This document shows positions 1 to 64,000 of a DNA stretch of 64,000 bases, in pieces. This DNA comes from Chrysopilus asiliformis. Taxonomy: Eukaryota; Arthropoda; Insecta; Diptera; Rhagionidae. Under the pieces are notes generated by a model that had not been told where the DNA came from, did not search any database, and saw only the letters and a list, made by a program, of their open reading frames with translations. Made by a program: the position numbers and the translations under genes. Position 1 is the stretch's first letter, and each line of letters begins with the position of its first letter. Where the stretch lies: positions 50,083,231-50,147,230 of the forward strand of contig OZ035962.1 of assembly GCA_964034945.1 (NCBI GenBank), given 5' to 3'.

Positions 1-66
1 TATTATACTCCGTAGAAGAAAGTAAAAATAGGGGTTCCTAACACTTTTGAACATGGCTGTATATAC
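1..66. repeat. terminal fragment of the fold-back family
   Basis: This stretch matches 41110-41173 closely: it has the same TATTATACTCCGTAGAAGAA start and the same 'cctaacacttttgaacatggctgtatata' segment. At 41 kb that sequence is the outer end of the fold-back element that holds the giant 12-bp array. A second copy of the family therefore probably lies just left of the window. No coding content is seen. Confidence 0.75.
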
Positions 67-87
67 CAAGTCACTAAAAATTATAAA

Positions 88-1166
88 ATAAAAAACTTTT
101 TAAAAAAAGTAAAAAAACCGACTTAAAAATGCACTAAAAAGGAAAAAATATTTTTTTTGGAAGTTGGTGCCAAAATAGAAACTTAAAGAGGACTTCTATT
201 CATATTTCTTGAGTGTTACAAGTAATTCTATTGTAACAAGGATTGTTAAGACAGTCAAAAGCTTTTTACAGTTATCGAGTACTTTTATGTACAATAGACT
301 CGCGGTTCTAAAAATATCACAATGACTATAATTTTTACATCCCGCGTTTCGTTGAATGCATTGCAAATATTCGATTTGATAAAAATAAATTTTTTATAGT
401 TACAAGAATCGATATTCGAAATTTTGGGAATATAAAACCCCTTCAATATGTATATAAACCGTTTGGAAAAATTCCTGTATTTTAACACAATTTTCACTCA
501 CGTCTACAAGCACCTATTTATCTAAATTGTTGTATGTGGTTATTTCAAGTTCGGAAAGCTTCAAAAGTTAAAATTTTTCCTTCCACTACTTAACGGTTCT
601 GTAAATTTATGTTTTGTTAAATAAGTACCACCCCGCCTGATATGAAAACTAAACCAATATTTTTACCTATGTCTTTTGTCAATTAGCTTGCGAAATTCTA
701 TTTTGTTTTAATTGCAATTATTTCAGATCAAAACTTTTACAGCTATCACTAATTCTATTACTATTATATTTTATCTTTCGTGTCGACATCTGACAAAAGA
801 ATATTTTTTTAATTTTAACGTAGGTTACCCAAAAATAAAAGAATATTTGTTAATGTTGACGGGGGTTAAGGGCAACGTGCCAAGGAAGGAACAATAACGC
901 TGAAATTTTTATATATATGTAAGTAGGCTGTAAAAAAATAATGGTTTGAATCTCATCTCTGTGACTTATTAGAAAACAAATACGTTTGGTACAATTCAAT
1001 AAATAACAATTTTTTATTACAACTTTTTTAAATTTATCGATTGTACAATAAAAGAGAGCAAATTGTTTATGTTTCTATTTTGGCACCAACTTTCAAAAAA
1101 ATTATTTTTTTCCTTTTTAGTGCATTTTTAAGTCGGTTTTTTCACTTTTTTTAAAAAGTTTTTTTA
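88..1166. mobile_element. non-autonomous element with ~100-bp terminal inverted repeats
   Basis: Bases 88-187 are the inverted complement of 1069-1166. Shared landmarks are the CTTTTTAAAAAAAGT, accgacttaaaaatgcac and ttggtgccaaaatag segments. The 880-bp interior is AT-rich with no convincing coding region. This is the layout of a MITE or other internally deleted DNA transposon. The target duplication is unclear because the flanks are simple A/T sequence, so the superfamily is not assigned. Confidence 0.75.
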
Positions 1167-2730
1167 TATATTCGTGGCAGGATTCGTGGGATTTGGTAAT
1201 TTAACTTCTTAAAATCCCGAAAGTCGAATGTGCCCCGAAAGGGTCAGCTAATGGTTTCAGATTTTTTTTATCTAAAACACTGTAAATTAAAAGGCATTCT
1301 ACTTTCGGGATTCAAACTTAATATTTTTAAATGCTATTTACGCGAACTTTTTTAAGCGTCGGACGAAATTGACTTAAAAAATTACTTACGTACCTGCTTG
1401 GGGAAATTACATCAAACTGCCGGAAAACACAAAAATACGTCTTGCTCTTTTGGGCGCCGAAATAGAACTGTCAGACTTTATTTAACTTCAAGTGTTTGAA
1501 TTATTGTTCATTTACGTATTTGATCGCTCTTTTCTGAAGCATTCTTTATACTGAAAATGGCAATGCCGAATGTGCCCCATTGCCAAATGTGCCCCGGTTT
1601 CCCCTACCGATTCTGCAGTAGGATTCTTGGCAAATTCGATAAATAACAATCTGGAAAATTCGCTAAGGGTATTATTTTGTACAGGTGGTTAACTTTCCCT
1701 CTGGCGGCGAAAATTTAAATACAATCTTGACAGTAAACAAATAACAATTTTCTTTCGAAAATGTGTAATATTTAGCTGTAAAAGTATTTATATAAATCGG
1801 GCGGCCAGCCGGCATTTTTTATGCAATTCTAGATGGATTTCCACACACTTTTCCTTTAAAAAACAAAATAGAAAAGTCTCCGAAAATCGTTTCAGAATTT
1901 CCCCGGATTAGCCAAATGAAAAGGTTGTACGTTTTTGGGAAAAAATTTTAACAATCATAACAAAAAAATGTCACAGAAATAAACACTGCATTTTTTTTGC
2001 TGTCAGCAATTTCGATTCAATTCAATTTGATTGCGCTTTCTTGCTGCCAACATGTGTTTCCCTTCCCGCACTACAACCGGTTTCCGCTGTTGGCCTCCAC
2101 AATTTTCATTTCGCTGTACGTGAAAGATTTTTTTCATCAGCGGTTTGAAAATTTCAACTTGATCACAAAGTAAAGGCGAATTTAATTTCGCTTTTTAAGG
2201 AAAAGGCAAATGCGAGTAATATTTAGACAATTAAGGGACACATTCAACATTTCATTTCGTTTTTGCCAACGTGACAACAATTAAACAACATTCTTAAGTG
2301 GACGAAACTCAAACATTAGTGTTTATCGACTGGTACGAGAGCAGTCGTTATGAAAATTCGTTTTGGAAGGATCAGTGTTGCGAAGTCATAGTCGAGGGTA
2401 ATTTTATTGGAAAGTTGACAGCGAGAAACAAATACAACGCCATTTAATGTAACTACCACAAACGTAAAAGCTCTTATTCGTATTTATGGATAACGACATC
2501 GTTGTGGATAACTACATCGTTATAAGTGCCAAGAATCCGGGTGCTGATAGTGATATTATACCACAACCAAAGAAAACCCAAATCCTTTCTTTTGAAAGGA
2601 CAGACGAAGATTACACCGCTTTTTTATTTATTTTTTACTAGCAGACCCTTCGTTGCCAGTTTCAAGTTTTTTGTATAAATTTTAGAATGCCAAAAACATC
2701 TTACATAACTTAAAAACTTTTGGGAAAAAA
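1167..2730. other. intergenic, no gene recognised
   Basis: AT-rich sequence without a supportable coding region. The short motif gaatgtgcccc or aatgtgcccc recurs near 1229, 1568 and 1588, which suggests an old repeat. Nothing else can be identified. Confidence 0.5.
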
Positions 2731-2900
2731 CGTTATCCTTACAGGACCTTCCGTTTCTAATTTTAAAAATCTTACATAGCTACAAACCTGCTCCTTACAA
2801 CGCAGATCATTTTGCACAAAACCAAGTAAAAATTGGTCCAGTAGTTTTTGAGTTTTGTAATTTGTTTGTCTGAAAATAGACCAACAAACACCCATTTTTT
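2731..2900 (-). repeat. Helitron 5'-end-like fragment, decayed
   Basis: The sequence is a diverged copy of 17080-17240. Both contain 'ttatccttacaggacc', 'cagatcattttgca', 'ggtccagtagtttttgag' and a short 'tttgtctg' tract followed by 'cccatttt'. In the 17-kb copy this leads into a TCTATATATATA terminus on the minus strand, the usual start of insect Helitrons. Here the terminal bases are degraded. Confidence 0.5.
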
Positions 2901-3152
2901 ATTACGGAATATGTATTGTTAATTGATTTTTGAAGTGATAACTTCTTTAGGCGCGTTGGGCGGTTTTTGGATGGGTAAAAACTTATGGTTTGGCGTCAGC
3001 ATTTTCTTTCCACAAAACGTGACGCTTTCCACATTGGGAAACCTTTCAACTTCCAAAGCTTTAAGCTTCAACTTCCACATTGGAAAACTTTTAAAAAAAG
3101 CACCTCAACTTCCAAAGCTTTCTGTTATGGTTTTTTTGGATAATGATAATGA

Positions 3153-3709
3153 AGACCTCGGTGCAAAAAGCGGTCATCTCCACTTTTTCAAATTTTTCAG
3201 GATAGACAAAAAACATATTAGCGTGAAATTTTTGCTCTGGGACAAAGTTAACAATTTACATTTTAAATCAAGTATGTATTCTTACATTATTTTAATTTGA
3301 GATAAATCCATATTTTTTTTTTTGAAAAAGTTATGGACATTTTAAAGTTTTGGACATAGCTGTTTCTTGCACCCAAGAGTAAAAAAGCGGTTTTTAAAAT
3401 TTATTTATGACCACAAACTACAGTCCAGACTTGTTAACTAGCCTTTATTTAGTAAAAAACAAATAAAAAAATAAAAAAATATTCAATTTAACAAAACAAA
3501 ACTCCCAGAATAAAAAAAAAAAATTTTGGAAAAAAATTCCGCGTCAAATTATATGAAACAATGCATATTTTCTTTAATAACTTTTTACACAGGTCTCTAA
3601 AAAGTATGCTCTTTGCAGCCAAATGTGCGCATTCGTTTATTCTTGCATTTGGCATCAATAACTCATTTTCGCAAAAAAGTGGACATGACCGCTTTTTACA
3701 TCGAGGTCT
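3153..3709. mobile_element. small inverted-repeat element (MITE-like)
   Basis: Bases 3153-3190 are repeated in inverted orientation at 3673-3709. Both arms carry 'agacctcg', a 'gcaaaaagcggtcat' or 'atgaccgctttttac' block and 'tccacttttt'. The 480-bp interior is A-rich and non-coding. No clear target duplication was found. Confidence 0.55.
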
Positions 3710-3902
3710 TGAATTTTCATTTTAGAAAAACTTTACAATAGAAAAAGTTTACTTCCACAACTGCACGAAAGAAAAACTGCGCTCAAAAAAAAACTCGATA
3801 TTAAAAAAGTCTGTTGGATTTACCATTGCGCGTTTCAACTGCAGTTTTTTAATAAAGCTTCTTCTCTAAAAAAGATTTCTCACAGCTTGAACTGGTTGAT
3901 AA

Positions 3903-3962
3903 CAGCTGCTTTTTTTAATGATCCGGATAACAGATCCATATGAATCATTAAAAAAAACAGCT
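3903..3962. repeat. short near-perfect hairpin
   Basis: AGCTG followed by a T run and AATGAT is mirrored by ATCATT, an A run and CAGCT around a loop of about 20 bases. This could be a tiny fold-back remnant. No function is evident. Confidence 0.5.
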
Positions 3963-5109
3963 AATGTATATATGTAATTGTTGCTCGGAGTGGCGATAGA
4001 TGTGAAAACCAGACTAATGTTAATGATTTTAATTTACAAATTATGAAATATTAATTTTTGATACTACAAATAATTTCAAAATCCAAAAAAATTCTGTTAT
4101 TTCATAGTTTAAGGTTATCACTTCTGTCGGCAGTCCCATTGACTGCTTTTTTTTATTTCGAATGTAATATTATTAAATTATGTTTATAATTTTATTAAAT
4201 GGATTTATTTAGAACCAATCTCCGTTTCTTTTAATTGCCTCATTTTGCACGGTTATTATGAACATATCTATGACTTTTCTTCACATTCCTTGATTCGATT
4301 TACACGGTCTAAAAGTAAGTTGAACATTCTGCGTCTTGTTTTACGCGATTTCAATTTACACGGATTTTCATGGAACGTATCTACCGTGTAAATCTTTTGT
4401 GAACTGCATTCAGATTATTTTTAGTTGTTAAATCGTAGAATTCTAAAAATGTTGCCAGTTACAGAGAATTTTGAATTTTTGTCAAGGTAGTTTCTGATTT
4501 TTAATGAGCGATTTATTTAAATATCACGTTAATCAAGAAGTTAAAGGAGGCCCTCCATTACCATGATTTTTCTTAACTGCAAAAAAATAGACACAAAGTT
4601 ATGCGAAGATACCTTGTCGAGAAAGGAAGAAAATAATCCACTGCAAAAATGTATCGGCAACTGCAAAAATAGTGTCCCCTTAAGACACTATAAAATCGCC
4701 ATCAAAATAAAAAAAATAGCAAGTTCACTCTTTTCCCCCATCCCGATAAAATATCAGTTTTTCCCGAAAAATGCTTATTGGCTTAGTTTATGTGGATCGA
4801 AATTAAATATTTATATATGCGTTATGTGAACTGCATAAAAGTATTTTTTTTTTTCAGATTTCAAATTTGTGGAGTTAAAATCCGTTTCAATTTTCATTTT
4901 TATTCTTTTAACGAGAAAATTTTGTGTGGACAAAACTTTTATAAATAAATTTGTGAAATTAGTGATGTGAACGTAAAAAAAATTTGGTGCTGTAAATAAA
5001 TTGGAAGGACAGGCTTTAAATAAATTGGAAGGACGGCGGGTGCTTTTGTTGCAGCAATTGCATTTTCTTAAACAAGTAAGTACTAGTAAATCCTCTTAAT
5101 ATTCCTTAT
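3963..5109. other. intergenic, no gene recognised
   Basis: AT-rich DNA. The longest open stretch, 4563-4829 plus, has low-complexity lysine-rich content and no recognisable domain, so it is not called. Nothing else stands out. Confidence 0.4.
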
Positions 5110-5117
5110 GTACTGGC

Positions 5118-5438
5118 TAGAGAGCCTTTAACCTAGAGAGTGGCCATGCTACCTTAATAGACTGTGCTACTGAGTAGGACAGTCTATTAACTCCAATTAG
5201 AACAGTCTATTAGGTCAGTTAGAACAGCTTTTTCTCCATATTAGAACAGTCTGTAAACAATTTTTCAATTTATCAAAACAACTATGAATTTCCAAATTTT
5301 TTTGATACCTCAAACATGCTATTTTGGCAGTTATTTATAACAATGAATCAAATTTTTAAAGTTTTTTGCGCTCGTTTTTCAGCTCGGCGGCCATTTTTAG
5401 ATGTCCCCATGGCCACTCTCTAGGTTATAGGCTCCTTA
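5118..5438. mobile_element. hAT-type MITE with 8-bp target duplication
   Basis: The ends are inverted repeats: TAGAGAGCCTTTAACCTAGA at the left is mirrored by 'ctctaggttataggctcctta' at the right. The 8-bp GTACTGGC occurs immediately outside both ends (5110-5117 and 5439-5446). An 8-bp duplication plus a TAGAG-type terminus is the signature of hAT transposons. The 321-bp element has no coding capacity and contains repeated 'agaacagtctatta' segments. Confidence 0.85.
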
Positions 5439-5446
5439 GTACTGGC

Positions 5447-7560
5447 AGGGGATAATCCCACTTACACTAAAGGTGATGGCCCAATAGAAGCTTTGCTTGC
5501 TTCGCTTGCTGAGAGTCCCAAGAAACAATTCGTAACCGAGGTTACAAAGGCAACCAGCGTTACAAAATAACCAGTTACTAACTGGTTTCAATGTGGTTAT
5601 TTCGTAACCGGTTGACAAGTAACGCAATTGAAAAATGTTTTTTATAAAAACTTTCAACATTATATCCACTTTTATTTATCATATGAGGTTAGAATATGTA
5701 AGAAAAGTATCATCTTACCGTTAGGTGGATTAAGCTGTGTTTTAAATAAATATCTTGTCTGTCCTCATATGGACTATTTGAAGATTGGCCTTTGGCAATT
5801 GTAGCTTCTCTTATGTTTTTAGTGATGAATTTATGTTTTATCTGATTCTTCCGAGTTATTATTGAAAACCTTAAAATTATTCTTAAATTAAGGATATTTA
5901 AATATTTTTAGGCTCTTTTGATTTGTAAAATGATCATTTTAATCTGTGAATAGTCCGTTTTTATTTACAAAAGTATCCATAAAAGTCTGCAAAATACTCA
6001 ACTTAATATGTAAACGGCTAAAATTAAACTAAAACAAATTTTTTTGTTAAAAGCATTTTTTTTTTAATTTTTAAATGATTCTACATTGTTAAATTAGGTG
6101 TCAGAATAATTCGAATATCCAAATTCGGCTTAAAACTCGAATTTCGATCTGCTAATAGAAACCAAATCGTGAATAAAGAAGAGTTACAGTTTGGTTAGAA
6201 AGTTCTCCAAATGTAACAAATGGGTTGCTTTTGCAACCTCGGAGAAACTGATTTTTTTAATTGATCTAAATTTCAAACATGCAGTGTTGCCATATATGTA
6301 TGAAAAATTAGGGACTGAAAATTGGCGAATTAAAATTTATCAAGCAATTTGATCAAACCAAAAGACTTAGTTGAATTCTAAAAGACACTTAACCCGTTGC
6401 ATTCAATTTTGTGCAGTTAAATTTATTGCAATTTTTTGCAGAAAAGAACTTGAAATACAATAAATTACTGCATAGAACCAAACACAACATTTTCTATAAA
6501 ATATTCTTTAGCTTGAACCTAAACTAGTCATTTTTATATGTCCGATTGTCCACTCTCTAGATTATTGGTTCTCTACAGTAAGTTTGTCCTTGTCCTGTCT
6601 TTCTTTTTTTAGTCTTGGCTCCGAGTTACGTTAGAATCAGCAAACTTCAGGCTCGTCTTTGGTCGCGATTACTAAAGCGCATTTTTACTATTTATACTTT
6701 TTAAAGTTTTTCAAATAAAGTTTTTATGAAACAAATTTGAAACATGAATCAAATGGCATCTTTATCGAGTTTTTTAGTTTTAAGATCAATTGTTGGGTAT
6801 TTAACTGTGCTTTGACAAAAACAGTTAATCTTAAACACAAGCGCAAATCTCAACATTCTTTGACAAAAAAAAATATAAAAGAAAATTTCTTGAGTTTTGG
6901 ACATAAAATTGAGTTTATTGTAATATTATAATAACAAATTTCAAAATACGGAAAATTTTCCTACAAAAGATAAATTTAATCTAAAAATCTGGCTGTGCTT
7001 AAAAAACAGAAAATGAAATATTTTTTGCACACATGGCAATACTTTTAGAAATCAGTCATTTGATCAGGTTTAGTTCTGAGTGGATGTTGCTTGTGTTTTT
7101 GCTGCGTCGATTTGTGGATTTTTTTTTCGTGCTGTTAATCGTAGAATTCTAGTATGTAGGTAAGTAAAAACATTTTTTTATACATTTTTTTTATGCAGTT
7201 TTGATTTCAAGCATTTTCCACCAATAAATAATCGTGGTTCTCGGATTTTTTTGGTGTTATTCCCTTGATGGCTTTTCTTTAGTTGTGTGTGTGGAATCGA
7301 AAATTCCTTTCAAATGGCGATCTTGCTGGAGATTGAAAACTTTGGAAGTGTGAACCCCGGTGATATTTCGTGAACAAAAGCAATAAAACAACGGGTTTAG
7401 AACTCGGCAGTACCGTATAAAATAGTTAAGTGGTTGAATCAACGTTGGCGCTTTTTAACCCTAATTTCAAACAGATTGACATAGAAATTTTATTGTGACA
7501 GTAGGTAGAAAATGGCTGTGCGACGCAAAAAAAAAAATTAGTTAAAAAACGAAATCGTTT
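5447..7560. other. intergenic; TAAC/GTTA-rich segment and old repeat ends
   Basis: No gene is supported. 5530-5640 is rich in GTTAC and GTAAC words and resembles 10485-11025. 5478-5510 ('caatagaagctttgcttgc') recurs inverted at 15624-15655. These are remnants of dispersed repeats. Confidence 0.4.
6548..6576. repeat. solo end of the 5118-5438 MITE family
   Basis: The segment 'ccactctctagattattggt' followed by 'tctcta' is a diverged copy of the right terminus of the hAT-type MITE at 5438. A matching left end was not found nearby, so this is a fragment. Confidence 0.45.
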
Positions 7561-7803
7561 ATTGTGCGGGCAATTGCTCGAAATTTCGGATTTCATATCC
7601 ACTCTCCCAGCCTAACAAAAACAATAATCCCGGCAAAAAAGATTTTTATATATGGTTGTAAATTAACAGATGTTGAATCTTTTTATAAATTACCGTTGTT
7701 ATCGAGTCATTTGCACATATTTAAATCTACTGGTAAATCCGCATCGCCAATATTTTGGAACATTGACGATATCTTATGTAAAGTTTTTAAAATTGAAACA
7801 TAA
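7561..7803 (+). pseudogene. possible transposase-like C-terminal remnant
   Basis: An open stretch of about 79 codons ends at TAA (7801-7803) and has no ATG start. Its last 40 residues (pattern F-Y-K-L-P-L-L-S-S-H-L-H-I-F-K, then F-W-N-I-D-D-I-x-x-K-V-F) look protein-like rather than random. The pattern recalls the C-terminal region of insect CACTA-like transposase proteins, but I cannot confirm that. It lies 240 bp upstream of the DUF4806-like gene on the same strand, so the two could belong to one transposon. Confidence is low. Confidence 0.2.
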
Positions 7804-8042
7804 GTGAATGAGAAAGTTTTTTTGTCCCATTAGTACATTCTTTGGTATTGTAATAATTTCATTGATAGTTTTTCAAACGTATTTAACATTAAATTTGACA
7901 AAAAAGGTGAAAAATGCTTCAAGTTGAAATTAAACTGTATTAACTACACAATATTTAGAAATTTGAAATGAAAATTAAATTCTTTTTACTTGTTTCGGTT
8001 GTTATATTGTTGTTAAAATCATGCAGGCTATAAAATTTAAAT

Positions 8043-9879
8043 ATGTATTGCACCGTCGAAACAACTGAAAACGAGGAAAGGTTATGTACAGCAGTTCCCC
8101 AAAATTGGATCAAAGAAAATATTCTCTTTTGGCCTAAAAATAAATCTGATATTGTAAGAGGAAGACGAGCTTGTATTGCATCAACTTCAGATTGGAAACA
8201 AATTCCATGCAAAATTTTAACCGATAACATTGGTATGAATTTTTGACTATAGTTTTCCGATTTATAATTTCTTTTTTTTACGCATAGATTCTTATGAAGA
8301 AGCTTTGCGACTAGAACAGGAGGCAGAAGATACTTCCAGTAGTGAAGTAGAAGGAACTGTAAAAATGTTGAAGGAGTTGACAGCAAACGATTTTGATTTA
8401 AACAAAATGATATCTACAGAATCAATTTGTAAGTTTTTTTTTCAAAATTTTGATAACATAATTAAAAACACCATGGTTTCGATTGTCGTGTCGTTTTCGT
8501 TTTATGTGTTTTTGTTTGTAGAGAAGCACTAACAGCGACTCTTGTTGAAAACGACACCACGATCGTAATCAGAATGTTTATTTTGAAAATTTAATTTAGC
8601 TTTTTACAAATTAAATTTAGCCTTTCACAATTCACATTCGCCTAGAATTTTTTTTGGCCATGAATTTTATTTTGCGTGAAAATTTACCGAGCTCTCGCAT
8701 AATTTAGACATTTTATACAAAAATTGAGAAATTTTGTAACCCTCCAATAACAACTCTGAAAATGTTTATCAAAATCAAATTCATCACGAAGAAAAAATTG
8801 GTAAACGTTTTTAGATTAATTTTATCTGCAATAGGCTGAATTTGATTTATAAAAAGCTGAGTTTGACCTGGAAAAATGTCAATTTGATATGTAAAAGGTT
8901 TTATATAAAGAGTATCTCTATTAATTTATTTTATTTTCCAGCTATTGCTAACAATAATAATCCTAATCCTACGGTCAGTGCCGCAATTTTTATGGAAAAC
9001 CCGGCAAAAAACGCTGGGGAGAATGTACTAGGTAATATTTAAGCTTTTGTCTGATTATTATTTGATGTAATGAAGTCTTTTACAGGAGAAAGGTTTGAAC
9101 AAGAAATTGAAAATAGCGATTCTTTACCTTCTACTTCCTCGACGATACTAACTTCAGATAATATTTTGTTGCCAATTATTACGGAGATGAAATCTCTTAA
9201 AACAGAAATATTTAAATTGAAAGAGGATATCGGTCGTCAAAGAGAACAACAAGTTTTTTGCGATGGAGAAATTCATGTCACTTTGGAGTTAATACTGAAT
9301 CAGATCAAAGACATAGGGGTAAGGTCATCTGTTCCAGAAGAAGAAAATTGGCATCAGTTTCCTGCCACAGAGGTTGAAGATTTAGAGCAGTTAGAATCTC
9401 AATTACGTACATCGCCAGACTTTAAAATTAAATTGGTAATTATTGATTTCTCATGTTTTAAAATGCATTTTAAATTAATTTATTCTATTTTGCAATTGTA
9501 AGTTTGTTAATGTGTGTTTTTATCTATATACCTACTTACAGATACAAAAACTATCAACCTTCGGCGGAAAAGACGAAAAAAAAACAAGCAGGAACGTGTG
9601 TGTATTTCTCTTCTCTGATAAACTTCTGCAAAATTATTCGTGGGCAGGTACTACGAGCAAAAAAATATTCAGTTCGTTTAAGAAAATAAACAATGTCATT
9701 TTAAGAAGAGTGCGTAACCATTACAACTCATACACAGAGCACGAGCACCAAAATTGCATGCAACAACACTTGAAATTTGCAAAGTTTCGGCTTGAAATAA
9801 AAGTGTAAGTTTTGTGCACTTTGTTCATTTGAATTCTTACTAATTTTTTTTCAGTGCAAGTGTGGCAACTGCAATATAG
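8043..9879 (+). CDS. DUF4806-like domain protein, six exons
   Basis: Six exons join in frame with GT-AG introns: 8043-8232, 8288-8428, 8942-9031, 9086-9435, 9542-9804 and 9855-9879, giving about 352 residues. The ATG at 8043 is the first after an in-frame TAA twelve bases upstream. The N-terminal part (V-P-Q-N-W, F-W-P, then W-K, then D-S-Y-E-E-A at the exon 1/2 join) matches the usual head of insect DUF4806 proteins. A glutamate- and serine-rich linker and a coiled-coil-like stretch (exon 4: L-K-T-E-I-F-K-L-K-E-D) follow. The C-terminal DUF4806 region spans late exon 4 to exon 5 (F-P-A-T, E-D-L-E-Q-L-E-S-Q-L, F-G-G-K, Y-S-W-A-G). The function of this family is unknown and members often multiply with transposons. 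A possible polyadenylation signal AATAAA is at 10369. Exon joins were read by eye; family assignment is from memory. Confidence 0.7.
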
Positions 9880-11104
9880 GAAACGTAGATCTTTTTATTC
9901 TATTTCGTATTTTTCGATTTTTAATCTTAATATTTCAATGTAATCAGTACGATTTGTTAACATACAAAGAATTTTTATATTATTTTTTTGCTTTAGAGAC
10001 AATTTTTTCCAAGAAAACTGTAACAACTTTCAGATGTAATGAGTTGTAGGAGAAGAAGTAACGCCTAAGTGAGCAAATTTCTATTTAATGTCTTATTTTC
10101 GAGAACATTTCCATGTATAAGAAATCGTTTCTGTGATCGAGTGATTACTTTTACATGGAAATGTTATCGAAAAGTAAGGCCTTTGATAAGTAAGGCATTG
10201 TTTACTTAGACATTACTTCTTCCCTTAAAACTCATTACATTTGAAAGACCTCTCAATTTTCTTCAAATAAATAATCTTCGGACAAGTTGGCAAACATTCC
10301 TATTTTTTTTGGAATGAATTTTTGAACATACTAAGAATTGTACTGTTTTTTGTATTTTTTTTCTTTCCAATAAAGAACATAAAAAAACTTCATATTAATT
10401 TTTTTTTTATTTTTCAAACTATTATTATTGTTTTTCAGGTTGTTGATAAATAATAATTTTATTTTTTCAGGTATTTTGTAACGGTTTTTGAACCACAGTT
10501 ACAAAATGAGTAAAAACTGAACGTTAATTTAATGGTTTATAATAACCTGCTCGGAACCAAGGTTACATAACAGCTGTAATTTCGGTTAGAGCAACAGTTG
10601 TTTAACATTATTGTAACGTTATTTTACCAGTTTTTTTTAACCCTTTGGTAACACCGATATCAAAACCGTTACACAATGAAAATGTAACTTCTTTCTGTGA
10701 TTTGTCATGGTTTCAAAAGGGTTAATTTTGTATGGTTCATTAATGGTTATTTTATAACGTTACTATGGTGTTGTCAAACAATTGTACTTTACTCCCTTTG
10801 TAACCTTCGTTACAGAACCATTTTTGTTAAACGTTATAATAACGGATTTTTTGCAACTTTTTTTACTCATGGTTACAAAAAAACGTGGCGTTTTTGGTTG
10901 TGACAAGGTTGCCAGCCTGTTATTGTTACGTTATTTAAACCCATTTTTAACTTCATAGGTTTCTCAACGTATGTTGCAAAACCATTGCACAACCGGATTT
11001 TAACCAGTTTTGGTTACTTGGGGTAGTAAATATTTTAAAGTGCTTACAAGAAGAACGATGCACGATTTTGCCCCTAAACTAACTTTTGAATCAGTGAAGT
11101 TTTG
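9880..11104. other. downstream region with GTTAC-rich repeat
   Basis: 9880-10375 is probably the 3' untranslated region and flank of the preceding gene; the AATAAA at 10369-10374 is the only obvious signal. 10485-11025 is dense in GTTAC, TAACG and AACCGG words in both orientations and resembles 5530-5640, so it is an internally repetitive mobile remnant. No gene is seen. Confidence 0.45.
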
Positions 11105-11490
11105 ACATTGATTGAGGACTTTTTTGGAAAGGCACAGTCTCTAGTTTCATCCATATATGGCTTCAAGAGCAACCGAATTGCAGGGGGATGGTGAGGGGTT
11201 AACGAACTTTCTTGTGTCTTTTCACAGAAATCATTCAATTCGGTGGCTCTTGTAGCCAAATATCGATAAAACTAGAGACTGTGTCCTTTCCAAAAAGTAC
11301 TCAATCAAAGTGAAAATTACACGGGTTCAAAAGTTAGCCCAGGGGCATCCATTTCTGTAATGATTTCTGTGAAAAATCACGAGAAAGTTCGTTAGCCCCT
11401 CACTATCCCCCTGCAATTCGGTGGCTCTTGAAGCCATATATGTATGAAACTAGAGACTGTGCCCTTTCCAAAAAGTCCTCAACCAAAGTG
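11105..11490. mobile_element. fold-back repeat with three related arms
   Basis: 11114-11220 is inverted at 11370-11480. Both carry 'aaaggcacagtctctagttt' type sequence, 'ccatatatggcttcaagagc' type sequence and 'gcagggggat'. A third, middle unit at 11238-11320 is related to the right arm in direct orientation. This is a small fold-back element with no coding region. Confidence 0.65.
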
Positions 11491-12045
11491 AAAACGAAAA
11501 ACGGTATTTCTTGCATGGTTCTTTCCGCACTAAAATGAAATACGGCCTCCAGCTGCTCCCACGATGCCTTTGAGCCTGTTTACATGGAGCCCCATTTTGG
11601 TTCGCCTCGTCATTCGCTCCGACCAAGTGATGACGAGGGACGCAGTGGGGAGGGAATGGTTTCTCAGAGCGAACGAAATTTAGATTCACTTAAAATTTTC
11701 AGTCGGTAAACCAGCTTGTGTCTCGTTTTGCCTTTATTTGTCATTTAGTTGTTTGTTCTGGTGTCGTGCGCATCTGAAAATTCCGAGTTTTGACGTGGAT
11801 ACGTCTTAGATTTTGGTTATTGGCTGGGTGCGTGATGGCGGCGCCGGTTGCAACTAGGGCGTAATTTTTGACATTTGAATGACCGAACGAGAATCAAACA
11901 AATAAATAATTTCGAAACAAGATGTGAGAAGAAATCGCAAGTGAATAAAATTCAACAAATTGTAAAAGCTTTTAGAAGTCTGGAGTTGATAATTATTAAA
12001 CGTTTTTTTTAGATTTTTAGTAAATATGAGTTTATTAGTTATCAG

Positions 12046-12229
12046 AACCGGCTTTCAAGCTGTCACACGCCTTTCAACCTCAGACTCCAATAAAGGGGAA
12101 AAATTTGGTTCTGGCTGAACATGTACGAGAAGTGGAAGAAGTGCGACAAAATGATCCTAACATCACCACAATTAAAGCTCGAATTATTCGCCGTGTTACT
12201 TCCCAGAATGTGGAAATTTCATTTCATAG
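12046..12229 (+). pseudogene. possible exon with HTH-like N-terminal sequence
   Basis: Between an AG (12044-12045) and a GT (12230-12231) one frame encodes about 60 coding-like residues, including H-V-R-E-V-E-E-V-R-Q-N-D-P-N-I-T-T-I-K-A. This looks like the helix-turn-helix head of a transposase. No ATG or continuing exon was identified; upstream this frame stops at a TAG near 12036. It may be the relic of the transposase of the surrounding 11572-14028 element. This is inference only. Confidence 0.25.
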
Positions 12230-12557
12230 GTTGGCTTACTTTTTCCTCTTTACAGCAGCTATCCATTTGTTTCGTTGATCTAATTTCCAACTCGTTCTTG
12301 GAAATTTGTATAATTTGTAGTTCTTGTTCAGTCCATTGTTCTTACAATTCACTACACAACACGTTCCGTAACGAATTTTAATATTCCTTTTAAAAATATG
12401 CGAACAACCAGATTTTACCAGGTTTCACTGACAGTGACAATTTCTCGCCCGAAGTTGTCAATTTTAGCACTTCGTGCGCTGCGATCGATTTTGTTTCCCC
12501 CACCATGTAGTTCGCACCCAGCCAATAGGGGTACAAATTAGAAAATCTCCTTGCTGC

Positions 12558-13380
12558 CAGGGTTGGGACTTTAGTACCAATGTACTAGATCTACATTTAG
12601 TACCCTAGTACCACAGCCCATGAATCTGGTACCTTTTAATGGTTTATATAAAAAATGATTTTATCTGAATTTATAGCTCCCTTTAAAAAACCATCACTTT
12701 TCTATGTATTAGGAAAAAAGTACTTTTTTAAATGATCCCGCCACAACTCTTTAATTAAAGACTACTGAATTCGTCTTATTAAGGGAGATATGAAAATCAA
12801 TCGTAGGCCATGGAAATATGATTTATATTAGCTGCGTTCCCGATCCATGAAAAACCTACTGCGGAGTACTGCGGAACGCTCGCATCTACACATCCTCTCA
12901 TTCCGAATCTTAGGATTTGCTTGCAATCATCCAAAAGTGCGTTCCCGACAAAAATTACTGGCAAGTACTGCGCAGTAGTTTTTACATGGATCGGGAACGC
13001 AGCTATTAGCAATAGCTCAAAATACTTCTCGAAATTTAAGTTTGTAGATGGAGTTTATACAAAAATTTAAAATTGAAATAAAAGCGAAAATTTAAAACTA
13101 ATACATCTAGACAATTTTTATTGGTTTTTTCGAGTTTTTCTAGAGTGTTTTTTTAACGGGAAACGGTTATATTTACAGCGCAAAAGTCAATCCATATGGG
13201 TTAAGGATTATTTTTCTAAAAATACGAGATTTAGATTTTTCTTGACTCTCATGTAATAAGCATAAAAAAACGATTTTGGTTGCACGATAGTTAAAAAAAA
13301 TCTAGTACCACATTATCCCAATCTAGTACCCTTTTTGGGCAAAAATAGTACCTTTTACACATCCTCAAGTCCCAACCCTG
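12558..13380. mobile_element. hAT-type MITE, CTTGCTGC duplication
   Basis: The ends CAGGGTTGGGACT and AGTCCCAACCCTG are perfect 13-bp inverted repeats. The 8-bp CTTGCTGC directly abuts both (12550-12557 and 13381-13388). This is a clean hAT-type signature. The 823-bp body contains 'tctagtacc' words near both ends and a second element nested at about 12830-13004. No transposase is present. Confidence 0.9.
12830..13004. mobile_element. 175-bp MITE nested in the hAT-type MITE
   Basis: AGCTGCGTTCCCGATCCATG at the left is mirrored by 'catggatcgggaacgcagct' at the right, with further mirrored 'tactgcg' blocks inside. Either TA or ATT could be the duplicated target. It sits wholly within the 12558-13380 element, so it inserted later. 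Confidence 0.75.
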
Positions 13381-13730
13381 CTTGCTGCCATGAGAACAAA
13401 TTTGCAATCGATGATACTCGATAGTGTGTGGTGACATCTGAACAGAAACTGTGTTATCAAATGCGGCCTACATTAAAGCATTGTTTAGGGTATTTTGTTA
13501 TGTTAAACTATGTTCAAGTATCTTTTTAAAAATCAAAATCTAAATTTTCACTGCCGCTGTTATGCTGTGTTTGCTGCTTGTAATACAGATTTCACATATA
13601 TACTCTTTTTATGCTTTCTTTGTGTGTATTTTCTTATGCTTTCTCTTTCCTTCTCTAAAGAGAGAAATTTTTAGCTCCGCGGTACTGTTCGTAAGAGTCG
13701 GAACGATCGATGCACATTTTTCGTTCTCTA

Positions 13731-13800
13731 AAATTTCTTACTTTTGTATACGTTGTAAATCCACGTCTTCTGGCCGTCTCTACGAAACAGACACCTCTTT
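13731..13800 (+). repeat. copy of dispersed repeat D
   Basis: The block 'ccacgtcttctggccgtctc' followed by 'tacgaaacagacacctc' is a shorter relative of the sequences that flank the giant-array fold-back at 24836-24938 and 41237-41340. The repeat type is not recognised. It is neither a tRNA-like nor an rRNA-like sequence. Confidence 0.6.
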
Positions 13801-14840
13801 TTGTTTAAATTTGTTGTAGCCGTTGCCGATGAAGCATATAAAAAACTTGTTACTGCAATTATAAAATCCATATTTTCATTAAATTTAACAAATTTCACTG
13901 CAATAATTTCACAATTGAGTTGAATTTTGAGGTTCTTTTCATCCCAATGTCTTGAAGGCGAAAGACGAAGCGTGTAAAAGAGGACGAAAGAAGTCACGCC
14001 TGAAATAAGTCCTAATGTAAACAGGCTCTTTTTTTAATCATTTCTTTTGTAAAGATTACTTTTGGTATTCCAGACACGTAATCAATTACAATCCGCCATC
14101 TTGAATTCACGAATGTCAAATTTCCGTCACCATTTCTGCTAGCAAAAATGTCAACAAAGACTGTCTGACTTTTCTGTCGTAACAGCTGACATTTAAAGCA
14201 AATCGAAGCAAGCAAAGCTTCGATATGAGCAATTCTCAATTAGACGCTTTGCTTTATGCGCTTTGACAGTTCTGACAATTCAGTTTTTCACCTAATCGAT
14301 AGAATAAAAATTAATTTTTATTGTTAAAATCTTTGCACAAACTTTTTTTTTTCACTAAGATGATATAAATACAATAGAATTGCAAGATATCAAAGCGCTC
14401 ATAGCAAAGCGTACATTAGTTGTGTTTTTTTAATGTTTTGAAGCAGTTAAGAACAAGCTGTCCATATAAAATCCTGCACCACCTTTTCATTTTGGACAGC
14501 GTTTGGAACAAAGAGAAATTTTATAATGTACGGTAATGAAATTCTGCTAACTTCAACGTAATAATTCTGACATTTTATTTTCAATTGAGGATTTTCTGTT
14601 GGTGGTTAGTTACTTCTGTTAAACAGCTAAATAATTTATCGTGAATACTGCAAGAAATTATGACAGTAACGGCTTACTGATGCAACCAATGTGAAGTTAG
14701 TTGCGATTGAACTCGATGAATTTTCCCACTTACTCTGGATCGTTTTTTTAGTGTTCTGTGTTCTAGAACATTAAAAAAACGCAACTATTGTGTCTATAGA
14801 TGCTTTGATCGCCTCGAATGCTTCAGCAAAGTAAAGCAAG

Positions 14841-15618
14841 TAGTGCTGTGACACCAAAAGAAAAACATCGATGTTCAATACATCGATGTTTTAAAACTCA
14901 ACACATCGTTGCAACAAAAACATCGAACCAAAAACATCGATGTTTTTTTTAATAAATAAAGAACTTTTAAAAGTGAATTAATAAAATAATTTTAAAGAAA
15001 ATCTTGACTCTGTATTAAATATATTTAATAGTAGTAACACTTTTGTAAAATAAAACTACCGCAACCTAGTCCAAATCGCAATATTTATTATGCACACTGT
15101 GGGAAACATAAAGTTGTCAATGTGGTCCCCTTACAGGCAACTTCGTTTACTGCGCACAATGTTTCCTGTCGCGGAAAATAGCCTTTCAGAGGGCACGGAA
15201 GTAGATAATAAAAAAAATTACAATGAACTTCTAACTAAAAAGTTATTATAAAAATTTTGTCACACACAACACAACACAATCACTTATTTGAAACAAGTGC
15301 GACGTGCGTGACAGACTACAAACTGAAACAGAGTCTAAATCTAACCTAATAACAACAACGTAAGGTGACATTTAACCATTTCAATTTAGCATACAATGTG
15401 GACCGCAGGTTTTTACTTTGGGCTTGGGCATACAACTGCGTGTGATATCGCCCAAGCAATGATTTTTTAACACACACGGAAAAACCGTGGTATGCAATCA
15501 CAGCGTGTATAGGATGTGGATGGATACGAAACATCGGACACGAAACATCGATGTTATAAAAACATCGGAAAGGAAACATCGTTTTGGAAAAAATATCGAT
15601 GTCGATGTCGCAACACTA
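14841..15618. mobile_element. hAT-type MITE rich in ACATCGATGT
   Basis: TAGTGCTGTGACA at the left is mirrored by TGTCGCAACACTA at the right (11 of 13 bases). The flanks AAAGCAAG (14833-14840) and AGAGCAAG (15619-15626) agree at 7 of 8 bases and are read as a slightly decayed 8-bp duplication. Both subterminal regions carry clustered AACATCGATGTT words, a common layout for transposase binding sites in hAT elements. No coding region is supported. Confidence 0.75.
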
Positions 15619-15726
15619 AGAGCAAGCGAAGCAAGCAAAGCTTCTATTGGGCTATCTCCTTAAGTATTGAATGAAGAATAGAAAACCTGAGTTTCTCCTA
15701 CATCTGATTCTTGTTTATTACCTTAA

Positions 15727-16208
15727 AGCCTGTCCCGGAATTACGCGCCACGCGGCGCGCTGACAGATAATAGTAAAACCTACAGGTTTATATGAGTTGG
15801 TCTATAATTGCGCGCTGATCAACCGCGGGAGCCGCTTTGAATAGGTTTACTTTCTACTTTCAGACGCGGTTGGAAGCGACGACATAACAGAGATGTCACA
15901 AGTGGTGAATTATGGTACTTTAATATGAATTCGGGAAGCTCGGTACATTATGTCTGCCATCTCCAAACACTTGTTTAAATATTCTGAGTGTTGTAGCAAA
16001 TATCTTTATCAAGTGGAAAGATGGAAAATAACTTTGAAAACGTATTCGAAACGGAAAATGAAACGGAAAAATTAATAATCTTCAAATTCTCTGCGATTTG
16101 TAGGTTATAAAAACACAAATTGAGCTGTCACCGCGCCGCATTCGCACACGTAATTGGGGTTTAGTCTGGCCGGGCCGCTCCGCGTAGCGCGTTGTTGTGG
16201 GACAGACT
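15727..16208. mobile_element. TTAA-flanked MITE (piggyBac-like target)
   Basis: AGCCTGTCCC at 15727 and its mirrored counterpart GGGACAGACT ending at 16208 are each bordered by TTAA (15723-15726 and 16209-16212). Subterminal GC-rich blocks with 'acgcgccacgcgg' and 'ccgcgtagcgcgt' are also mirrored. TTAA duplication is typical of piggyBac elements, but the CCC terminus is not exactly at the end, so the family is tentative. The element has no coding capacity. Confidence 0.65.
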
Positions 16209-16275
16209 TTAATTTTACGACCACAAAAGCGGAATCGACTAAGCAGTTTTTGCAAAAATGTCAAATGTATACACT

Positions 16276-16740
16276 ATACCTTTTCAACTTCAAATTGGAA
16301 ATAAGCAATATCAAATTGTAAATAAGCAATATCAAATTGGAAATAAGCAATGTCAAATTGGAAATAATCATTTTCAAATTGGAAATAAACTTTAAAAATT
16401 GGAAGTAATCATTTTCAAATTGGAAATAATCATTTTCAAATTGGAAATAAACTTTAAAAATTGGAAGTAATCGTTAAAAATTGGAAGTAATCATTAAAAT
16501 TGGAAATAATCACAAAAAATTGGAAATAATCATTAAAAATTGGAAAAAATCATATTAAGAAAAGGGAAGCTGATAATATTAAAAAACAAATTTGTGCTTC
16601 TTATAACAATGGTGGGGATTGGAGAACTTGCTCGGTCAGCTCTTAAGGCTTCTATTAAACGAGATTTAGCAGGTGAAATGCCACAGATTTTAGCAGGTGA
16701 AAATAGGACAAATTTGTCCCAAACCGAATTTCGCCTACAA
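16276..16740 (+). mobile_element. truncated copy of the 21-bp-repeat element
   Basis: It starts with TATACCTTTTCAACTTC and continues into a tandem array built on 'caaattggaaataagcaata' units, followed by a unique segment also found at 43800-44000. The complete relative is at 43488-44382. Here the right half is missing: the sequence is cut near 16740 by Helitron-derived DNA. The unique part contains a short reading frame (16603-16740) shared with the other copy. Confidence 0.75.
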
Positions 16741-17252
16741 AGGAATTTTGAAAATCTAATATCGGATTCGTGATCAGCGATCCCAAACATAATGCAAATT
16801 TTTCCGGGAAAAATGGGAGAAGGATATTTTCATTATCCTTACAGGACCTTCCGTTTCGAATTTTGAAAATCTAATACCGGATTCGTGATCAGAGACCCCA
16901 AAAACCCTATAATGCCAATTTTTCCGGGGAAAAATGGGAAAAAGGATATTTTCATTATCCTTACAGGACCTTCCGTTTCGAATTTTGAAAATCTAATACC
17001 GGATTCGTGATCAGCGACCCCAGAAACCCTTTAATGCAATTTTTTCCGGGGAAAAATGGGAAAAAGGATATTTTCATTATCCTTACAGGACCTTCCGTTT
17101 CGAATTTTGAAAATCTACATAGCTAAAAACCTGCTCCTGGCAACACAGATCATTTTGCAAAAAACCGCGTAAAAATCGGTCCAGTAGTTTTTGAGTTTTG
17201 TAATCTCAGACAGACAGACAAACAGACAAACATCCATTTTTATATATATAGA
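16741..17252 (-). mobile_element. Helitron 5' end with ~120-bp internal tandem repeats
   Basis: On the minus strand the sequence begins TCTATATATATAAAAATGG at 17252, followed by a 'gtttgtctgtttgtctg' tract and 'aaactactggaccgat'. This is the familiar 5' start of insect Helitrons. Inward lie about three copies of a 120-122-bp unit (16841, 16961 and 17083 mark 'ttacaggacc'). No 3' terminus with hairpin and CTRR was found on this strand, so it is a fragment. Related DNA is at 2731-2900. Confidence 0.6.
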
Positions 17253-17294
17253 TATGTATATATTGCAATGTATGACGAAACATCAGTAATTTAT

Positions 17295-17456
17295 CCCCTC
17301 CTCTCTCCACTTCCTCCCTCCACCTACCCTCTTCCTTCCACTTCTCCCTTCCCCTTCTCCCTTCCCCTTCTCCCTTCCCCTTCTCCCTTCCCCTTCTCCC
17401 TTCCCCTTCTCCCTTCCCCTTCCCATCCCTTCCCCTCCCCTTCCCCTTCCTCTAGG
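17295..17456. repeat. polypyrimidine tract, 12-bp period
   Basis: Almost pure C/T on the plus strand, repeating 'ttccccttctcc' several times. The open frames it creates on both strands are side effects of base composition. A second C/T-rich tract lies inside the MITE at 17860-17990. Confidence 0.9.
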
Positions 17457-17744
17457 GGGGTAGATATTAGTGCAAAAAAAATTTCTTTGGAAAATGACTT
17501 CTCTATTAGTGAAAGGAAGGGGTACCGAAGGAAAGGGGGAGGTCAATAAAAAGTAGCCTATGTCACTCGGGAATAGTGTAGCTTTCTATCAGTGAAAGAA
17601 TTTTCAGAATCGGATCAGTGGTTCCAGAGATTACCCTGAAACAAACTTTACCTCTTTATATAATTAGTATAGATTACTAGATTTATTGATAAAACTCTAG
17701 ATTTGAACATTAGTAACATTGAAAAACTAAATAAAAATCCTTAA

Positions 17745-20349
17745 TCTTTATATATAAAAATCAGTGTTGGGCATCAATCAATTAAATTTTCAATTGACTA
17801 ATCAATTGATTGAAAATTTAATTGCAATTAATTTAATTGCAATTAAATTTAATTGCAGATTTCTCTCCTCCCCCCTCCCACTCCCCCTCCCCTCCCTCTT
17901 CCACTCCCCTTTCCCCCTTCCCCTCCCCTCCACACCCTTAACCATCGCTTCCCTTCCCTCCCACTCCCAACCCCTTCCCGATTCCGTCGTTTTTGAGACA
18001 AATTAACTTTTCCCTCATTTCGATCGATTTCGATCATTTTTCCATATAAAAAAATGAGTTGACTAAATTGAATTACCACGAAATATGGTGCACGATCCTT
18101 ATAAATTATCAATCCTTTTAAATTTTGTTTTTCCAGAGCCGTTAATTAAAAGGTGTTAAAAATTCGAGATTTTAATTTTTTAAAGTTCATAAGATTTAAT
18201 TGTTAATTGTACTAGTAATGATTGATCAAACAATTAACAATTAATTAATTGTTAATTGTGAAAAATACAATTAACAATTAATTAATTGTTAATTGTGAAA
18301 CATACAATTAACAATTAATTAATTGTTAATTGCAGAAATTTACAATTACAATTGATTAATTGTCAATTGCAGAAATCTACAATTACAATTGATTAATCGT
18401 TAATTGTTAACTGCACTGACAATTACATTTTGCCCAACACTGATAAAAATGAATCGTGGTCCGTTTGACTATCCATAACTCGGCTGAATATAATCCGATT
18501 TGCATGGGGTTTTTTTTGTTGGATTCGTATTGCAACATATAAAAACACAACGGAGCCGAAAATTGGAAATTTCTACCGGAAAAGTTGGAAAATCTTGGAA
18601 AACCGAAATTGCATACTTTCAGAGGAGCGGTTTTCTGGTTTGCACTTTCAGTAATTCCAAATCAAAAATCTCGAATCTTTTTTCGTTTTGTTGGAAAAGT
18701 CGAGAAAAATTTTGGGGAAAAACGGGAATATCGGAAAAATTGAAATTTGCGTATTGTATGAGATTATGGTATGGAAAGAGAAAAAAATGTATTTGATGAT
18801 CGATGCGAAGCGTTTATTTATGGATATAGTGCGCAAATTATCGCTGTTTTCCCACTTTTAAATCGTCGAAAGTATTTTATTTTGTGATCAACGAAGTGAA
18901 TCAAGGTCAGTGACCAAATGAAATTAAATGGATTGGTGTTGAATTTTAATGGATTGGTGTTGAATTGATAATTTAAATTATTCATTTTGTGGAGAACGAA
19001 TTTAAATAAGGTATTTTGCACCGACCAATTCGTTTATTAAAAAAAAATCTATTTGTGTGGGAGAGGGAGGTAGGAGTGGTCCAACTGAATAGATAAGTTG
19101 TATAAAATCATATTCTAAACAAATTTCGTCTGTATAAACTTTTCGATACGATACACAGTTTTCGAGAAAATGAAGAAAAAGTATTCAATTTGTATCGGGG
19201 AGGGGAAAGAGGTAGTCTAACTAAATTTTGATGTGTAGATAAGTTATGTAAAATCATATTCAAAAGACATTTTAGTTTTATAAATTTTTCAATGCAATTC
19301 ACCGTTTTCGAGAAAATTGCAAAAAAAAGTTTCATTTGTATGGAAAAGAGAATGGTCCGATTTTGCCAGTTCAAGAACTTATCATTGCCATTTACGAGAA
19401 AAGCAACTGTAAATATTTCAAATCTCTAGTTCAATCCTTCCGAAAGTTGTGATATTCACGGATATATAGACGGACAGACGACAGATAGACAGACGGTCGG
19501 ACATGCTAAAATCGAAATCTTTTGTCATCCCAAACACCCTGGTGTAGTTCATTTTTGTGTCCAGCGATTGGTTTGATACGTTACAACTAAATTTAATATA
19601 CTTCAATATGATTCTCATATAGTGTGGAGGTCCCCAATCTGGAGTGCAGCAACAAACTTATTGGGGTGTGGAAGCGTTTTTTTTTTGATTTGTGAGATAG
19701 AGTTATAAATTTTTTTGATTTGTGAGATGGAGTAACGTATAAACTCAAGAACTACTGCACCAACATAGACTATGTTACTATGTATCATGACCACGGTTTA
19801 TAGTTAGGTGTGGTCGCGATATCGGCTCCCCTTTCACCCCCTCGCCTGTTATCTTCTGAACCACTGAAGGGATTTGAATACGGTTTTCAGTGTTGGGCAG
19901 GTCAATCATAAAATAAATTTTCATACACTCAAACTACTCCGCTCTACATGGTGCGAGCCCCCTCTCCAGCTATCTACTAAACTACAGATCGGATTTTTAT
20001 ACAATTTTTAGTGTTGGATAGGTTATCTGTCAGGGTAAATTTTTGACCAATCCCCTTCTCAGCTATCTCTGAAACTATTTTATGGTTGTTCAACATATGT
20101 TACAACATAAATGCAAGTGTCTGGCAATAAGGGAATTCGCTCTATTCCCTTTCTCCCAAGCAGATGGAAAAAATATTTGCAATTTTCTTGAAAACAGTGC
20201 GTTAAACCAAAAAAAATATGAACAAAAATTGTTTGAAATATAATTACTGCATAATTTTTCTATACATCAAAATACTTTTGAAAAAAAAGGATTTTTTCAT
20301 ATTCAAAAATTTATTACTACCCGGGCAACGCCGGGTTCTTTCAAGCTAG
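17745..20349 (+). mobile_element. non-autonomous Helitron carrying an hAT-type MITE
   Basis: The 5' end TCTTTATATATAAAAAT starts at 17745 after an A. The 3' end has the hairpin ACCCGGGCAACGCCGGGT (20319-20336) followed nine bases later by CTAG (20346-20349) and a host T. This fits Helitron rules: 5'-TC, 3' hairpin plus CTRR, insertion between A and T. The MITE 17762-18442 interrupts it just inside the 5' end. The remaining ~1.9 kb has no Rep/helicase frame. A short '(ga/cagac)n' tract lies at 19466-19501. Confidence 0.65.
17762..18442. mobile_element. hAT-type MITE, ATAAAAAT duplication
   Basis: The ends CAGTGTTGGGCA and TGCCCAACACTG are perfect inverted repeats. ATAAAAAT occurs directly outside both (17754-17761 and 18443-18450), a perfect 8-bp duplication. 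The interior is built from repeated palindromic 'caattaacaattaattaatt' words (18190-18420) and a C-rich tract (17860-17990). It has no coding region and lies inside the Helitron. Confidence 0.9.
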
Positions 20350-20640
20350 TATTGTTATAAATAACAGTTGCACAATAACGAGCAATAGGCTTTCCCGACA
20401 CACACAAATTTTAAATTTACTGTAATGAATATTTTATTCTTTTTAAAGGATTTTTTTTATTCAGGAGTTTTTTAATTTTTTAGGGTTTTTCTTTAGTAGG
20501 GGGTTTTTCAAAATTTTTATTTTTTTTCACTCTTTTTAAAGATATCAGTGAACAAACTTTTTATGTCCGATTGAATTTAAAGTTTTTTGGTAACCATTTT
20601 GTATTGTAATAATTATTTAAAGATTAACAATTTTTTTCAA
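20350..20640. other. short intergenic spacer
   Basis: T-rich sequence between the Helitron end and the following tandem repeat. Nothing is recognised. Confidence 0.4.
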
Positions 20641-21025
20641 GTAATGTCCCTCGAATGCCGAAGCGGGATCGAAAACGGTTCAGGGAATCAAAATACACAG
20701 GGAGAGGAGAGGTAACGTTAGGGTGAGGGTGAATTCTTACACAATAAAATATTCCTTTCATTATTTACAACCGAATGGCGGAAACGGTATCGAAATCGGT
20801 TCAGTGGATGAGAAGATACTTGGAGAGGGGGTGTAAATTGAGGGGGAGGAGGAACTCTTGTACACTAAAATATTCCTTTCATTATTTACAACCGAATGGC
20901 GAAAGTGGGATCGGAATCGGTTCAGTGGATCAGGAGATACAAGGAGAGGGGTTTAAATTGAGGGGGGAGGGGAAACTCTTGTACAACAAATTATTCCTTT
21001 CATTATTTACAACCGAATGCCGAAA
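20640..21025 (+). repeat. tandem repeat, ~121-bp unit, about three copies
   Basis: The segment 'attcctttcattatttacaa' begins at 20751, 20872 and 20993, and each is followed by a similar purine-rich half. A more diverged copy precedes it. The open frame 20775-21089 follows the repeat and is not regarded as a gene. Confidence 0.8.
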
Positions 21026-21287
21026 TGAAAGCCTCGAGCGATGGCTGTTGGGTATGATGCACACACATATGAGGGGGTTAGTGAAGTAGGTCAGTTTACG
21101 CTTTTACAACTTCACAGCTATAAAAAAATGGCCTGACATAAATTGGTAATAACTACACTATTACTGCTAATACTCTTGTAAACAATGGGGTTGGGTAACA
21201 TTAGGAGTTTTTAATACGTTGAGTTTTCTCGGGTTATACGGTCTGGATTAAAACTCCAATTATATGTTGAACATTATGTATTATATG

Positions 21288-21331
21288 CCTCGACGTTTCG
21301 CCTGCTAGCGCTAGGCTTCTTCAGGAGTGCT
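21288..21331 (-). ncRNA. hammerhead-like ribozyme, Penelope type (minus copy)
   Basis: Read on the minus strand: CACTC, then CUGAAGA, then a GCC/GGC helix II with a 'tagcgctagca' loop, then GAAAC directly followed by GUC and GAGG. GAG can pair with CUC for helix I. Helix III is essentially absent (ACGU), as in minimal hammerheads known from Penelope-like elements, which are thought to act as dimers. An unpaired A between CUGAAGA and GCC weakens the fit. Confidence 0.45.
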
Positions 21332-21550
21332 TGGATCTATGATACACTTTTATCGATAATTAACTCTAATTGAACAATTATTTTTTACTCACAATTTTGT
21401 TGTTAAGATTTAAACAATAAAACACTATTGCAAACGTACATAAAAATAAATTAATACGTTGCACGAAATATATAAAAAATATTGAAATCAAAATCGGAAA
21501 CATCCGTTTTTGTCAAAATTTAAAACTTTATTTTATACTATAAGTCAAAT

Positions 21551-23010
21551 TCAAACCGTTTTTTTCCGTTCTAAAAGAGCGCAATATGTTTCGTTTATAT
21601 TCTCCGTGTCTGTTCTCTTATTGATCGAGTTTTTTGTGGTGTATATGTGCAATGCTTCTAGCGTGATTCTCTTATTAAAATTTTTTTCTTTACAAAGAAT
21701 TTTTGTTTTGTCAAAGTTGGGAGCATGATTAAAATTAATGCAATGCTCCGATAACGCTGTTTTGTTTGCAGATTTAGATTTTATGTCTGATTTATGCCCC
21801 GCGATTCTGCTTTTTAAATGTTGGCTGGTGGTGCCAACATATTTAGCATTACAAGAGATATTGTTCGTACCCGAGCATGGAATTTCATATACTATGTTAG
21901 ATTGCAGGAGTCTCGGAATTTTATCTTTTAGTCTCGTGTAACATTTGTTAACTGTTTTAAGCGGTTTGAAAGCTGTGTTTATGTTACCATCATTCTGTTT
22001 AATAAGGAGTTTTAGATTTTCCGAGAAACCTGGAACATAACCTACACTCCTAAAACATGGGCTTGCCATTCCGTCATTATTAGTGATGTTGTCGTTGTTT
22101 GTATTGTTCTGTGATTTCATAATTTGTGCTGTTATTATTTTATTTGTCAAATTCAGAGGGTAACCGTTTTCGTTCAAAATTTTTTTGACAATGTTGATAT
22201 TTTTCTTATGGAATTTTGAGTCGCTTAAACTTAAAACTTTCCTGACGAGATTCGTTGCCGTATTAATCTTCTGATGTTTAGGATGATGTGAAGCGAAATG
22301 GAGCATTCTACCTGATGAAGTAGGTTTTTGATACCAATCAAAATTAAGATCAGTTCCATCTCGAATGACTTTCACATCCAAATACGGTAGAATGCGTTCC
22401 GATTCTTCCTCCACAGTAAATTGCAATTTATTGTGGAAAGAATTTAGTCCAGATAATGTCTCTGATACTTTATTTTTTGGAAAAATCATGAACAAATCAT
22501 CCACATATTTTATACATACTTTTGGCTTAGCATTTTGTTTGCCTAACGACTCATCTAACAACTCCTCCATAATTAAGTCCGCCAAAATTGGCGATAGCGG
22601 ACTGCCCATTGGTAGTCCAAAAATTTGTCTGTAATATTGATCATTGAATGTAAAATAATTACATTCAATAATGCAAAATTTCAGAGCCTCTAAAAACTTG
22701 ACTTTAGAAATATTTGTGACGTTAGAAATTACATTCCATCGTTTATCAATTATTTTTAAAACATTAAAAACCGGGACGTTAGTAGACAAGGACTTAACAT
22801 CAAAGGATACCATAAACTCACTGGGTGATATTTTAATACTAATAACTCGATTTTTAAATTCTTCTGAGTTTTTTAGATTCTATGTCGATTTTTTTGTTAT
22901 TTGATTTAAAATTTGAGATAAGAATTTAGCTAATGGGTAAGACGGGGAGTCAATAGATAAGACAATAGGTCGCATAGGACAATTCTCCTATGCACCTTCG
23001 GTAAGGCATA
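21551..23010 (-). pseudogene. Penelope-like reverse transcriptase / GIY-YIG endonuclease, 5'-broken
   Basis: The uninterrupted part (21551-22813) encodes 420 residues. RT motifs are visible: S-F-D-V-K-S-L at the start, G-L-P-M-G-S-P-L-S-P near residue 67 and the catalytic Y-V-D-D near 100. The C-terminal third has the GIY-YIG endonuclease pattern (Y-E-I-P-C, then Y-V-G-T-T, then L-K-S-R). This RT plus GIY-YIG order defines Penelope-like elements. Upstream the same frame has a TAG stop at 22880-22882. Further up a frame change separates M-R-P-I-V from L-P-K-V-H, both normal Penelope motifs. The copy is therefore 5'-truncated and not intact. Confidence 0.85.
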
Positions 23011-23078
23011 CAACTTCGGATATACCGCAGTATAAGAGATCATTTTTCTTTTATCTGATCATTTTTCTTTTAACGAAT

Positions 23079-23750
23079 CTCGTCAGTAAAGTTTTAAGTT
23101 TTTTTTGACATTGTCAAAAAAATTTTAAACGAAAACGGTTACCCTCTGAATTTGACAAATAAAATAATAAAAGCACAAATTATGAAATCACAGAACAATA
23201 CAAACAACGACAACATCACTAATAATGACGGAATGGCAAGCCCATGTTTTAGGAGTGTAGGTTATGTTTCAGGTTTCTCGGAAAATCTAAAACTCCTTAT
23301 TAAACAGAATGATGGTAACATAAACACAGCTTTCAAACCGCTTAAAACAGTTAACAAATGTTACACGAGACTAAAAGATAAAATTCCGAGACTCCTGCAT
23401 CTAACATAGTATATGAAATTCCATGCTCGGGTACGAACAATATCTCTTGTAATGCTAAATATGTTGGCACAACCAGCCAACATTTAAAAAGCAGAATCGC
23501 GAGGCATAAATCAGACATAAAATCTAAATCTGCAAACAAAACAGCGTTATCGGAGCATTGCATTAATTTTAATCATGCTCCCAACTTTGACAAAACAAAA
23601 ATTCTTTGTAAAGAAAAAAATTTTAATAAGAGAATGACGCTAGAAGCATTGCACATATACACCACAAAAAACTCGATCAATAAGAGAACAGACACGGAGA
23701 ATATAAACGAAACATATTGCGCTCTTTTAGAACGGAAAAAAACGGTTTGA
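23079..23750 (+). pseudogene. second, truncated Penelope-like copy (plus strand)
   Basis: Inverted duplicate of the C-terminal half of the neighbouring element. It has lost about 35 bp near 23110 and carries a one-base deletion near 23400 (ctgcatctaac instead of ctgcaatctaac), which breaks the frame between linker and endonuclease. The GIY-YIG part continues in another frame to the stop at 23750. Otherwise it is nearly identical to the minus copy, so the duplication is recent. Confidence 0.85.
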
Positions 23751-23969
23751 ATTTGACTTATAATATAAAATAAAGTTTTAAATTTTGACAAAAACGGATG
23801 TTTCCGATTTTGATTTCAATATTTTTTATGTATTTCGTGCAACGTATTAATTTATTTTTATGTACGTTTGTAATAGTGTTTTATTGTTTAAATCTTAACA
23901 ACAAAATTGTGAGTAAAAAATAATGGTTCAATTAGAGTTAATTATCGATAAAAGTGTATCATAGATCCA

Positions 23970-24014
23970 AGCACTCCTGAAGAAGCCTAGCGCTAGCAGG
24001 CGAAACGTCGAGGC
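23970..24014 (+). ncRNA. hammerhead-like ribozyme, Penelope type (plus copy)
   Basis: Same motif as on the minus strand at 21288-21331: CUGAAGA at 23977-23983, GCC...GGC helix II, GAAAC at 24002-24006, then GUC with the predicted cut after 24009 and GAG pairing with the CUC before CUGAAGA. Occurrence at the same place in both inverted copies is expected from their shared origin. Confidence 0.45.
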
Positions 24015-24402
24015 ATATAATACATAATGTTCAACATATAATTGGAGTTTTAATCCAGACCGTATAACCCGAGAAAACTCAACGTTAGAATCATAAACGA
24101 TCGAGAATATAAGATAATCATTAGGAGTTTTTTACATATATATTCACAAAACCCATGATTACTCAACACTAGTTCAACTTGACTTACTTCACTGTCATTC
24201 TGACCCCCCCATATATAAGTAACTTATTTCGTTAGTAAGAGAGATATATTTCGGTCCCAGCATTAAAGTTCTATTCTCAAAGAACGTAAAAATAAAACGC
24301 AAAAGTAAAGATATTAAGAGCAAGAACGTACAAACCATAATTTTTTTTTCTTGTTCTTTGGAGCGTTTTGCTGAAGTGCCGAATTTTGTTCTCTAGAGTG
24401 AT

Positions 24403-24780
24403 TATACCCGTATGGTGAAACCAAAGGGTATATTAGATTTGCCTTACCGTTTGTAACGCCAAGATCTCGTCATCACAAAAAAAATGAATTACACGAGTGT
24501 GTTTAGAATGATGAAAAAAGTTGAATTTAGTCGTCCGTCCGTCCGTCTGTGGCACGGATTGCGCGGATTGAAGTTTGACTTCAAAGTGGAATTTTGATAC
24601 AACTCTTCGCCGTTCACTTAAATCACCATATGGGTTTTCAATAATTGCCAAATTGGCAATTATAGCTTTTGTTATGTTTTTTTTATTTTCCATTGATTTC
24701 AATTCCTGCTTGGGAGCAAAACGAGAGACTAGAAATGGGAGCGTATTGAACACTGTATGTATGATATTTATTTCATACTT
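24403..24780. mobile_element. mini-me-like repeat, TATACCC...GGGTATA hairpin
   Basis: TATACCC (24403-24409) and GGGTATA (24426-24432) form a terminal hairpin. 'tttgccttaccgtttgtaac' and a short (GTCC/GTCT)n tract (24533-24549) follow. The same order recurs at 60549 and 61377. This resembles the mini-me elements described in flies, which carry (GTCY)n microsatellites. The family assignment is by resemblance only. Confidence 0.5.
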
Positions 24781-24835
24781 CTCTTATCATAAACCAATTA
24801 TAAATAAAATTATTTTTAAATAAAACTTTGTTTCC

Positions 24836-24938
24836 TTAATTTCCTTTTCACTAAAATTTCTTACTTAAATATCTATTGGCGATCGTTGTAGGCAAATCCA
24901 CGTCTTCTGGCCATCTCTACGAGACAGACACCTCGTTT
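24836..24938 (+). repeat. dispersed repeat D, left flank of fold-back
   Basis: Direct repeat of 41237-41340 with a few substitutions ('tatctattggcgatcgttgt', 'ccacgtcttctggc', 'gagacagacacct'). The fold-back element lies between the two copies. A shorter relative is at 13731-13800. Confidence 0.8.
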
Positions 24939-26300
24939 TTACTTTCTTCTACGGAGTATAATAAAGTATTGTATTCATGAAAAATTTGGACCTCTTAATT
25001 TTGCCTAAAAAACATTTCCCGATCACTCCTGAGTCGATTGGAGTCATATTTAAAAAATGTCTTTCTGTCTGTCAATCTGTCAGTCTGTCTGTCAGTCTGT
25101 GTACAAGATTTCTCAAAAACTAATAGAGCTAGCGCCATGAAATTTTATAGGCATGTTGGGTCCTGAAATGGGACGATCCTATCAACTTTTGGTGGAAATC
25201 CGTTAACCGGAAGTATCCAAAATGGCGGTTTTTCAAAAATCGCAATTTCGTTTTTCTCGATTTACTCCCAAACTACGCGTTTTTTAGTGGCCTTAAGTGT
25301 GACAAAACTTGGAGAAAATAAAATTTCCCACACTTTTGTCTTTAGCTATAACTCGATATCTCAACCTGTTATCGAGATAAACCGTTATTTCCAAAAAAAC
25401 AGTTTTTTGCGATTATCTCGAAAACTAACGGGTTTTTGCTGACTGAATGTATGAAGTGAATTAATGAGAATGGCATTCTGCACAATTTTGTCTTTTACCG
25501 TTATCCGTTATCTTTTACCGTTATTGAGATATTTTCATTAATATGTAAAAAATCATATTTTTGCGAATAATTTGCAAACTAACGGTTTTTCGACAAATCA
25601 GTTAAAAGAATAATTAAAGATGTTAACATTTTCTACATTTTTGCCATTTACCGTAAATTGATATCTTTTACCGTTCTCAAGTTATCTCAAATTCTGTACG
25701 TTTTTGATATTTTTGGATGAACCAACAATTTATTGGGAGGTTGTATTGGGTTGACAATACGACAGGGCTATAACGTAAATTGCACAGGGTCGTAGATTTT
25801 GTAGAAGAAAGTTTTGTGTTGACCACAACTGATATTTTTATTCAATTTGGAAAAGTCATGCATTTTAAAGAAATCTGGGCAGCAAAATTAATGGAAAATC
25901 AATTAAAAAATATCAGTTGTGGTCAACACAAAACTTTCTTCTACAAAATCTACGACCCTGCGCAATTTACGCTAGAGCCCTGTCGCGTTGTTAACCTAAG
26001 ACGACCTCCCAATAAATTCTTGGTTTATTCAAAAATATTAAAAATGTACAAAATTTGAGATAACTTGAGAACCGTAAAAGATATCAATTTACGGTAAATG
26101 GCAAAAATGTAGAAAATGTTAACATCTTTAATTATTGTTTTAACTGATTTGTCGAAAAACCGTTAGTTTGCAAATTATTCGCAAACATATGATTTTTTAC
26201 ATATTAATGAAAATATCTCAATAACGGTAAAAGATAACGGATAACGGTAAAAGACAAAATTGTGCAGAATGACATTCTCATTAATTCACTTCATACATTT

Positions 26301-26500
26301 NNNNNNNNNNNNNNNNNNNNNNNNNNNNNNNNNNNNNNNNNNNNNNNNNNNNNNNNNNNNNNNNNNNNNNNNNNNNNNNNNNNNNNNNNNNNNNNNNNNN
26401 NNNNNNNNNNNNNNNNNNNNNNNNNNNNNNNNNNNNNNNNNNNNNNNNNNNNNNNNNNNNNNNNNNNNNNNNNNNNNNNNNNNNNNNNNNNNNNNNNNNN
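26301..26500. other. assembly gap of exactly 200 N
   Basis: The run of N lies within the right arm of the fold-back. By symmetry with the left arm, 25189-25444 should lie here, so about 256 bp are missing. The number 200 looks like a placeholder. Reading frames crossing this block are meaningless. Confidence 0.95.
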
Positions 26501-26590
26501 AAGCTGATAGGATCGTCCCATTTCAGGACCCAACATGCCTAAAAAATTTCATGGCGCTAGCTCTATTAGTTTTTGAGAAATCTTGTACAC

Positions 26591-29500
26591 AGACTGACAG
26601 ACTGACAGACAGACTGACAGACAGACTGACAGACAGACTGACAGACAGACTGACAGACAGACTGACAGACAGACTGACAGACAGACTGACAGACAGACTG
26701 ACAGACAGACTGACAGACAGACTGACAGACAGACTGACAGACAGACTGACAGACAGACTGACAGACAGACTGACAGACAGACTGACAGACAGACTGACAG
26801 ACAGACTGACAGACAGACTGACAGACAGACTGACAGACAGACTGACAGACAGACTGACAGACAGACTGACAGACAGACTGACAGACAGACTGAGAGACAG
26901 ACTGACAGACAGACTGACAGACAGACTGACAGACAGACTGACAGACAGACTGACAGACAGACTGACAGACAGACTGACAGACAGACTGACAGACAGACTG
27001 ACAGACAGACTGACAGACAGACTGACAGACAGACTGACAGACAGACTGACAGACAGACTGACAGACAGACTGACAGACAGACTGACAGACAGACTGACAG
27101 ACAGACTGACAGACAGACTGACAGACAGACTGACAGACAGACTGACAGACAGACTGACAGACAGACTGACAGACAGACTGACAGACAGACTGACAGACAG
27201 ACTGACAGACAGACTGACAGACAGACTGACAGACAGACTGACAGACAGACTGACAGACAGACTGACAGACAGACTGACAGACAGACTGACAGACAGACTG
27301 ACAGACAGACTGACAGACAGACTGACAGACAGACTGACAGACAGACTGACAGACAGACTGACAGACAGACTGACAGACAGACTGACAGACAGACTGACAG
27401 ACAGACTGACAGACAGACTGACAGACAGACTGACAGACAGACTGACAGACAGACTGACAGACAGACTGACAGACAGACTGACAGACAGACTGACAGACAG
27501 ACTGACAGACAGACTGACAGACAGACTGACAGACAGACTGACAGACAGACTGACAGACAGACTGACAGACAGACTGACAGACAGACTGACAGACAGACTG
27601 ACAGACAGACTGACAGACAGACTGACAGACAGACTGACAGACAGACTGACAGACAGACTGACAGACAGACTGACAGACAGACTGACAGACAGACTGACAG
27701 ACAGACTGACAGACAGACTGACAGACAGACTGACAGACAGACTGACAGACAGACTGACAGACAGACTGACAGACAGACTGACAGACAGACTGACAGACAG
27801 ACTGACAGACAGACTGACAGACAGACTGACAGACAGACTGACAGACAGACTGACAGACAGACTGACAGACAGACTGACAGACAGACTGACAGACAGACTG
27901 ACAGACAGACTGACAGACAGACTGACAGACAGACTGACAGACAGACTGACAGACAGACTGACAGACAGACTGACAGACAGACTGACAGACAGACTGACAG
28001 ACAGACTGACAGACAGACTGACAGACAGACTGACAGACAGACTGACAGACAGACTGACAGACAGACTGACAGACAGACTGACAGACAGACTGACAGACTG
28101 ACAGACAGACTGACAGACAGACTGACAGACAGACTGACAGACAGACTGACAGACAGACTGACAGACAGACTGACAGACAGACAGACAGACAGACTGACAG
28201 ACAGACTGACAGACAGACTGACAGACAGACTGACAGACAGACTGACAGACAGACTGACAGACAGACTGACAGACAGACTGACAGACAGACTGACAGACAG
28301 ACTGACAGACAGACTGACAGACAGACTGACAGACAGACTGACAGACAGACTGACAGACAGACTGACAGACAGACTGACAGACAGACTGACAGACAGACTG
28401 ACAGACAGACTGACAGACAGACTGACAGACAGACTGACAGACAGACTGACAGACAGACTGACAGACAGACTGACAGACAGACTGACAGACAGACTGACAG
28501 ACAGACTGACAGACAGACTGACAGACAGACTGACAGACAGACTGACAGACAGACTGACAGACAGACTGACAGACAGACTGACAGACTGACAGACTGACAG
28601 ACAGACAGACTGACAGACAGACTGACAGACAGACTGACAGACAGACTGACAGACAGACTGACAGACAGACTGACAGACAGACTGACAGACAGACTGACAG
28701 ACAGACTGACAGACAGACTGACAGACAGACTGACAGACAGACTGACAGACAGACTGACAGACAGACTGACAGACAGACTGACAGACAGACTGACAGACAG
28801 ACTGACAGACAGACTGACAGACAGACTGACAGACAGACTGACAGACAGACTGACAGACAGACTGACAGACAGACAGACTGACAGACAGACTGACAGACAG
28901 ACTGACAGACAGACTGACAGACAGACTGACAGACAGACTGACAGACAGACTGACAGACAGACTGACAGACAGACTGACAGACAGACTGACAGACAGACTG
29001 ACAGACAGACTGACAGACAGACTGACAGACAGACTGACAGACAGACTGACAGACAGACTGACAGACAGACTGACAGACAGACTGACAGACAGACTGACAG
29101 ACAGACTGACAGACAGACTGACAGACAGACTGACAGACAGACTGACAGACAGACTGACAGACAGACTGACAGACAGACTGACAGACAGACTGACAGACAG
29201 ACTGACAGACAGACTGACAGACAGACAGACTGACAGACAGACTGACAGACAGACTGACAGACAGACTGACAGACAGACTGACAGACAGACTGACAGACAG
29301 ACTGACAGACAGACTGACAGACAGACTGACAGACAGACTGACAGACAGACTGACAGACAGACTGACAGACAGACTGACAGACAGACTGACAGACAGACTG
29401 ACAGACAGACTGACAGACAGACTGACAGACAGACTGACAGACAGACTGACAGACAGACTGACAGACAGACTGACAGACAGACTGACAGACAGACTGACAG

Positions 29501-32500
29501 ACAGACTGACAGACAGACTGACAGACAGACTGACAGACAGACTGACAGACAGACTGACAGACAGACTGACAGACAGACTGACAGACAGACTGACAGACAG
29601 ACTGACAGACAGACTGACAGACAGACTGACAGACAGACTGACAGACAGACTGACAGACAGACTGACAGACAGACTGACAGACAGACTGACAGACAGACTG
29701 ACAGACAGACTGACAGACAGACTGACAGACAGACTGACAGACAGACTGACAGACAGACTGACAGACAGACTGACAGACAGACTGACAGACAGACTGACAG
29801 ACAGACTGACAGACAGACTGACAGACAGACTGACAGACAGACTGACAGACAGACTGACAGACAGACTGACAGACAGACTGACAGACAGACTGACAGACAG
29901 ACTGACAGACAGACTGACAGACAGACTGACAGACAGACTGACAGACAGACTGACAGACAGACTGACAGACAGACTGACAGACAGACTGACAGACAGACTG
30001 ACAGACAGACTGACAGACAGACTGACAGACAGACTGACAGACAGACTGACAGACAGACTGACAGACAGACTGACAGACAGACTGACAGACAGACTGACAG
30101 ACAGACTGACAGACAGACTGACAGACAGACTGACAGACAGACTGACAGACAGACTGACAGACAGACTGACAGACAGACTGACAGACAGACTGACAGACAG
30201 ACTGACAGACAGACTGACAGACAGACTGACAGACAGACTGACAGACAGACTGACAGACAGACTGACAGACAGACTGACAGACAGACTGACAGACAGACTG
30301 ACAGAGACAGACTGACAGACAGACTGACAGACAGACTGACAGACAGACTGACAGACAGACTGACAGACAGACTGACAGACAGACTGACAGACAGACTGAC
30401 AGACAGACTGACAGACAGACTGACAGACAGACTGACAGACAGACTGACAGACAGACTGACAGACAGACTGACAGACAGACTGACAGACAGACTGACAGAC
30501 AGACTGACAGACAGACTGACAGACAGACTGACAGACAGACTGACAGACAGACTGACAGACAGACTGACAGACAGACTGACAGACAGACTGACAGACAGAC
30601 TGACAGACAGACTGACAGACAGACTGACAGACAGACTGACAGACAGACTGACAGACAGACTGACAGACAGACTGACAGACAGACTGACAGACAGACTGAC
30701 AGACAGACTGACAGACAGACTGACAGACAGACTGACAGACAGACTGACAGACAGACTGACAGACAGACTGACAGACAGACTGACAGACAGACTGACAGAC
30801 AGACTGACAGACAGACTGACAGACAGACTGACAGACAGACTGACAGACAGACTGACAGACAGACTGACAGACAGACTGACAGACAGACTGACAGACAGAC
30901 TGACAGACAGACTGACAGACAGACTGACAGACAGACTGACAGACAGACTGACAGACAGACTGACAGACAGACTGACAGACAGACTGACAGACAGACTGAC
31001 AGACAGACTGACAGACAGACTGACAGACAGACTGACAGACAGACTGACAGACAGACTGACAGACAGACTGACAGACAGACTGACAGACAGACTGACAGAC
31101 AGACTGACAGACAGACTGACAGACAGACTGACAGACAGACTGACAGACAGACTGACAGACAGACTGACAGACAGACTGACAGACAGACTGACAGACAGAC
31201 TGACAGACAGACTGACAGACAGACTGACAGACAGACTGACAGACAGACTGACAGACAGACTGACAGACAGACTGACAGACAGACTGACAGACAGACTGAC
31301 AGACAGACTGACAGACAGACTGACAGACAGACTGACAGACAGACTGACAGACAGACTGACAGACAGACTGACAGACAGACTGACAGACAGACTGACAGAC
31401 AGACTGACAGACAGACTGACAGACAGACTGACAGACAGACTGACAGACAGACTGACAGACAGACTGACAGACAGACTGACAGACAGACTGACAGACAGAC
31501 TGACAGACAGACTGACAGACAGACTGACAGACAGACTGACAGACAGACTGACAGACAGACTGACAGACAGACTGACAGACAGACTGACAGACAGACTGAC
31601 AGACAGACTGACAGACAGACTGACAGACAGACTGACAGACAGACTGACAGACAGACTGACAGACAGACTGACAGACAGACTGACAGACAGACTGACAGAC
31701 AGACTGACAGACAGACTGACAGACAGACTGACAGACAGACTGACAGACAGACTGACAGACAGACTGACAGACAGACTGACAGACAGACTGACAGACAGAC
31801 TGACAGACAGACTGACAGACAGACTGACAGACAGACTGACAGACAGACTGACAGACAGACTGACAGACAGACTGACAGACAGACTGACAGACAGACTGAC
31901 AGACAGACTGACAGACAGACTGACAGACAGACTGACAGACAGACTGACAGACAGACTGACAGACAGACTGACAGACAGACTGACAGACAGACTGACAGAC
32001 AGACTGACAGACAGACTGACAGACAGACTGACAGACAGACTGACAGACAGACTGACAGACAGACTGACAGACAGACTGACAGACAGACTGACAGACAGAC
32101 TGACAGACAGACTGACAGACAGACTGACAGACAGACTGACAGACAGACTGACAGACAGACTGACAGACAGACTGACAGACAGACTGACAGACAGACTGAC
32201 AGACAGACTGACAGACAGACTGACAGACAGACTGACAGACAGACTGACAGACAGACTGACAGACAGACTGACAGACAGACTGACAGACAGACTGACAGAC
32301 AGACTGACAGACAGACTGACAGACAGACTGACAGACAGACTGACAGACAGACTGACAGACAGACTGACAGACAGACTGACAGACAGACTGACAGACAGAC
32401 TGACAGACAGACTGACAGACAGACTGACAGACAGACTGACAGACAGACTGACAGACAGACTGACAGACAGACTGACAGACAGACTGACAGACAGACTGAC

Positions 32501-35500
32501 AGACAGACTGACAGACAGACTGACAGACAGACTGACAGACAGACTGACAGACAGACTGACAGACAGACTGACAGACAGACTGACAGACAGACTGACAGAC
32601 AGACTGACAGACAGACTGACAGACAGACTGACAGACAGACTGACAGACAGACTGACAGACAGACTGACAGACAGACTGACAGACAGACTGACAGACAGAC
32701 TGACAGACAGACTGACAGACAGACTGACAGACAGACTGACAGACAGACTGACAGACAGACTGACAGACAGACTGACAGACAGACTGACAGACAGACTGAC
32801 AGACAGACTGACAGACAGACTGACAGACAGACTGACAGACAGACTGACAGACAGACTGACAGACAGACTGACAGACAGACTGACAGACAGACTGACAGAC
32901 AGACTGACAGACAGACTGACAGACAGACTGACAGACAGACTGACAGACAGACTGACAGACAGACTGACAGACAGACTGACAGACAGACTGACAGACAGAC
33001 TGACAGACAGACTGACAGACAGACTGACAGACAGACTGACAGACAGACTGACAGACAGACTGACAGACAGACTGACAGACAGACTGACAGACAGACTGAC
33101 AGACAGACTGACAGACAGACTGACAGACAGACTGACAGACAGACTGACAGACAGACTGACAGACAGACTGACAGACAGACTGACAGACAGACTGACAGAC
33201 AGACTGACAGACAGACTGACAGACAGACTGACAGACAGACTGACAGACAGACTGACAGACAGACTGACAGACAGACTGACAGACAGACTGACAGACAGAC
33301 TGACAGACAGACTGACAGACAGACTGACAGACAGACTGACAGACAGACTGACAGACAGACTGACAGACAGACTGACAGACAGACTGACAGACAGACTGAC
33401 AGACAGACTGACAGACAGACTGACAGACAGACTGACAGACAGACTGACAGACAGACTGACAGACAGACTGACAGACAGACTGACAGACAGACTGACAGAC
33501 AGACTGACAGACAGACTGACAGACAGACTGACAGACAGACTGACAGACAGACTGACAGACAGACTGACAGACAGACTGACAGACAGACTGACAGACAGAC
33601 TGACAGACAGACTGACAGACAGACTGACAGACAGACTGACAGACAGACTGACAGACAGACTGACAGACAGACTGACAGACAGACTGACAGACAGACTGAC
33701 AGACAGACTGACAGACAGACTGACAGACAGACTGACAGACAGACTGACAGACAGACTGACAGACAGACTGACAGACAGACTGACAGACAGACTGACAGAC
33801 AGACTGACAGACAGACTGACAGACAGACTGACAGACAGACTGACAGACAGACTGACAGACAGACTGACAGACAGACTGACAGACAGACTGACAGACAGAC
33901 TGACAGACAGACTGACAGACAGACTGACAGACAGACTGACAGACAGACTGACAGACAGACTGACAGACAGACTGACAGACAGACTGACAGACAGACTGAC
34001 AGACAGACTGACAGACAGACTGACAGACAGACTGACAGACAGACTGACAGACAGACTGACAGACAGACTGACAGACAGACTGACAGACAGACTGACAGAC
34101 AGACTGACAGACAGACTGACAGACAGACTGACAGACAGACTGACAGACAGACTGACAGACAGACTGACAGACAGACTGACAGACAGACTGACAGACAGAC
34201 TGACAGACAGACTGACAGACAGACTGACAGACAGACTGACAGACAGACTGACAGACAGACTGACAGACAGACTGACAGACAGACTGACAGACAGACTGAC
34301 AGACAGACTGACAGACAGACTGACAGACAGACTGACAGACAGACTGACAGACAGACTGACAGACAGACTGACAGACAGACTGACAGACAGACTGACAGAC
34401 AGACTGACAGACAGACTGACAGACAGACTGACAGACAGACTGACAGACAGACTGACAGACAGACTGACAGACAGACTGACAGACAGACTGACAGACAGAC
34501 TGACAGACTGACAGACAGACTGACAGACAGACTGACAGACAGACTGACAGACAGACTGACAGACAGACTGACAGACAGACTGACAGACAGACTGACAGAC
34601 AGACTGACAGACAGACTGACAGACAGACTGACAGACAGACTGACAGACAGACTGACAGACAGACTGACAGACAGACTGACAGACAGACTGACAGACAGAC
34701 TGACAGACTGACAGACTGACAGACAGACAGACTGACAGACAGACTGACAGACAGACTGACAGACAGACTGACAGACAGACTGACAGACAGACTGACAGAC
34801 AGACTGACAGACAGACTGACAGACAGACTGACAGACAGACTGACAGACAGACTGACAGACAGACTGACAGACAGACTGACAGACAGACTGACAGACAGAC
34901 TGACAGACAGACTGACAGACAGACTGACAGACAGACTGACAGACAGACTGACAGACAGACTGACAGACAGACTGACAGACAGACTGACAGACAGACTGAC
35001 AGACAGACTGACAGACAGACTGACAGACAGACTGACAGACAGACTGACAGACAGACTGACAGACAGACTGACAGACAGACTGACAGACAGACTGACAGAC
35101 AGACTGACAGACAGACTGACAGACAGACTGACAGACAGACTGACAGACAGACTGACAGACAGACTGACAGACAGACTGACAGACAGACTGACAGACAGAC
35201 TGACAGACAGACTGACAGACAGACTGACAGACAGACTGACAGACAGACTGACAGACAGACTGACAGACAGACTGACAGACAGACTGACAGACAGACTGAC
35301 AGACAGACTGACAGACAGACTGACAGACAGACTGACAGACAGACTGACAGACAGACTGACAGACAGACTGACAGACAGACTGACAGACAGACTGACAGAC
35401 AGACTGACAGACAGACTGACAGACAGACTGACAGACAGACTGACAGACAGACTGACAGACAGACTGACAGACAGACTGACAGACAGACTGACAGACAGAC

Positions 35501-38500
35501 TGACAGACAGACTGACAGACAGACTGACAGACAGACTGACAGACAGACTGACAGACAGACTGACAGACAGACTGACAGACAGACTGACAGACAGACTGAC
35601 AGACAGACTGACAGACAGACTGACAGACAGACTGACAGACAGACTGACAGACAGACTGACAGACAGACTGACAGACAGACTGACAGACAGACTGACAGAC
35701 AGACTGACAGACAGACTGACAGACAGACTGACAGACAGACTGACAGACAGACTGACAGACAGACTGACAGACAGACTGACAGACAGACTGACAGACAGAC
35801 TGACAGACAGACTGACAGACAGACTGACAGACAGACTGACAGACAGACTGACAGACAGACTGACAGACAGACTGACAGACAGACTGACAGACAGACTGAC
35901 AGACAGACTGACAGACAGACTGACAGACAGACTGACAGACAGACTGACAGACAGACTGACAGACAGACTGACAGACAGACTGACAGACAGACTGACAGAC
36001 AGACTGACAGACAGACTGACAGACAGACTGACAGACAGACTGACAGACAGACTGACAGACAGACTGACAGACAGACTGACAGACAGACTGACAGACAGAC
36101 TGACAGACAGACTGACAGACAGACTGACAGACAGACTGACAGACAGACTGACAGACAGACTGACAGACAGACTGACAGACAGACTGACAGACAGACTGAC
36201 AGACAGACTGACAGACAGACTGACAGACAGACTGACAGACAGACTGACAGACAGACTGACAGACAGACTGACAGACAGACTGACAGACAGACTGACAGAC
36301 AGACTGACAGACAGACTGACAGACAGACTGACAGACAGACTGACAGACAGACTGACAGACAGACTGACAGACAGACTGACAGACAGACTGACAGACAGAC
36401 TGACAGACAGACTGACAGACAGACTGACAGACAGACTGACAGACAGACTGACAGACAGACTGACAGACAGACTGACAGACAGACTGACAGACAGACTGAC
36501 AGACAGACTGACAGACAGACTGACAGACAGACTGACAGACAGACTGACAGACAGACTGACAGACAGACTGACAGACAGACTGACAGACAGACTGACAGAC
36601 AGACTGACAGACAGACTGACAGACAGACTGACAGACAGACTGACAGACAGACTGACACTGACAGACAGACTGACAGACAGACTGACAGACAGACTGACAG
36701 ACAGACTGACAGACAGACTGACAGACAGACTGACAGACAGACTGACAGACAGACTGACAGACAGACAGACTGACAGACTGACAGACAGACTGACAGACAG
36801 ACTGACAGACAGACTGACAGACAGACTGACAGACAGACTGACAGACAGACTGACAGACAGACTGACAGACAGACTGACAGACAGACTGACAGACAGACTG
36901 ACAGACAGACTGACAGACAGACTGACAGACAGACTGACAGACAGACTGACAGACAGACTGACAGACAGACTGACAGACAGACTGACAGACAGACTGACAG
37001 ACAGACTGACAGACAGACTGACAGACAGACTGACAGACAGACTGACAGACAGACTGACAGACAGACTGACAGACAGACTGACAGACAGACTGACAGACAG
37101 ACTGACAGACAGACTGACAGACAGACTGACAGACAGACTGACAGACAGACTGACAGACAGACTGACAGACAGACTGACAGACAGACTGACAGACAGACTG
37201 ACAGACAGACTGACAGACAGACTGACAGACAGACTGACAGACAGACTGACAGACAGACTGACAGACAGACTGAAGATGACTGACAGACTGACAACAGACT
37301 GACAGACAGACTGACCGACAGACCTGACAGACAGACAGACTGACAGACAGACTGACAGACAGACTGACAGACAGACTGACAGACAGACTGACAGACAGAC
37401 TGACAGACAGACTGACAGACAGACTGACAGACAGACTGACAGACAGACTGACAGACAGACTGACAGACAGACTGACAGACAGACTGACAGACAGACTGAC
37501 AGACAGACTGACAGACAGGACTGACAGACAGACTGACAGAAGACTGACAGACAGACTGACAGACAGACTGACAGACAGACTGACAGACAGACTGACAGAC
37601 AGACTGACAGACAGACTGACAGACAGACTGACAGCAGACTGACAGACAGACTGACAGACAGACTGACAGACAGACTGACAGACAGACTGACAGACAGACT
37701 GACAGACAGACTGACAGACAGACTGACAGACAGACTGACAGACAGACTGACAGACAGACTGACAGACAGACTGACAGACAGACTGACAGACAGACTGACA
37801 GACAGACTGACAGACAGACTGACAGACAGACTGACAGACAGACTGACAGACAGACTGACAGACAGACTGACAGACAGACTGACAGACAGACTGACAGACA
37901 GACTGACAGACAGACTGACAGACAGACTGACAGACAGACTGACAGACAGACTGACAGACAGACTGACAGACAGACTGACAGACAGACTGACAGACAGACT
38001 GACAGACAGACTGACAGACAGACTGACAGACAGACTGACAGACAGACTGACAGACAGACTGACAGACAGACTGACAGACAGACTGACAGACAGACTGACA
38101 GACAGACTGACAGATGACAGACTGACAGACAGACTGACAGACAGACTGACAGACAGACTGACAGACAGACTGACAGACAGACTGACAGACAGACTGACAG
38201 ACAGACTGACAGACAGACTGACAGACAGACTGACAGACAGACTGACAGACAGACTGACAGACAGACTGACAGACAGACTGACAGACAGACTGACAGACAG
38301 ACTGACAGACAGACTGACAGACAGACTGACAGACAGACTGACAGACAGATGACAGACAGACTGACAGACAGACTGACAGACAGACTGACAGACAGACTGA
38401 CAGACAGACTGACAGACAGACTGACAGACAGGACTGACAGACAGACTGACAGACAGACTGACAGACAGACTGACAGACAGACTGACAGACAGACTGACAG

Positions 38501-41007
38501 ACAGACTGACAGACAGACTGACAGACAGACTGACAGACAGACAGACTGACAGACAGACCTGACAGACAGACTGACAGACTGACAGACAGACTGACAGACA
38601 GACTGACAGACAGACTGACAGACAGACAGACTGACAGACAGACTGACAGACAGACTGACAGACAGACTGACAGACAGACTGACAGACAGACTGACAGACA
38701 GACTGACAGACAGACTGACAGACAGACTGACAGACAGACTGACAGACAGACTGACAGACAGACTGACAGACAGACTGACAGACAGACTGACAGACAGACT
38801 GACAGACAGACTGACAGACAGACTGACAGACAGACTGACAGACAGACTGACAGACAGACTGACAGACAGACTGACAGACAGACTGACAGACAGACTGACA
38901 GACAGACTGACAGACAGACTGACAGACAGACTGACAGACAGACTGACAGACAGACTGACAGACAGACTGACAGACAGACTGACAGACAGACTGACAGACA
39001 GACTGACAGACAGACTGACAGACAGACTGACAGACAGACTGACAGACAGACTGACAGACAGACTGACAGACAGACTGACAGACAGACTGACAGACAGACT
39101 GACAGACAGACTGACAGACAGACTGACAGACAGACTGACAGACAGACTGACAGACAGACTGACAGACAGACTGACAGACAGACTGACAGACAGACTGACA
39201 GACAGACTGACAGACAGACTGACAGACAGACTGACAGACAGACTGACAGACAGACTGACAGACAGACTGACAGACAGACTGACAGACAGACTGACAGACA
39301 GACTGACAGACAGACTGACAGACAGACTGACAGACAGACTGACAGACAGACTGACAGACAGACTGACAGACAGACTGACAGACAGACTGACAGACAGACT
39401 GACAGACAGACTGACAGACAGACTGACAGACAGACTGACAGACAGACTGACAGACAGACTGACAGACAGACTGACAGACAGACTGACAGACAGACTGACA
39501 GACAGACTGACAGACAGACTGACAGACAGACTGACAGACAGATTGACAGACAGATTGACAGACAGACTGACAGACAGACTGACAGACAGACAGACTGACA
39601 GACAGACTGACAGACAGACTGACAGACTGACAGACAGACTGACAGACAGACTGACAGACAGACTGACAGACAGACTGACAGACAGACTGACAGACAGACT
39701 GACAGACAGACTGACAGACAGACTGACAGACAGACTCAGACTGACTGACAGACTGACTGACAGACTGCTGACAGCAGACTGACAGACAGACTGACAGACA
39801 GACTGACAGACAGACTGACAGACTGACAGACTGACAGACTGACAGACTGACAGACTGACTGACAGACTGACAGACTGACAGACTGACAGACTGACAGACT
39901 GACAGACTGACAGACTGACAGACTGACAGACAGACTGACAGACAGACTGACAGACAGACTGACAGACAGACTGACAGACAGACAGACTGACAGACAGACT
40001 GACAGACAGACTGACAGACAGACTGACAGACAGACTGACAGACAGACTGACAGACAGACTGACAGACTGACAGACAGACTGACAGACAGACTGACAGACA
40101 GACAGACTGACAGACTGACAGACTGACAGACTGACAGACAGACAGACAGACAGACTGACAGACTGACAGACTGACAGACTGACAGACTGACAGACTGACA
40201 GACTGACAGACTGACAGACTGACAGACTGACAGACTGACAGACTGACAGACTGACAGACAGACTGACAGACAGACTGACAGACAGACTGACAGACAGACT
40301 GACAGACAGACTGACAGACAGACTGACAGACAGACTGACAGACAGACTGACAGACAGACTGACAGACAGACTGACAGACAGACTGACAGACAGACTGACA
40401 GAACAGACTGACAGACAGACTGACAGACAGACTGACAGACAGACTGACAGACAGGACTGACAGACAGACTGACAGACAGACTGACAGACAGACTGACAGA
40501 CAGACTGACAGACAGACTGACAGACAGACTGACAGACAACTGACAGACTGACAGACTGACAGACAGACTGACAGACAGACTGACAGACAGACTGACAGAC
40601 AGACTGACAGACAGACTGACAGACAGACAGACTGACAGACAGACTGACAGACAGACTGACAGATAGACTGACAGACTGACAGACTGACAGACTGACAGAC
40701 TGACAGACAGACAGACTGACAGACAGACTGACAGACAGACTGACAGACTGACAGACTGACAGACTGACAGACTGACAGACAGACAGACTGACAGACTGAC
40801 AGACAGACAGACTGACAGACTGACAGACTGACAGACTGACAGACTGACAGACTGACAGACTGACAGACTGACAGACAGACAGACTGACAGACTGACAGAC
40901 AGACAGACTGACAGACTGACAGACTGACAGACAGACTGACAGACAGACTGACAGACAGACTGACAGACAGACTGACAGACAGACTGACAGACAGACTGAC
41001 AGACAGA
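26591..41007 (+). repeat. 14.4-kb tandem array, unit ACAGACAGACTG
   Basis: About 1,200 units of a 12-bp repeat (two GACA plus one GACT). The middle (about 28.9-36.6 kb) is almost perfectly regular. Units of 8 bp (GACTGACA) and other lengths appear near the right end (39.8-40.25 and 40.66-40.95 kb). Single-base indels cluster at 37.26-38.6 and 39.73-39.85 kb. Because 12 is a multiple of three and no stop occurs in several frames, the array opens frames thousands of codons long, such as the 4,821-codon one on the minus strand. These are not genes. Confidence 0.97.
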
Positions 41008-41236
41008 AAGACATTTTTTTAATATGACTCCAATCGACTCAGGAGTGATCGTGAAATGTTTTTTAGGCAAAAATAAGAGGTCGAAATTTTTCATGAATAC
41101 AATACTTTATTATACTCCGTAGAAGAAGGTAAAAATGGGGGTGCCTAACACTTTTGAACATGGCTGTATATATGTGTATACCTATATTACCAAAAGCAGT
41201 CATTTTGACTGCTTGACTTCCTTGGGCAATCTAGTG

Positions 41237-41340
41237 TTAATTTCCTTTTCACTAAAATTTCTTACTTAAATATCTATTGGCGATCGTTGTAGGCGGATCC
41301 ACGTCTTCTGGCTGTCTTTATGAGACAGACACCTGCTTTT
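41237..41340 (+). repeat. dispersed repeat D, right flank of fold-back
   Basis: Second flanking copy of the ~104-bp direct repeat (see 24836-24938), about 100 bp outside the end of the right arm. The two copies differ at a handful of positions, so they are not a fresh duplication. Confidence 0.8.
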
Positions 41341-41618
41341 TCTGTTAAAAAATAAATTAATACAAATGAAGTAGGAACACTTGAAATAGTAAACACACAA
41401 ATATCTGTGATTCTGTATCAGATATTCCTATTGAAAGAATTGTAGGCGGAATAAAATGATATTGATTCTGATCTGCGTATATTAAGAAAAATTTGGGAGA
41501 AAGATATATGCTCGAAAATAAGTTTTTCAAAAGAAACTTACTCATTATTTTAGTCCAAAATAAAGAATCAATAAATTAAAAACTGTTTTTTTTGCCATTT
41601 TAACTATACTACAGTGCA
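41341..41618. other. spacer before the provirus
   Basis: AT-rich sequence with no gene or repeat recognised. It ends in TCCA, which is the left target duplication of the provirus. Confidence 0.5.
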
Positions 41619-41622
41619 TCCA

Positions 41623-42009
41623 AGTTATGGATTTTCCTCCGCGTTAGCTCAAAAAAAACTAACTTGTTTTTATAAAAAGCTCTTTATTTAGATCTGAATG
41701 CTTTAAGATACAATTGGCAAATGACAAACTTAATTTACCTCAACTAAGTCTTTTATAACCTAATTTAGCTTATTCTGCAAAACGTGCACACGTGTAACGT
41801 TACAAGCGTTACCTGTGCATTCGAAATTCTTAGACGAAATATGATTCTATACTCGTTGCAACATGTTTGATTCCGCGAAAACCATCTTGGGTGAATCGTG
41901 GGAATGAGAACGATTTTGGGTGGAAATATGGAATTATGCTGTATGATGGAGATAATGGGGATCGGTAGGGGTGTGGTAATGATTTGATATATGACAGAAT
42001 GTGTTAACT
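41623..42009 (-). repeat. provirus 3' LTR, 387 bp
   Basis: On the minus strand it starts AGTTAACACATTC and ends CCATAACT. A polyadenylation signal AATAAA lies at 41683-41688. The sequence agrees with the 5' LTR throughout as far as I can read. Confidence 0.92.
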
Positions 42010-42020
42010 CCTCCCTCCTT
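42010..42020 (-). promoter_or_regulatory. polypurine tract
   Basis: AAGGAGGGAGG directly abuts the 3' LTR on the minus strand, the expected position for the plus-strand DNA primer of an LTR retroelement. Confidence 0.85.
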
Positions 42021-42049
42021 AAAAAATATGTGTCCCACATATTGCAATT

Positions 42050-43485
42050 TTAACTAATGTTCGGGAAGGATAATGTTACAGGATCTGGATAAGTATATGG
42101 AGTAGTGGTTTGGAATTTTGTGGTCAAGAGTTTTGACCGAAGAAGGTAAAAAATGAAAGCTAGGGATAATATTAGGATAATTATTATTGCGTCGGATGCA
42201 ATAGATGTAATGTTATTTGTAGAAAAGTAATCAAGCTTTTTAACGTTATCCAGGTGAAGCCTATGTAAGTATTCCAAGTCGAGTTTTATATCCTTTTCAG
42301 TGAGGTTGCCTAGGAGGCCTGTGGGTAATGGATGAAATGTTTGAATTTCCGTGCTGGTGTACTCGACGTTGTTAATTCGTATTGTGTCATTTTGGAAATT
42401 AACTACAAATGTTCCGTTGAGGTTTTGTGTTTTGTTTTGATGATGAAGTTTCCCATTAAAGTTCGTAAGAAATACCGTATTTTCGTTGATGACTTCGATT
42501 ATTGGTTTACTATGGTACTGATAAGTACAGGATGCGTTGATTCCGTCGAGGATTTGTGATACACAATCGTCAGGGGCTAATTTTGTTAGCTGGTTCCTGT
42601 TGCAGATTGTTATATTTTGCATCGTTGTGCAGCTCCCTTGCACGCCATACCGTGTTTGCTGCGTTACCAGTAGGCTGGAATAATTTAGGAGGATCATTTT
42701 GCTTTCAGTGATCGTTGAGCGAATTAGAATGTGGTTGAAGTTCGTGGCTTCCGTTTTAGGTAAACATACAACGTACAGGAGTAACGAGTCCTTCATTAGC
42801 ATCATGGGTTGTGCATATTCGATGGCTTGAATTTCATTGTCGTAAGGCAGTGTTTCGATTTGGGATAGAATTTCGGATATCTCCATGTGGTCCAAGAGAT
42901 TTGAATTGACTACGCCGCTTTTGGCTAGTTGGCTGGCCAATACTATTTCGTGGATTTCGTCCTCAAGGATTCCTAGCTTGTTGAAAATCATTTGTTCGTA
43001 TTTACCATTATCGTACTCGCTGATATCTGAGACGATTCGATTATAGTTGTCTATAATTTCAGTTGATATTTTGGTAAAATATTCATTGATCTTGTACTGT
43101 TTGTTGTTGTTGCTAATTATTTCGTTTTGACTTTTAAGGATATTGTTCCAATCGGTTGCGTCGGGGTTTCCCGCAATCCACTTCCAAGCTGAGCCTATCC
43201 AGTTTATGGCACGCTTTGGCCTAGTTGTTTGGAGCTGTCTGAGTAATCCTTCTATTTTTGAAACTCGATGATGGAGTTGTGGTACTAAGATGCTGGATCT
43301 GTTAAGCTTGTGTTTTATTGTTTGATCAATATTCTTTAGTATCGCCTCGTAGTTTGCTAGGTTTATGGTGTGAATTAGTTTGAAATCTCCACTCATGATT
43401 TTCCCAAATCCTAATCGCATTGTCATAAGCGGTTTGTTGTATTTGTAGATGTTAAGAGATGCGTCTACCGTCCATAATGTTATTC
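42050..43485 (-). CDS. env: errantivirus-like envelope glycoprotein
   Basis: The native part encodes about 475 residues. The reading frame stays open up to 43651, but those first ~57 residues come from the inserted 21-bp-repeat element. A basic R-P-K-R furin-type cleavage site is followed by a fusion-peptide-like A-I-N-W-I-G-S-A-W-K-W segment, as in insect errantivirus and baculovirus F-type envelopes. Several N-x-S/T sites lie in the ectodomain. A hydrophobic membrane anchor (I-I-I-I-L-I-L-S-L-A-F-I-F-Y-L-L) is about 45 residues before the end, followed by a short cytoplasmic tail. No signal peptide is visible, because the insertion lies at the 5' end of the gene. Env is normally made from a spliced RNA; splice sites were not determined. 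Confidence 0.85.
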
Positions 43486-43487
43486 TA

Positions 43488-44382
43488 TACCTTTTCAACT
43501 TCAAATTGGAAATAAGCAATATCAAATTGGAAATAAGCAATATCAAATTGGAAATAAGCAATGTCAAATTGGAAATAATCATTTTCAAATTGGAAATAAT
43601 CATTTTCAAATTGGGAATAATCATTTTCAAATTGGGAATAATCATTTTCAAATTGGAAATAAACTTTAAAAATTGAAAATAATCATTAAAAATTGAAAAA
43701 AATCATTAAAAATTGGGAAAAATGGTTTTTAAACGATAAAAGAAGTTGTTAAGTTTTTCATTTGTTGCATATATAAAAATAATATTTTTGCTCTTAAAAT
43801 GCCGTATATTAAGAAAACGGAAGCTGATAATATTAAAAAAACAAATTTGTGCTTTTTATAACAATGGTGGGGATTGGAGAACTTGCTTGGTCAGCTCTTA
43901 AGGCTTCTATTAAACGAGATTTAGCAGGTGAAATGCCACAGATTTTAACATGTGAAAATAGGACAAATTTGTCCCAAACCGAATTTCGCCTACAAAGGAT
44001 TGAAAATATTATACAGCGGAATGTACCAAATTTATCTGTTGCAAATTGTGCTAAATATGTTGCTTATGTTCAAAAATTCATACCAGATGTTTTAAATTTG
44101 ATTTGTGTGTTTTTTTAACTTAAATGATGTTTTCCAATTTTTAATGATTATTTCCAATTTTTAATGATTTTTTTCAATTTTTAATGATTATTTTCAATTT
44201 TTAAAGTTTATTTCCAATTTGAAAATGATTATTCCCAATTTGAAAATGATTATTTCCAATTTGAAAATGATTATTCCCAATTTGAAAATGATTATTCCCA
44301 ATTTGAAAATGATTATTTCCAATTTGACATTGCTTATTTCCAATTTGATATTGCTTATTTCCAATTTGAAGTTGAAAAGGTA
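43488..44382. mobile_element. 900-bp inverted-repeat element built of 21-bp units, inserted at pol/env junction
   Basis: Both ends are TACCTTTTCAACTTC in inverted orientation, flanked by TA, and lead into arrays of a 21-bp unit (caaattggaaataagcaata plus one base). The left array spans 43500-43700 and the right 44150-44370. The middle (43700-44140) is unique and contains a short frame (43849-44118) shared with the truncated copy at 16276-16740. TA duplication suggests a mariner- or similar-type MITE. It separates pol from env in the provirus, so it inserted after integration. Confidence 0.8.
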
Positions 44383-47300
44383 TAGAATAGATGGAACGTT
44401 TTTTAAGTGGGATTTGTGAATTCTTTTCCTCGTAGCTGTGGTAATGGTGACGCGATTGTTTTGAGCTACTGTTTCCTTTACGAATAGTGGTTTTTCTTTA
44501 GTTTTAATTTGTTTATTTTTTTTAAACACAGTGTCGCCTGGTTGATATTGTTTTGGTTTCTTTCGTTTCGCGTTGTGCCTGTCGATTTGATTCCTCTGTT
44601 TCCGTCTAATCTCGCATTGTAGATTTTCATGTAACTTTTCTTGGAAGTTCGTCAAATTTTGATAGTTAATTCTCTGAGATCTTCCGTAGAATATGTCGGA
44701 TGGTTTAGTTTTGGTGACGGAGTGAAATGAGTTGTTGTATCTGTCGACAGAAATGTTGACAATTTCTTTTAGGGACCGGTTTGTATTTTCCTTTTGAAGG
44801 CATCTTATAATTTCCAGAACCGTAGAGTGAACGCGTTCGATAGCACCGTTAACTTCGCTTTTTTGTGGCGGAGCCAAATAGACGGTTATGCCTAACGATT
44901 CGACATAGTTCAGAACCGTGGGACTAATGAAGCTGCCTTCATTGTCCGAAACTATCATTCTTGGGACCATGAAATAATGGATCAAATTAACTATCTTTTT
45001 CCGTAAGTAAGGAGCAGATTTGTTTTTGATGTGGAAATACTTGGCAAATTTACTGAATTTGTCAACGCAAGTTAAAAATTTTTCGCCTTTTAGCGTCATT
45101 ATGTCTATATGTAGTATTTCCGTCGGAAACTGTGGAATCGGTGTCTCCTGTAATTCCGGTTTGTGCGGGTGGCGATCGTATTTGCAACTGTTGCAGGTAT
45201 CGCAATTTACCGTATATTTTTTTATTGATTTACTCATCGCAGGAAAATAGTATTTTTCTAAGATTTGTTCCTTATTCTCCCTGGCATTCCTATGGGCTCT
45301 TTTGTGCTCATCCTGTATAATTTTGATTTTATTATCTTCATTGGAGATATCTTGAACTACTCGTTGTGTGATTCGTATCTTGAATTTTGAAAAGTGTTCC
45401 CTATAGATTTCTTGTAGTAGCTGAATGTAGTTTTCCGGGATTTTGATGCCGTTGACCACATTTGGGTTTAGGTATTCCTTTAGTATTTTTATTAAATTTT
45501 GTCTATTGATTTGATGTAGTCGAATGTAATGTCTAAAGTATCCTGGGTGAGGTTCTTCGTGGCCGTATATCTCTTTACCTTCGGAGATTAAGATTTGTTT
45601 TTTGAAGACGTTTATTGGTGCCTCGCAACTTGGTATGAGGTCGCTGTTGTCTTCATTTGCACTGTGAGCCGTTCCAGAGCTGTTTGTTAGTACGTTTGTC
45701 TCGGTTGGTAGCCTAGAAAGGGCGTCTGCAACGACATTAGTTTTCCCTGGTTTGTAGATGAGCTCGTAATTGTATTCATCTATACGAGACTTCCATCTTT
45801 TTAGCTTCGCATTGTGATTCCGGTTACTAAGGGCGAATGTTAGTGGCTGGTGGTCAGTGAGAATTTTAATTTTTTTTGCTCCGTAGAGGTATGTTCGAAG
45901 TTTATCTAAGGACCACACTATGGCTAACATTTCCTTTTCTCCCGTGGAATAATTTTCCTCGGTCTTGTTTAGAGATCTTGATATGTAAACTACCGGTCTA
46001 TCTTTGCCGATTTCGCCTTGCGAAAGAACTGCTCCGACTGCGTAGTTTGACGTATCTGTTGTCAGGATGAAAGGTTTTTCGAAGTCCGGGAATGCTAGGA
46101 CTTCTGAGGAAGTGAGAAGTTCTTTTAAACAGTTGAAAGCTTCGATCTCTGCGATTCCCAATTGAATATCTTTCTTCTTAGACTGATTGGCCTTGATTTG
46201 GGCATTTTCACCTCTCGTTAGCTGCGTCAATGGCTTTGCGACTTTTGCAAAATCTTTGACAAACTTTCGGTAATACGAGGCCAAACCGAGAAAGGCTTTT
46301 AGGTCTTTCAGGTTCTGAGGGGGCTTGATATTTCTAATGGCAGAAATTTTCTTAGGGTCTGGTAGAATTCCTTCTTCCGAAACAACATATCCCAAAAATT
46401 CGACTTGCTTTTTCAGAAATTTTGATTTTTCCAAGTTTACTTTTAAGTTGGCTTTTTCCAGATGAGTAAGAACAGTCTCCAGATTGAGTAAATGTTCCTC
46501 TTCTGTCTTGCCAAGGATAATTACGTCGTCGATATAGACGTAACATATTTTACCGATGAGTGGTTTAAGTACGTCATCGATCATTCTTTGGAAGATCGCC
46601 GGTGCGTTCTTCAAACCAAAAGGAAGTCTGGTAAACTCGTATTTGCCATTTGCTGTGGAAAAAGCGGTTTTGGCGATATCATTCTCTTTCATGCGTATTT
46701 GGTGAAACCCTGAAGTGAGATCGATGGTTGTAAAGTATTTGCTTTGGTTAAAGCTTGCAAGGGTGTTGGTGATTTCCGGGATTGGATAGGTGTCGGGTAT
46801 TGTTATGGCGTTTAGCCTTTTGAAATCAATAACGAGTCTATATTGCTGCTCTCCGGCTGAATTCGGTTTTTTGGGCACTATCCAAAGGGGTGAATTGTAT
46901 GGACTTTTTGATGGACGTATAATTCCATCTTTAAGCATTTTTGATATTTGTGTTTCCACTTCTTGTCTCAAGTTGACAGGATAGGAATACGACTTCGTAT
47001 ATATTGGTTCGAACGTTGAAGTTCTTATCTCGGCTCTGACATTAGTTTCAACTACGTCTTCGTCGTTTACTGGGCCGAAAATCAGTGGGTGGTTGTTTAG
47101 AATAGTGTGCAGCTTTTTTTTGAGTTTTTGGTCCAGCTCATCGCACTTGACTTCAATATTGTTGACTTGTCTAGATACTCTAGATTTTAAGGGAATTTTA
47201 ATATTGGGTTTTATTTTGAGGACATGGTTTCCTCGATCTATTACAGCCTCTAGCTCTTTTAGAGTGTCGTCTCCGATGATACCATCGAACGACTTAAGTC

Positions 47301-47568
47301 CAGGTAGAACGAAAAATTCTAGTGTGGAGTTATTCCCAATGCTTTGAAAAAAACGACCCGTAACCTTATGGGTTATAGGTATGTTGCCTGCGGCTGAATG
47401 AATGTTAAATGGTTTTTGAACTGGTTTGGCGTTTTGTGATAACTGAACTGAAACGAAATTTTTATTGGCTCCGGTGTCGATCAGGAATTTCAGCACCTGG
47501 CCGTCTTTTTTCTTATATTCTATGTATGGAATGCTAGATAGGCGTCTATCATAAAATTTAGATCGCAT
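44194..47568 (-). CDS. pol: gypsy-type pol polyprotein (protease, RT, RNase H, integrase)
   Basis: The frame is open over 1,124 codons, in the -1 frame relative to gag. Domains in order: aspartic protease (D-T-G-A at 31-34); reverse transcriptase (L-V-I-D-F-K near 245, L-P-F-G-L-K-N-A-P near 315, catalytic Y-I-D-D at 345-348); RNase H (T-T-D-T-S-N-Y-A near 503, T-D-H-Q-P near 570); integrase with an H-H-C-C zinc finger (C-D-T-C) and D-D-E residues (H-I-D-I, V-S-D-N-E-G-S-F, S-E-V-N-G). All catalytic positions appear intact. The last ~63 residues are 7-residue repeats read from the inserted element; the natural end is near 44390, as judged against the second element's pol. The first usable residue is set by frameshifting at 47553-47559, not by the ATG at 47568. 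Confidence 0.93.
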   Translation of the reverse strand: MRSKFYDRRLSSIPYIEYKKKDGQVLKFLIDTGANKNFVSVQLSQNAKPVQKPFNIHSAAGNIPITHKVTGRFFQSIGNNSTLEFFVLPGLKSFDGIIGDDTLKELEAVIDRGNHVLKIKPNIKIPLKSRVSRQVNNIEVKCDELDQKLKKKLHTILNNHPLIFGPVNDEDVVETNVRAEIRTSTFEPIYTKSYSYPVNLRQEVETQISKMLKDGIIRPSKSPYNSPLWIVPKKPNSAGEQQYRLVIDFKRLNAITIPDTYPIPEITNTLASFNQSKYFTTIDLTSGFHQIRMKENDIAKTAFSTANGKYEFTRLPFGLKNAPAIFQRMIDDVLKPLIGKICYVYIDDVIILGKTEEEHLLNLETVLTHLEKANLKVNLEKSKFLKKQVEFLGYVVSEEGILPDPKKISAIRNIKPPQNLKDLKAFLGLASYYRKFVKDFAKVAKPLTQLTRGENAQIKANQSKKKDIQLGIAEIEAFNCLKELLTSSEVLAFPDFEKPFILTTDTSNYAVGAVLSQGEIGKDRPVVYISRSLNKTEENYSTGEKEMLAIVWSLDKLRTYLYGAKKIKILTDHQPLTFALSNRNHNAKLKRWKSRIDEYNYELIYKPGKTNVVADALSRLPTETNVLTNSSGTAHSANEDNSDLIPSCEAPINVFKKQILISEGKEIYGHEEPHPGYFRHYIRLHQINRQNLIKILKEYLNPNVVNGIKIPENYIQLLQEIYREHFSKFKIRITQRVVQDISNEDNKIKIIQDEHKRAHRNARENKEQILEKYYFPAMSKSIKKYTVNCDTCNSCKYDRHPHKPELQETPIPQFPTEILHIDIMTLKGEKFLTCVDKFSKFAKYFHIKNKSAPYLRKKIVNLIHYFMVPRMIVSDNEGSFISPTVLNYVESLGITVYLAPPQKSEVNGAIERVHSTVLEIIRCLQKENTNRSLKEIVNISVDRYNNSFHSVTKTKPSDIFYGRSQRINYQNLTNFQEKLHENLQCEIRRKQRNQIDRHNAKRKKPKQYQPGDTVFKKNKQIKTKEKPLFVKETVAQNNRVTITTATRKRIHKSHLKNVPSILYLFNFKLEISNIKLEISNVKLEIIIFKLGIIIFKLGIIIFKLEIIIFKLGIIIFKLEINFKN

Positions 47569-48710
47569 TCGTTTAGCTCATCTTCTGATTGATCTGGTTC
47601 AGCGAAAGCATCTTCTTCCTGCTGATTATAGAATTCGAGATTTTCTTCTTGGGTTTGAAGATTATTTATTCTCTGTGTTTTCCTAGCGAATTGATTGGAA
47701 TCATTCGATCGTTTGTTAAGGTGAAAGGACGATGGCTTATTCATATAGTCTACTTGACGAGTTTGTACAGACCTATCGACATCCATTGGAACTGGTGGCT
47801 TAGGGTAGTTGGGTCTGGGTGGTGGATTGTTTCTGTAAAGTTGGTTATGTGCATCGTGTTGTGCGTTGTAGGCTTTAATTTGATTAGATAAACTTGATAT
47901 TGGAATTCGCTTATTACCGTGGTTAAACCGTGGAGTGAATATTTGGTTCACTGGGGCAGATATGGAATTGTTAAAATTCCTATTGTGTATTGGGATGTTC
48001 CTAAAGTTTAGGTTTTGAAACTCTAAACAGGATGCGTAAGCTTCTGGGAGTGTTTGTGGTTTCTGAATTATAAGCATTCTGGAGAGATCTCCATTTAGTC
48101 CCCGAACGAACACATCTAGTGCCCTGTTTCGATAGTTTTCGGTTAGCGCAACTACCGTTTCTTTAGAATAGTCCTCTGTTTTTATCTTGTTGATTAGAAG
48201 TGATAGCTGATGATTAACGGCTGCGTAAACCTCATCAACGCTTTTATCTTTCTGAGTCATCGCGTGTAGCTGATGCTCTAAGGTTCTTACGTCCCTCTTG
48301 TCCGCGTAATGAAGGGACAAGCATTTCTTAATGCTATTGTAAGAAATTAGGGCGGCGTCAGCCGGGCCTCTTATTTTTTGTCTGATGTGTCTTAAAATTG
48401 CCCTGAATATGGGTTTGTCTTTAACTATTTTGTAATCGTCCAATATTGTTTCGACGTTGTGAATCCATGACACATACTGCACCGGATTACCGTCAAAAGC
48501 TTGAAGATCCCTTACAGAGTCGGGAAGCTTTTTTATTGCTTCGAGATCTTCTGGGGTTCTAGGACCCGAAATAGTTTGTTCTGTGTGTGTATCAATTTGT
48601 TCCCGTTTATTTTCGAGTTGTATTAATCGATTTTCTATTACTTTAATCTGCTCGATCTGAGCATTAACTGCTCCGGTCAATTGCACAATTGTTTGTTGGA
48701 GAGTATCCAT
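47520..48710 (-). CDS. gag: gypsy-type Gag
   Basis: A 396-residue frame starting at an ATG and ending TAG at 47520. The N-terminus is heptad-like and glutamine-rich (coiled coil about residues 1-40). A capsid-like middle follows (F-D-G-N-P-V-Q-Y-V-S-W near 74, Q-L-H-A-M-T-Q near 147), then an Asn/Pro-rich region and a very acidic C-terminus. There is no CCHC zinc knuckle, as is usual for errantivirus Gag proteins. It overlaps pol by 49 bp in the -1 arrangement. Its role is to form the particle core and bind RNA. Confidence 0.85.
   Translation of the reverse strand: MDTLQQTIVQLTGAVNAQIEQIKVIENRLIQLENKREQIDTHTEQTISGPRTPEDLEAIKKLPDSVRDLQAFDGNPVQYVSWIHNVETILDDYKIVKDKPIFRAILRHIRQKIRGPADAALISYNSIKKCLSLHYADKRDVRTLEHQLHAMTQKDKSVDEVYAAVNHQLSLLINKIKTEDYSKETVVALTENYRNRALDVFVRGLNGDLSRMLIIQKPQTLPEAYASCLEFQNLNFRNIPIHNRNFNNSISAPVNQIFTPRFNHGNKRIPISSLSNQIKAYNAQHDAHNQLYRNNPPPRPNYPKPPVPMDVDRSVQTRQVDYMNKPSSFHLNKRSNDSNQFARKTQRINNLQTQEENLEFYNQQEEDAFAEPDQSEDELNECDLNFMIDAYLAFHT
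47553..47559 (-). promoter_or_regulatory. -1 ribosomal frameshift heptamer A AAT TTT
   Basis: On the minus strand AAATTTT is positioned exactly as X XXY YYZ in the gag frame: codons CTA, AAT, TTT. After a one-base slip the pol frame reads K-F-Y-D-R-R-L and stays open into protease. The gag stop is 31 bp further on. The position and frame make this the likely gag-pol shift site. A downstream RNA structure was not worked out. Confidence 0.7.
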
Positions 48711-49695
48711 TTTTTATAGGTTTAAGGATGTTCACGAATCAGAGCAAGATGATATTATAATCAGAATAATCTAAGGCACAACTCGATTATGTTATTTTGT
48801 TAACGATCGCGTAGCAACGAAAATAGCTCACAACAATCTTAACAATTAACTTTTTACTTTAATTGGATATGATAACACGATCTTAATTTCTAAAGAATAT
48901 GTTTGTTTAACAATATGTTTTATTTCTTATTTTTTCTCGAATATAACTTTTTACGACTTCTTATTTTTTGTTATTTCATATATATTTAATATTTTTTATT
49001 CGTACAATAATATGCAAATATTGTGTTTCACTATTTATGACTTTACGTTACACGTTTCTTTATTTTCTTTTGTTTGAAGTTATTTAATTAATATTTACGT
49101 TTTCTTTTTCGTTTCTTAACTTAAAAAAATGGAAAATTACTGAGAGAACTTACATTAAATATAGAATTTTCGCTGTTTGCATGATGAATCGTCCGTAGAA
49201 TCCTTTTTGGCTCTAACCGTTGATTTGTTAAAGTTGTGCGTTGGATGGGGCCTACTGCGGTACGGGTTGGATCACTATCTGCTTTTGCCTCGAATTTTTT
49301 CACGAAGTTCCTCTTTGATAACTTTTCCTGGTCCGGTTGTCCTGCTTGGCGATCGCTGAGTTGCTCGTTCCTTTTCGGCAATTTCTGTCGTCAGGTTTTT
49401 GTTTTCTCACTTGATCGCACTTATTTTTTAGGATCAGATTTCTCTCCAGCCTCTGAGAGTGTTTTAAGGTAGTTTTTGGCTTGACAATACTGCCTCTGAT
49501 CACAAATGTTCACAATATTATTATTATTTTTGAACTAGTTACAAAAGGATTTTAAACTGCGATTTTTACTTTATTGTAAAATTTTTTCACTTTAGTAAGT
49601 TTTTTCACTTTAGTAAATTTTTTTAACTTTAGTAAATTTTTTAACTTTAGTAAATTTTTTTCGCGTTTTCTTTGCACGGATGTTCGGACTTTTTT
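48711..49695 (-). other. provirus 5' leader
   Basis: About 1 kb between primer site and gag ATG, AT-rich. The 49575-49665 part repeats 'ttttaactttagtaaa' units. It probably holds packaging and splice-donor signals, which cannot be defined by eye. Confidence 0.6.
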
Positions 49696-49696
49696 A

Positions 49697-49710
49697 CTGC
49701 TCGGGCGCCA
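49697..49710 (-). promoter_or_regulatory. primer-binding site, tRNA-Lys type
   Basis: TGGCGCCCGAGCAG on the minus strand follows the 5' LTR, sharing its last T. It is complementary to the 3' end expected of a lysine tRNA (GGGCGCCA). The same site occurs in the second element at 59310-59323. Confidence 0.85.
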
Positions 49711-50765
49711 GTTATGGATTTTCCTCCGCGTTAGCTCAAAAAAAACTAACTTGTTTTTATAAAAAGCTCTTTATTTAGATCTGAATGCTTTAAGATACAA
49801 TTGGCAAATGACAAACTTAATTTACCTCAACTAATGCCCGGTTTTTCAGTGAAAGTTTAAACTTTAGTTTAGTTAAACTCACAATGAAGTTTAAACGACA
49901 GTTTAAACTTTTGGTGTTTCTCAGGCAAACGGAATTGAACGTTTTATTAAACTAAAGTTTAAACTTTTTTGTCAATTTTGCAGTCTACTATACAAGTAAA
50001 ATATATTGAAATGTCAAATTTTTCAGTCATACAATCATTGATGTATTTGTCTAGTTATCACTTTCGTAATATTTGTTTACGCATTAATTATAAAATTCTA
50101 TAAAAAAATAAAACAATTTTAATTTCGGTTATTATTTCGGTTGTTATTTTGGTTGTGATTTCGGTTGTTATTTCGGATGCTATTTCCGTTGTGATTTCGG
50201 TTGTTATTTCGGTTGTAATTGTGTTTCAAATGTGTAAAAAAATATAGTGAAATTGTGGAGAGCAAAAAAAAAGTGATGCAGTCCATTTTTATGTGTTTTA
50301 TTCTTCATGGATCTACAAATTACAAATAAGTTTTGAAAAACGGCAGTTTAAACCCTCATCCATGGCCGTTTAAGTTAAACTCCGTTTAAACTTTTGGTTA
50401 GAGATAAACTGTCACTGAAAAACACAATTTCGTGCTAAACGGCAGTTTAAACTTTATCGCCGGTTAAACGGAGTTTAAACTGTCACTGACGAACCGGGCA
50501 TAAGTCTTTTATAACCTAATTTAGCTTATTCTGCAAAACGTGCACACGTGTAACGTTACAAGCGTTACCTGTGCATTCGAAATTCTTAGACGAAATATGA
50601 TTCTATACTCGTTGCAACATGTTTGATTCCGCGAAAACCATCTTGGGTGAATCGTGGGAATGAGAACGATTTTGGGTGGAAATATGGAATTATGCTGTAT
50701 GATGGAGATAATGGGGATCGGTAGGGGTGTGGTAATGATTTGATATATGACAGAATGTGTTAACT
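49710..50765 (-). repeat. provirus 5' LTR (387 bp) interrupted by a MITE
   Basis: Removing the 666-bp insert and one copy of its TAA duplication leaves 387 bp, exactly the length of the 3' LTR, with no difference that I can see. The insert lies in the middle of the LTR and may affect transcription or RNA ends. Confidence 0.92.
49835..50500. mobile_element. TAA-flanked MITE (PIF/Harbinger-like target) in the 5' LTR
   Basis: Inverted ends TGCCCGGTTTTTCAGTGA and TCACTGACGAACCGGGCA are bounded by TAA on both sides (49832-49834, 50501-50503); the 3' LTR has a single TAA at this point. Three-base TAA duplication fits PIF/Harbinger elements. Subterminal GTTTAAAC words are repeated in both arms. A 12-bp tandem repeat (cggttgttattt) of eight units lies at 50126-50221. 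No transposase is encoded. Confidence 0.88.
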
Positions 50766-50971
50766 TCCATACTAGACCTTGAAATAGTAACCGTACGCAA
50801 TATAGTGAACGTCCTGGTTTTTTTTTCCGGATTCACTATAGCGAATTCTTACTGTATTAAGAACCGTACTCGATAATCCGAATGAGGGTCTGAAATCACT
50901 TATTCTGGTAATCGAGATAAAGAAAACCAAACCCCTCAATATAATTATTTTTTCAAATTTTTCTTTTACAG

Positions 50972-51162
50972 GTTTCAAAATGTTAAAAGCACCAACGCAA
51001 AATGTAAATGAAAGTAATATTAATATCGCAACTACAGCTAACGATATTAAAGTCAAAACAGCATATAACGGTGAAGTAATGATTACTTATATTGAGGAAA
51101 ATATAGCGTTCGATAAACTGTGTCGGGAAATCCGTGGAATCTGTCGTTTTTCTACAGATCAG
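50972..51162 (+). CDS. aPKC: exon of atypical protein kinase C, start of PB1 domain
   Basis: The exon is preceded by a pyrimidine-rich AG acceptor (ttcttttacag, ending 50971) and followed by the donor GTTAGT at 51163. The ATG at 50980 opens 61 codons. After a variable head, the residues I-K-V-K-T-A-Y-N-G-E-V-M-I-T-Y and E-L/L-C-R-E-I-R-G-I-C-R-F with final D-Q are the first half of the aPKC PB1 domain. That domain binds Par-6 and p62-type partners in cell polarity complexes at the cell cortex. The remaining PB1, C1 and kinase exons were not found within the window and should lie to the right. The acceptor implies a non-coding or alternative first exon to the left, so the provirus and perhaps the fold-back may lie in an aPKC intron. 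Confidence 0.82.
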
Positions 51163-53586
51163 GTTAGTAAAACATTTTTCTTCATAAATAATATGTCAAA
51201 AATTGTATGTAGGAAAGTTTTTTTTCCCGCTTAAACAGTGGCTTAGCAGGCGGGAGGGTGTTTAATATACTTAAAAAGGTTAGAATGAGTGCGACGTAGT
51301 GAAGGACTGTTTTTTTACTTATACTGAAGGTATAATCAATTCTTAGTTTCATAAAATTTTCAACCCATCGCAGAAAGTGTCAAGTGATAATCACTTACCT
51401 GGGTGATAATTTGAAGTGATCGTTTTCATAAGAGGAATCGCGTAAAATTATCATTTTCAGTATGAAACGACAGATCAGTGTTAAGGCAGACACATCTGGT
51501 AAACACGTCACTAGAAGCAGGGAGTTTGTCAGCCATTCACAAACTACGCTTCTTGTGCAGTGTGGGTGCTGCGATCCAGACGGCATACTGAGACTAGCTC
51601 TGGTGGCTGGGTCGTGGGGGTGTCAAAGACCTGGGACAGCACTCCGCACATAAGTTTAGTATGCACTCCGCACATAAGTGTAGTATGGGGGGGGGGAGGA
51701 GAGTGGCTAGAAAGGAGAAGGTCTTAAACTTCTGACCACTCTGGGTACCTGCGGAACGGGGGTTTTAATTAAGACCAAACACGGACTGATTCGGACGGAA
51801 AGAGGACGAAGCCGCCTAGCGGTTTTCCCACCCCTCTCTAGGGAAGATGTTAATCCCCGGACCTAATGCCCGCAAGGATACCGTAACCTTACGAGGCCCT
51901 ATTTATCTTTTTTTCGATCTTACATCGTCTCCTTACCTCATTGATGTCCCTGACAACAGGTGCGCCTCTCTTCTTCGTTTACTCTCGCTCTCTTACCTTT
52001 AAACATAAAGTCCAATTCATTTTCCAATTACTGTTCTACAAAAAGAACCAAACCAACGAAAACCAAAGAAATAAAAACGCAGATTTACTCTTGAGATATT
52101 ATTATTCCTCATGAAGATCGCATCATTTGCGCAAAATTACAGGTTGGTGCAATATTAACACAATTTATTTAGTAGAATATACCTAAGTCCTATGTAGTGG
52201 CATAAACAAACTATATAAAGACTATTTTTTTCTAACAACTCAACTTAGTGCAAAACCGAAATTCAAAATAATACCCCATCAGCTGCCGACTAGTTGGCAG
52301 CGCCCACGAGAAGCCACGAGCAGCCGTGGTGATCGCCTATACATGTTGCTGCTTCAGTTCGCCCTTTGTTAAAACCGGTTTTCTTTCCTAGTTTTATTCT
52401 CGTTGAAGTCTTATGGAAGCGACACGAAGCGGGGGCAAGTGTGTTTGGGTTTGGGGTATTTTTTCCTTCCTCATAGGTTTTCGATTTGAATATTTTGACT
52501 GCTTACAATAATTATGTGACATGACAAAATTTTTAGTTTGTTCGATAATTAAAAATTTATTTTGAATTTTAAACGTTAAAATAATCAGCAAACTAAAAAT
52601 TTTATCTTGTTATATTTTGTTCATATTTTTACATTGCTTTGTTAAAAATTTTAAGAATGTAAATATCAAGTTTTAGCAAATTTCCACAGAATTGTAGTTT
52701 AATAAAGCAAGTAAATTTATGTTCGTTAAACAATTTAAAGCATAATTTAAATAATTGAAAAAAAACAGATATGAGCATCACATGACTCCTCTGCAATATT
52801 TAAAGTTTCAAAAGAGAAAAATTATGTGAAAAATTATGTTTTTCAAATTTTCTCATGAACCGTTAGAGATATGTAAGAACCGTTAAAGGTTAATTCCACA
52901 CCAACTCATACTCGACTTGTATGGAGCTTGGAAGTCACCTCTGTTTTTTTTAACTTTTTTCATTTGGATGTAGTAAGGGACCTAAAAAAAGTTACCCGTA
53001 TTTTTTTGTTTGGTGGAAAAACGTCCGGTAGGCGGAGGGGAGGGGGTCAAAGTCGGCGAAAACTGGAAATCATAAAATTTTTAAAAATTTGTAACTTCTG
53101 AACTGGTTTACAGATTGAGATGATATTGAACGTTTTGGAAAAATAATTAAATTTCACCGTCACAAAAAAAATTTTTTTGACACCTTTCCCCTCACCGTCA
53201 TTTGTAAAATTCAATTTAGTGACAAAATTTAAAATATTTCGAGAAAAACAGCAACAACTTCAAAGGTTTCAAAGTGTCAAAACACTTCCAGGAACTCAAA
53301 ATTTTCACAGATTTATTCGAGACGGAAATTTTCTCGAAGTAAAAAATGTTTCTAATGGTGATACATTTAAAACATTTTCTTTTAAATGAATTTCTAATTA
53401 ATTTTAATCTCCTAAAACTTTTGCAATAATATTATGTACATAAAATATAAAAACCAATCGAAAATCAGTAAAATATATAAAAAAAATTTGTATTTGATTT
53501 AGTGGTCCATTGCATTCGTATATGGTAAAGGCCGTTGTTAGAACTAGTGACGAAAATCTACGAAAATAAAAGAAGTAAATGGGAGA
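51163..53586. other. probable aPKC intron; GC-rich block of unknown origin
   Basis: 51460-51910 is markedly GC-rich compared with its surroundings. It contains 'cactccgcacataagtt' twice, a run of G, and 'cctagcggttttcccaccc', which resembles untranslated sequence of some non-LTR retrotransposons; no frame supports this. The small frames at 51462-51653 and 53177-53389 have no recognisable domain and are not called. The remainder is AT-rich without signals. Confidence 0.4.
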
Positions 53587-55831
53587 TTAGTTAGGTAGGT
53601 TTTTTATTTGCGCTTTGTGTATTTTTTTCCCAGACATTGTTGTTATTGTGACCTTATTGTCTTGTGCCACAATTTCCTTTCTGAATTTTGGTTTAGTTTT
53701 TCCCTGGATTTGTTTAATTGCAATGTAAACTGTCTCCCCTGGCTTATAGGTTTTTGGCTCGTTTCTTTTAGAGTTTTCTCTTTTGATTTTATTCTTTTGG
53801 TTCCTTTTTATTTTTGCTATAACGTCTTCGCTAACTTTCGCCTTGAAGTCTATCAGGTTTTGGTAGTTGATTCGTTGTGATCTACCGAAGAAGACATCAC
53901 TAGGTTTTTTGTTGGTTACCGAATGTACACTTGTGTTATATCTGTCTACGGAAATGTTGATCAATTCCTTAATAGACAGGTCTTTGTACTCTTCCTGTAG
54001 ACACCGCGTTATCTCTGTTATGGTGCTATGTACTCTTTCTACGGTTCCGTTAACCTCACTTCTTTGTGTTGGAGTTAAGTACACTTCGATTCCTAACGTC
54101 TTTAGGTAATCGGTTATAATGGGACTAACGAAGCTTTTCTCATTGTCCATTACGAGAATTTTCGGTGCTGTGAAATAGTGCAGGACTTTAATGATTTTAT
54201 CTCTCAAATGCAGTACCGATTTGTCTTTAATGTTGAAAAATTTTGCGAATTTGGAAAATTTGTCGATGCAAGTAATAAATTTTTGGCCTTTAACTTCCAG
54301 TATGTCAATGTGAAGTATTTCAGACGGATATGTTGGGATGGGAGTTTTTTGGAGTTGTGGTCTATTAGGGTGTCGGTCATATTTATTGGTATTACAGATT
54401 TCGCAGTTCTTAGTGTATTTTTTTATAAGATTCGTCATCTGCGGGAAATAAAATTGCTCAAGTATTTGTTCTTTATTTTCCCTCCAATTGCGATGGGCTC
54501 GCTTGTGTTCTTCCTGAATTATCCGAAATCTGTTTTCTTCACTTACAATGTCCTGAACTATGCGTTGTGTAATGCGAATTTTGTAGTTTGTTAGATGTTC
54601 CTTGAAGATGTCTTGCACTGCTTGAATGAATTTTTCTGGGATTTTTAGACCGTTTATTATTGTTGGTTGCAGTCTTTCCTTAAGAATTTCTGTTAATTTT
54701 TCCTTGGTAATGTTTGGCAAGTCAACATTTTTGGTACCCTGGGTGAGGTTGCTCGTACGCGTAAAGCTCGTCTTTCTCACGTATAATTATCTGATTTCTG
54801 AATACGTTTATCGGTATTTCGCAGTGTGGAATTAGTGAGGTGTTGTCCTCTTCTGCGCTATGCGCTGTTTCGGTAGATGATAAAGTTGAAGCAGCTTCAC
54901 TAGGAGCAGTTTCCGTAGTTGACGATGTTAAAACGTTGGCTTCTATTTTTAGCCGTGACAGGGCGTCGGCAACCTTGTTCGTAGGTCCTGGCTTGTAAAT
55001 GAGCTCGTAGTTGTACTCCTCGATTCTCGCTTTTCATCTCTTAAGTTTGGCGTTGTTATTCCTATTACTTAAGGTGAAGGTTAGTGGTTGGTGGTCCGTG
55101 ACTATTTTGACTTTTTTCGCCCCATACAGATAGCTCCGAAGATTGTCTGGGGCCCATACGAATGCCAATAGCTCCTTCTCGTTGGCTGCGTAGTTTTCCT
55201 CTGTTTGGTTTAAAGATCTAGATATAAAGGTGATAGGGCGATCTTTGCCAATCTCGCCCTGAGAAAGGACGGCACCGATTGCATAGTTCGATGCATCCGT
55301 TGTGAGGACGAATGGCTTTCCGAAATCAGGAAAGATTAATACTTCGGATGACGAGAGCGCTTCTTTTAGATGTTTAAACGATTCTAATTCTTTTTGATTA
55401 AGTTTTATTTTTATGTTTCTTGATTTGGCTGAACTTATTTGCGCGTTTGCTCCCCTAGTGAGATTGGTTAATGGTTTCGCGATTTTTGCGAAGTCTTTCA
55501 CAAAGCGTCTATAATATGACGCGAGACCGAAAAATTGCTTCAGCTCTTTGAGATTCTCGGGTGCCTTGATTGTCGAAATTGCTCGAATTTTTTCGGGATC
55601 CGGCTTTATACCTTTATTGGTTATGATATAACCCAGGAATTCAGTTTCAGATTTTAAGAACTTTGTTTTGTCTAGATTCACTCTCAGATTTGCCTGCTCG
55701 AGTTTTATGAGAATTTTTTCTACGTTTTTCATATGTTCTCTTTCCGTCCGTCCCCCAAATATTATGATATCGTCTATATAGACAAAACAGATCCTTCCGA
55801 TGTATTCCTTCAATACGTCGTCGATCATCCT
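53587..55831 (-). pseudogene. second gypsy-type pol, 5'-truncated with stop and frameshift
   Basis: The order is RT (from R-M-I-D-D-V-L, with Y-I-D-D at about 55783), RNase H (T-T-D-A-S-N-Y-A; T-D-H-Q-P) and integrase (C-E-I-C-N-T-N-K-Y-D zinc finger; H-I-D-I, M-D-N-E-K-S-F, S-E-V-N-G). It is clearly related to the intact pol at 44-47 kb but diverged, so it is a different, older family. Damage: TGG to TGA in frame near 55034, a one-base shift near 54740 in a run of A, and loss of everything upstream of the middle of RT at about 55831. The stop at 53587 seems natural. No env or 3' LTR was found downstream. Confidence 0.88.
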
Positions 55832-55991
55832 TGAGCCATTTTTAATGGTCGTTTTTACTACCCTTTGTTTTGAAATGAACATTTGTTTTGTTTTAGCTTT
55901 GCCTTTATCAGTCGTGAAAGTTTTTTCTGTTAAACCTGAATTAGGTCCAGTGCAACTGTGGCACTGTGTTATCACCGTGAAGGTTCATGTT

Positions 55992-56064
55992 TGTTTCGGG
56001 CTCAGGGGAGTGACGAAGCCCTCGTCAGACAGAGTAGTGTCAACTCCTCCTGCTCTCTATTACA
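55992..56064 (-). ncRNA. hammerhead ribozyme candidate, monomer 1
   Basis: Mirror-orientation copy of the motif described at 57065-57137, all core bases present. Predicted cut after the A at 56061 on the minus strand. Confidence 0.65.
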
Positions 56065-56347
56065 GAAATTGTTTATTGGATGGATCATAGGAACTTACAA
56101 GAAGTTTATATATTCACCATCTGATTTAATTCGGCTTGTGCGAATTATTTTAGAAATCTCCGGCTCGAGAACTTTATTGTGGATTTTTGCATTGACAATG
56201 CAAATGGTTTTCGACTGTGATTCAAATGAAATGAACATTTGTTTTGTTTTAGCTTTGCCTTTATCAGTCGTGAAAGTTTTTTCTGTTAAACCTGAATTAG
56301 GTCCAGTGCAACTGTGGCACTGTGTTATCACCGTGAAGGTTCATGTT

Positions 56348-56420
56348 TGTTTCGGGCTCAGGGGAGTGACGAAGCCCTCGTCAGACAGAGTAGTGTCAAC
56401 TCCTCCTGCTCTCTATTACA
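56348..56420 (-). ncRNA. hammerhead ribozyme candidate, monomer 2
   Basis: Same motif 356 bp further on, minus strand, core unchanged. Confidence 0.65.
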
Positions 56421-56703
56421 GAAATTTTTTATTGGATGGATCATAGGAACTTACAAGAAGTTTATATATTCACCATCTGATTTAATTCGGCTTGTGCGAA
56501 TTATTTTAGAAATCTCCGGCTCGAGAACTTTATTGTGGATTTTTGCATTGACAATGCAAATGGTTTTCGACTGTGATTCAAATGAAATGAACATTTGTTT
56601 TGTTTTAGCTTTGCCTTTATCAGTCGTGAAAGTTTTTTCTGTTAAACCTGAATTAGGTCCAGTGCAACTGTGGCACTGTGTTATCACCGTGAAGGTTCAT
56701 GTT

Positions 56704-56776
56704 TGTTTCGGGCTCAGGGGAGTGACGAAGCCCTCGTCAGACAGAGTAGTGTCAACTCCTCCTGCTCTCTATTACA
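56704..56776 (-). ncRNA. hammerhead ribozyme candidate, monomer 3
   Basis: Same motif, minus strand, core unchanged. This monomer carries the 66-bp deletion outside the motif. Confidence 0.65.
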
Positions 56777-57064
56777 GAAATTGTTTATTGGATGGATCAT
56801 AGGACCTTACAAGAAGTTTATATATTCACCATCTGATTTAATTCGGCTTGTGCGGGTTTCGACTGTGATTCAAATGAAATGAACAAAAAAATGTTCATTT
56901 CATTTGAATCACAGTCGAAAACCATTTGCATTGTCAATGCAAAAATCCACAATAAAGTTCTCGAGCCGGAGATTTCTAAAATAATTCGCACAAGCCGAAT
57001 TAAATCAGATGGTGAATATATAAACTTCTTGTAAGTTCCTATGATCCATCCAATAAACAATTTC

Positions 57065-57137
57065 TGTAATAGAGAGCAGGAGGAGTTGACACTACTCTGT
57101 CTGACGAGGGCTTCGTCACTCCCCTGAGCCCGAAACA
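57065..57137 (+). ncRNA. hammerhead ribozyme candidate, monomer 4 (reference copy)
   Basis: In order: helix III strand TGT ending with the cleavage triplet GUA (57066-57068, cut after 57068); helix I ATAGAG (57069-57074) pairing with CTCTGT (57095-57100) around a 20-base loop; CUGACGA (57101-57107); helix II GGGCT (57108-57112) with AGCCC (57127-57131) around a 14-base loop; GAAA (57132-57135); helix III ACA. All invariant core bases (C3-A9, G12-A14, A15.1-U16.1, H17) are met and the 10.1-11.1 pair is G-C. Helix III is short (3 bp) and open, a type III topology. Tandem monomers with hammerheads are known from satellites and retrozymes; activity here is untested. Confidence 0.7.
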
Positions 57138-57420
57138 AACATGAACCTTCACGGTGATAACACAGTGCCACAGTTGCACTCGACCTAATTCAGGTTTAAC
57201 AGAAAAAACTTTCACGACTGATAAAGGCAAAGCTAAAACAAAACAAATGTTCATTTCATTTGAATCACAGTCGAAAACCATTTGCATTGTCAATGCAAAA
57301 ATCCACAATAAAGTTCTCGAGCCGGAGATTTCTAAAATAATTCGCACAAGCCGAATTAAATCAGATGGTGAATATATAAACTTCTTGTAAGTTCCTATGA
57401 TCCATCCAATAAACAATTTC

Positions 57421-57493
57421 TGTAATAGAGAGCAGGAGGAGTTGACACTACTCTGTCTGACGAGGGCTTCGTCACTCCCCTGAGCCCGAAACA
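57421..57493 (+). ncRNA. hammerhead ribozyme candidate, monomer 5
   Basis: Same motif 356 bp after the reference copy, plus strand, core unchanged. Confidence 0.65.
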
Positions 57494-57776
57494 AACATGA
57501 ACCTTCACGGTGATAACACAGTGCCACAGTTGCACTGGACCTAATTCAGGTTTAACAGAAAAAACTTTCACGACTGATAAAGGCAAAGCTAAAACAAAAC
57601 AAATGTTCATTTCATTTGAATCACAGTCGAAAACCATTTGCATTGTCAATGCAAAAATCCACAATAAAGTTCTCGAGCCGGAGATTTCTAAAATAATTCG
57701 CACAAGCCGAATTAAATCAGATGGTGAATATATAAACTTCTTGTAAGTTCCTATGATCCATCCAATAAACAATTTC

Positions 57777-57849
57777 TGTAATAGAGAGCAGGAGGAGTTG
57801 ACACTACTCTGTCTGACGAGGGCTTCGTCACTCCCCTGAGCCCGAAACA
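57777..57849 (+). ncRNA. hammerhead ribozyme candidate, monomer 6
   Basis: Same motif, plus strand, core unchanged. Confidence 0.65.
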
Positions 57850-58132
57850 AACATGAACCTTCACGGTGATAACACAGTGCCACAGTTGCACTGGACCTAA
57901 TTCAGGTTTAACAGAAAAAACTTTCACGACTGATAAAGGCAAAGCTAAAACAAAACAAATGTTCATTTCATTTGAATCACAGTCGAAAACCATTTGCATT
58001 GTCAATGCAAAAATCCACAATAAAGTTCTCGAGCCGGAGATTTCTAAAATAATTCGCACAAGCCGAATTAAATCAGATGGTGAATATATAAACTTCTTGT
58101 AAGTTCCTATGATCCATCCAATAAACAATTTC

Positions 58133-58205
58133 TGTAATAGAGAGCAGGAGGAGTTGACACTACTCTGTCTGACGAGGGCTTCGTCACTCCCCTGAGCCCG
58201 AAACA
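58133..58205 (+). ncRNA. hammerhead ribozyme candidate, monomer 7
   Basis: Same motif, plus strand, core unchanged. Confidence 0.65.
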
Positions 58206-58392
58206 AACATGAACCTTCACGGTGATAACACAGTGCCACAGTTGCACTGGACCTAATTCAGGTTTAACAGAAAAAACTTTCACGACTGATAAAGGCAAAG
58301 CTAAAACAAAACAAATGTTCATTTCATTTGAATCACAGTCGAAAACCATTTGCATTGTCAATGCAAAAATCCACAACCCTTTGTTTTTTTTA

Positions 58393-58718
58393 TTCTAATG
58401 ATTTACTAATTTCGTTTGATTCTATTCACTTTGCTAAAGGTTTTGCAATATTTGGTTTAAATCTATCCACGTAACTATCTTACTGTGGCAAATTTTTATG
58501 ATTTGTTTAGATACTCCTTATTTTTTTTTAAAAAATTTGAGAATTCTTCTTTAAATTCTAATGATTTACTAATTTCGTTTGATTCTATTCACTTTGTTAA
58601 AGGTTTTGTAATATTTCGTTTAAATCTATTCATTTAACTATTTTACTGTGGCAGATTTTTTATGATCTGTTTAGATAATCCTTATTTTTTATTTAAAAAA
58701 AATAAATTGGCTACTTAC
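58393..58718. repeat. two tandem 163-bp copies in the old leader
   Basis: The segment 'ttctaatgatttactaattt' starts at 58393 and again at 58556, each followed by similar sequence through 'tgtttagata'. It lies between the 356-bp array and the leader of the second gypsy-type element. Confidence 0.85.
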
Positions 58719-58956
58719 ATCAAAATAAGTGACTTCATTGCTTATTTTTACCAGTGCCAATGATTATCAATGCCTAGTTTCCTTAGACTTCCTTTTTGTT
58801 GCGTCGGTCGATTTGTGCTTCCTGGAACAGCAAGGGTGAACCGTATTGATCCCGTTTAGTCCGCGGCGTTGATTTTTGCGACGAGCCTACTAATGGTACA
58901 GATTCAGCTACAAGGTCGTTCTTCGCAGTTGTATGATGAAACTACTCCAATGGTTA

Positions 58957-59116
58957 ATCAGCAAGCTATGTTCTGACGGGAATAGTTTGCCTTTCACTTC
59001 TCGCACTTTCACTTCTCGCACTAAAAGTTTTTTAGATAGCAATCTACGTTCTGACGGGAATAGTTTGCCTTCTGGAAATAGCAAGCTATGTTCTGACGGG
59101 AATAGTTTGCTTTTCC
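58957..59116 (+). repeat. three short copies of 'gttctgacgggaatagtttg'
   Basis: The motif occurs near 58970, 59046 and 59090 in the leader of the second gypsy-type element. The small frame across it is not considered a gene. Confidence 0.8.
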
Positions 59117-59309
59117 CTTTCGCACTACAAGTTTAGTAACACCGTAATTACTTTCCCGATAAAAATCTACTAATGTCCTCGCGACGCACGATCTATGTTC
59201 TCATGGGAATATTTCGCTTTTTAGAGACTTTACTTTACCGAGAGTTTTTCGTTACGTGGAGATTAACTGTTCCATTCACAACCACTTGCACTTTTTCTTA
59301 AACCGACTT

Positions 59310-59323
59310 CTGCTCGGGCGCCA
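59310..59323 (-). promoter_or_regulatory. primer-binding site of the second gypsy-type element
   Basis: TGGCGCCCGAGCAG, identical to the primer site of the intact provirus, follows the LTR on the minus strand. Confidence 0.8.
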
Positions 59324-59686
59324 GTTAAGGGTTTTGGTTTTAAATAAAACGATATCAACCAAATTGAAGTTAAAGTTTTTTATTTCATATAAAAATGATT
59401 TTTAACAATGGATTTTACACCGTTCTATTCGACAGCCAAGATTGAAGTGAAGTCACATTATGGTTTAAGCTAACAAGATATTAAAATGTAATCTGAGACA
59501 AACATGATGTGATAAGGTAAATTGCAAGCGATGCGCGCGTGTATCCGGTTCCAATTCCTCTTAGGAATTTTGTCGGTCGGTCACGTTGATTCTTGCAATT
59601 TACCTTACCTTACATGAAATTATGCTTAGTTGCGTTTTATTTGATTTTTCATTAAATTCTCGTGGCTCATTCCTATAATGTTAACT
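59323..59686 (-). repeat. 5' LTR of the second gypsy-type element, 364 bp
   Basis: On the minus strand it starts AGTTAACATTATAGG and ends CCCTTAACT, the same terminal pattern as the intact provirus. Inside are an AATAAA signal and a mirrored 'ggtaaattgcaag' pair that can form a hairpin. A matching 3' LTR was not found in the window, so the target duplication cannot be checked. Confidence 0.7.
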
Positions 59687-60548
59687 TGGATGTATGTGAA
59701 CGGGTGAATGTTTGATGTTTTGTATGTTGATTGATGTTTTATATGTTGCTTGATGTGTATTTTTTTGTAGTAGTGTGATTTTACTTTACACTTTTTATTT
59801 ATAGCTAGTTAAGTATTTATTAGTAGTTAATTGCACGATAGTTCCATTTTCTGAACCTGACGATAACTTTTGTGGCTCTACAACTTTGCTTTATACTATT
59901 TCATACAATCTTTTAGCCAATTGCCACGTGTTTTTTTTGTTGTGTGGTAACACTTCGTATTTAGTTAATTTTTGGTCGTAACCACGTAATTTTTAAGTAT
60001 TTTAACGTTTTTAGGTTTTAGTTTCTATCAAGAATAGGTACTTTCTTGTCTGTGATAATGTGATCGAACGGTGAAATATATATATGTATCTATATAAATT
60101 TGTCACTCAATTTTTATATTTCAATTCTTAGAAAACTAACAATTTTAACTAAAGAAGGAACTGATTTTTAAACTAGCACATTGCACCAACGTCTAAGTTA
60201 ACATATTTTAATCCGGAGTGTAACTTTTAAAAAAAAAAACTAAAAATTTATCGGCCTACACTTGACCATTTTTTCTACCTCTGATCTTTTCCACAGTCCA
60301 GCAACTAACTAAGGATCTTCAATCGTTTTCGGTGACGTTGGCCCCTTTCATAAACTGAGGCTATTGTATTTCGCTAAAATCAATACGATTTTTCTTTTAT
60401 CTAGAATTTAAAATCAATTGAATTTTTAGTTAGCAACCAAGCGAAATACAAATTGCGTTGTTGCCACGTACATTATTTTAGCGAAAACAAAAGTCCTATC
60501 GAGTTGCTATGGAAGTCCTTTAAAGAACCTGCGGATAGCAACAATTTT
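59687..60548. other. intergenic or intronic, nothing recognised
   Basis: AT-rich DNA with 'gttgcttgatgt' type words near 59700-59760 and no gene. Probably aPKC intron. Confidence 0.4.
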
Positions 60549-61376
60549 TATACCCGTATTGTGAAACCAAAGGGTATATTAACTTTGCCTTACCGTTTGT
60601 AACGCCAAGATCCCGTCATCGCACACAAAAATGAATTACACCAGTGTGTTTAGAATGATAAACATAACAAAAGCTATAATTGCCAATCTGGCAATCATTG
60701 GAGACCCGTATGGTGATATTCGTATCAAAATTCGAACAGTTATACCAAAATTCCACTTTGAAGTCAAACTTTCCAATAAGATTTTTTAAAATTTACTCCA
60801 ATTGGATTTTGATGTATGGGAGTTTTATGTAGAATCATATCCTAAATAACTTTTGTTCTTGCACTTTTTTGATAAGATGCACCGTTTTTGAGGTATTCGC
60901 AAAAAACGTTTTCGTTCGTATGGGGGGTACCCCCCCTAATGGTCCATTTTTGCCCATTAATCTGGCAATCATTGGAGACCCGTATGGTGATATTCGTATC
61001 AAAATTCGAACAGTTGTACCAAAATTCCACTTTGAAGTCAAACTTTCCAATAAGATTTTTTAAAATTTATTCCAATCGGATTTTGATGTATGGGAGTTTT
61101 ATGTAGAATCATATCCTAAATAACTTTTGTTCTTGCACTTTTTTGATAAGATGCACCGTTTTTGAGATATTCACAAAAAACGATTTCGTTCGTATGGGGG
61201 GTACCCCCCTAATGGTCCATTTTTGCCCATTAACGGATCTGTGCAAACTTTCAAGCCTCTAGCTCAATCCGTGCGCCCGCAATCCGCGCCACAGACAGAC
61301 AGATAGACAGACAGACAGACAGACGGACGGACAGACGGACGGACAGACGGACGGACATGCAGAAATTGATTATTTT
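60549..61376. mobile_element. mini-me-like repeat with 274-bp internal duplication
   Basis: It starts with the TATACCC...GGGTATA hairpin (60549-60578) and 'tttgccttaccgtttgtaac'. 60688-60961 is duplicated in tandem at 60962-61235. The element ends in a (CAGA/CGGA)n tract at 61291-61358. The next element at 61377 is partly inverted to it, which makes a composite. Confidence 0.65.
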
Positions 61377-61720
61377 TATACCCGTATGGTGAAACCAAAG
61401 GGTATATTAACTTTGCCTTACCGTTTGTAACGCCAAGATCCCGTCATCGCACAAAAAAATGAGTTACACCAGTGTGTTTAGAATGATAAAAATATTTAAT
61501 TTTTGCATGTCCGTCCGTCTGTCCGTCCGTCCGTCTGTCTGTCCGTCTGTCTGTCTGTCTGTCTGTGGCGCGGATTGCGGGCGCACGGATTGAGCTAGAG
61601 ACCTGAAATTTTGCGTGGATCCGTTTTTCGTAAAATGAGAGGCTAAGTTCGTTAATGGGCAAAAATGGACCATTAGGGGGGGTAAACCCCTTATAACGGC
61701 CGGAAGGGGCGGGGGAAGCA
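61377..61720. mobile_element. second mini-me-like repeat with (GTCY)n tract
   Basis: Hairpin TATACCC...GGGTATA at 61377-61406, followed by the shared 'ccgtttgtaacgccaagatc' segment and a (GTCC/GTCT)n tract at 61506-61566. 'ggcgcggattgcgggcgcac' is next, then 'ttaatgggcaaaaatggacc', which is inverted relative to 61236-61290 and 61210-61235. Confidence 0.65.
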
Positions 61721-62140
61721 AAATCTTAAAAGTTAATTTTCTTGAGAACCGCTTGTCCGATTTTTTTGAAAAAAATATATGTTGTAGTGACGTATCCGAC
61801 AATGTTGTGAAAAAAGTATAAAATCATTTTGACAATTTTAAATAGAAAAAAAAAAATTTCTTAAAAATTCAAAATTTTTTTTCTCAGAATTTGGGCCGAA
61901 CACGTCTTTCATATTTTCACAAAATAATCTTTGTTTAGCCCACTAAAATATATATTTTTCTCAAAAAAATCGAAGTAGCAGAACATAGTTAAATATTTGA
62001 TTTTAATATATCAGCACCAGTATCCTACATATATCCATATATTGATATACAGAATATAAACTGTTATTTTTTTTTTCAGATTAATTGCAATACTATGAAA
62101 AGTTAATGGACTCTAATTAACAATTTTTTTTTGTTAAAAT

Positions 62141-63296
62141 CAGGGATGGGAAACGTTATCGTAACGTAACGGAATAACGAAATAACGAAATGATTTTCGG
62201 GCTATTTCTTCATAATTACGTTATAACGTTATAGAAATTCAATTCCGTTACAATAACGAAAAACGTAACGAAAAACGAAAAAAAATATTACGTTTTTTCG
62301 TTATTTATTAATTTTTCCAGTATTATATTTTTGTGAAATTTTCCACAAAAGTTTATCAGACCTGCATAAAATATAATTAAAAATATTGGAGTAGTATCTT
62401 TAATCATATTTTGATTCTAAGGTAGGGGCCACATCTATCAGTTTTCCATCAGTTTTTGGGAAATTGATGGGAAACTGATTGGTGTGAACGTTCGCGTCAG
62501 TCGCGTCAGTCGTATCGCATTAGAATAGAACCAAATATTATTTTTTGAACTTCATGCAATAATAATGCATACACACACTCTCTCTTTATTATCCACCGGT
62601 ATTTTTTGAACTCTACAATCAAAATGAATGGAAAATTTTCACAAAAAACTGTCAGTCGCAACTGATAGATGTGAACGCTTAACTATATAGATGTAAAAAA
62701 ACTTATGGAAAACTGACAAGTGTCGTAACAGTTGCGACTGATGGAAAACTGATAGATGTGGCCGTTACATAAATCGGATTTTGTTTTGGCCCGATTCCCT
62801 CTATTTCTGGAGATACGAAAAAGGAAACCTTTCAAGCAACTTTTTTGGTATCGAAAATATTTTCTTTTTAGTAACTCCAGAAGTAGAGTGAATTTCGCGA
62901 AGGCTAAGTCCGACTCAGAATCAGCGAAGTCAAAATAGCCTAAAATTCTATATCTTTGATATTGACCAAAATGTCGATTTTTTAACTTAGTAATCACTAT
63001 TTTATTAATTTTTTTTGTTGGGTTTATTTGTATTTTCTTTTTGCTAAGTTTTATTATTTTTTATAGAATTTATTTTTATGGAAACTGAACTAAATTACTT
63101 TGTGACAAACTATTATTAAAGTGCGTTTTTTTGTTTTCAGTTTCCATACAATGTGTAACGAAATATAACGTTATAACGTAACGAAATGAAATTTTTTATC
63201 GTTACAAAACGAAATAACGTAACGAAATAAAAGTTCAATTTCGTTACGTAACGAAATGTATAACGTTACGATTTTTTATTTCGTTTCCCGTCCCTG
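62141..63296. mobile_element. hAT-type MITE, GTTAAAAT duplication
   Basis: CAGGGATGGGAAACG at the left is mirrored by CGTTTCCCGTCCCTG at the right. GTTAAAAT directly abuts both ends (62133-62140, 63297-63304), a perfect 8-bp duplication. Both subterminal regions are filled with TAACGTTA/AACGAAAT words. A second element is nested at about 62422-62767. No coding region. Confidence 0.9.
62422..62767. mobile_element. MITE nested in the hAT-type MITE
   Basis: 'ggccacatctatcagttttc' at 62427 is mirrored by 'gaaaactgatagatgtggcc' ending at 62763; 'ctgatagatgtgaacg' type sequence recurs inside. It interrupts the larger element, so it is younger. Target duplication is uncertain. Confidence 0.75.
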
Positions 63297-63304
63297 GTTA
63301 AAAT

Positions 63305-64000
63305 ACTTTTTTCATATCACATACAAAATAGAGAAAAACATCGAAAGTGTCATACTTGTGGGGGTTATTTAAAAAGACGATAAAATGCGATAAAAAAAAG
63401 TATTAACGAATTTTAACAATTTATTATTACATGCACAACTAATTTTTTTTATGTCCCCCTCAATTATGCCTCCTTTTTCACGATTTCCCACAGTTAATCA
63501 CTTCATGCACTGCATTTTTTGAAATAATTAGCACGAAAAAATGATGTGTTTTTGTCGTCTAAAATGCTTTATTTGACTTTATTAAATACAAATCCTTTCA
63601 ATTTTAAGGACGAAAAATTAAAAAATAATATAAATATTATTGTCTGTATATCTAACGATGGTATCTATACTGTTTTTCGCAGTATTATACTGTTTTTCAG
63701 ACTCCATAACTGCATACTGCTTTTTTCCCAAAAATACTTTCGGACAAAAAACAGTATATTTCACCTAAAAATTTAAAAAAGCGGTAAATCGATTCGAAAA
63801 AAAAACAGTATTTTTCGCAGTATAAAGTTTATTCAATGAAAATTTACAAGAAAAAGCAAATTAAACGCCTTCTTTGGCTGTTGTTTTGTTTTTGTTTTTT
63901 GAAGCAATTTGACGAAGCAATTTGACGAAGCAATTTGACGAAGCAATTCCGGCTTTGTTTTGAGGTAATTATAAAAATTAACACATGGATATTTCAAATT
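63305..64000. other. intergenic; short tandem repeat at the end
   Basis: 63650-63830 holds several 'actgtttttcgcagta' type words in both directions. 63901-63949 is a 13-bp tandem repeat (gaagcaatttgac, nearly four copies). No gene is recognised. Confidence 0.5.

Follow-up and report, generated by a model that had tools for sequence, protein, structure and literature searches.

Within the window, by which we mean the whole 64-kb stretch of DNA analysed here, positions 55872–58375 are made up of tandem 356-nt units in two arms that lie head to head between 12-bp duplications. The left arm (55872–56881) has its sense strand on the minus strand and its 3' end at unit position m190, referred to below as site 1, and the right arm (56882–58375) has its sense strand on the plus strand and its 3' end at m240, referred to as site 2. 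Unit numbering runs from m1 to m356, with m1 at 57069, the first base past the predicted cleavage site. The left target-site duplication, ACCCTTTGTTTT at 55860–55871, is an exact 12-bp match to the right copy, ACCCTTTGTTTT at 58376–58387. Five units are complete from cleavage site to cleavage site, each being 356 nt long and 0–1 base off the reference unit, and the G+C content of the unit is 38.8%. These values bear out the 356-bp monomer given in a preliminary description of this DNA. The tandem array reported there for the same interval holds as far as the tandem units are concerned, but the units do not share a single orientation: with head-to-head arms enclosed by 12-bp duplications, the whole array is one insertion (locus L058 in the genome-wide numbering used below).

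Close to the junction, m212–m274 are absent from the left arm. The head-to-head junction itself (56858–56919) is a 28-nt inverted repeat centered on an A run, and its hairpin is visible in the alignment to mir-548; the microRNA labels (mir-548) placed on the array by an Rfam search at E ≤ 10 were dismissed as a chance label on this palindromic junction. The long frames of the array are antisense 168-aa repeats only, which by eye do not have the look of a reverse transcriptase.

Hammerhead motif, chance level and predicted folding

A descriptor scan for type I and type III hammerheads, with a helix I of at least 5 bp and a helix II of at least 4 bp, was run on both strands of the 64 kb and returned seven hammerheads in the array, all of type III and one per 356-nt unit. 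Four of them are located on the plus strand at 57065–57137, 57421–57493, 57777–57849 and 58133–58205 (copies 1 to 4), with cleavage predicted after 57068, 57424, 57780 and 58136, respectively. The other three occupy the minus strand of the left arm at 56704–56776, 56348–56420 and 55992–56064, where cleavage is predicted 3' of 56773, 56417 and 56061 on that strand. The core CUGANGA / GAAA / NUH is present in type III order with three helices in all seven copies, confirming the number of hammerhead-bearing copies, the order and the helices that had been proposed. The same scan found no further type I or type III hammerhead elsewhere in the 64 kb on either strand, and none on the antisense strand of the units. 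Random sequence generated to match the dinucleotide composition of the window (Markov-1, 448 Mb) contained the strict motif (helix I of 6, helix II of 5 and helix III of 3 bp) twice, corresponding to 0.0006 per 64 kb over both strands, and a looser type III motif 21 times, corresponding to 0.006 per 64 kb.

A search against hammerhead models, put forward as a check in the preliminary description, did not lend support and gave the first of the three outcomes named there as speaking against the idea: no hammerhead was obtained with Rfam 15 at the gathering threshold over the whole window, nor at E ≤ 10 when the array, the Penelope region and six further loci were searched. The long loops of the motif may be the reason for this miss. 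Loops 1 and 2 are predicted to be able to pair with each other over 9–12 bp, and the resulting duplex (−18.6 kcal/mol) was equalled in stability by a fraction of 0.0004 among 5000 shuffles of the loops. When the hammerhead region is folded on its own, the energy minimum is a blocked form that pairs the loops and lacks helices I and II (−22.7 kcal/mol, compared with −9.9 kcal/mol for helices I and II without the pseudoknot). A helix III of just 3 bp was likewise counted against a ribozyme. In the accessible text of the respective papers, blocked hammerheads are described for plant retrozyme RNAs (PMC4918200) and pseudoknots are considered likely in about 40% of hammerheads (PMC3088659), so that neither objection is fatal. 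The circular fold of the unit has 52% of its bases paired (z −2.3).

The lack of a hammerhead on the antisense strand also bears on the origin of the unit, as it argues against the genomic capture of a circular RNA that replicated itself in the manner of a viroid or HDV; hammerhead-bearing HDV-like agents have a ribozyme on both strands. An HDV-like agent that encodes its antigen would not fit into 356 nt, and the many dispersed insertions with duplications described below fit a retroelement instead. Exact motif searches of viral and prokaryote contigs gave no match. In favor of such a captured replicon, type III hammerheads with a loop-loop pseudoknot are known from HDV-like RNAs of toad and termite, according to the available portions of PMC7936874, and the unit size falls within the viroid range as given in the accessible text of PMC8781251. 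On balance we regard this origin as very improbable.

Copies across the genome and insertion footprints

The search for further copies that the preliminary description had suggested was successful: the 429-Mb genome (42 contigs) holds at least 193 unit matches, counted among the best candidates scored, and at least 38 loci were discerned among the matches listed (L031–L068, on contigs C1–C4). Units at places far apart are 99–100% identical and others about 88–98%, and the near-identity of units at distant sites suggests recent movement. Full-length matches elsewhere mostly measure 354–365 nt, with extremes of 324 and 379 nt. The hammerhead region was recovered in 130 instances over the 38 loci, representing 33 distinct sequences. 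Strict motifs are retained 121 times over these loci, with at least one in 36 of the 38; all except one of the 121 lie on the sense strand within aligned arms, and the remaining one lies in an unaligned part of the array L044.

Over 44 distinct units, 15 of which come from the single array L044, divergence from the reference amounts to 2.1% in the hammerhead and 3.8% in the remainder, the latter value being raised by about 0.35 points through a private change in the reference unit and standing at about 3.5% without it. In L034 there are 0.3 differences per unit in the hammerhead (71 nt) and 15 in the remainder (285 nt). The hammerhead is not the most conserved block of the unit, since m121–168 and m313–356 vary less, and the core is kept in most variants except at N7. 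An alignment of 29 of 31 hammerhead variants, from which one variant with a rearranged 5' side and one with a small deletion were omitted, showed that all 6 pairs of helix I form in every one of the 29. Pair 2 of this helix occurs as U-A in 18, U-G in 10 and C-G in one variant, and pair 3 as A-U in 23 and G-U in 6. The potential pairing between loops 1 and 2 comprises 9 pairs, with 97.3% of cells paired across the 29 variants. The percentage paired was matched by 5 of 500 column shuffles, and pair-type covariation did not exceed that of column shuffles, 192 of 500 of which reach it. Covariation may therefore be taken as supportive but thin.

The insertions leave a recurrent footprint. Arms are head to head at 23 of the 38 loci and in single orientation at the other 15. 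A duplication of at least 9 bp flanks 17 of the 23 head-to-head loci, its length being 12–15 bp at 16 and 9 bp at one. Among 506 control pairings, each made of a left end and a right end taken from different loci, 4 shared at least 9 bp, none shared 12–15 bp and none shared 12 bp or more. Outer arm ends fall predominantly at two places of the unit, site 1 (m176–205, about m190) and site 2 (m224–250, about m240), the bounds of which were set after the data had been seen. Of 59 arms (63 less those of L034 and L044, which were left out), 30 end at site 1, 21 at site 2 and 8 elsewhere. At 16 of the 17 loci with a duplication one site-1 end is paired with one site-2 end, the exception being L032 (site 1 and m350), and none of the 23 head-to-head loci has two ends of the same kind. 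Seven of these 23 have one end elsewhere, and 6 of the 7 are without a 9-bp duplication. For L046, L059, L062 and L066 the site-2 position is that of the alignment, because the right duplication begins 15–21 nt past the aligned end, and L051 and L056, counted here separately, have flanks in common and may stem from one event. L067 consists of a lone arm, shorter than a unit, which has a 16-bp duplication and ends at m349.

The 5' ends of the arms, some of which are fixed by the way BLAST split the arms, cluster at m55–85, immediately beyond the hammerhead (15 of 63, binomial 0.0003), and again at m126–182 (20 of 63, binomial 0.0015), both windows having been chosen post hoc. The cluster at m55–85 would fit a reverse transcriptase stalling at the folded ribozyme and is taken as a lead only.

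Judged by length, the cleavage junction is traversed by 52 of 59 arms, and 46 of the 59 are longer than 356 nt, from which it follows that either a circle or a multimer that had not been cleaved served as template. Both would explain multi-unit arms equally well, and the element could have spread as uncleaved multimeric transcripts with a hammerhead that no longer matters. The lower nested energy of the blocked fold and the stronger conservation of other blocks agree with this possibility, as does the report that the hammerhead is not required for insertion in vitro, hammerhead mutants of a lizard Penelope-like element inserting normally (PMC11167929). However, 36 of 38 loci have kept the strict motif, the core is intact outside N7 in most variants, and the diverged L034 has accumulated almost all of its differences outside the hammerhead, which renders a dispensable hammerhead unlikely. 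That the motif arose by chance in an ordinary repeat would accord with the negative Rfam result and with L044, a long tandem block without duplication; set against the expectation of 0.0006 per 64 kb, the retention across loci and the dispersed insertions with duplications, we find this hardly credible. The retrozyme-like character proposed in the preliminary description is upheld by geometry, chance level, genome-wide retention and footprints, but the locus is one insertion of a dispersed family and not a satellite block.

Penelope-like elements and a proposed life cycle

The window contains a second head-to-head insertion at 21213–24118, which served for comparison and is flanked by a 14-bp duplication (21199–21212 and 24119–24132). 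Its left end has no tail and its right end carries a tail of about 33 nt. Its 442-aa frame contains a reverse transcriptase domain only (Pfam); we call the element Penelope-like because its relatives share reverse transcriptase families and several of them have a GIY-YIG domain (PF01541). The best named relatives are from Haematobia, Lucilia, Episyrphus and Musca, which makes a dipteran host genome likely. Among the best 40 of 218 candidate 3' ends of Penelope-like elements in this genome, termination occurs at query position 343–351 or at 379, and at least 10 head-to-head pairs were found among these 40, each with one tailed and one tailless end. When L086, L087, L088 and L090, which share flanks, are counted as one event, all 7 independent pairs including that of the window have one end of each kind and 6 of the 7 show a duplication of 8–17 bp; the pair L091/L092, about 10 kb apart, has no duplication and may not be a single insertion. 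The 356-nt repeat shares this one-of-each end rule with the Penelope-like elements of the genome, and the Penelope-like mode of insertion, with head-to-head arms and a tail on one of them, fits 16 of the 17 head-to-head loci with a duplication. We conclude that the 356-nt element bears a Penelope footprint.

Three further features were compared between the repeat and the Penelope-like elements. By eye, a CTGA[A/G]GA...GAAACGT motif is present in 11 of 14 sampled Penelope-like 3' ends, where it resembles the minimal hammerheads that published work assigns to such elements. In the repeat, the strands CGACTG (m147–152, 57215–57220) and CAGTCG (m200–205, 57268–57273), both on the plus strand, straddle start site 1; the GACTG...CAGTC stem, which was first spotted by eye, had a counterpart in 194 of 20,000 mononucleotide shuffles and resembles a GACCG...CGGTC stem at tail-bearing Penelope-like 3' ends, the likeness being structural only. 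At the level of primary sequence, similarity between Penelope tails and m181–m242 was not significant (0.43 of shuffles), and the same applied when three tails were tested for such similarity by alignment (514, 2532 and 2378 of 5000 shuffles) and to a profile of the Penelope 3' motif run against the element (85 of 400).

LINEs, too, give duplications of such length and head-to-head inversions, and the right end of L046 bears an A run, so that the same ribozyme element could have been moved by a LINE-type enzyme via ordinary twin priming. Twin priming by LINEs involves a second primer whose annealing position varies, and one end would therefore be expected to scatter. In contrast, the repeat has two fixed sites for its outer ends, each of them used once in 16 of the 17 duplication-flanked loci, and the Penelope-like elements of this genome obey the same rule, which makes a LINE-driven insertion rather improbable in our view.

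With regard to Penelope-type insertion itself, a purified Penelope-like enzyme from lizard cuts and extends both target strands and uses two internal start sites, with start-site use showing no difference from one target strand to the other (PMC11167929). According to the available portions of PMC3846280, Penelope elements may carry a tail on one of their inverted repeats, and head-to-head copies with palindromic junctions are explained by self-priming. Applied to the repeat, this account would have the second arm arise from self-priming (a hairpin) of one cDNA and not from priming on two strands, and the arms do start within 5 positions of each other in L039, L045, L054, L063 and L065 and within 11 in the window locus. 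However, the arm starts are unlike in many loci (m64/m332 in L031, m30/m177 in L046, m247/m60 in L048), meaning that these arms are not mirror copies, and a second arm made by self-priming would not be expected to finish at the other fixed site. Self-priming is accordingly judged improbable.

The family combines a retained type III motif, dispersed and often head-to-head insertions, duplications, two start sites and multi-unit arms. We propose, with a probability of roughly three in four, that it is a non-autonomous retrozyme that has a type III hammerhead with a pseudoknot and is mobilized by Penelope-like enzymes. Its transcript would carry the type III hammerhead with helices I, II and III of 6, 5 and 3 bp and long pairing loops, the hammerhead would cut multimers into 356-nt units, and these units would be closed into circles. 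A Penelope-like reverse transcriptase/endonuclease would then presumably nick both target strands, with each nick serving as a primer for reverse transcription, which would begin near m190 (site 1) from one nick and near m240 (site 2) from the other. The two cDNAs would follow the RNA lengthwise or go round it, in most cases over more than a single unit, and would be joined head to head, giving the inverted tandem arms between duplications of mostly 12–15 bp that are observed; one-arm insertions would occur as well. The helper may be another family than that of the element at 21213–24118, as several Penelope-like families have open frames and most of the 95 Penelope-like protein matches listed are without a stop. 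Counted against this proposal are the missing Rfam hammerhead, the blocked fold, the 3-bp helix III, the stronger conservation of other blocks, the pair-type covariation that does not exceed column shuffles, the modest pairing of the circle (52%), the 15 of 38 loci that are not head to head, the single-arm L067, the lack of a significant match to Penelope 3' ends, the strand and hammerhead results from the lizard enzyme (PMC11167929) and the self-priming account of PMC3846280.

A more specific elaboration, tentative and in our estimate somewhat more apt to be wrong than right, would place a Penelope-like dimer on one hammerhead-made circle, where each of the two subunits would serve one nicked strand and its own site, about 50 nt apart, and both would roll round the RNA to yield head-to-head concatemers with one tail. 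If this were true, animal retrozymes would be parasites of Penelope-like elements, and the ribozyme would share its pseudoknotted type III ancestry with those of insect HDV-like RNAs.

Comparison with known systems

Type I animal retrozymes, Penelope-like candidate helpers and isolated pseudoknotted type III insect motifs are already in print, as far as the accessible parts of the cited papers go. In the literature searched, with preprints and most subscription papers outside it, we came across neither a type III hammerhead in an animal mobile element nor a one-of-each end rule for retrozymes. The available text of PMC7229834 names Penelope-like elements a strong candidate for moving animal retrozymes, and the present element would help to account for the movement of ribozyme-bearing repeats in animals. 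Its two fixed start sites, typically used once each per insertion, and the same rule in the Penelope-like elements of this genome make the guess at the helper directly testable.

The metazoan non-LTR retrozymes of Cervera and de la Peña (2020), taken here from the accessible portions of PMC7229834, carry type I hammerheads and have Penelope-like elements as candidate helpers; as published, they lack LTRs, a primer-binding site and a polypurine tract and give circular RNA in tissues. With these retrozymes the element shares tandem units of 150–450 bp with one hammerhead each (here 356 nt), a G+C content below 50% (here 38.8%), duplications of more than 4 bp and co-occurrence with Penelope-like elements. 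It differs from them in its head-to-head arms with two fixed start sites, and the 52% of bases paired in its circle compare with over 70% in published animal retrozyme RNAs, as given in the available part of PMC4918200. Because its hammerhead is of type III, with no type I match in the scan, the 356-nt element is filed as a variant of the metazoan non-LTR retrozymes and not as a plain member.

A type III hammerhead and a proposed circular RNA intermediate are shared with the plant LTR retrozymes in the accessible descriptions (PMC4918200, PMC7229834), which differ in measuring 600–800 nt, in having 4-bp duplications and in a G+C content over 55%, compared with 356 nt, mostly 12–15 bp and 39% here. 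The preliminary description had called type III unusual in animals. In insects, type III is not unprecedented: the portions of PMC7936874 at hand describe type III motifs with loop-loop pseudoknots in termites, D. pseudoobscura, Rhagoletis, Musca and Hermetia. The element has in common with them the topology, a long helix I side, Watson-Crick pairing between loops 1 and 2 and insect hosts. The termite copies are isolated motifs for which that text names no mobile element, whereas the motif is here part of a dispersed mobile element; the fly motifs were compared by description.

From the Penelope-like elements, finally, the repeat is set apart by the absence, by eye, of a reverse transcriptase or endonuclease frame, and by a full type III hammerhead where sampled Penelope-like elements mostly have a minimal motif (11 of 14, by eye). 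With Penelope-like elements as described in PMC11167929 and the accessible text of PMC3846280, it shares head-to-head inversion, a short duplication, an optional tail on one arm and two internal start sites.

Rarer arm ends and near-matching junctions

In unit numbering (m1 being the base after the predicted cleavage site), one outer arm end lies within hammerhead loop 1 (m28, m29) at two of the retrozyme loci L037, L053, L032 and L067, and at m349-350, near the cleavage site, at the other two; both positions may represent rarer start sites. At L039, L045, L054, L063 and L065, the arm beginnings at the junction are no more than 5 unit positions apart (m67/m68 and m80/m81 are examples). It looks as though the two cDNAs had stopped at a common point on one template, or as though one of them had primed itself.

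Unit variants and a putative promoter

A subfamily comprising L034, L035, L036, L038, L047, L059, L060, L062 and L068 carries a hairpin of different sequence in place of the one preceding site 2 (about m240, one of the two places where most outer arm ends fall), and this substitute hairpin is again followed by ACAA. In the window locus, inspection by eye revealed TATATAAA at 57017-57024, approximately 45 nt 5' of the cleavage site. This is a putative promoter, from which the transcript would begin just before the hammerhead.

Other elements in the window

Reading by eye of the head-to-head Penelope-like insertion at 21213-24118 revealed a minimal hammerhead-like motif, CTGAAGA...CGAAACGTC, at two places (23977-24014, forward strand; 21287-21324, reverse strand), which was not reported by Rfam. 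The 12-bp unit GACAGACAGACT is tandemly repeated in about 1200 copies, forming a 14.4-kb array at 26592-41007, and a gap of 200 Ns (26301-26500) is located near this array. A second Ty3/gypsy-like element is present in fragments (integrase, RNase H and the RT end; 53587-55870), which end immediately left of the retrozyme insertion (55872-58375). The other, an insect errantivirus-like element at 42050-48713, contains gag, pol and env frames, the last two of which overlap 21-bp repeat arrays at their ends; its env frame matches the Pfam family 'Gypsy' (PF07253).
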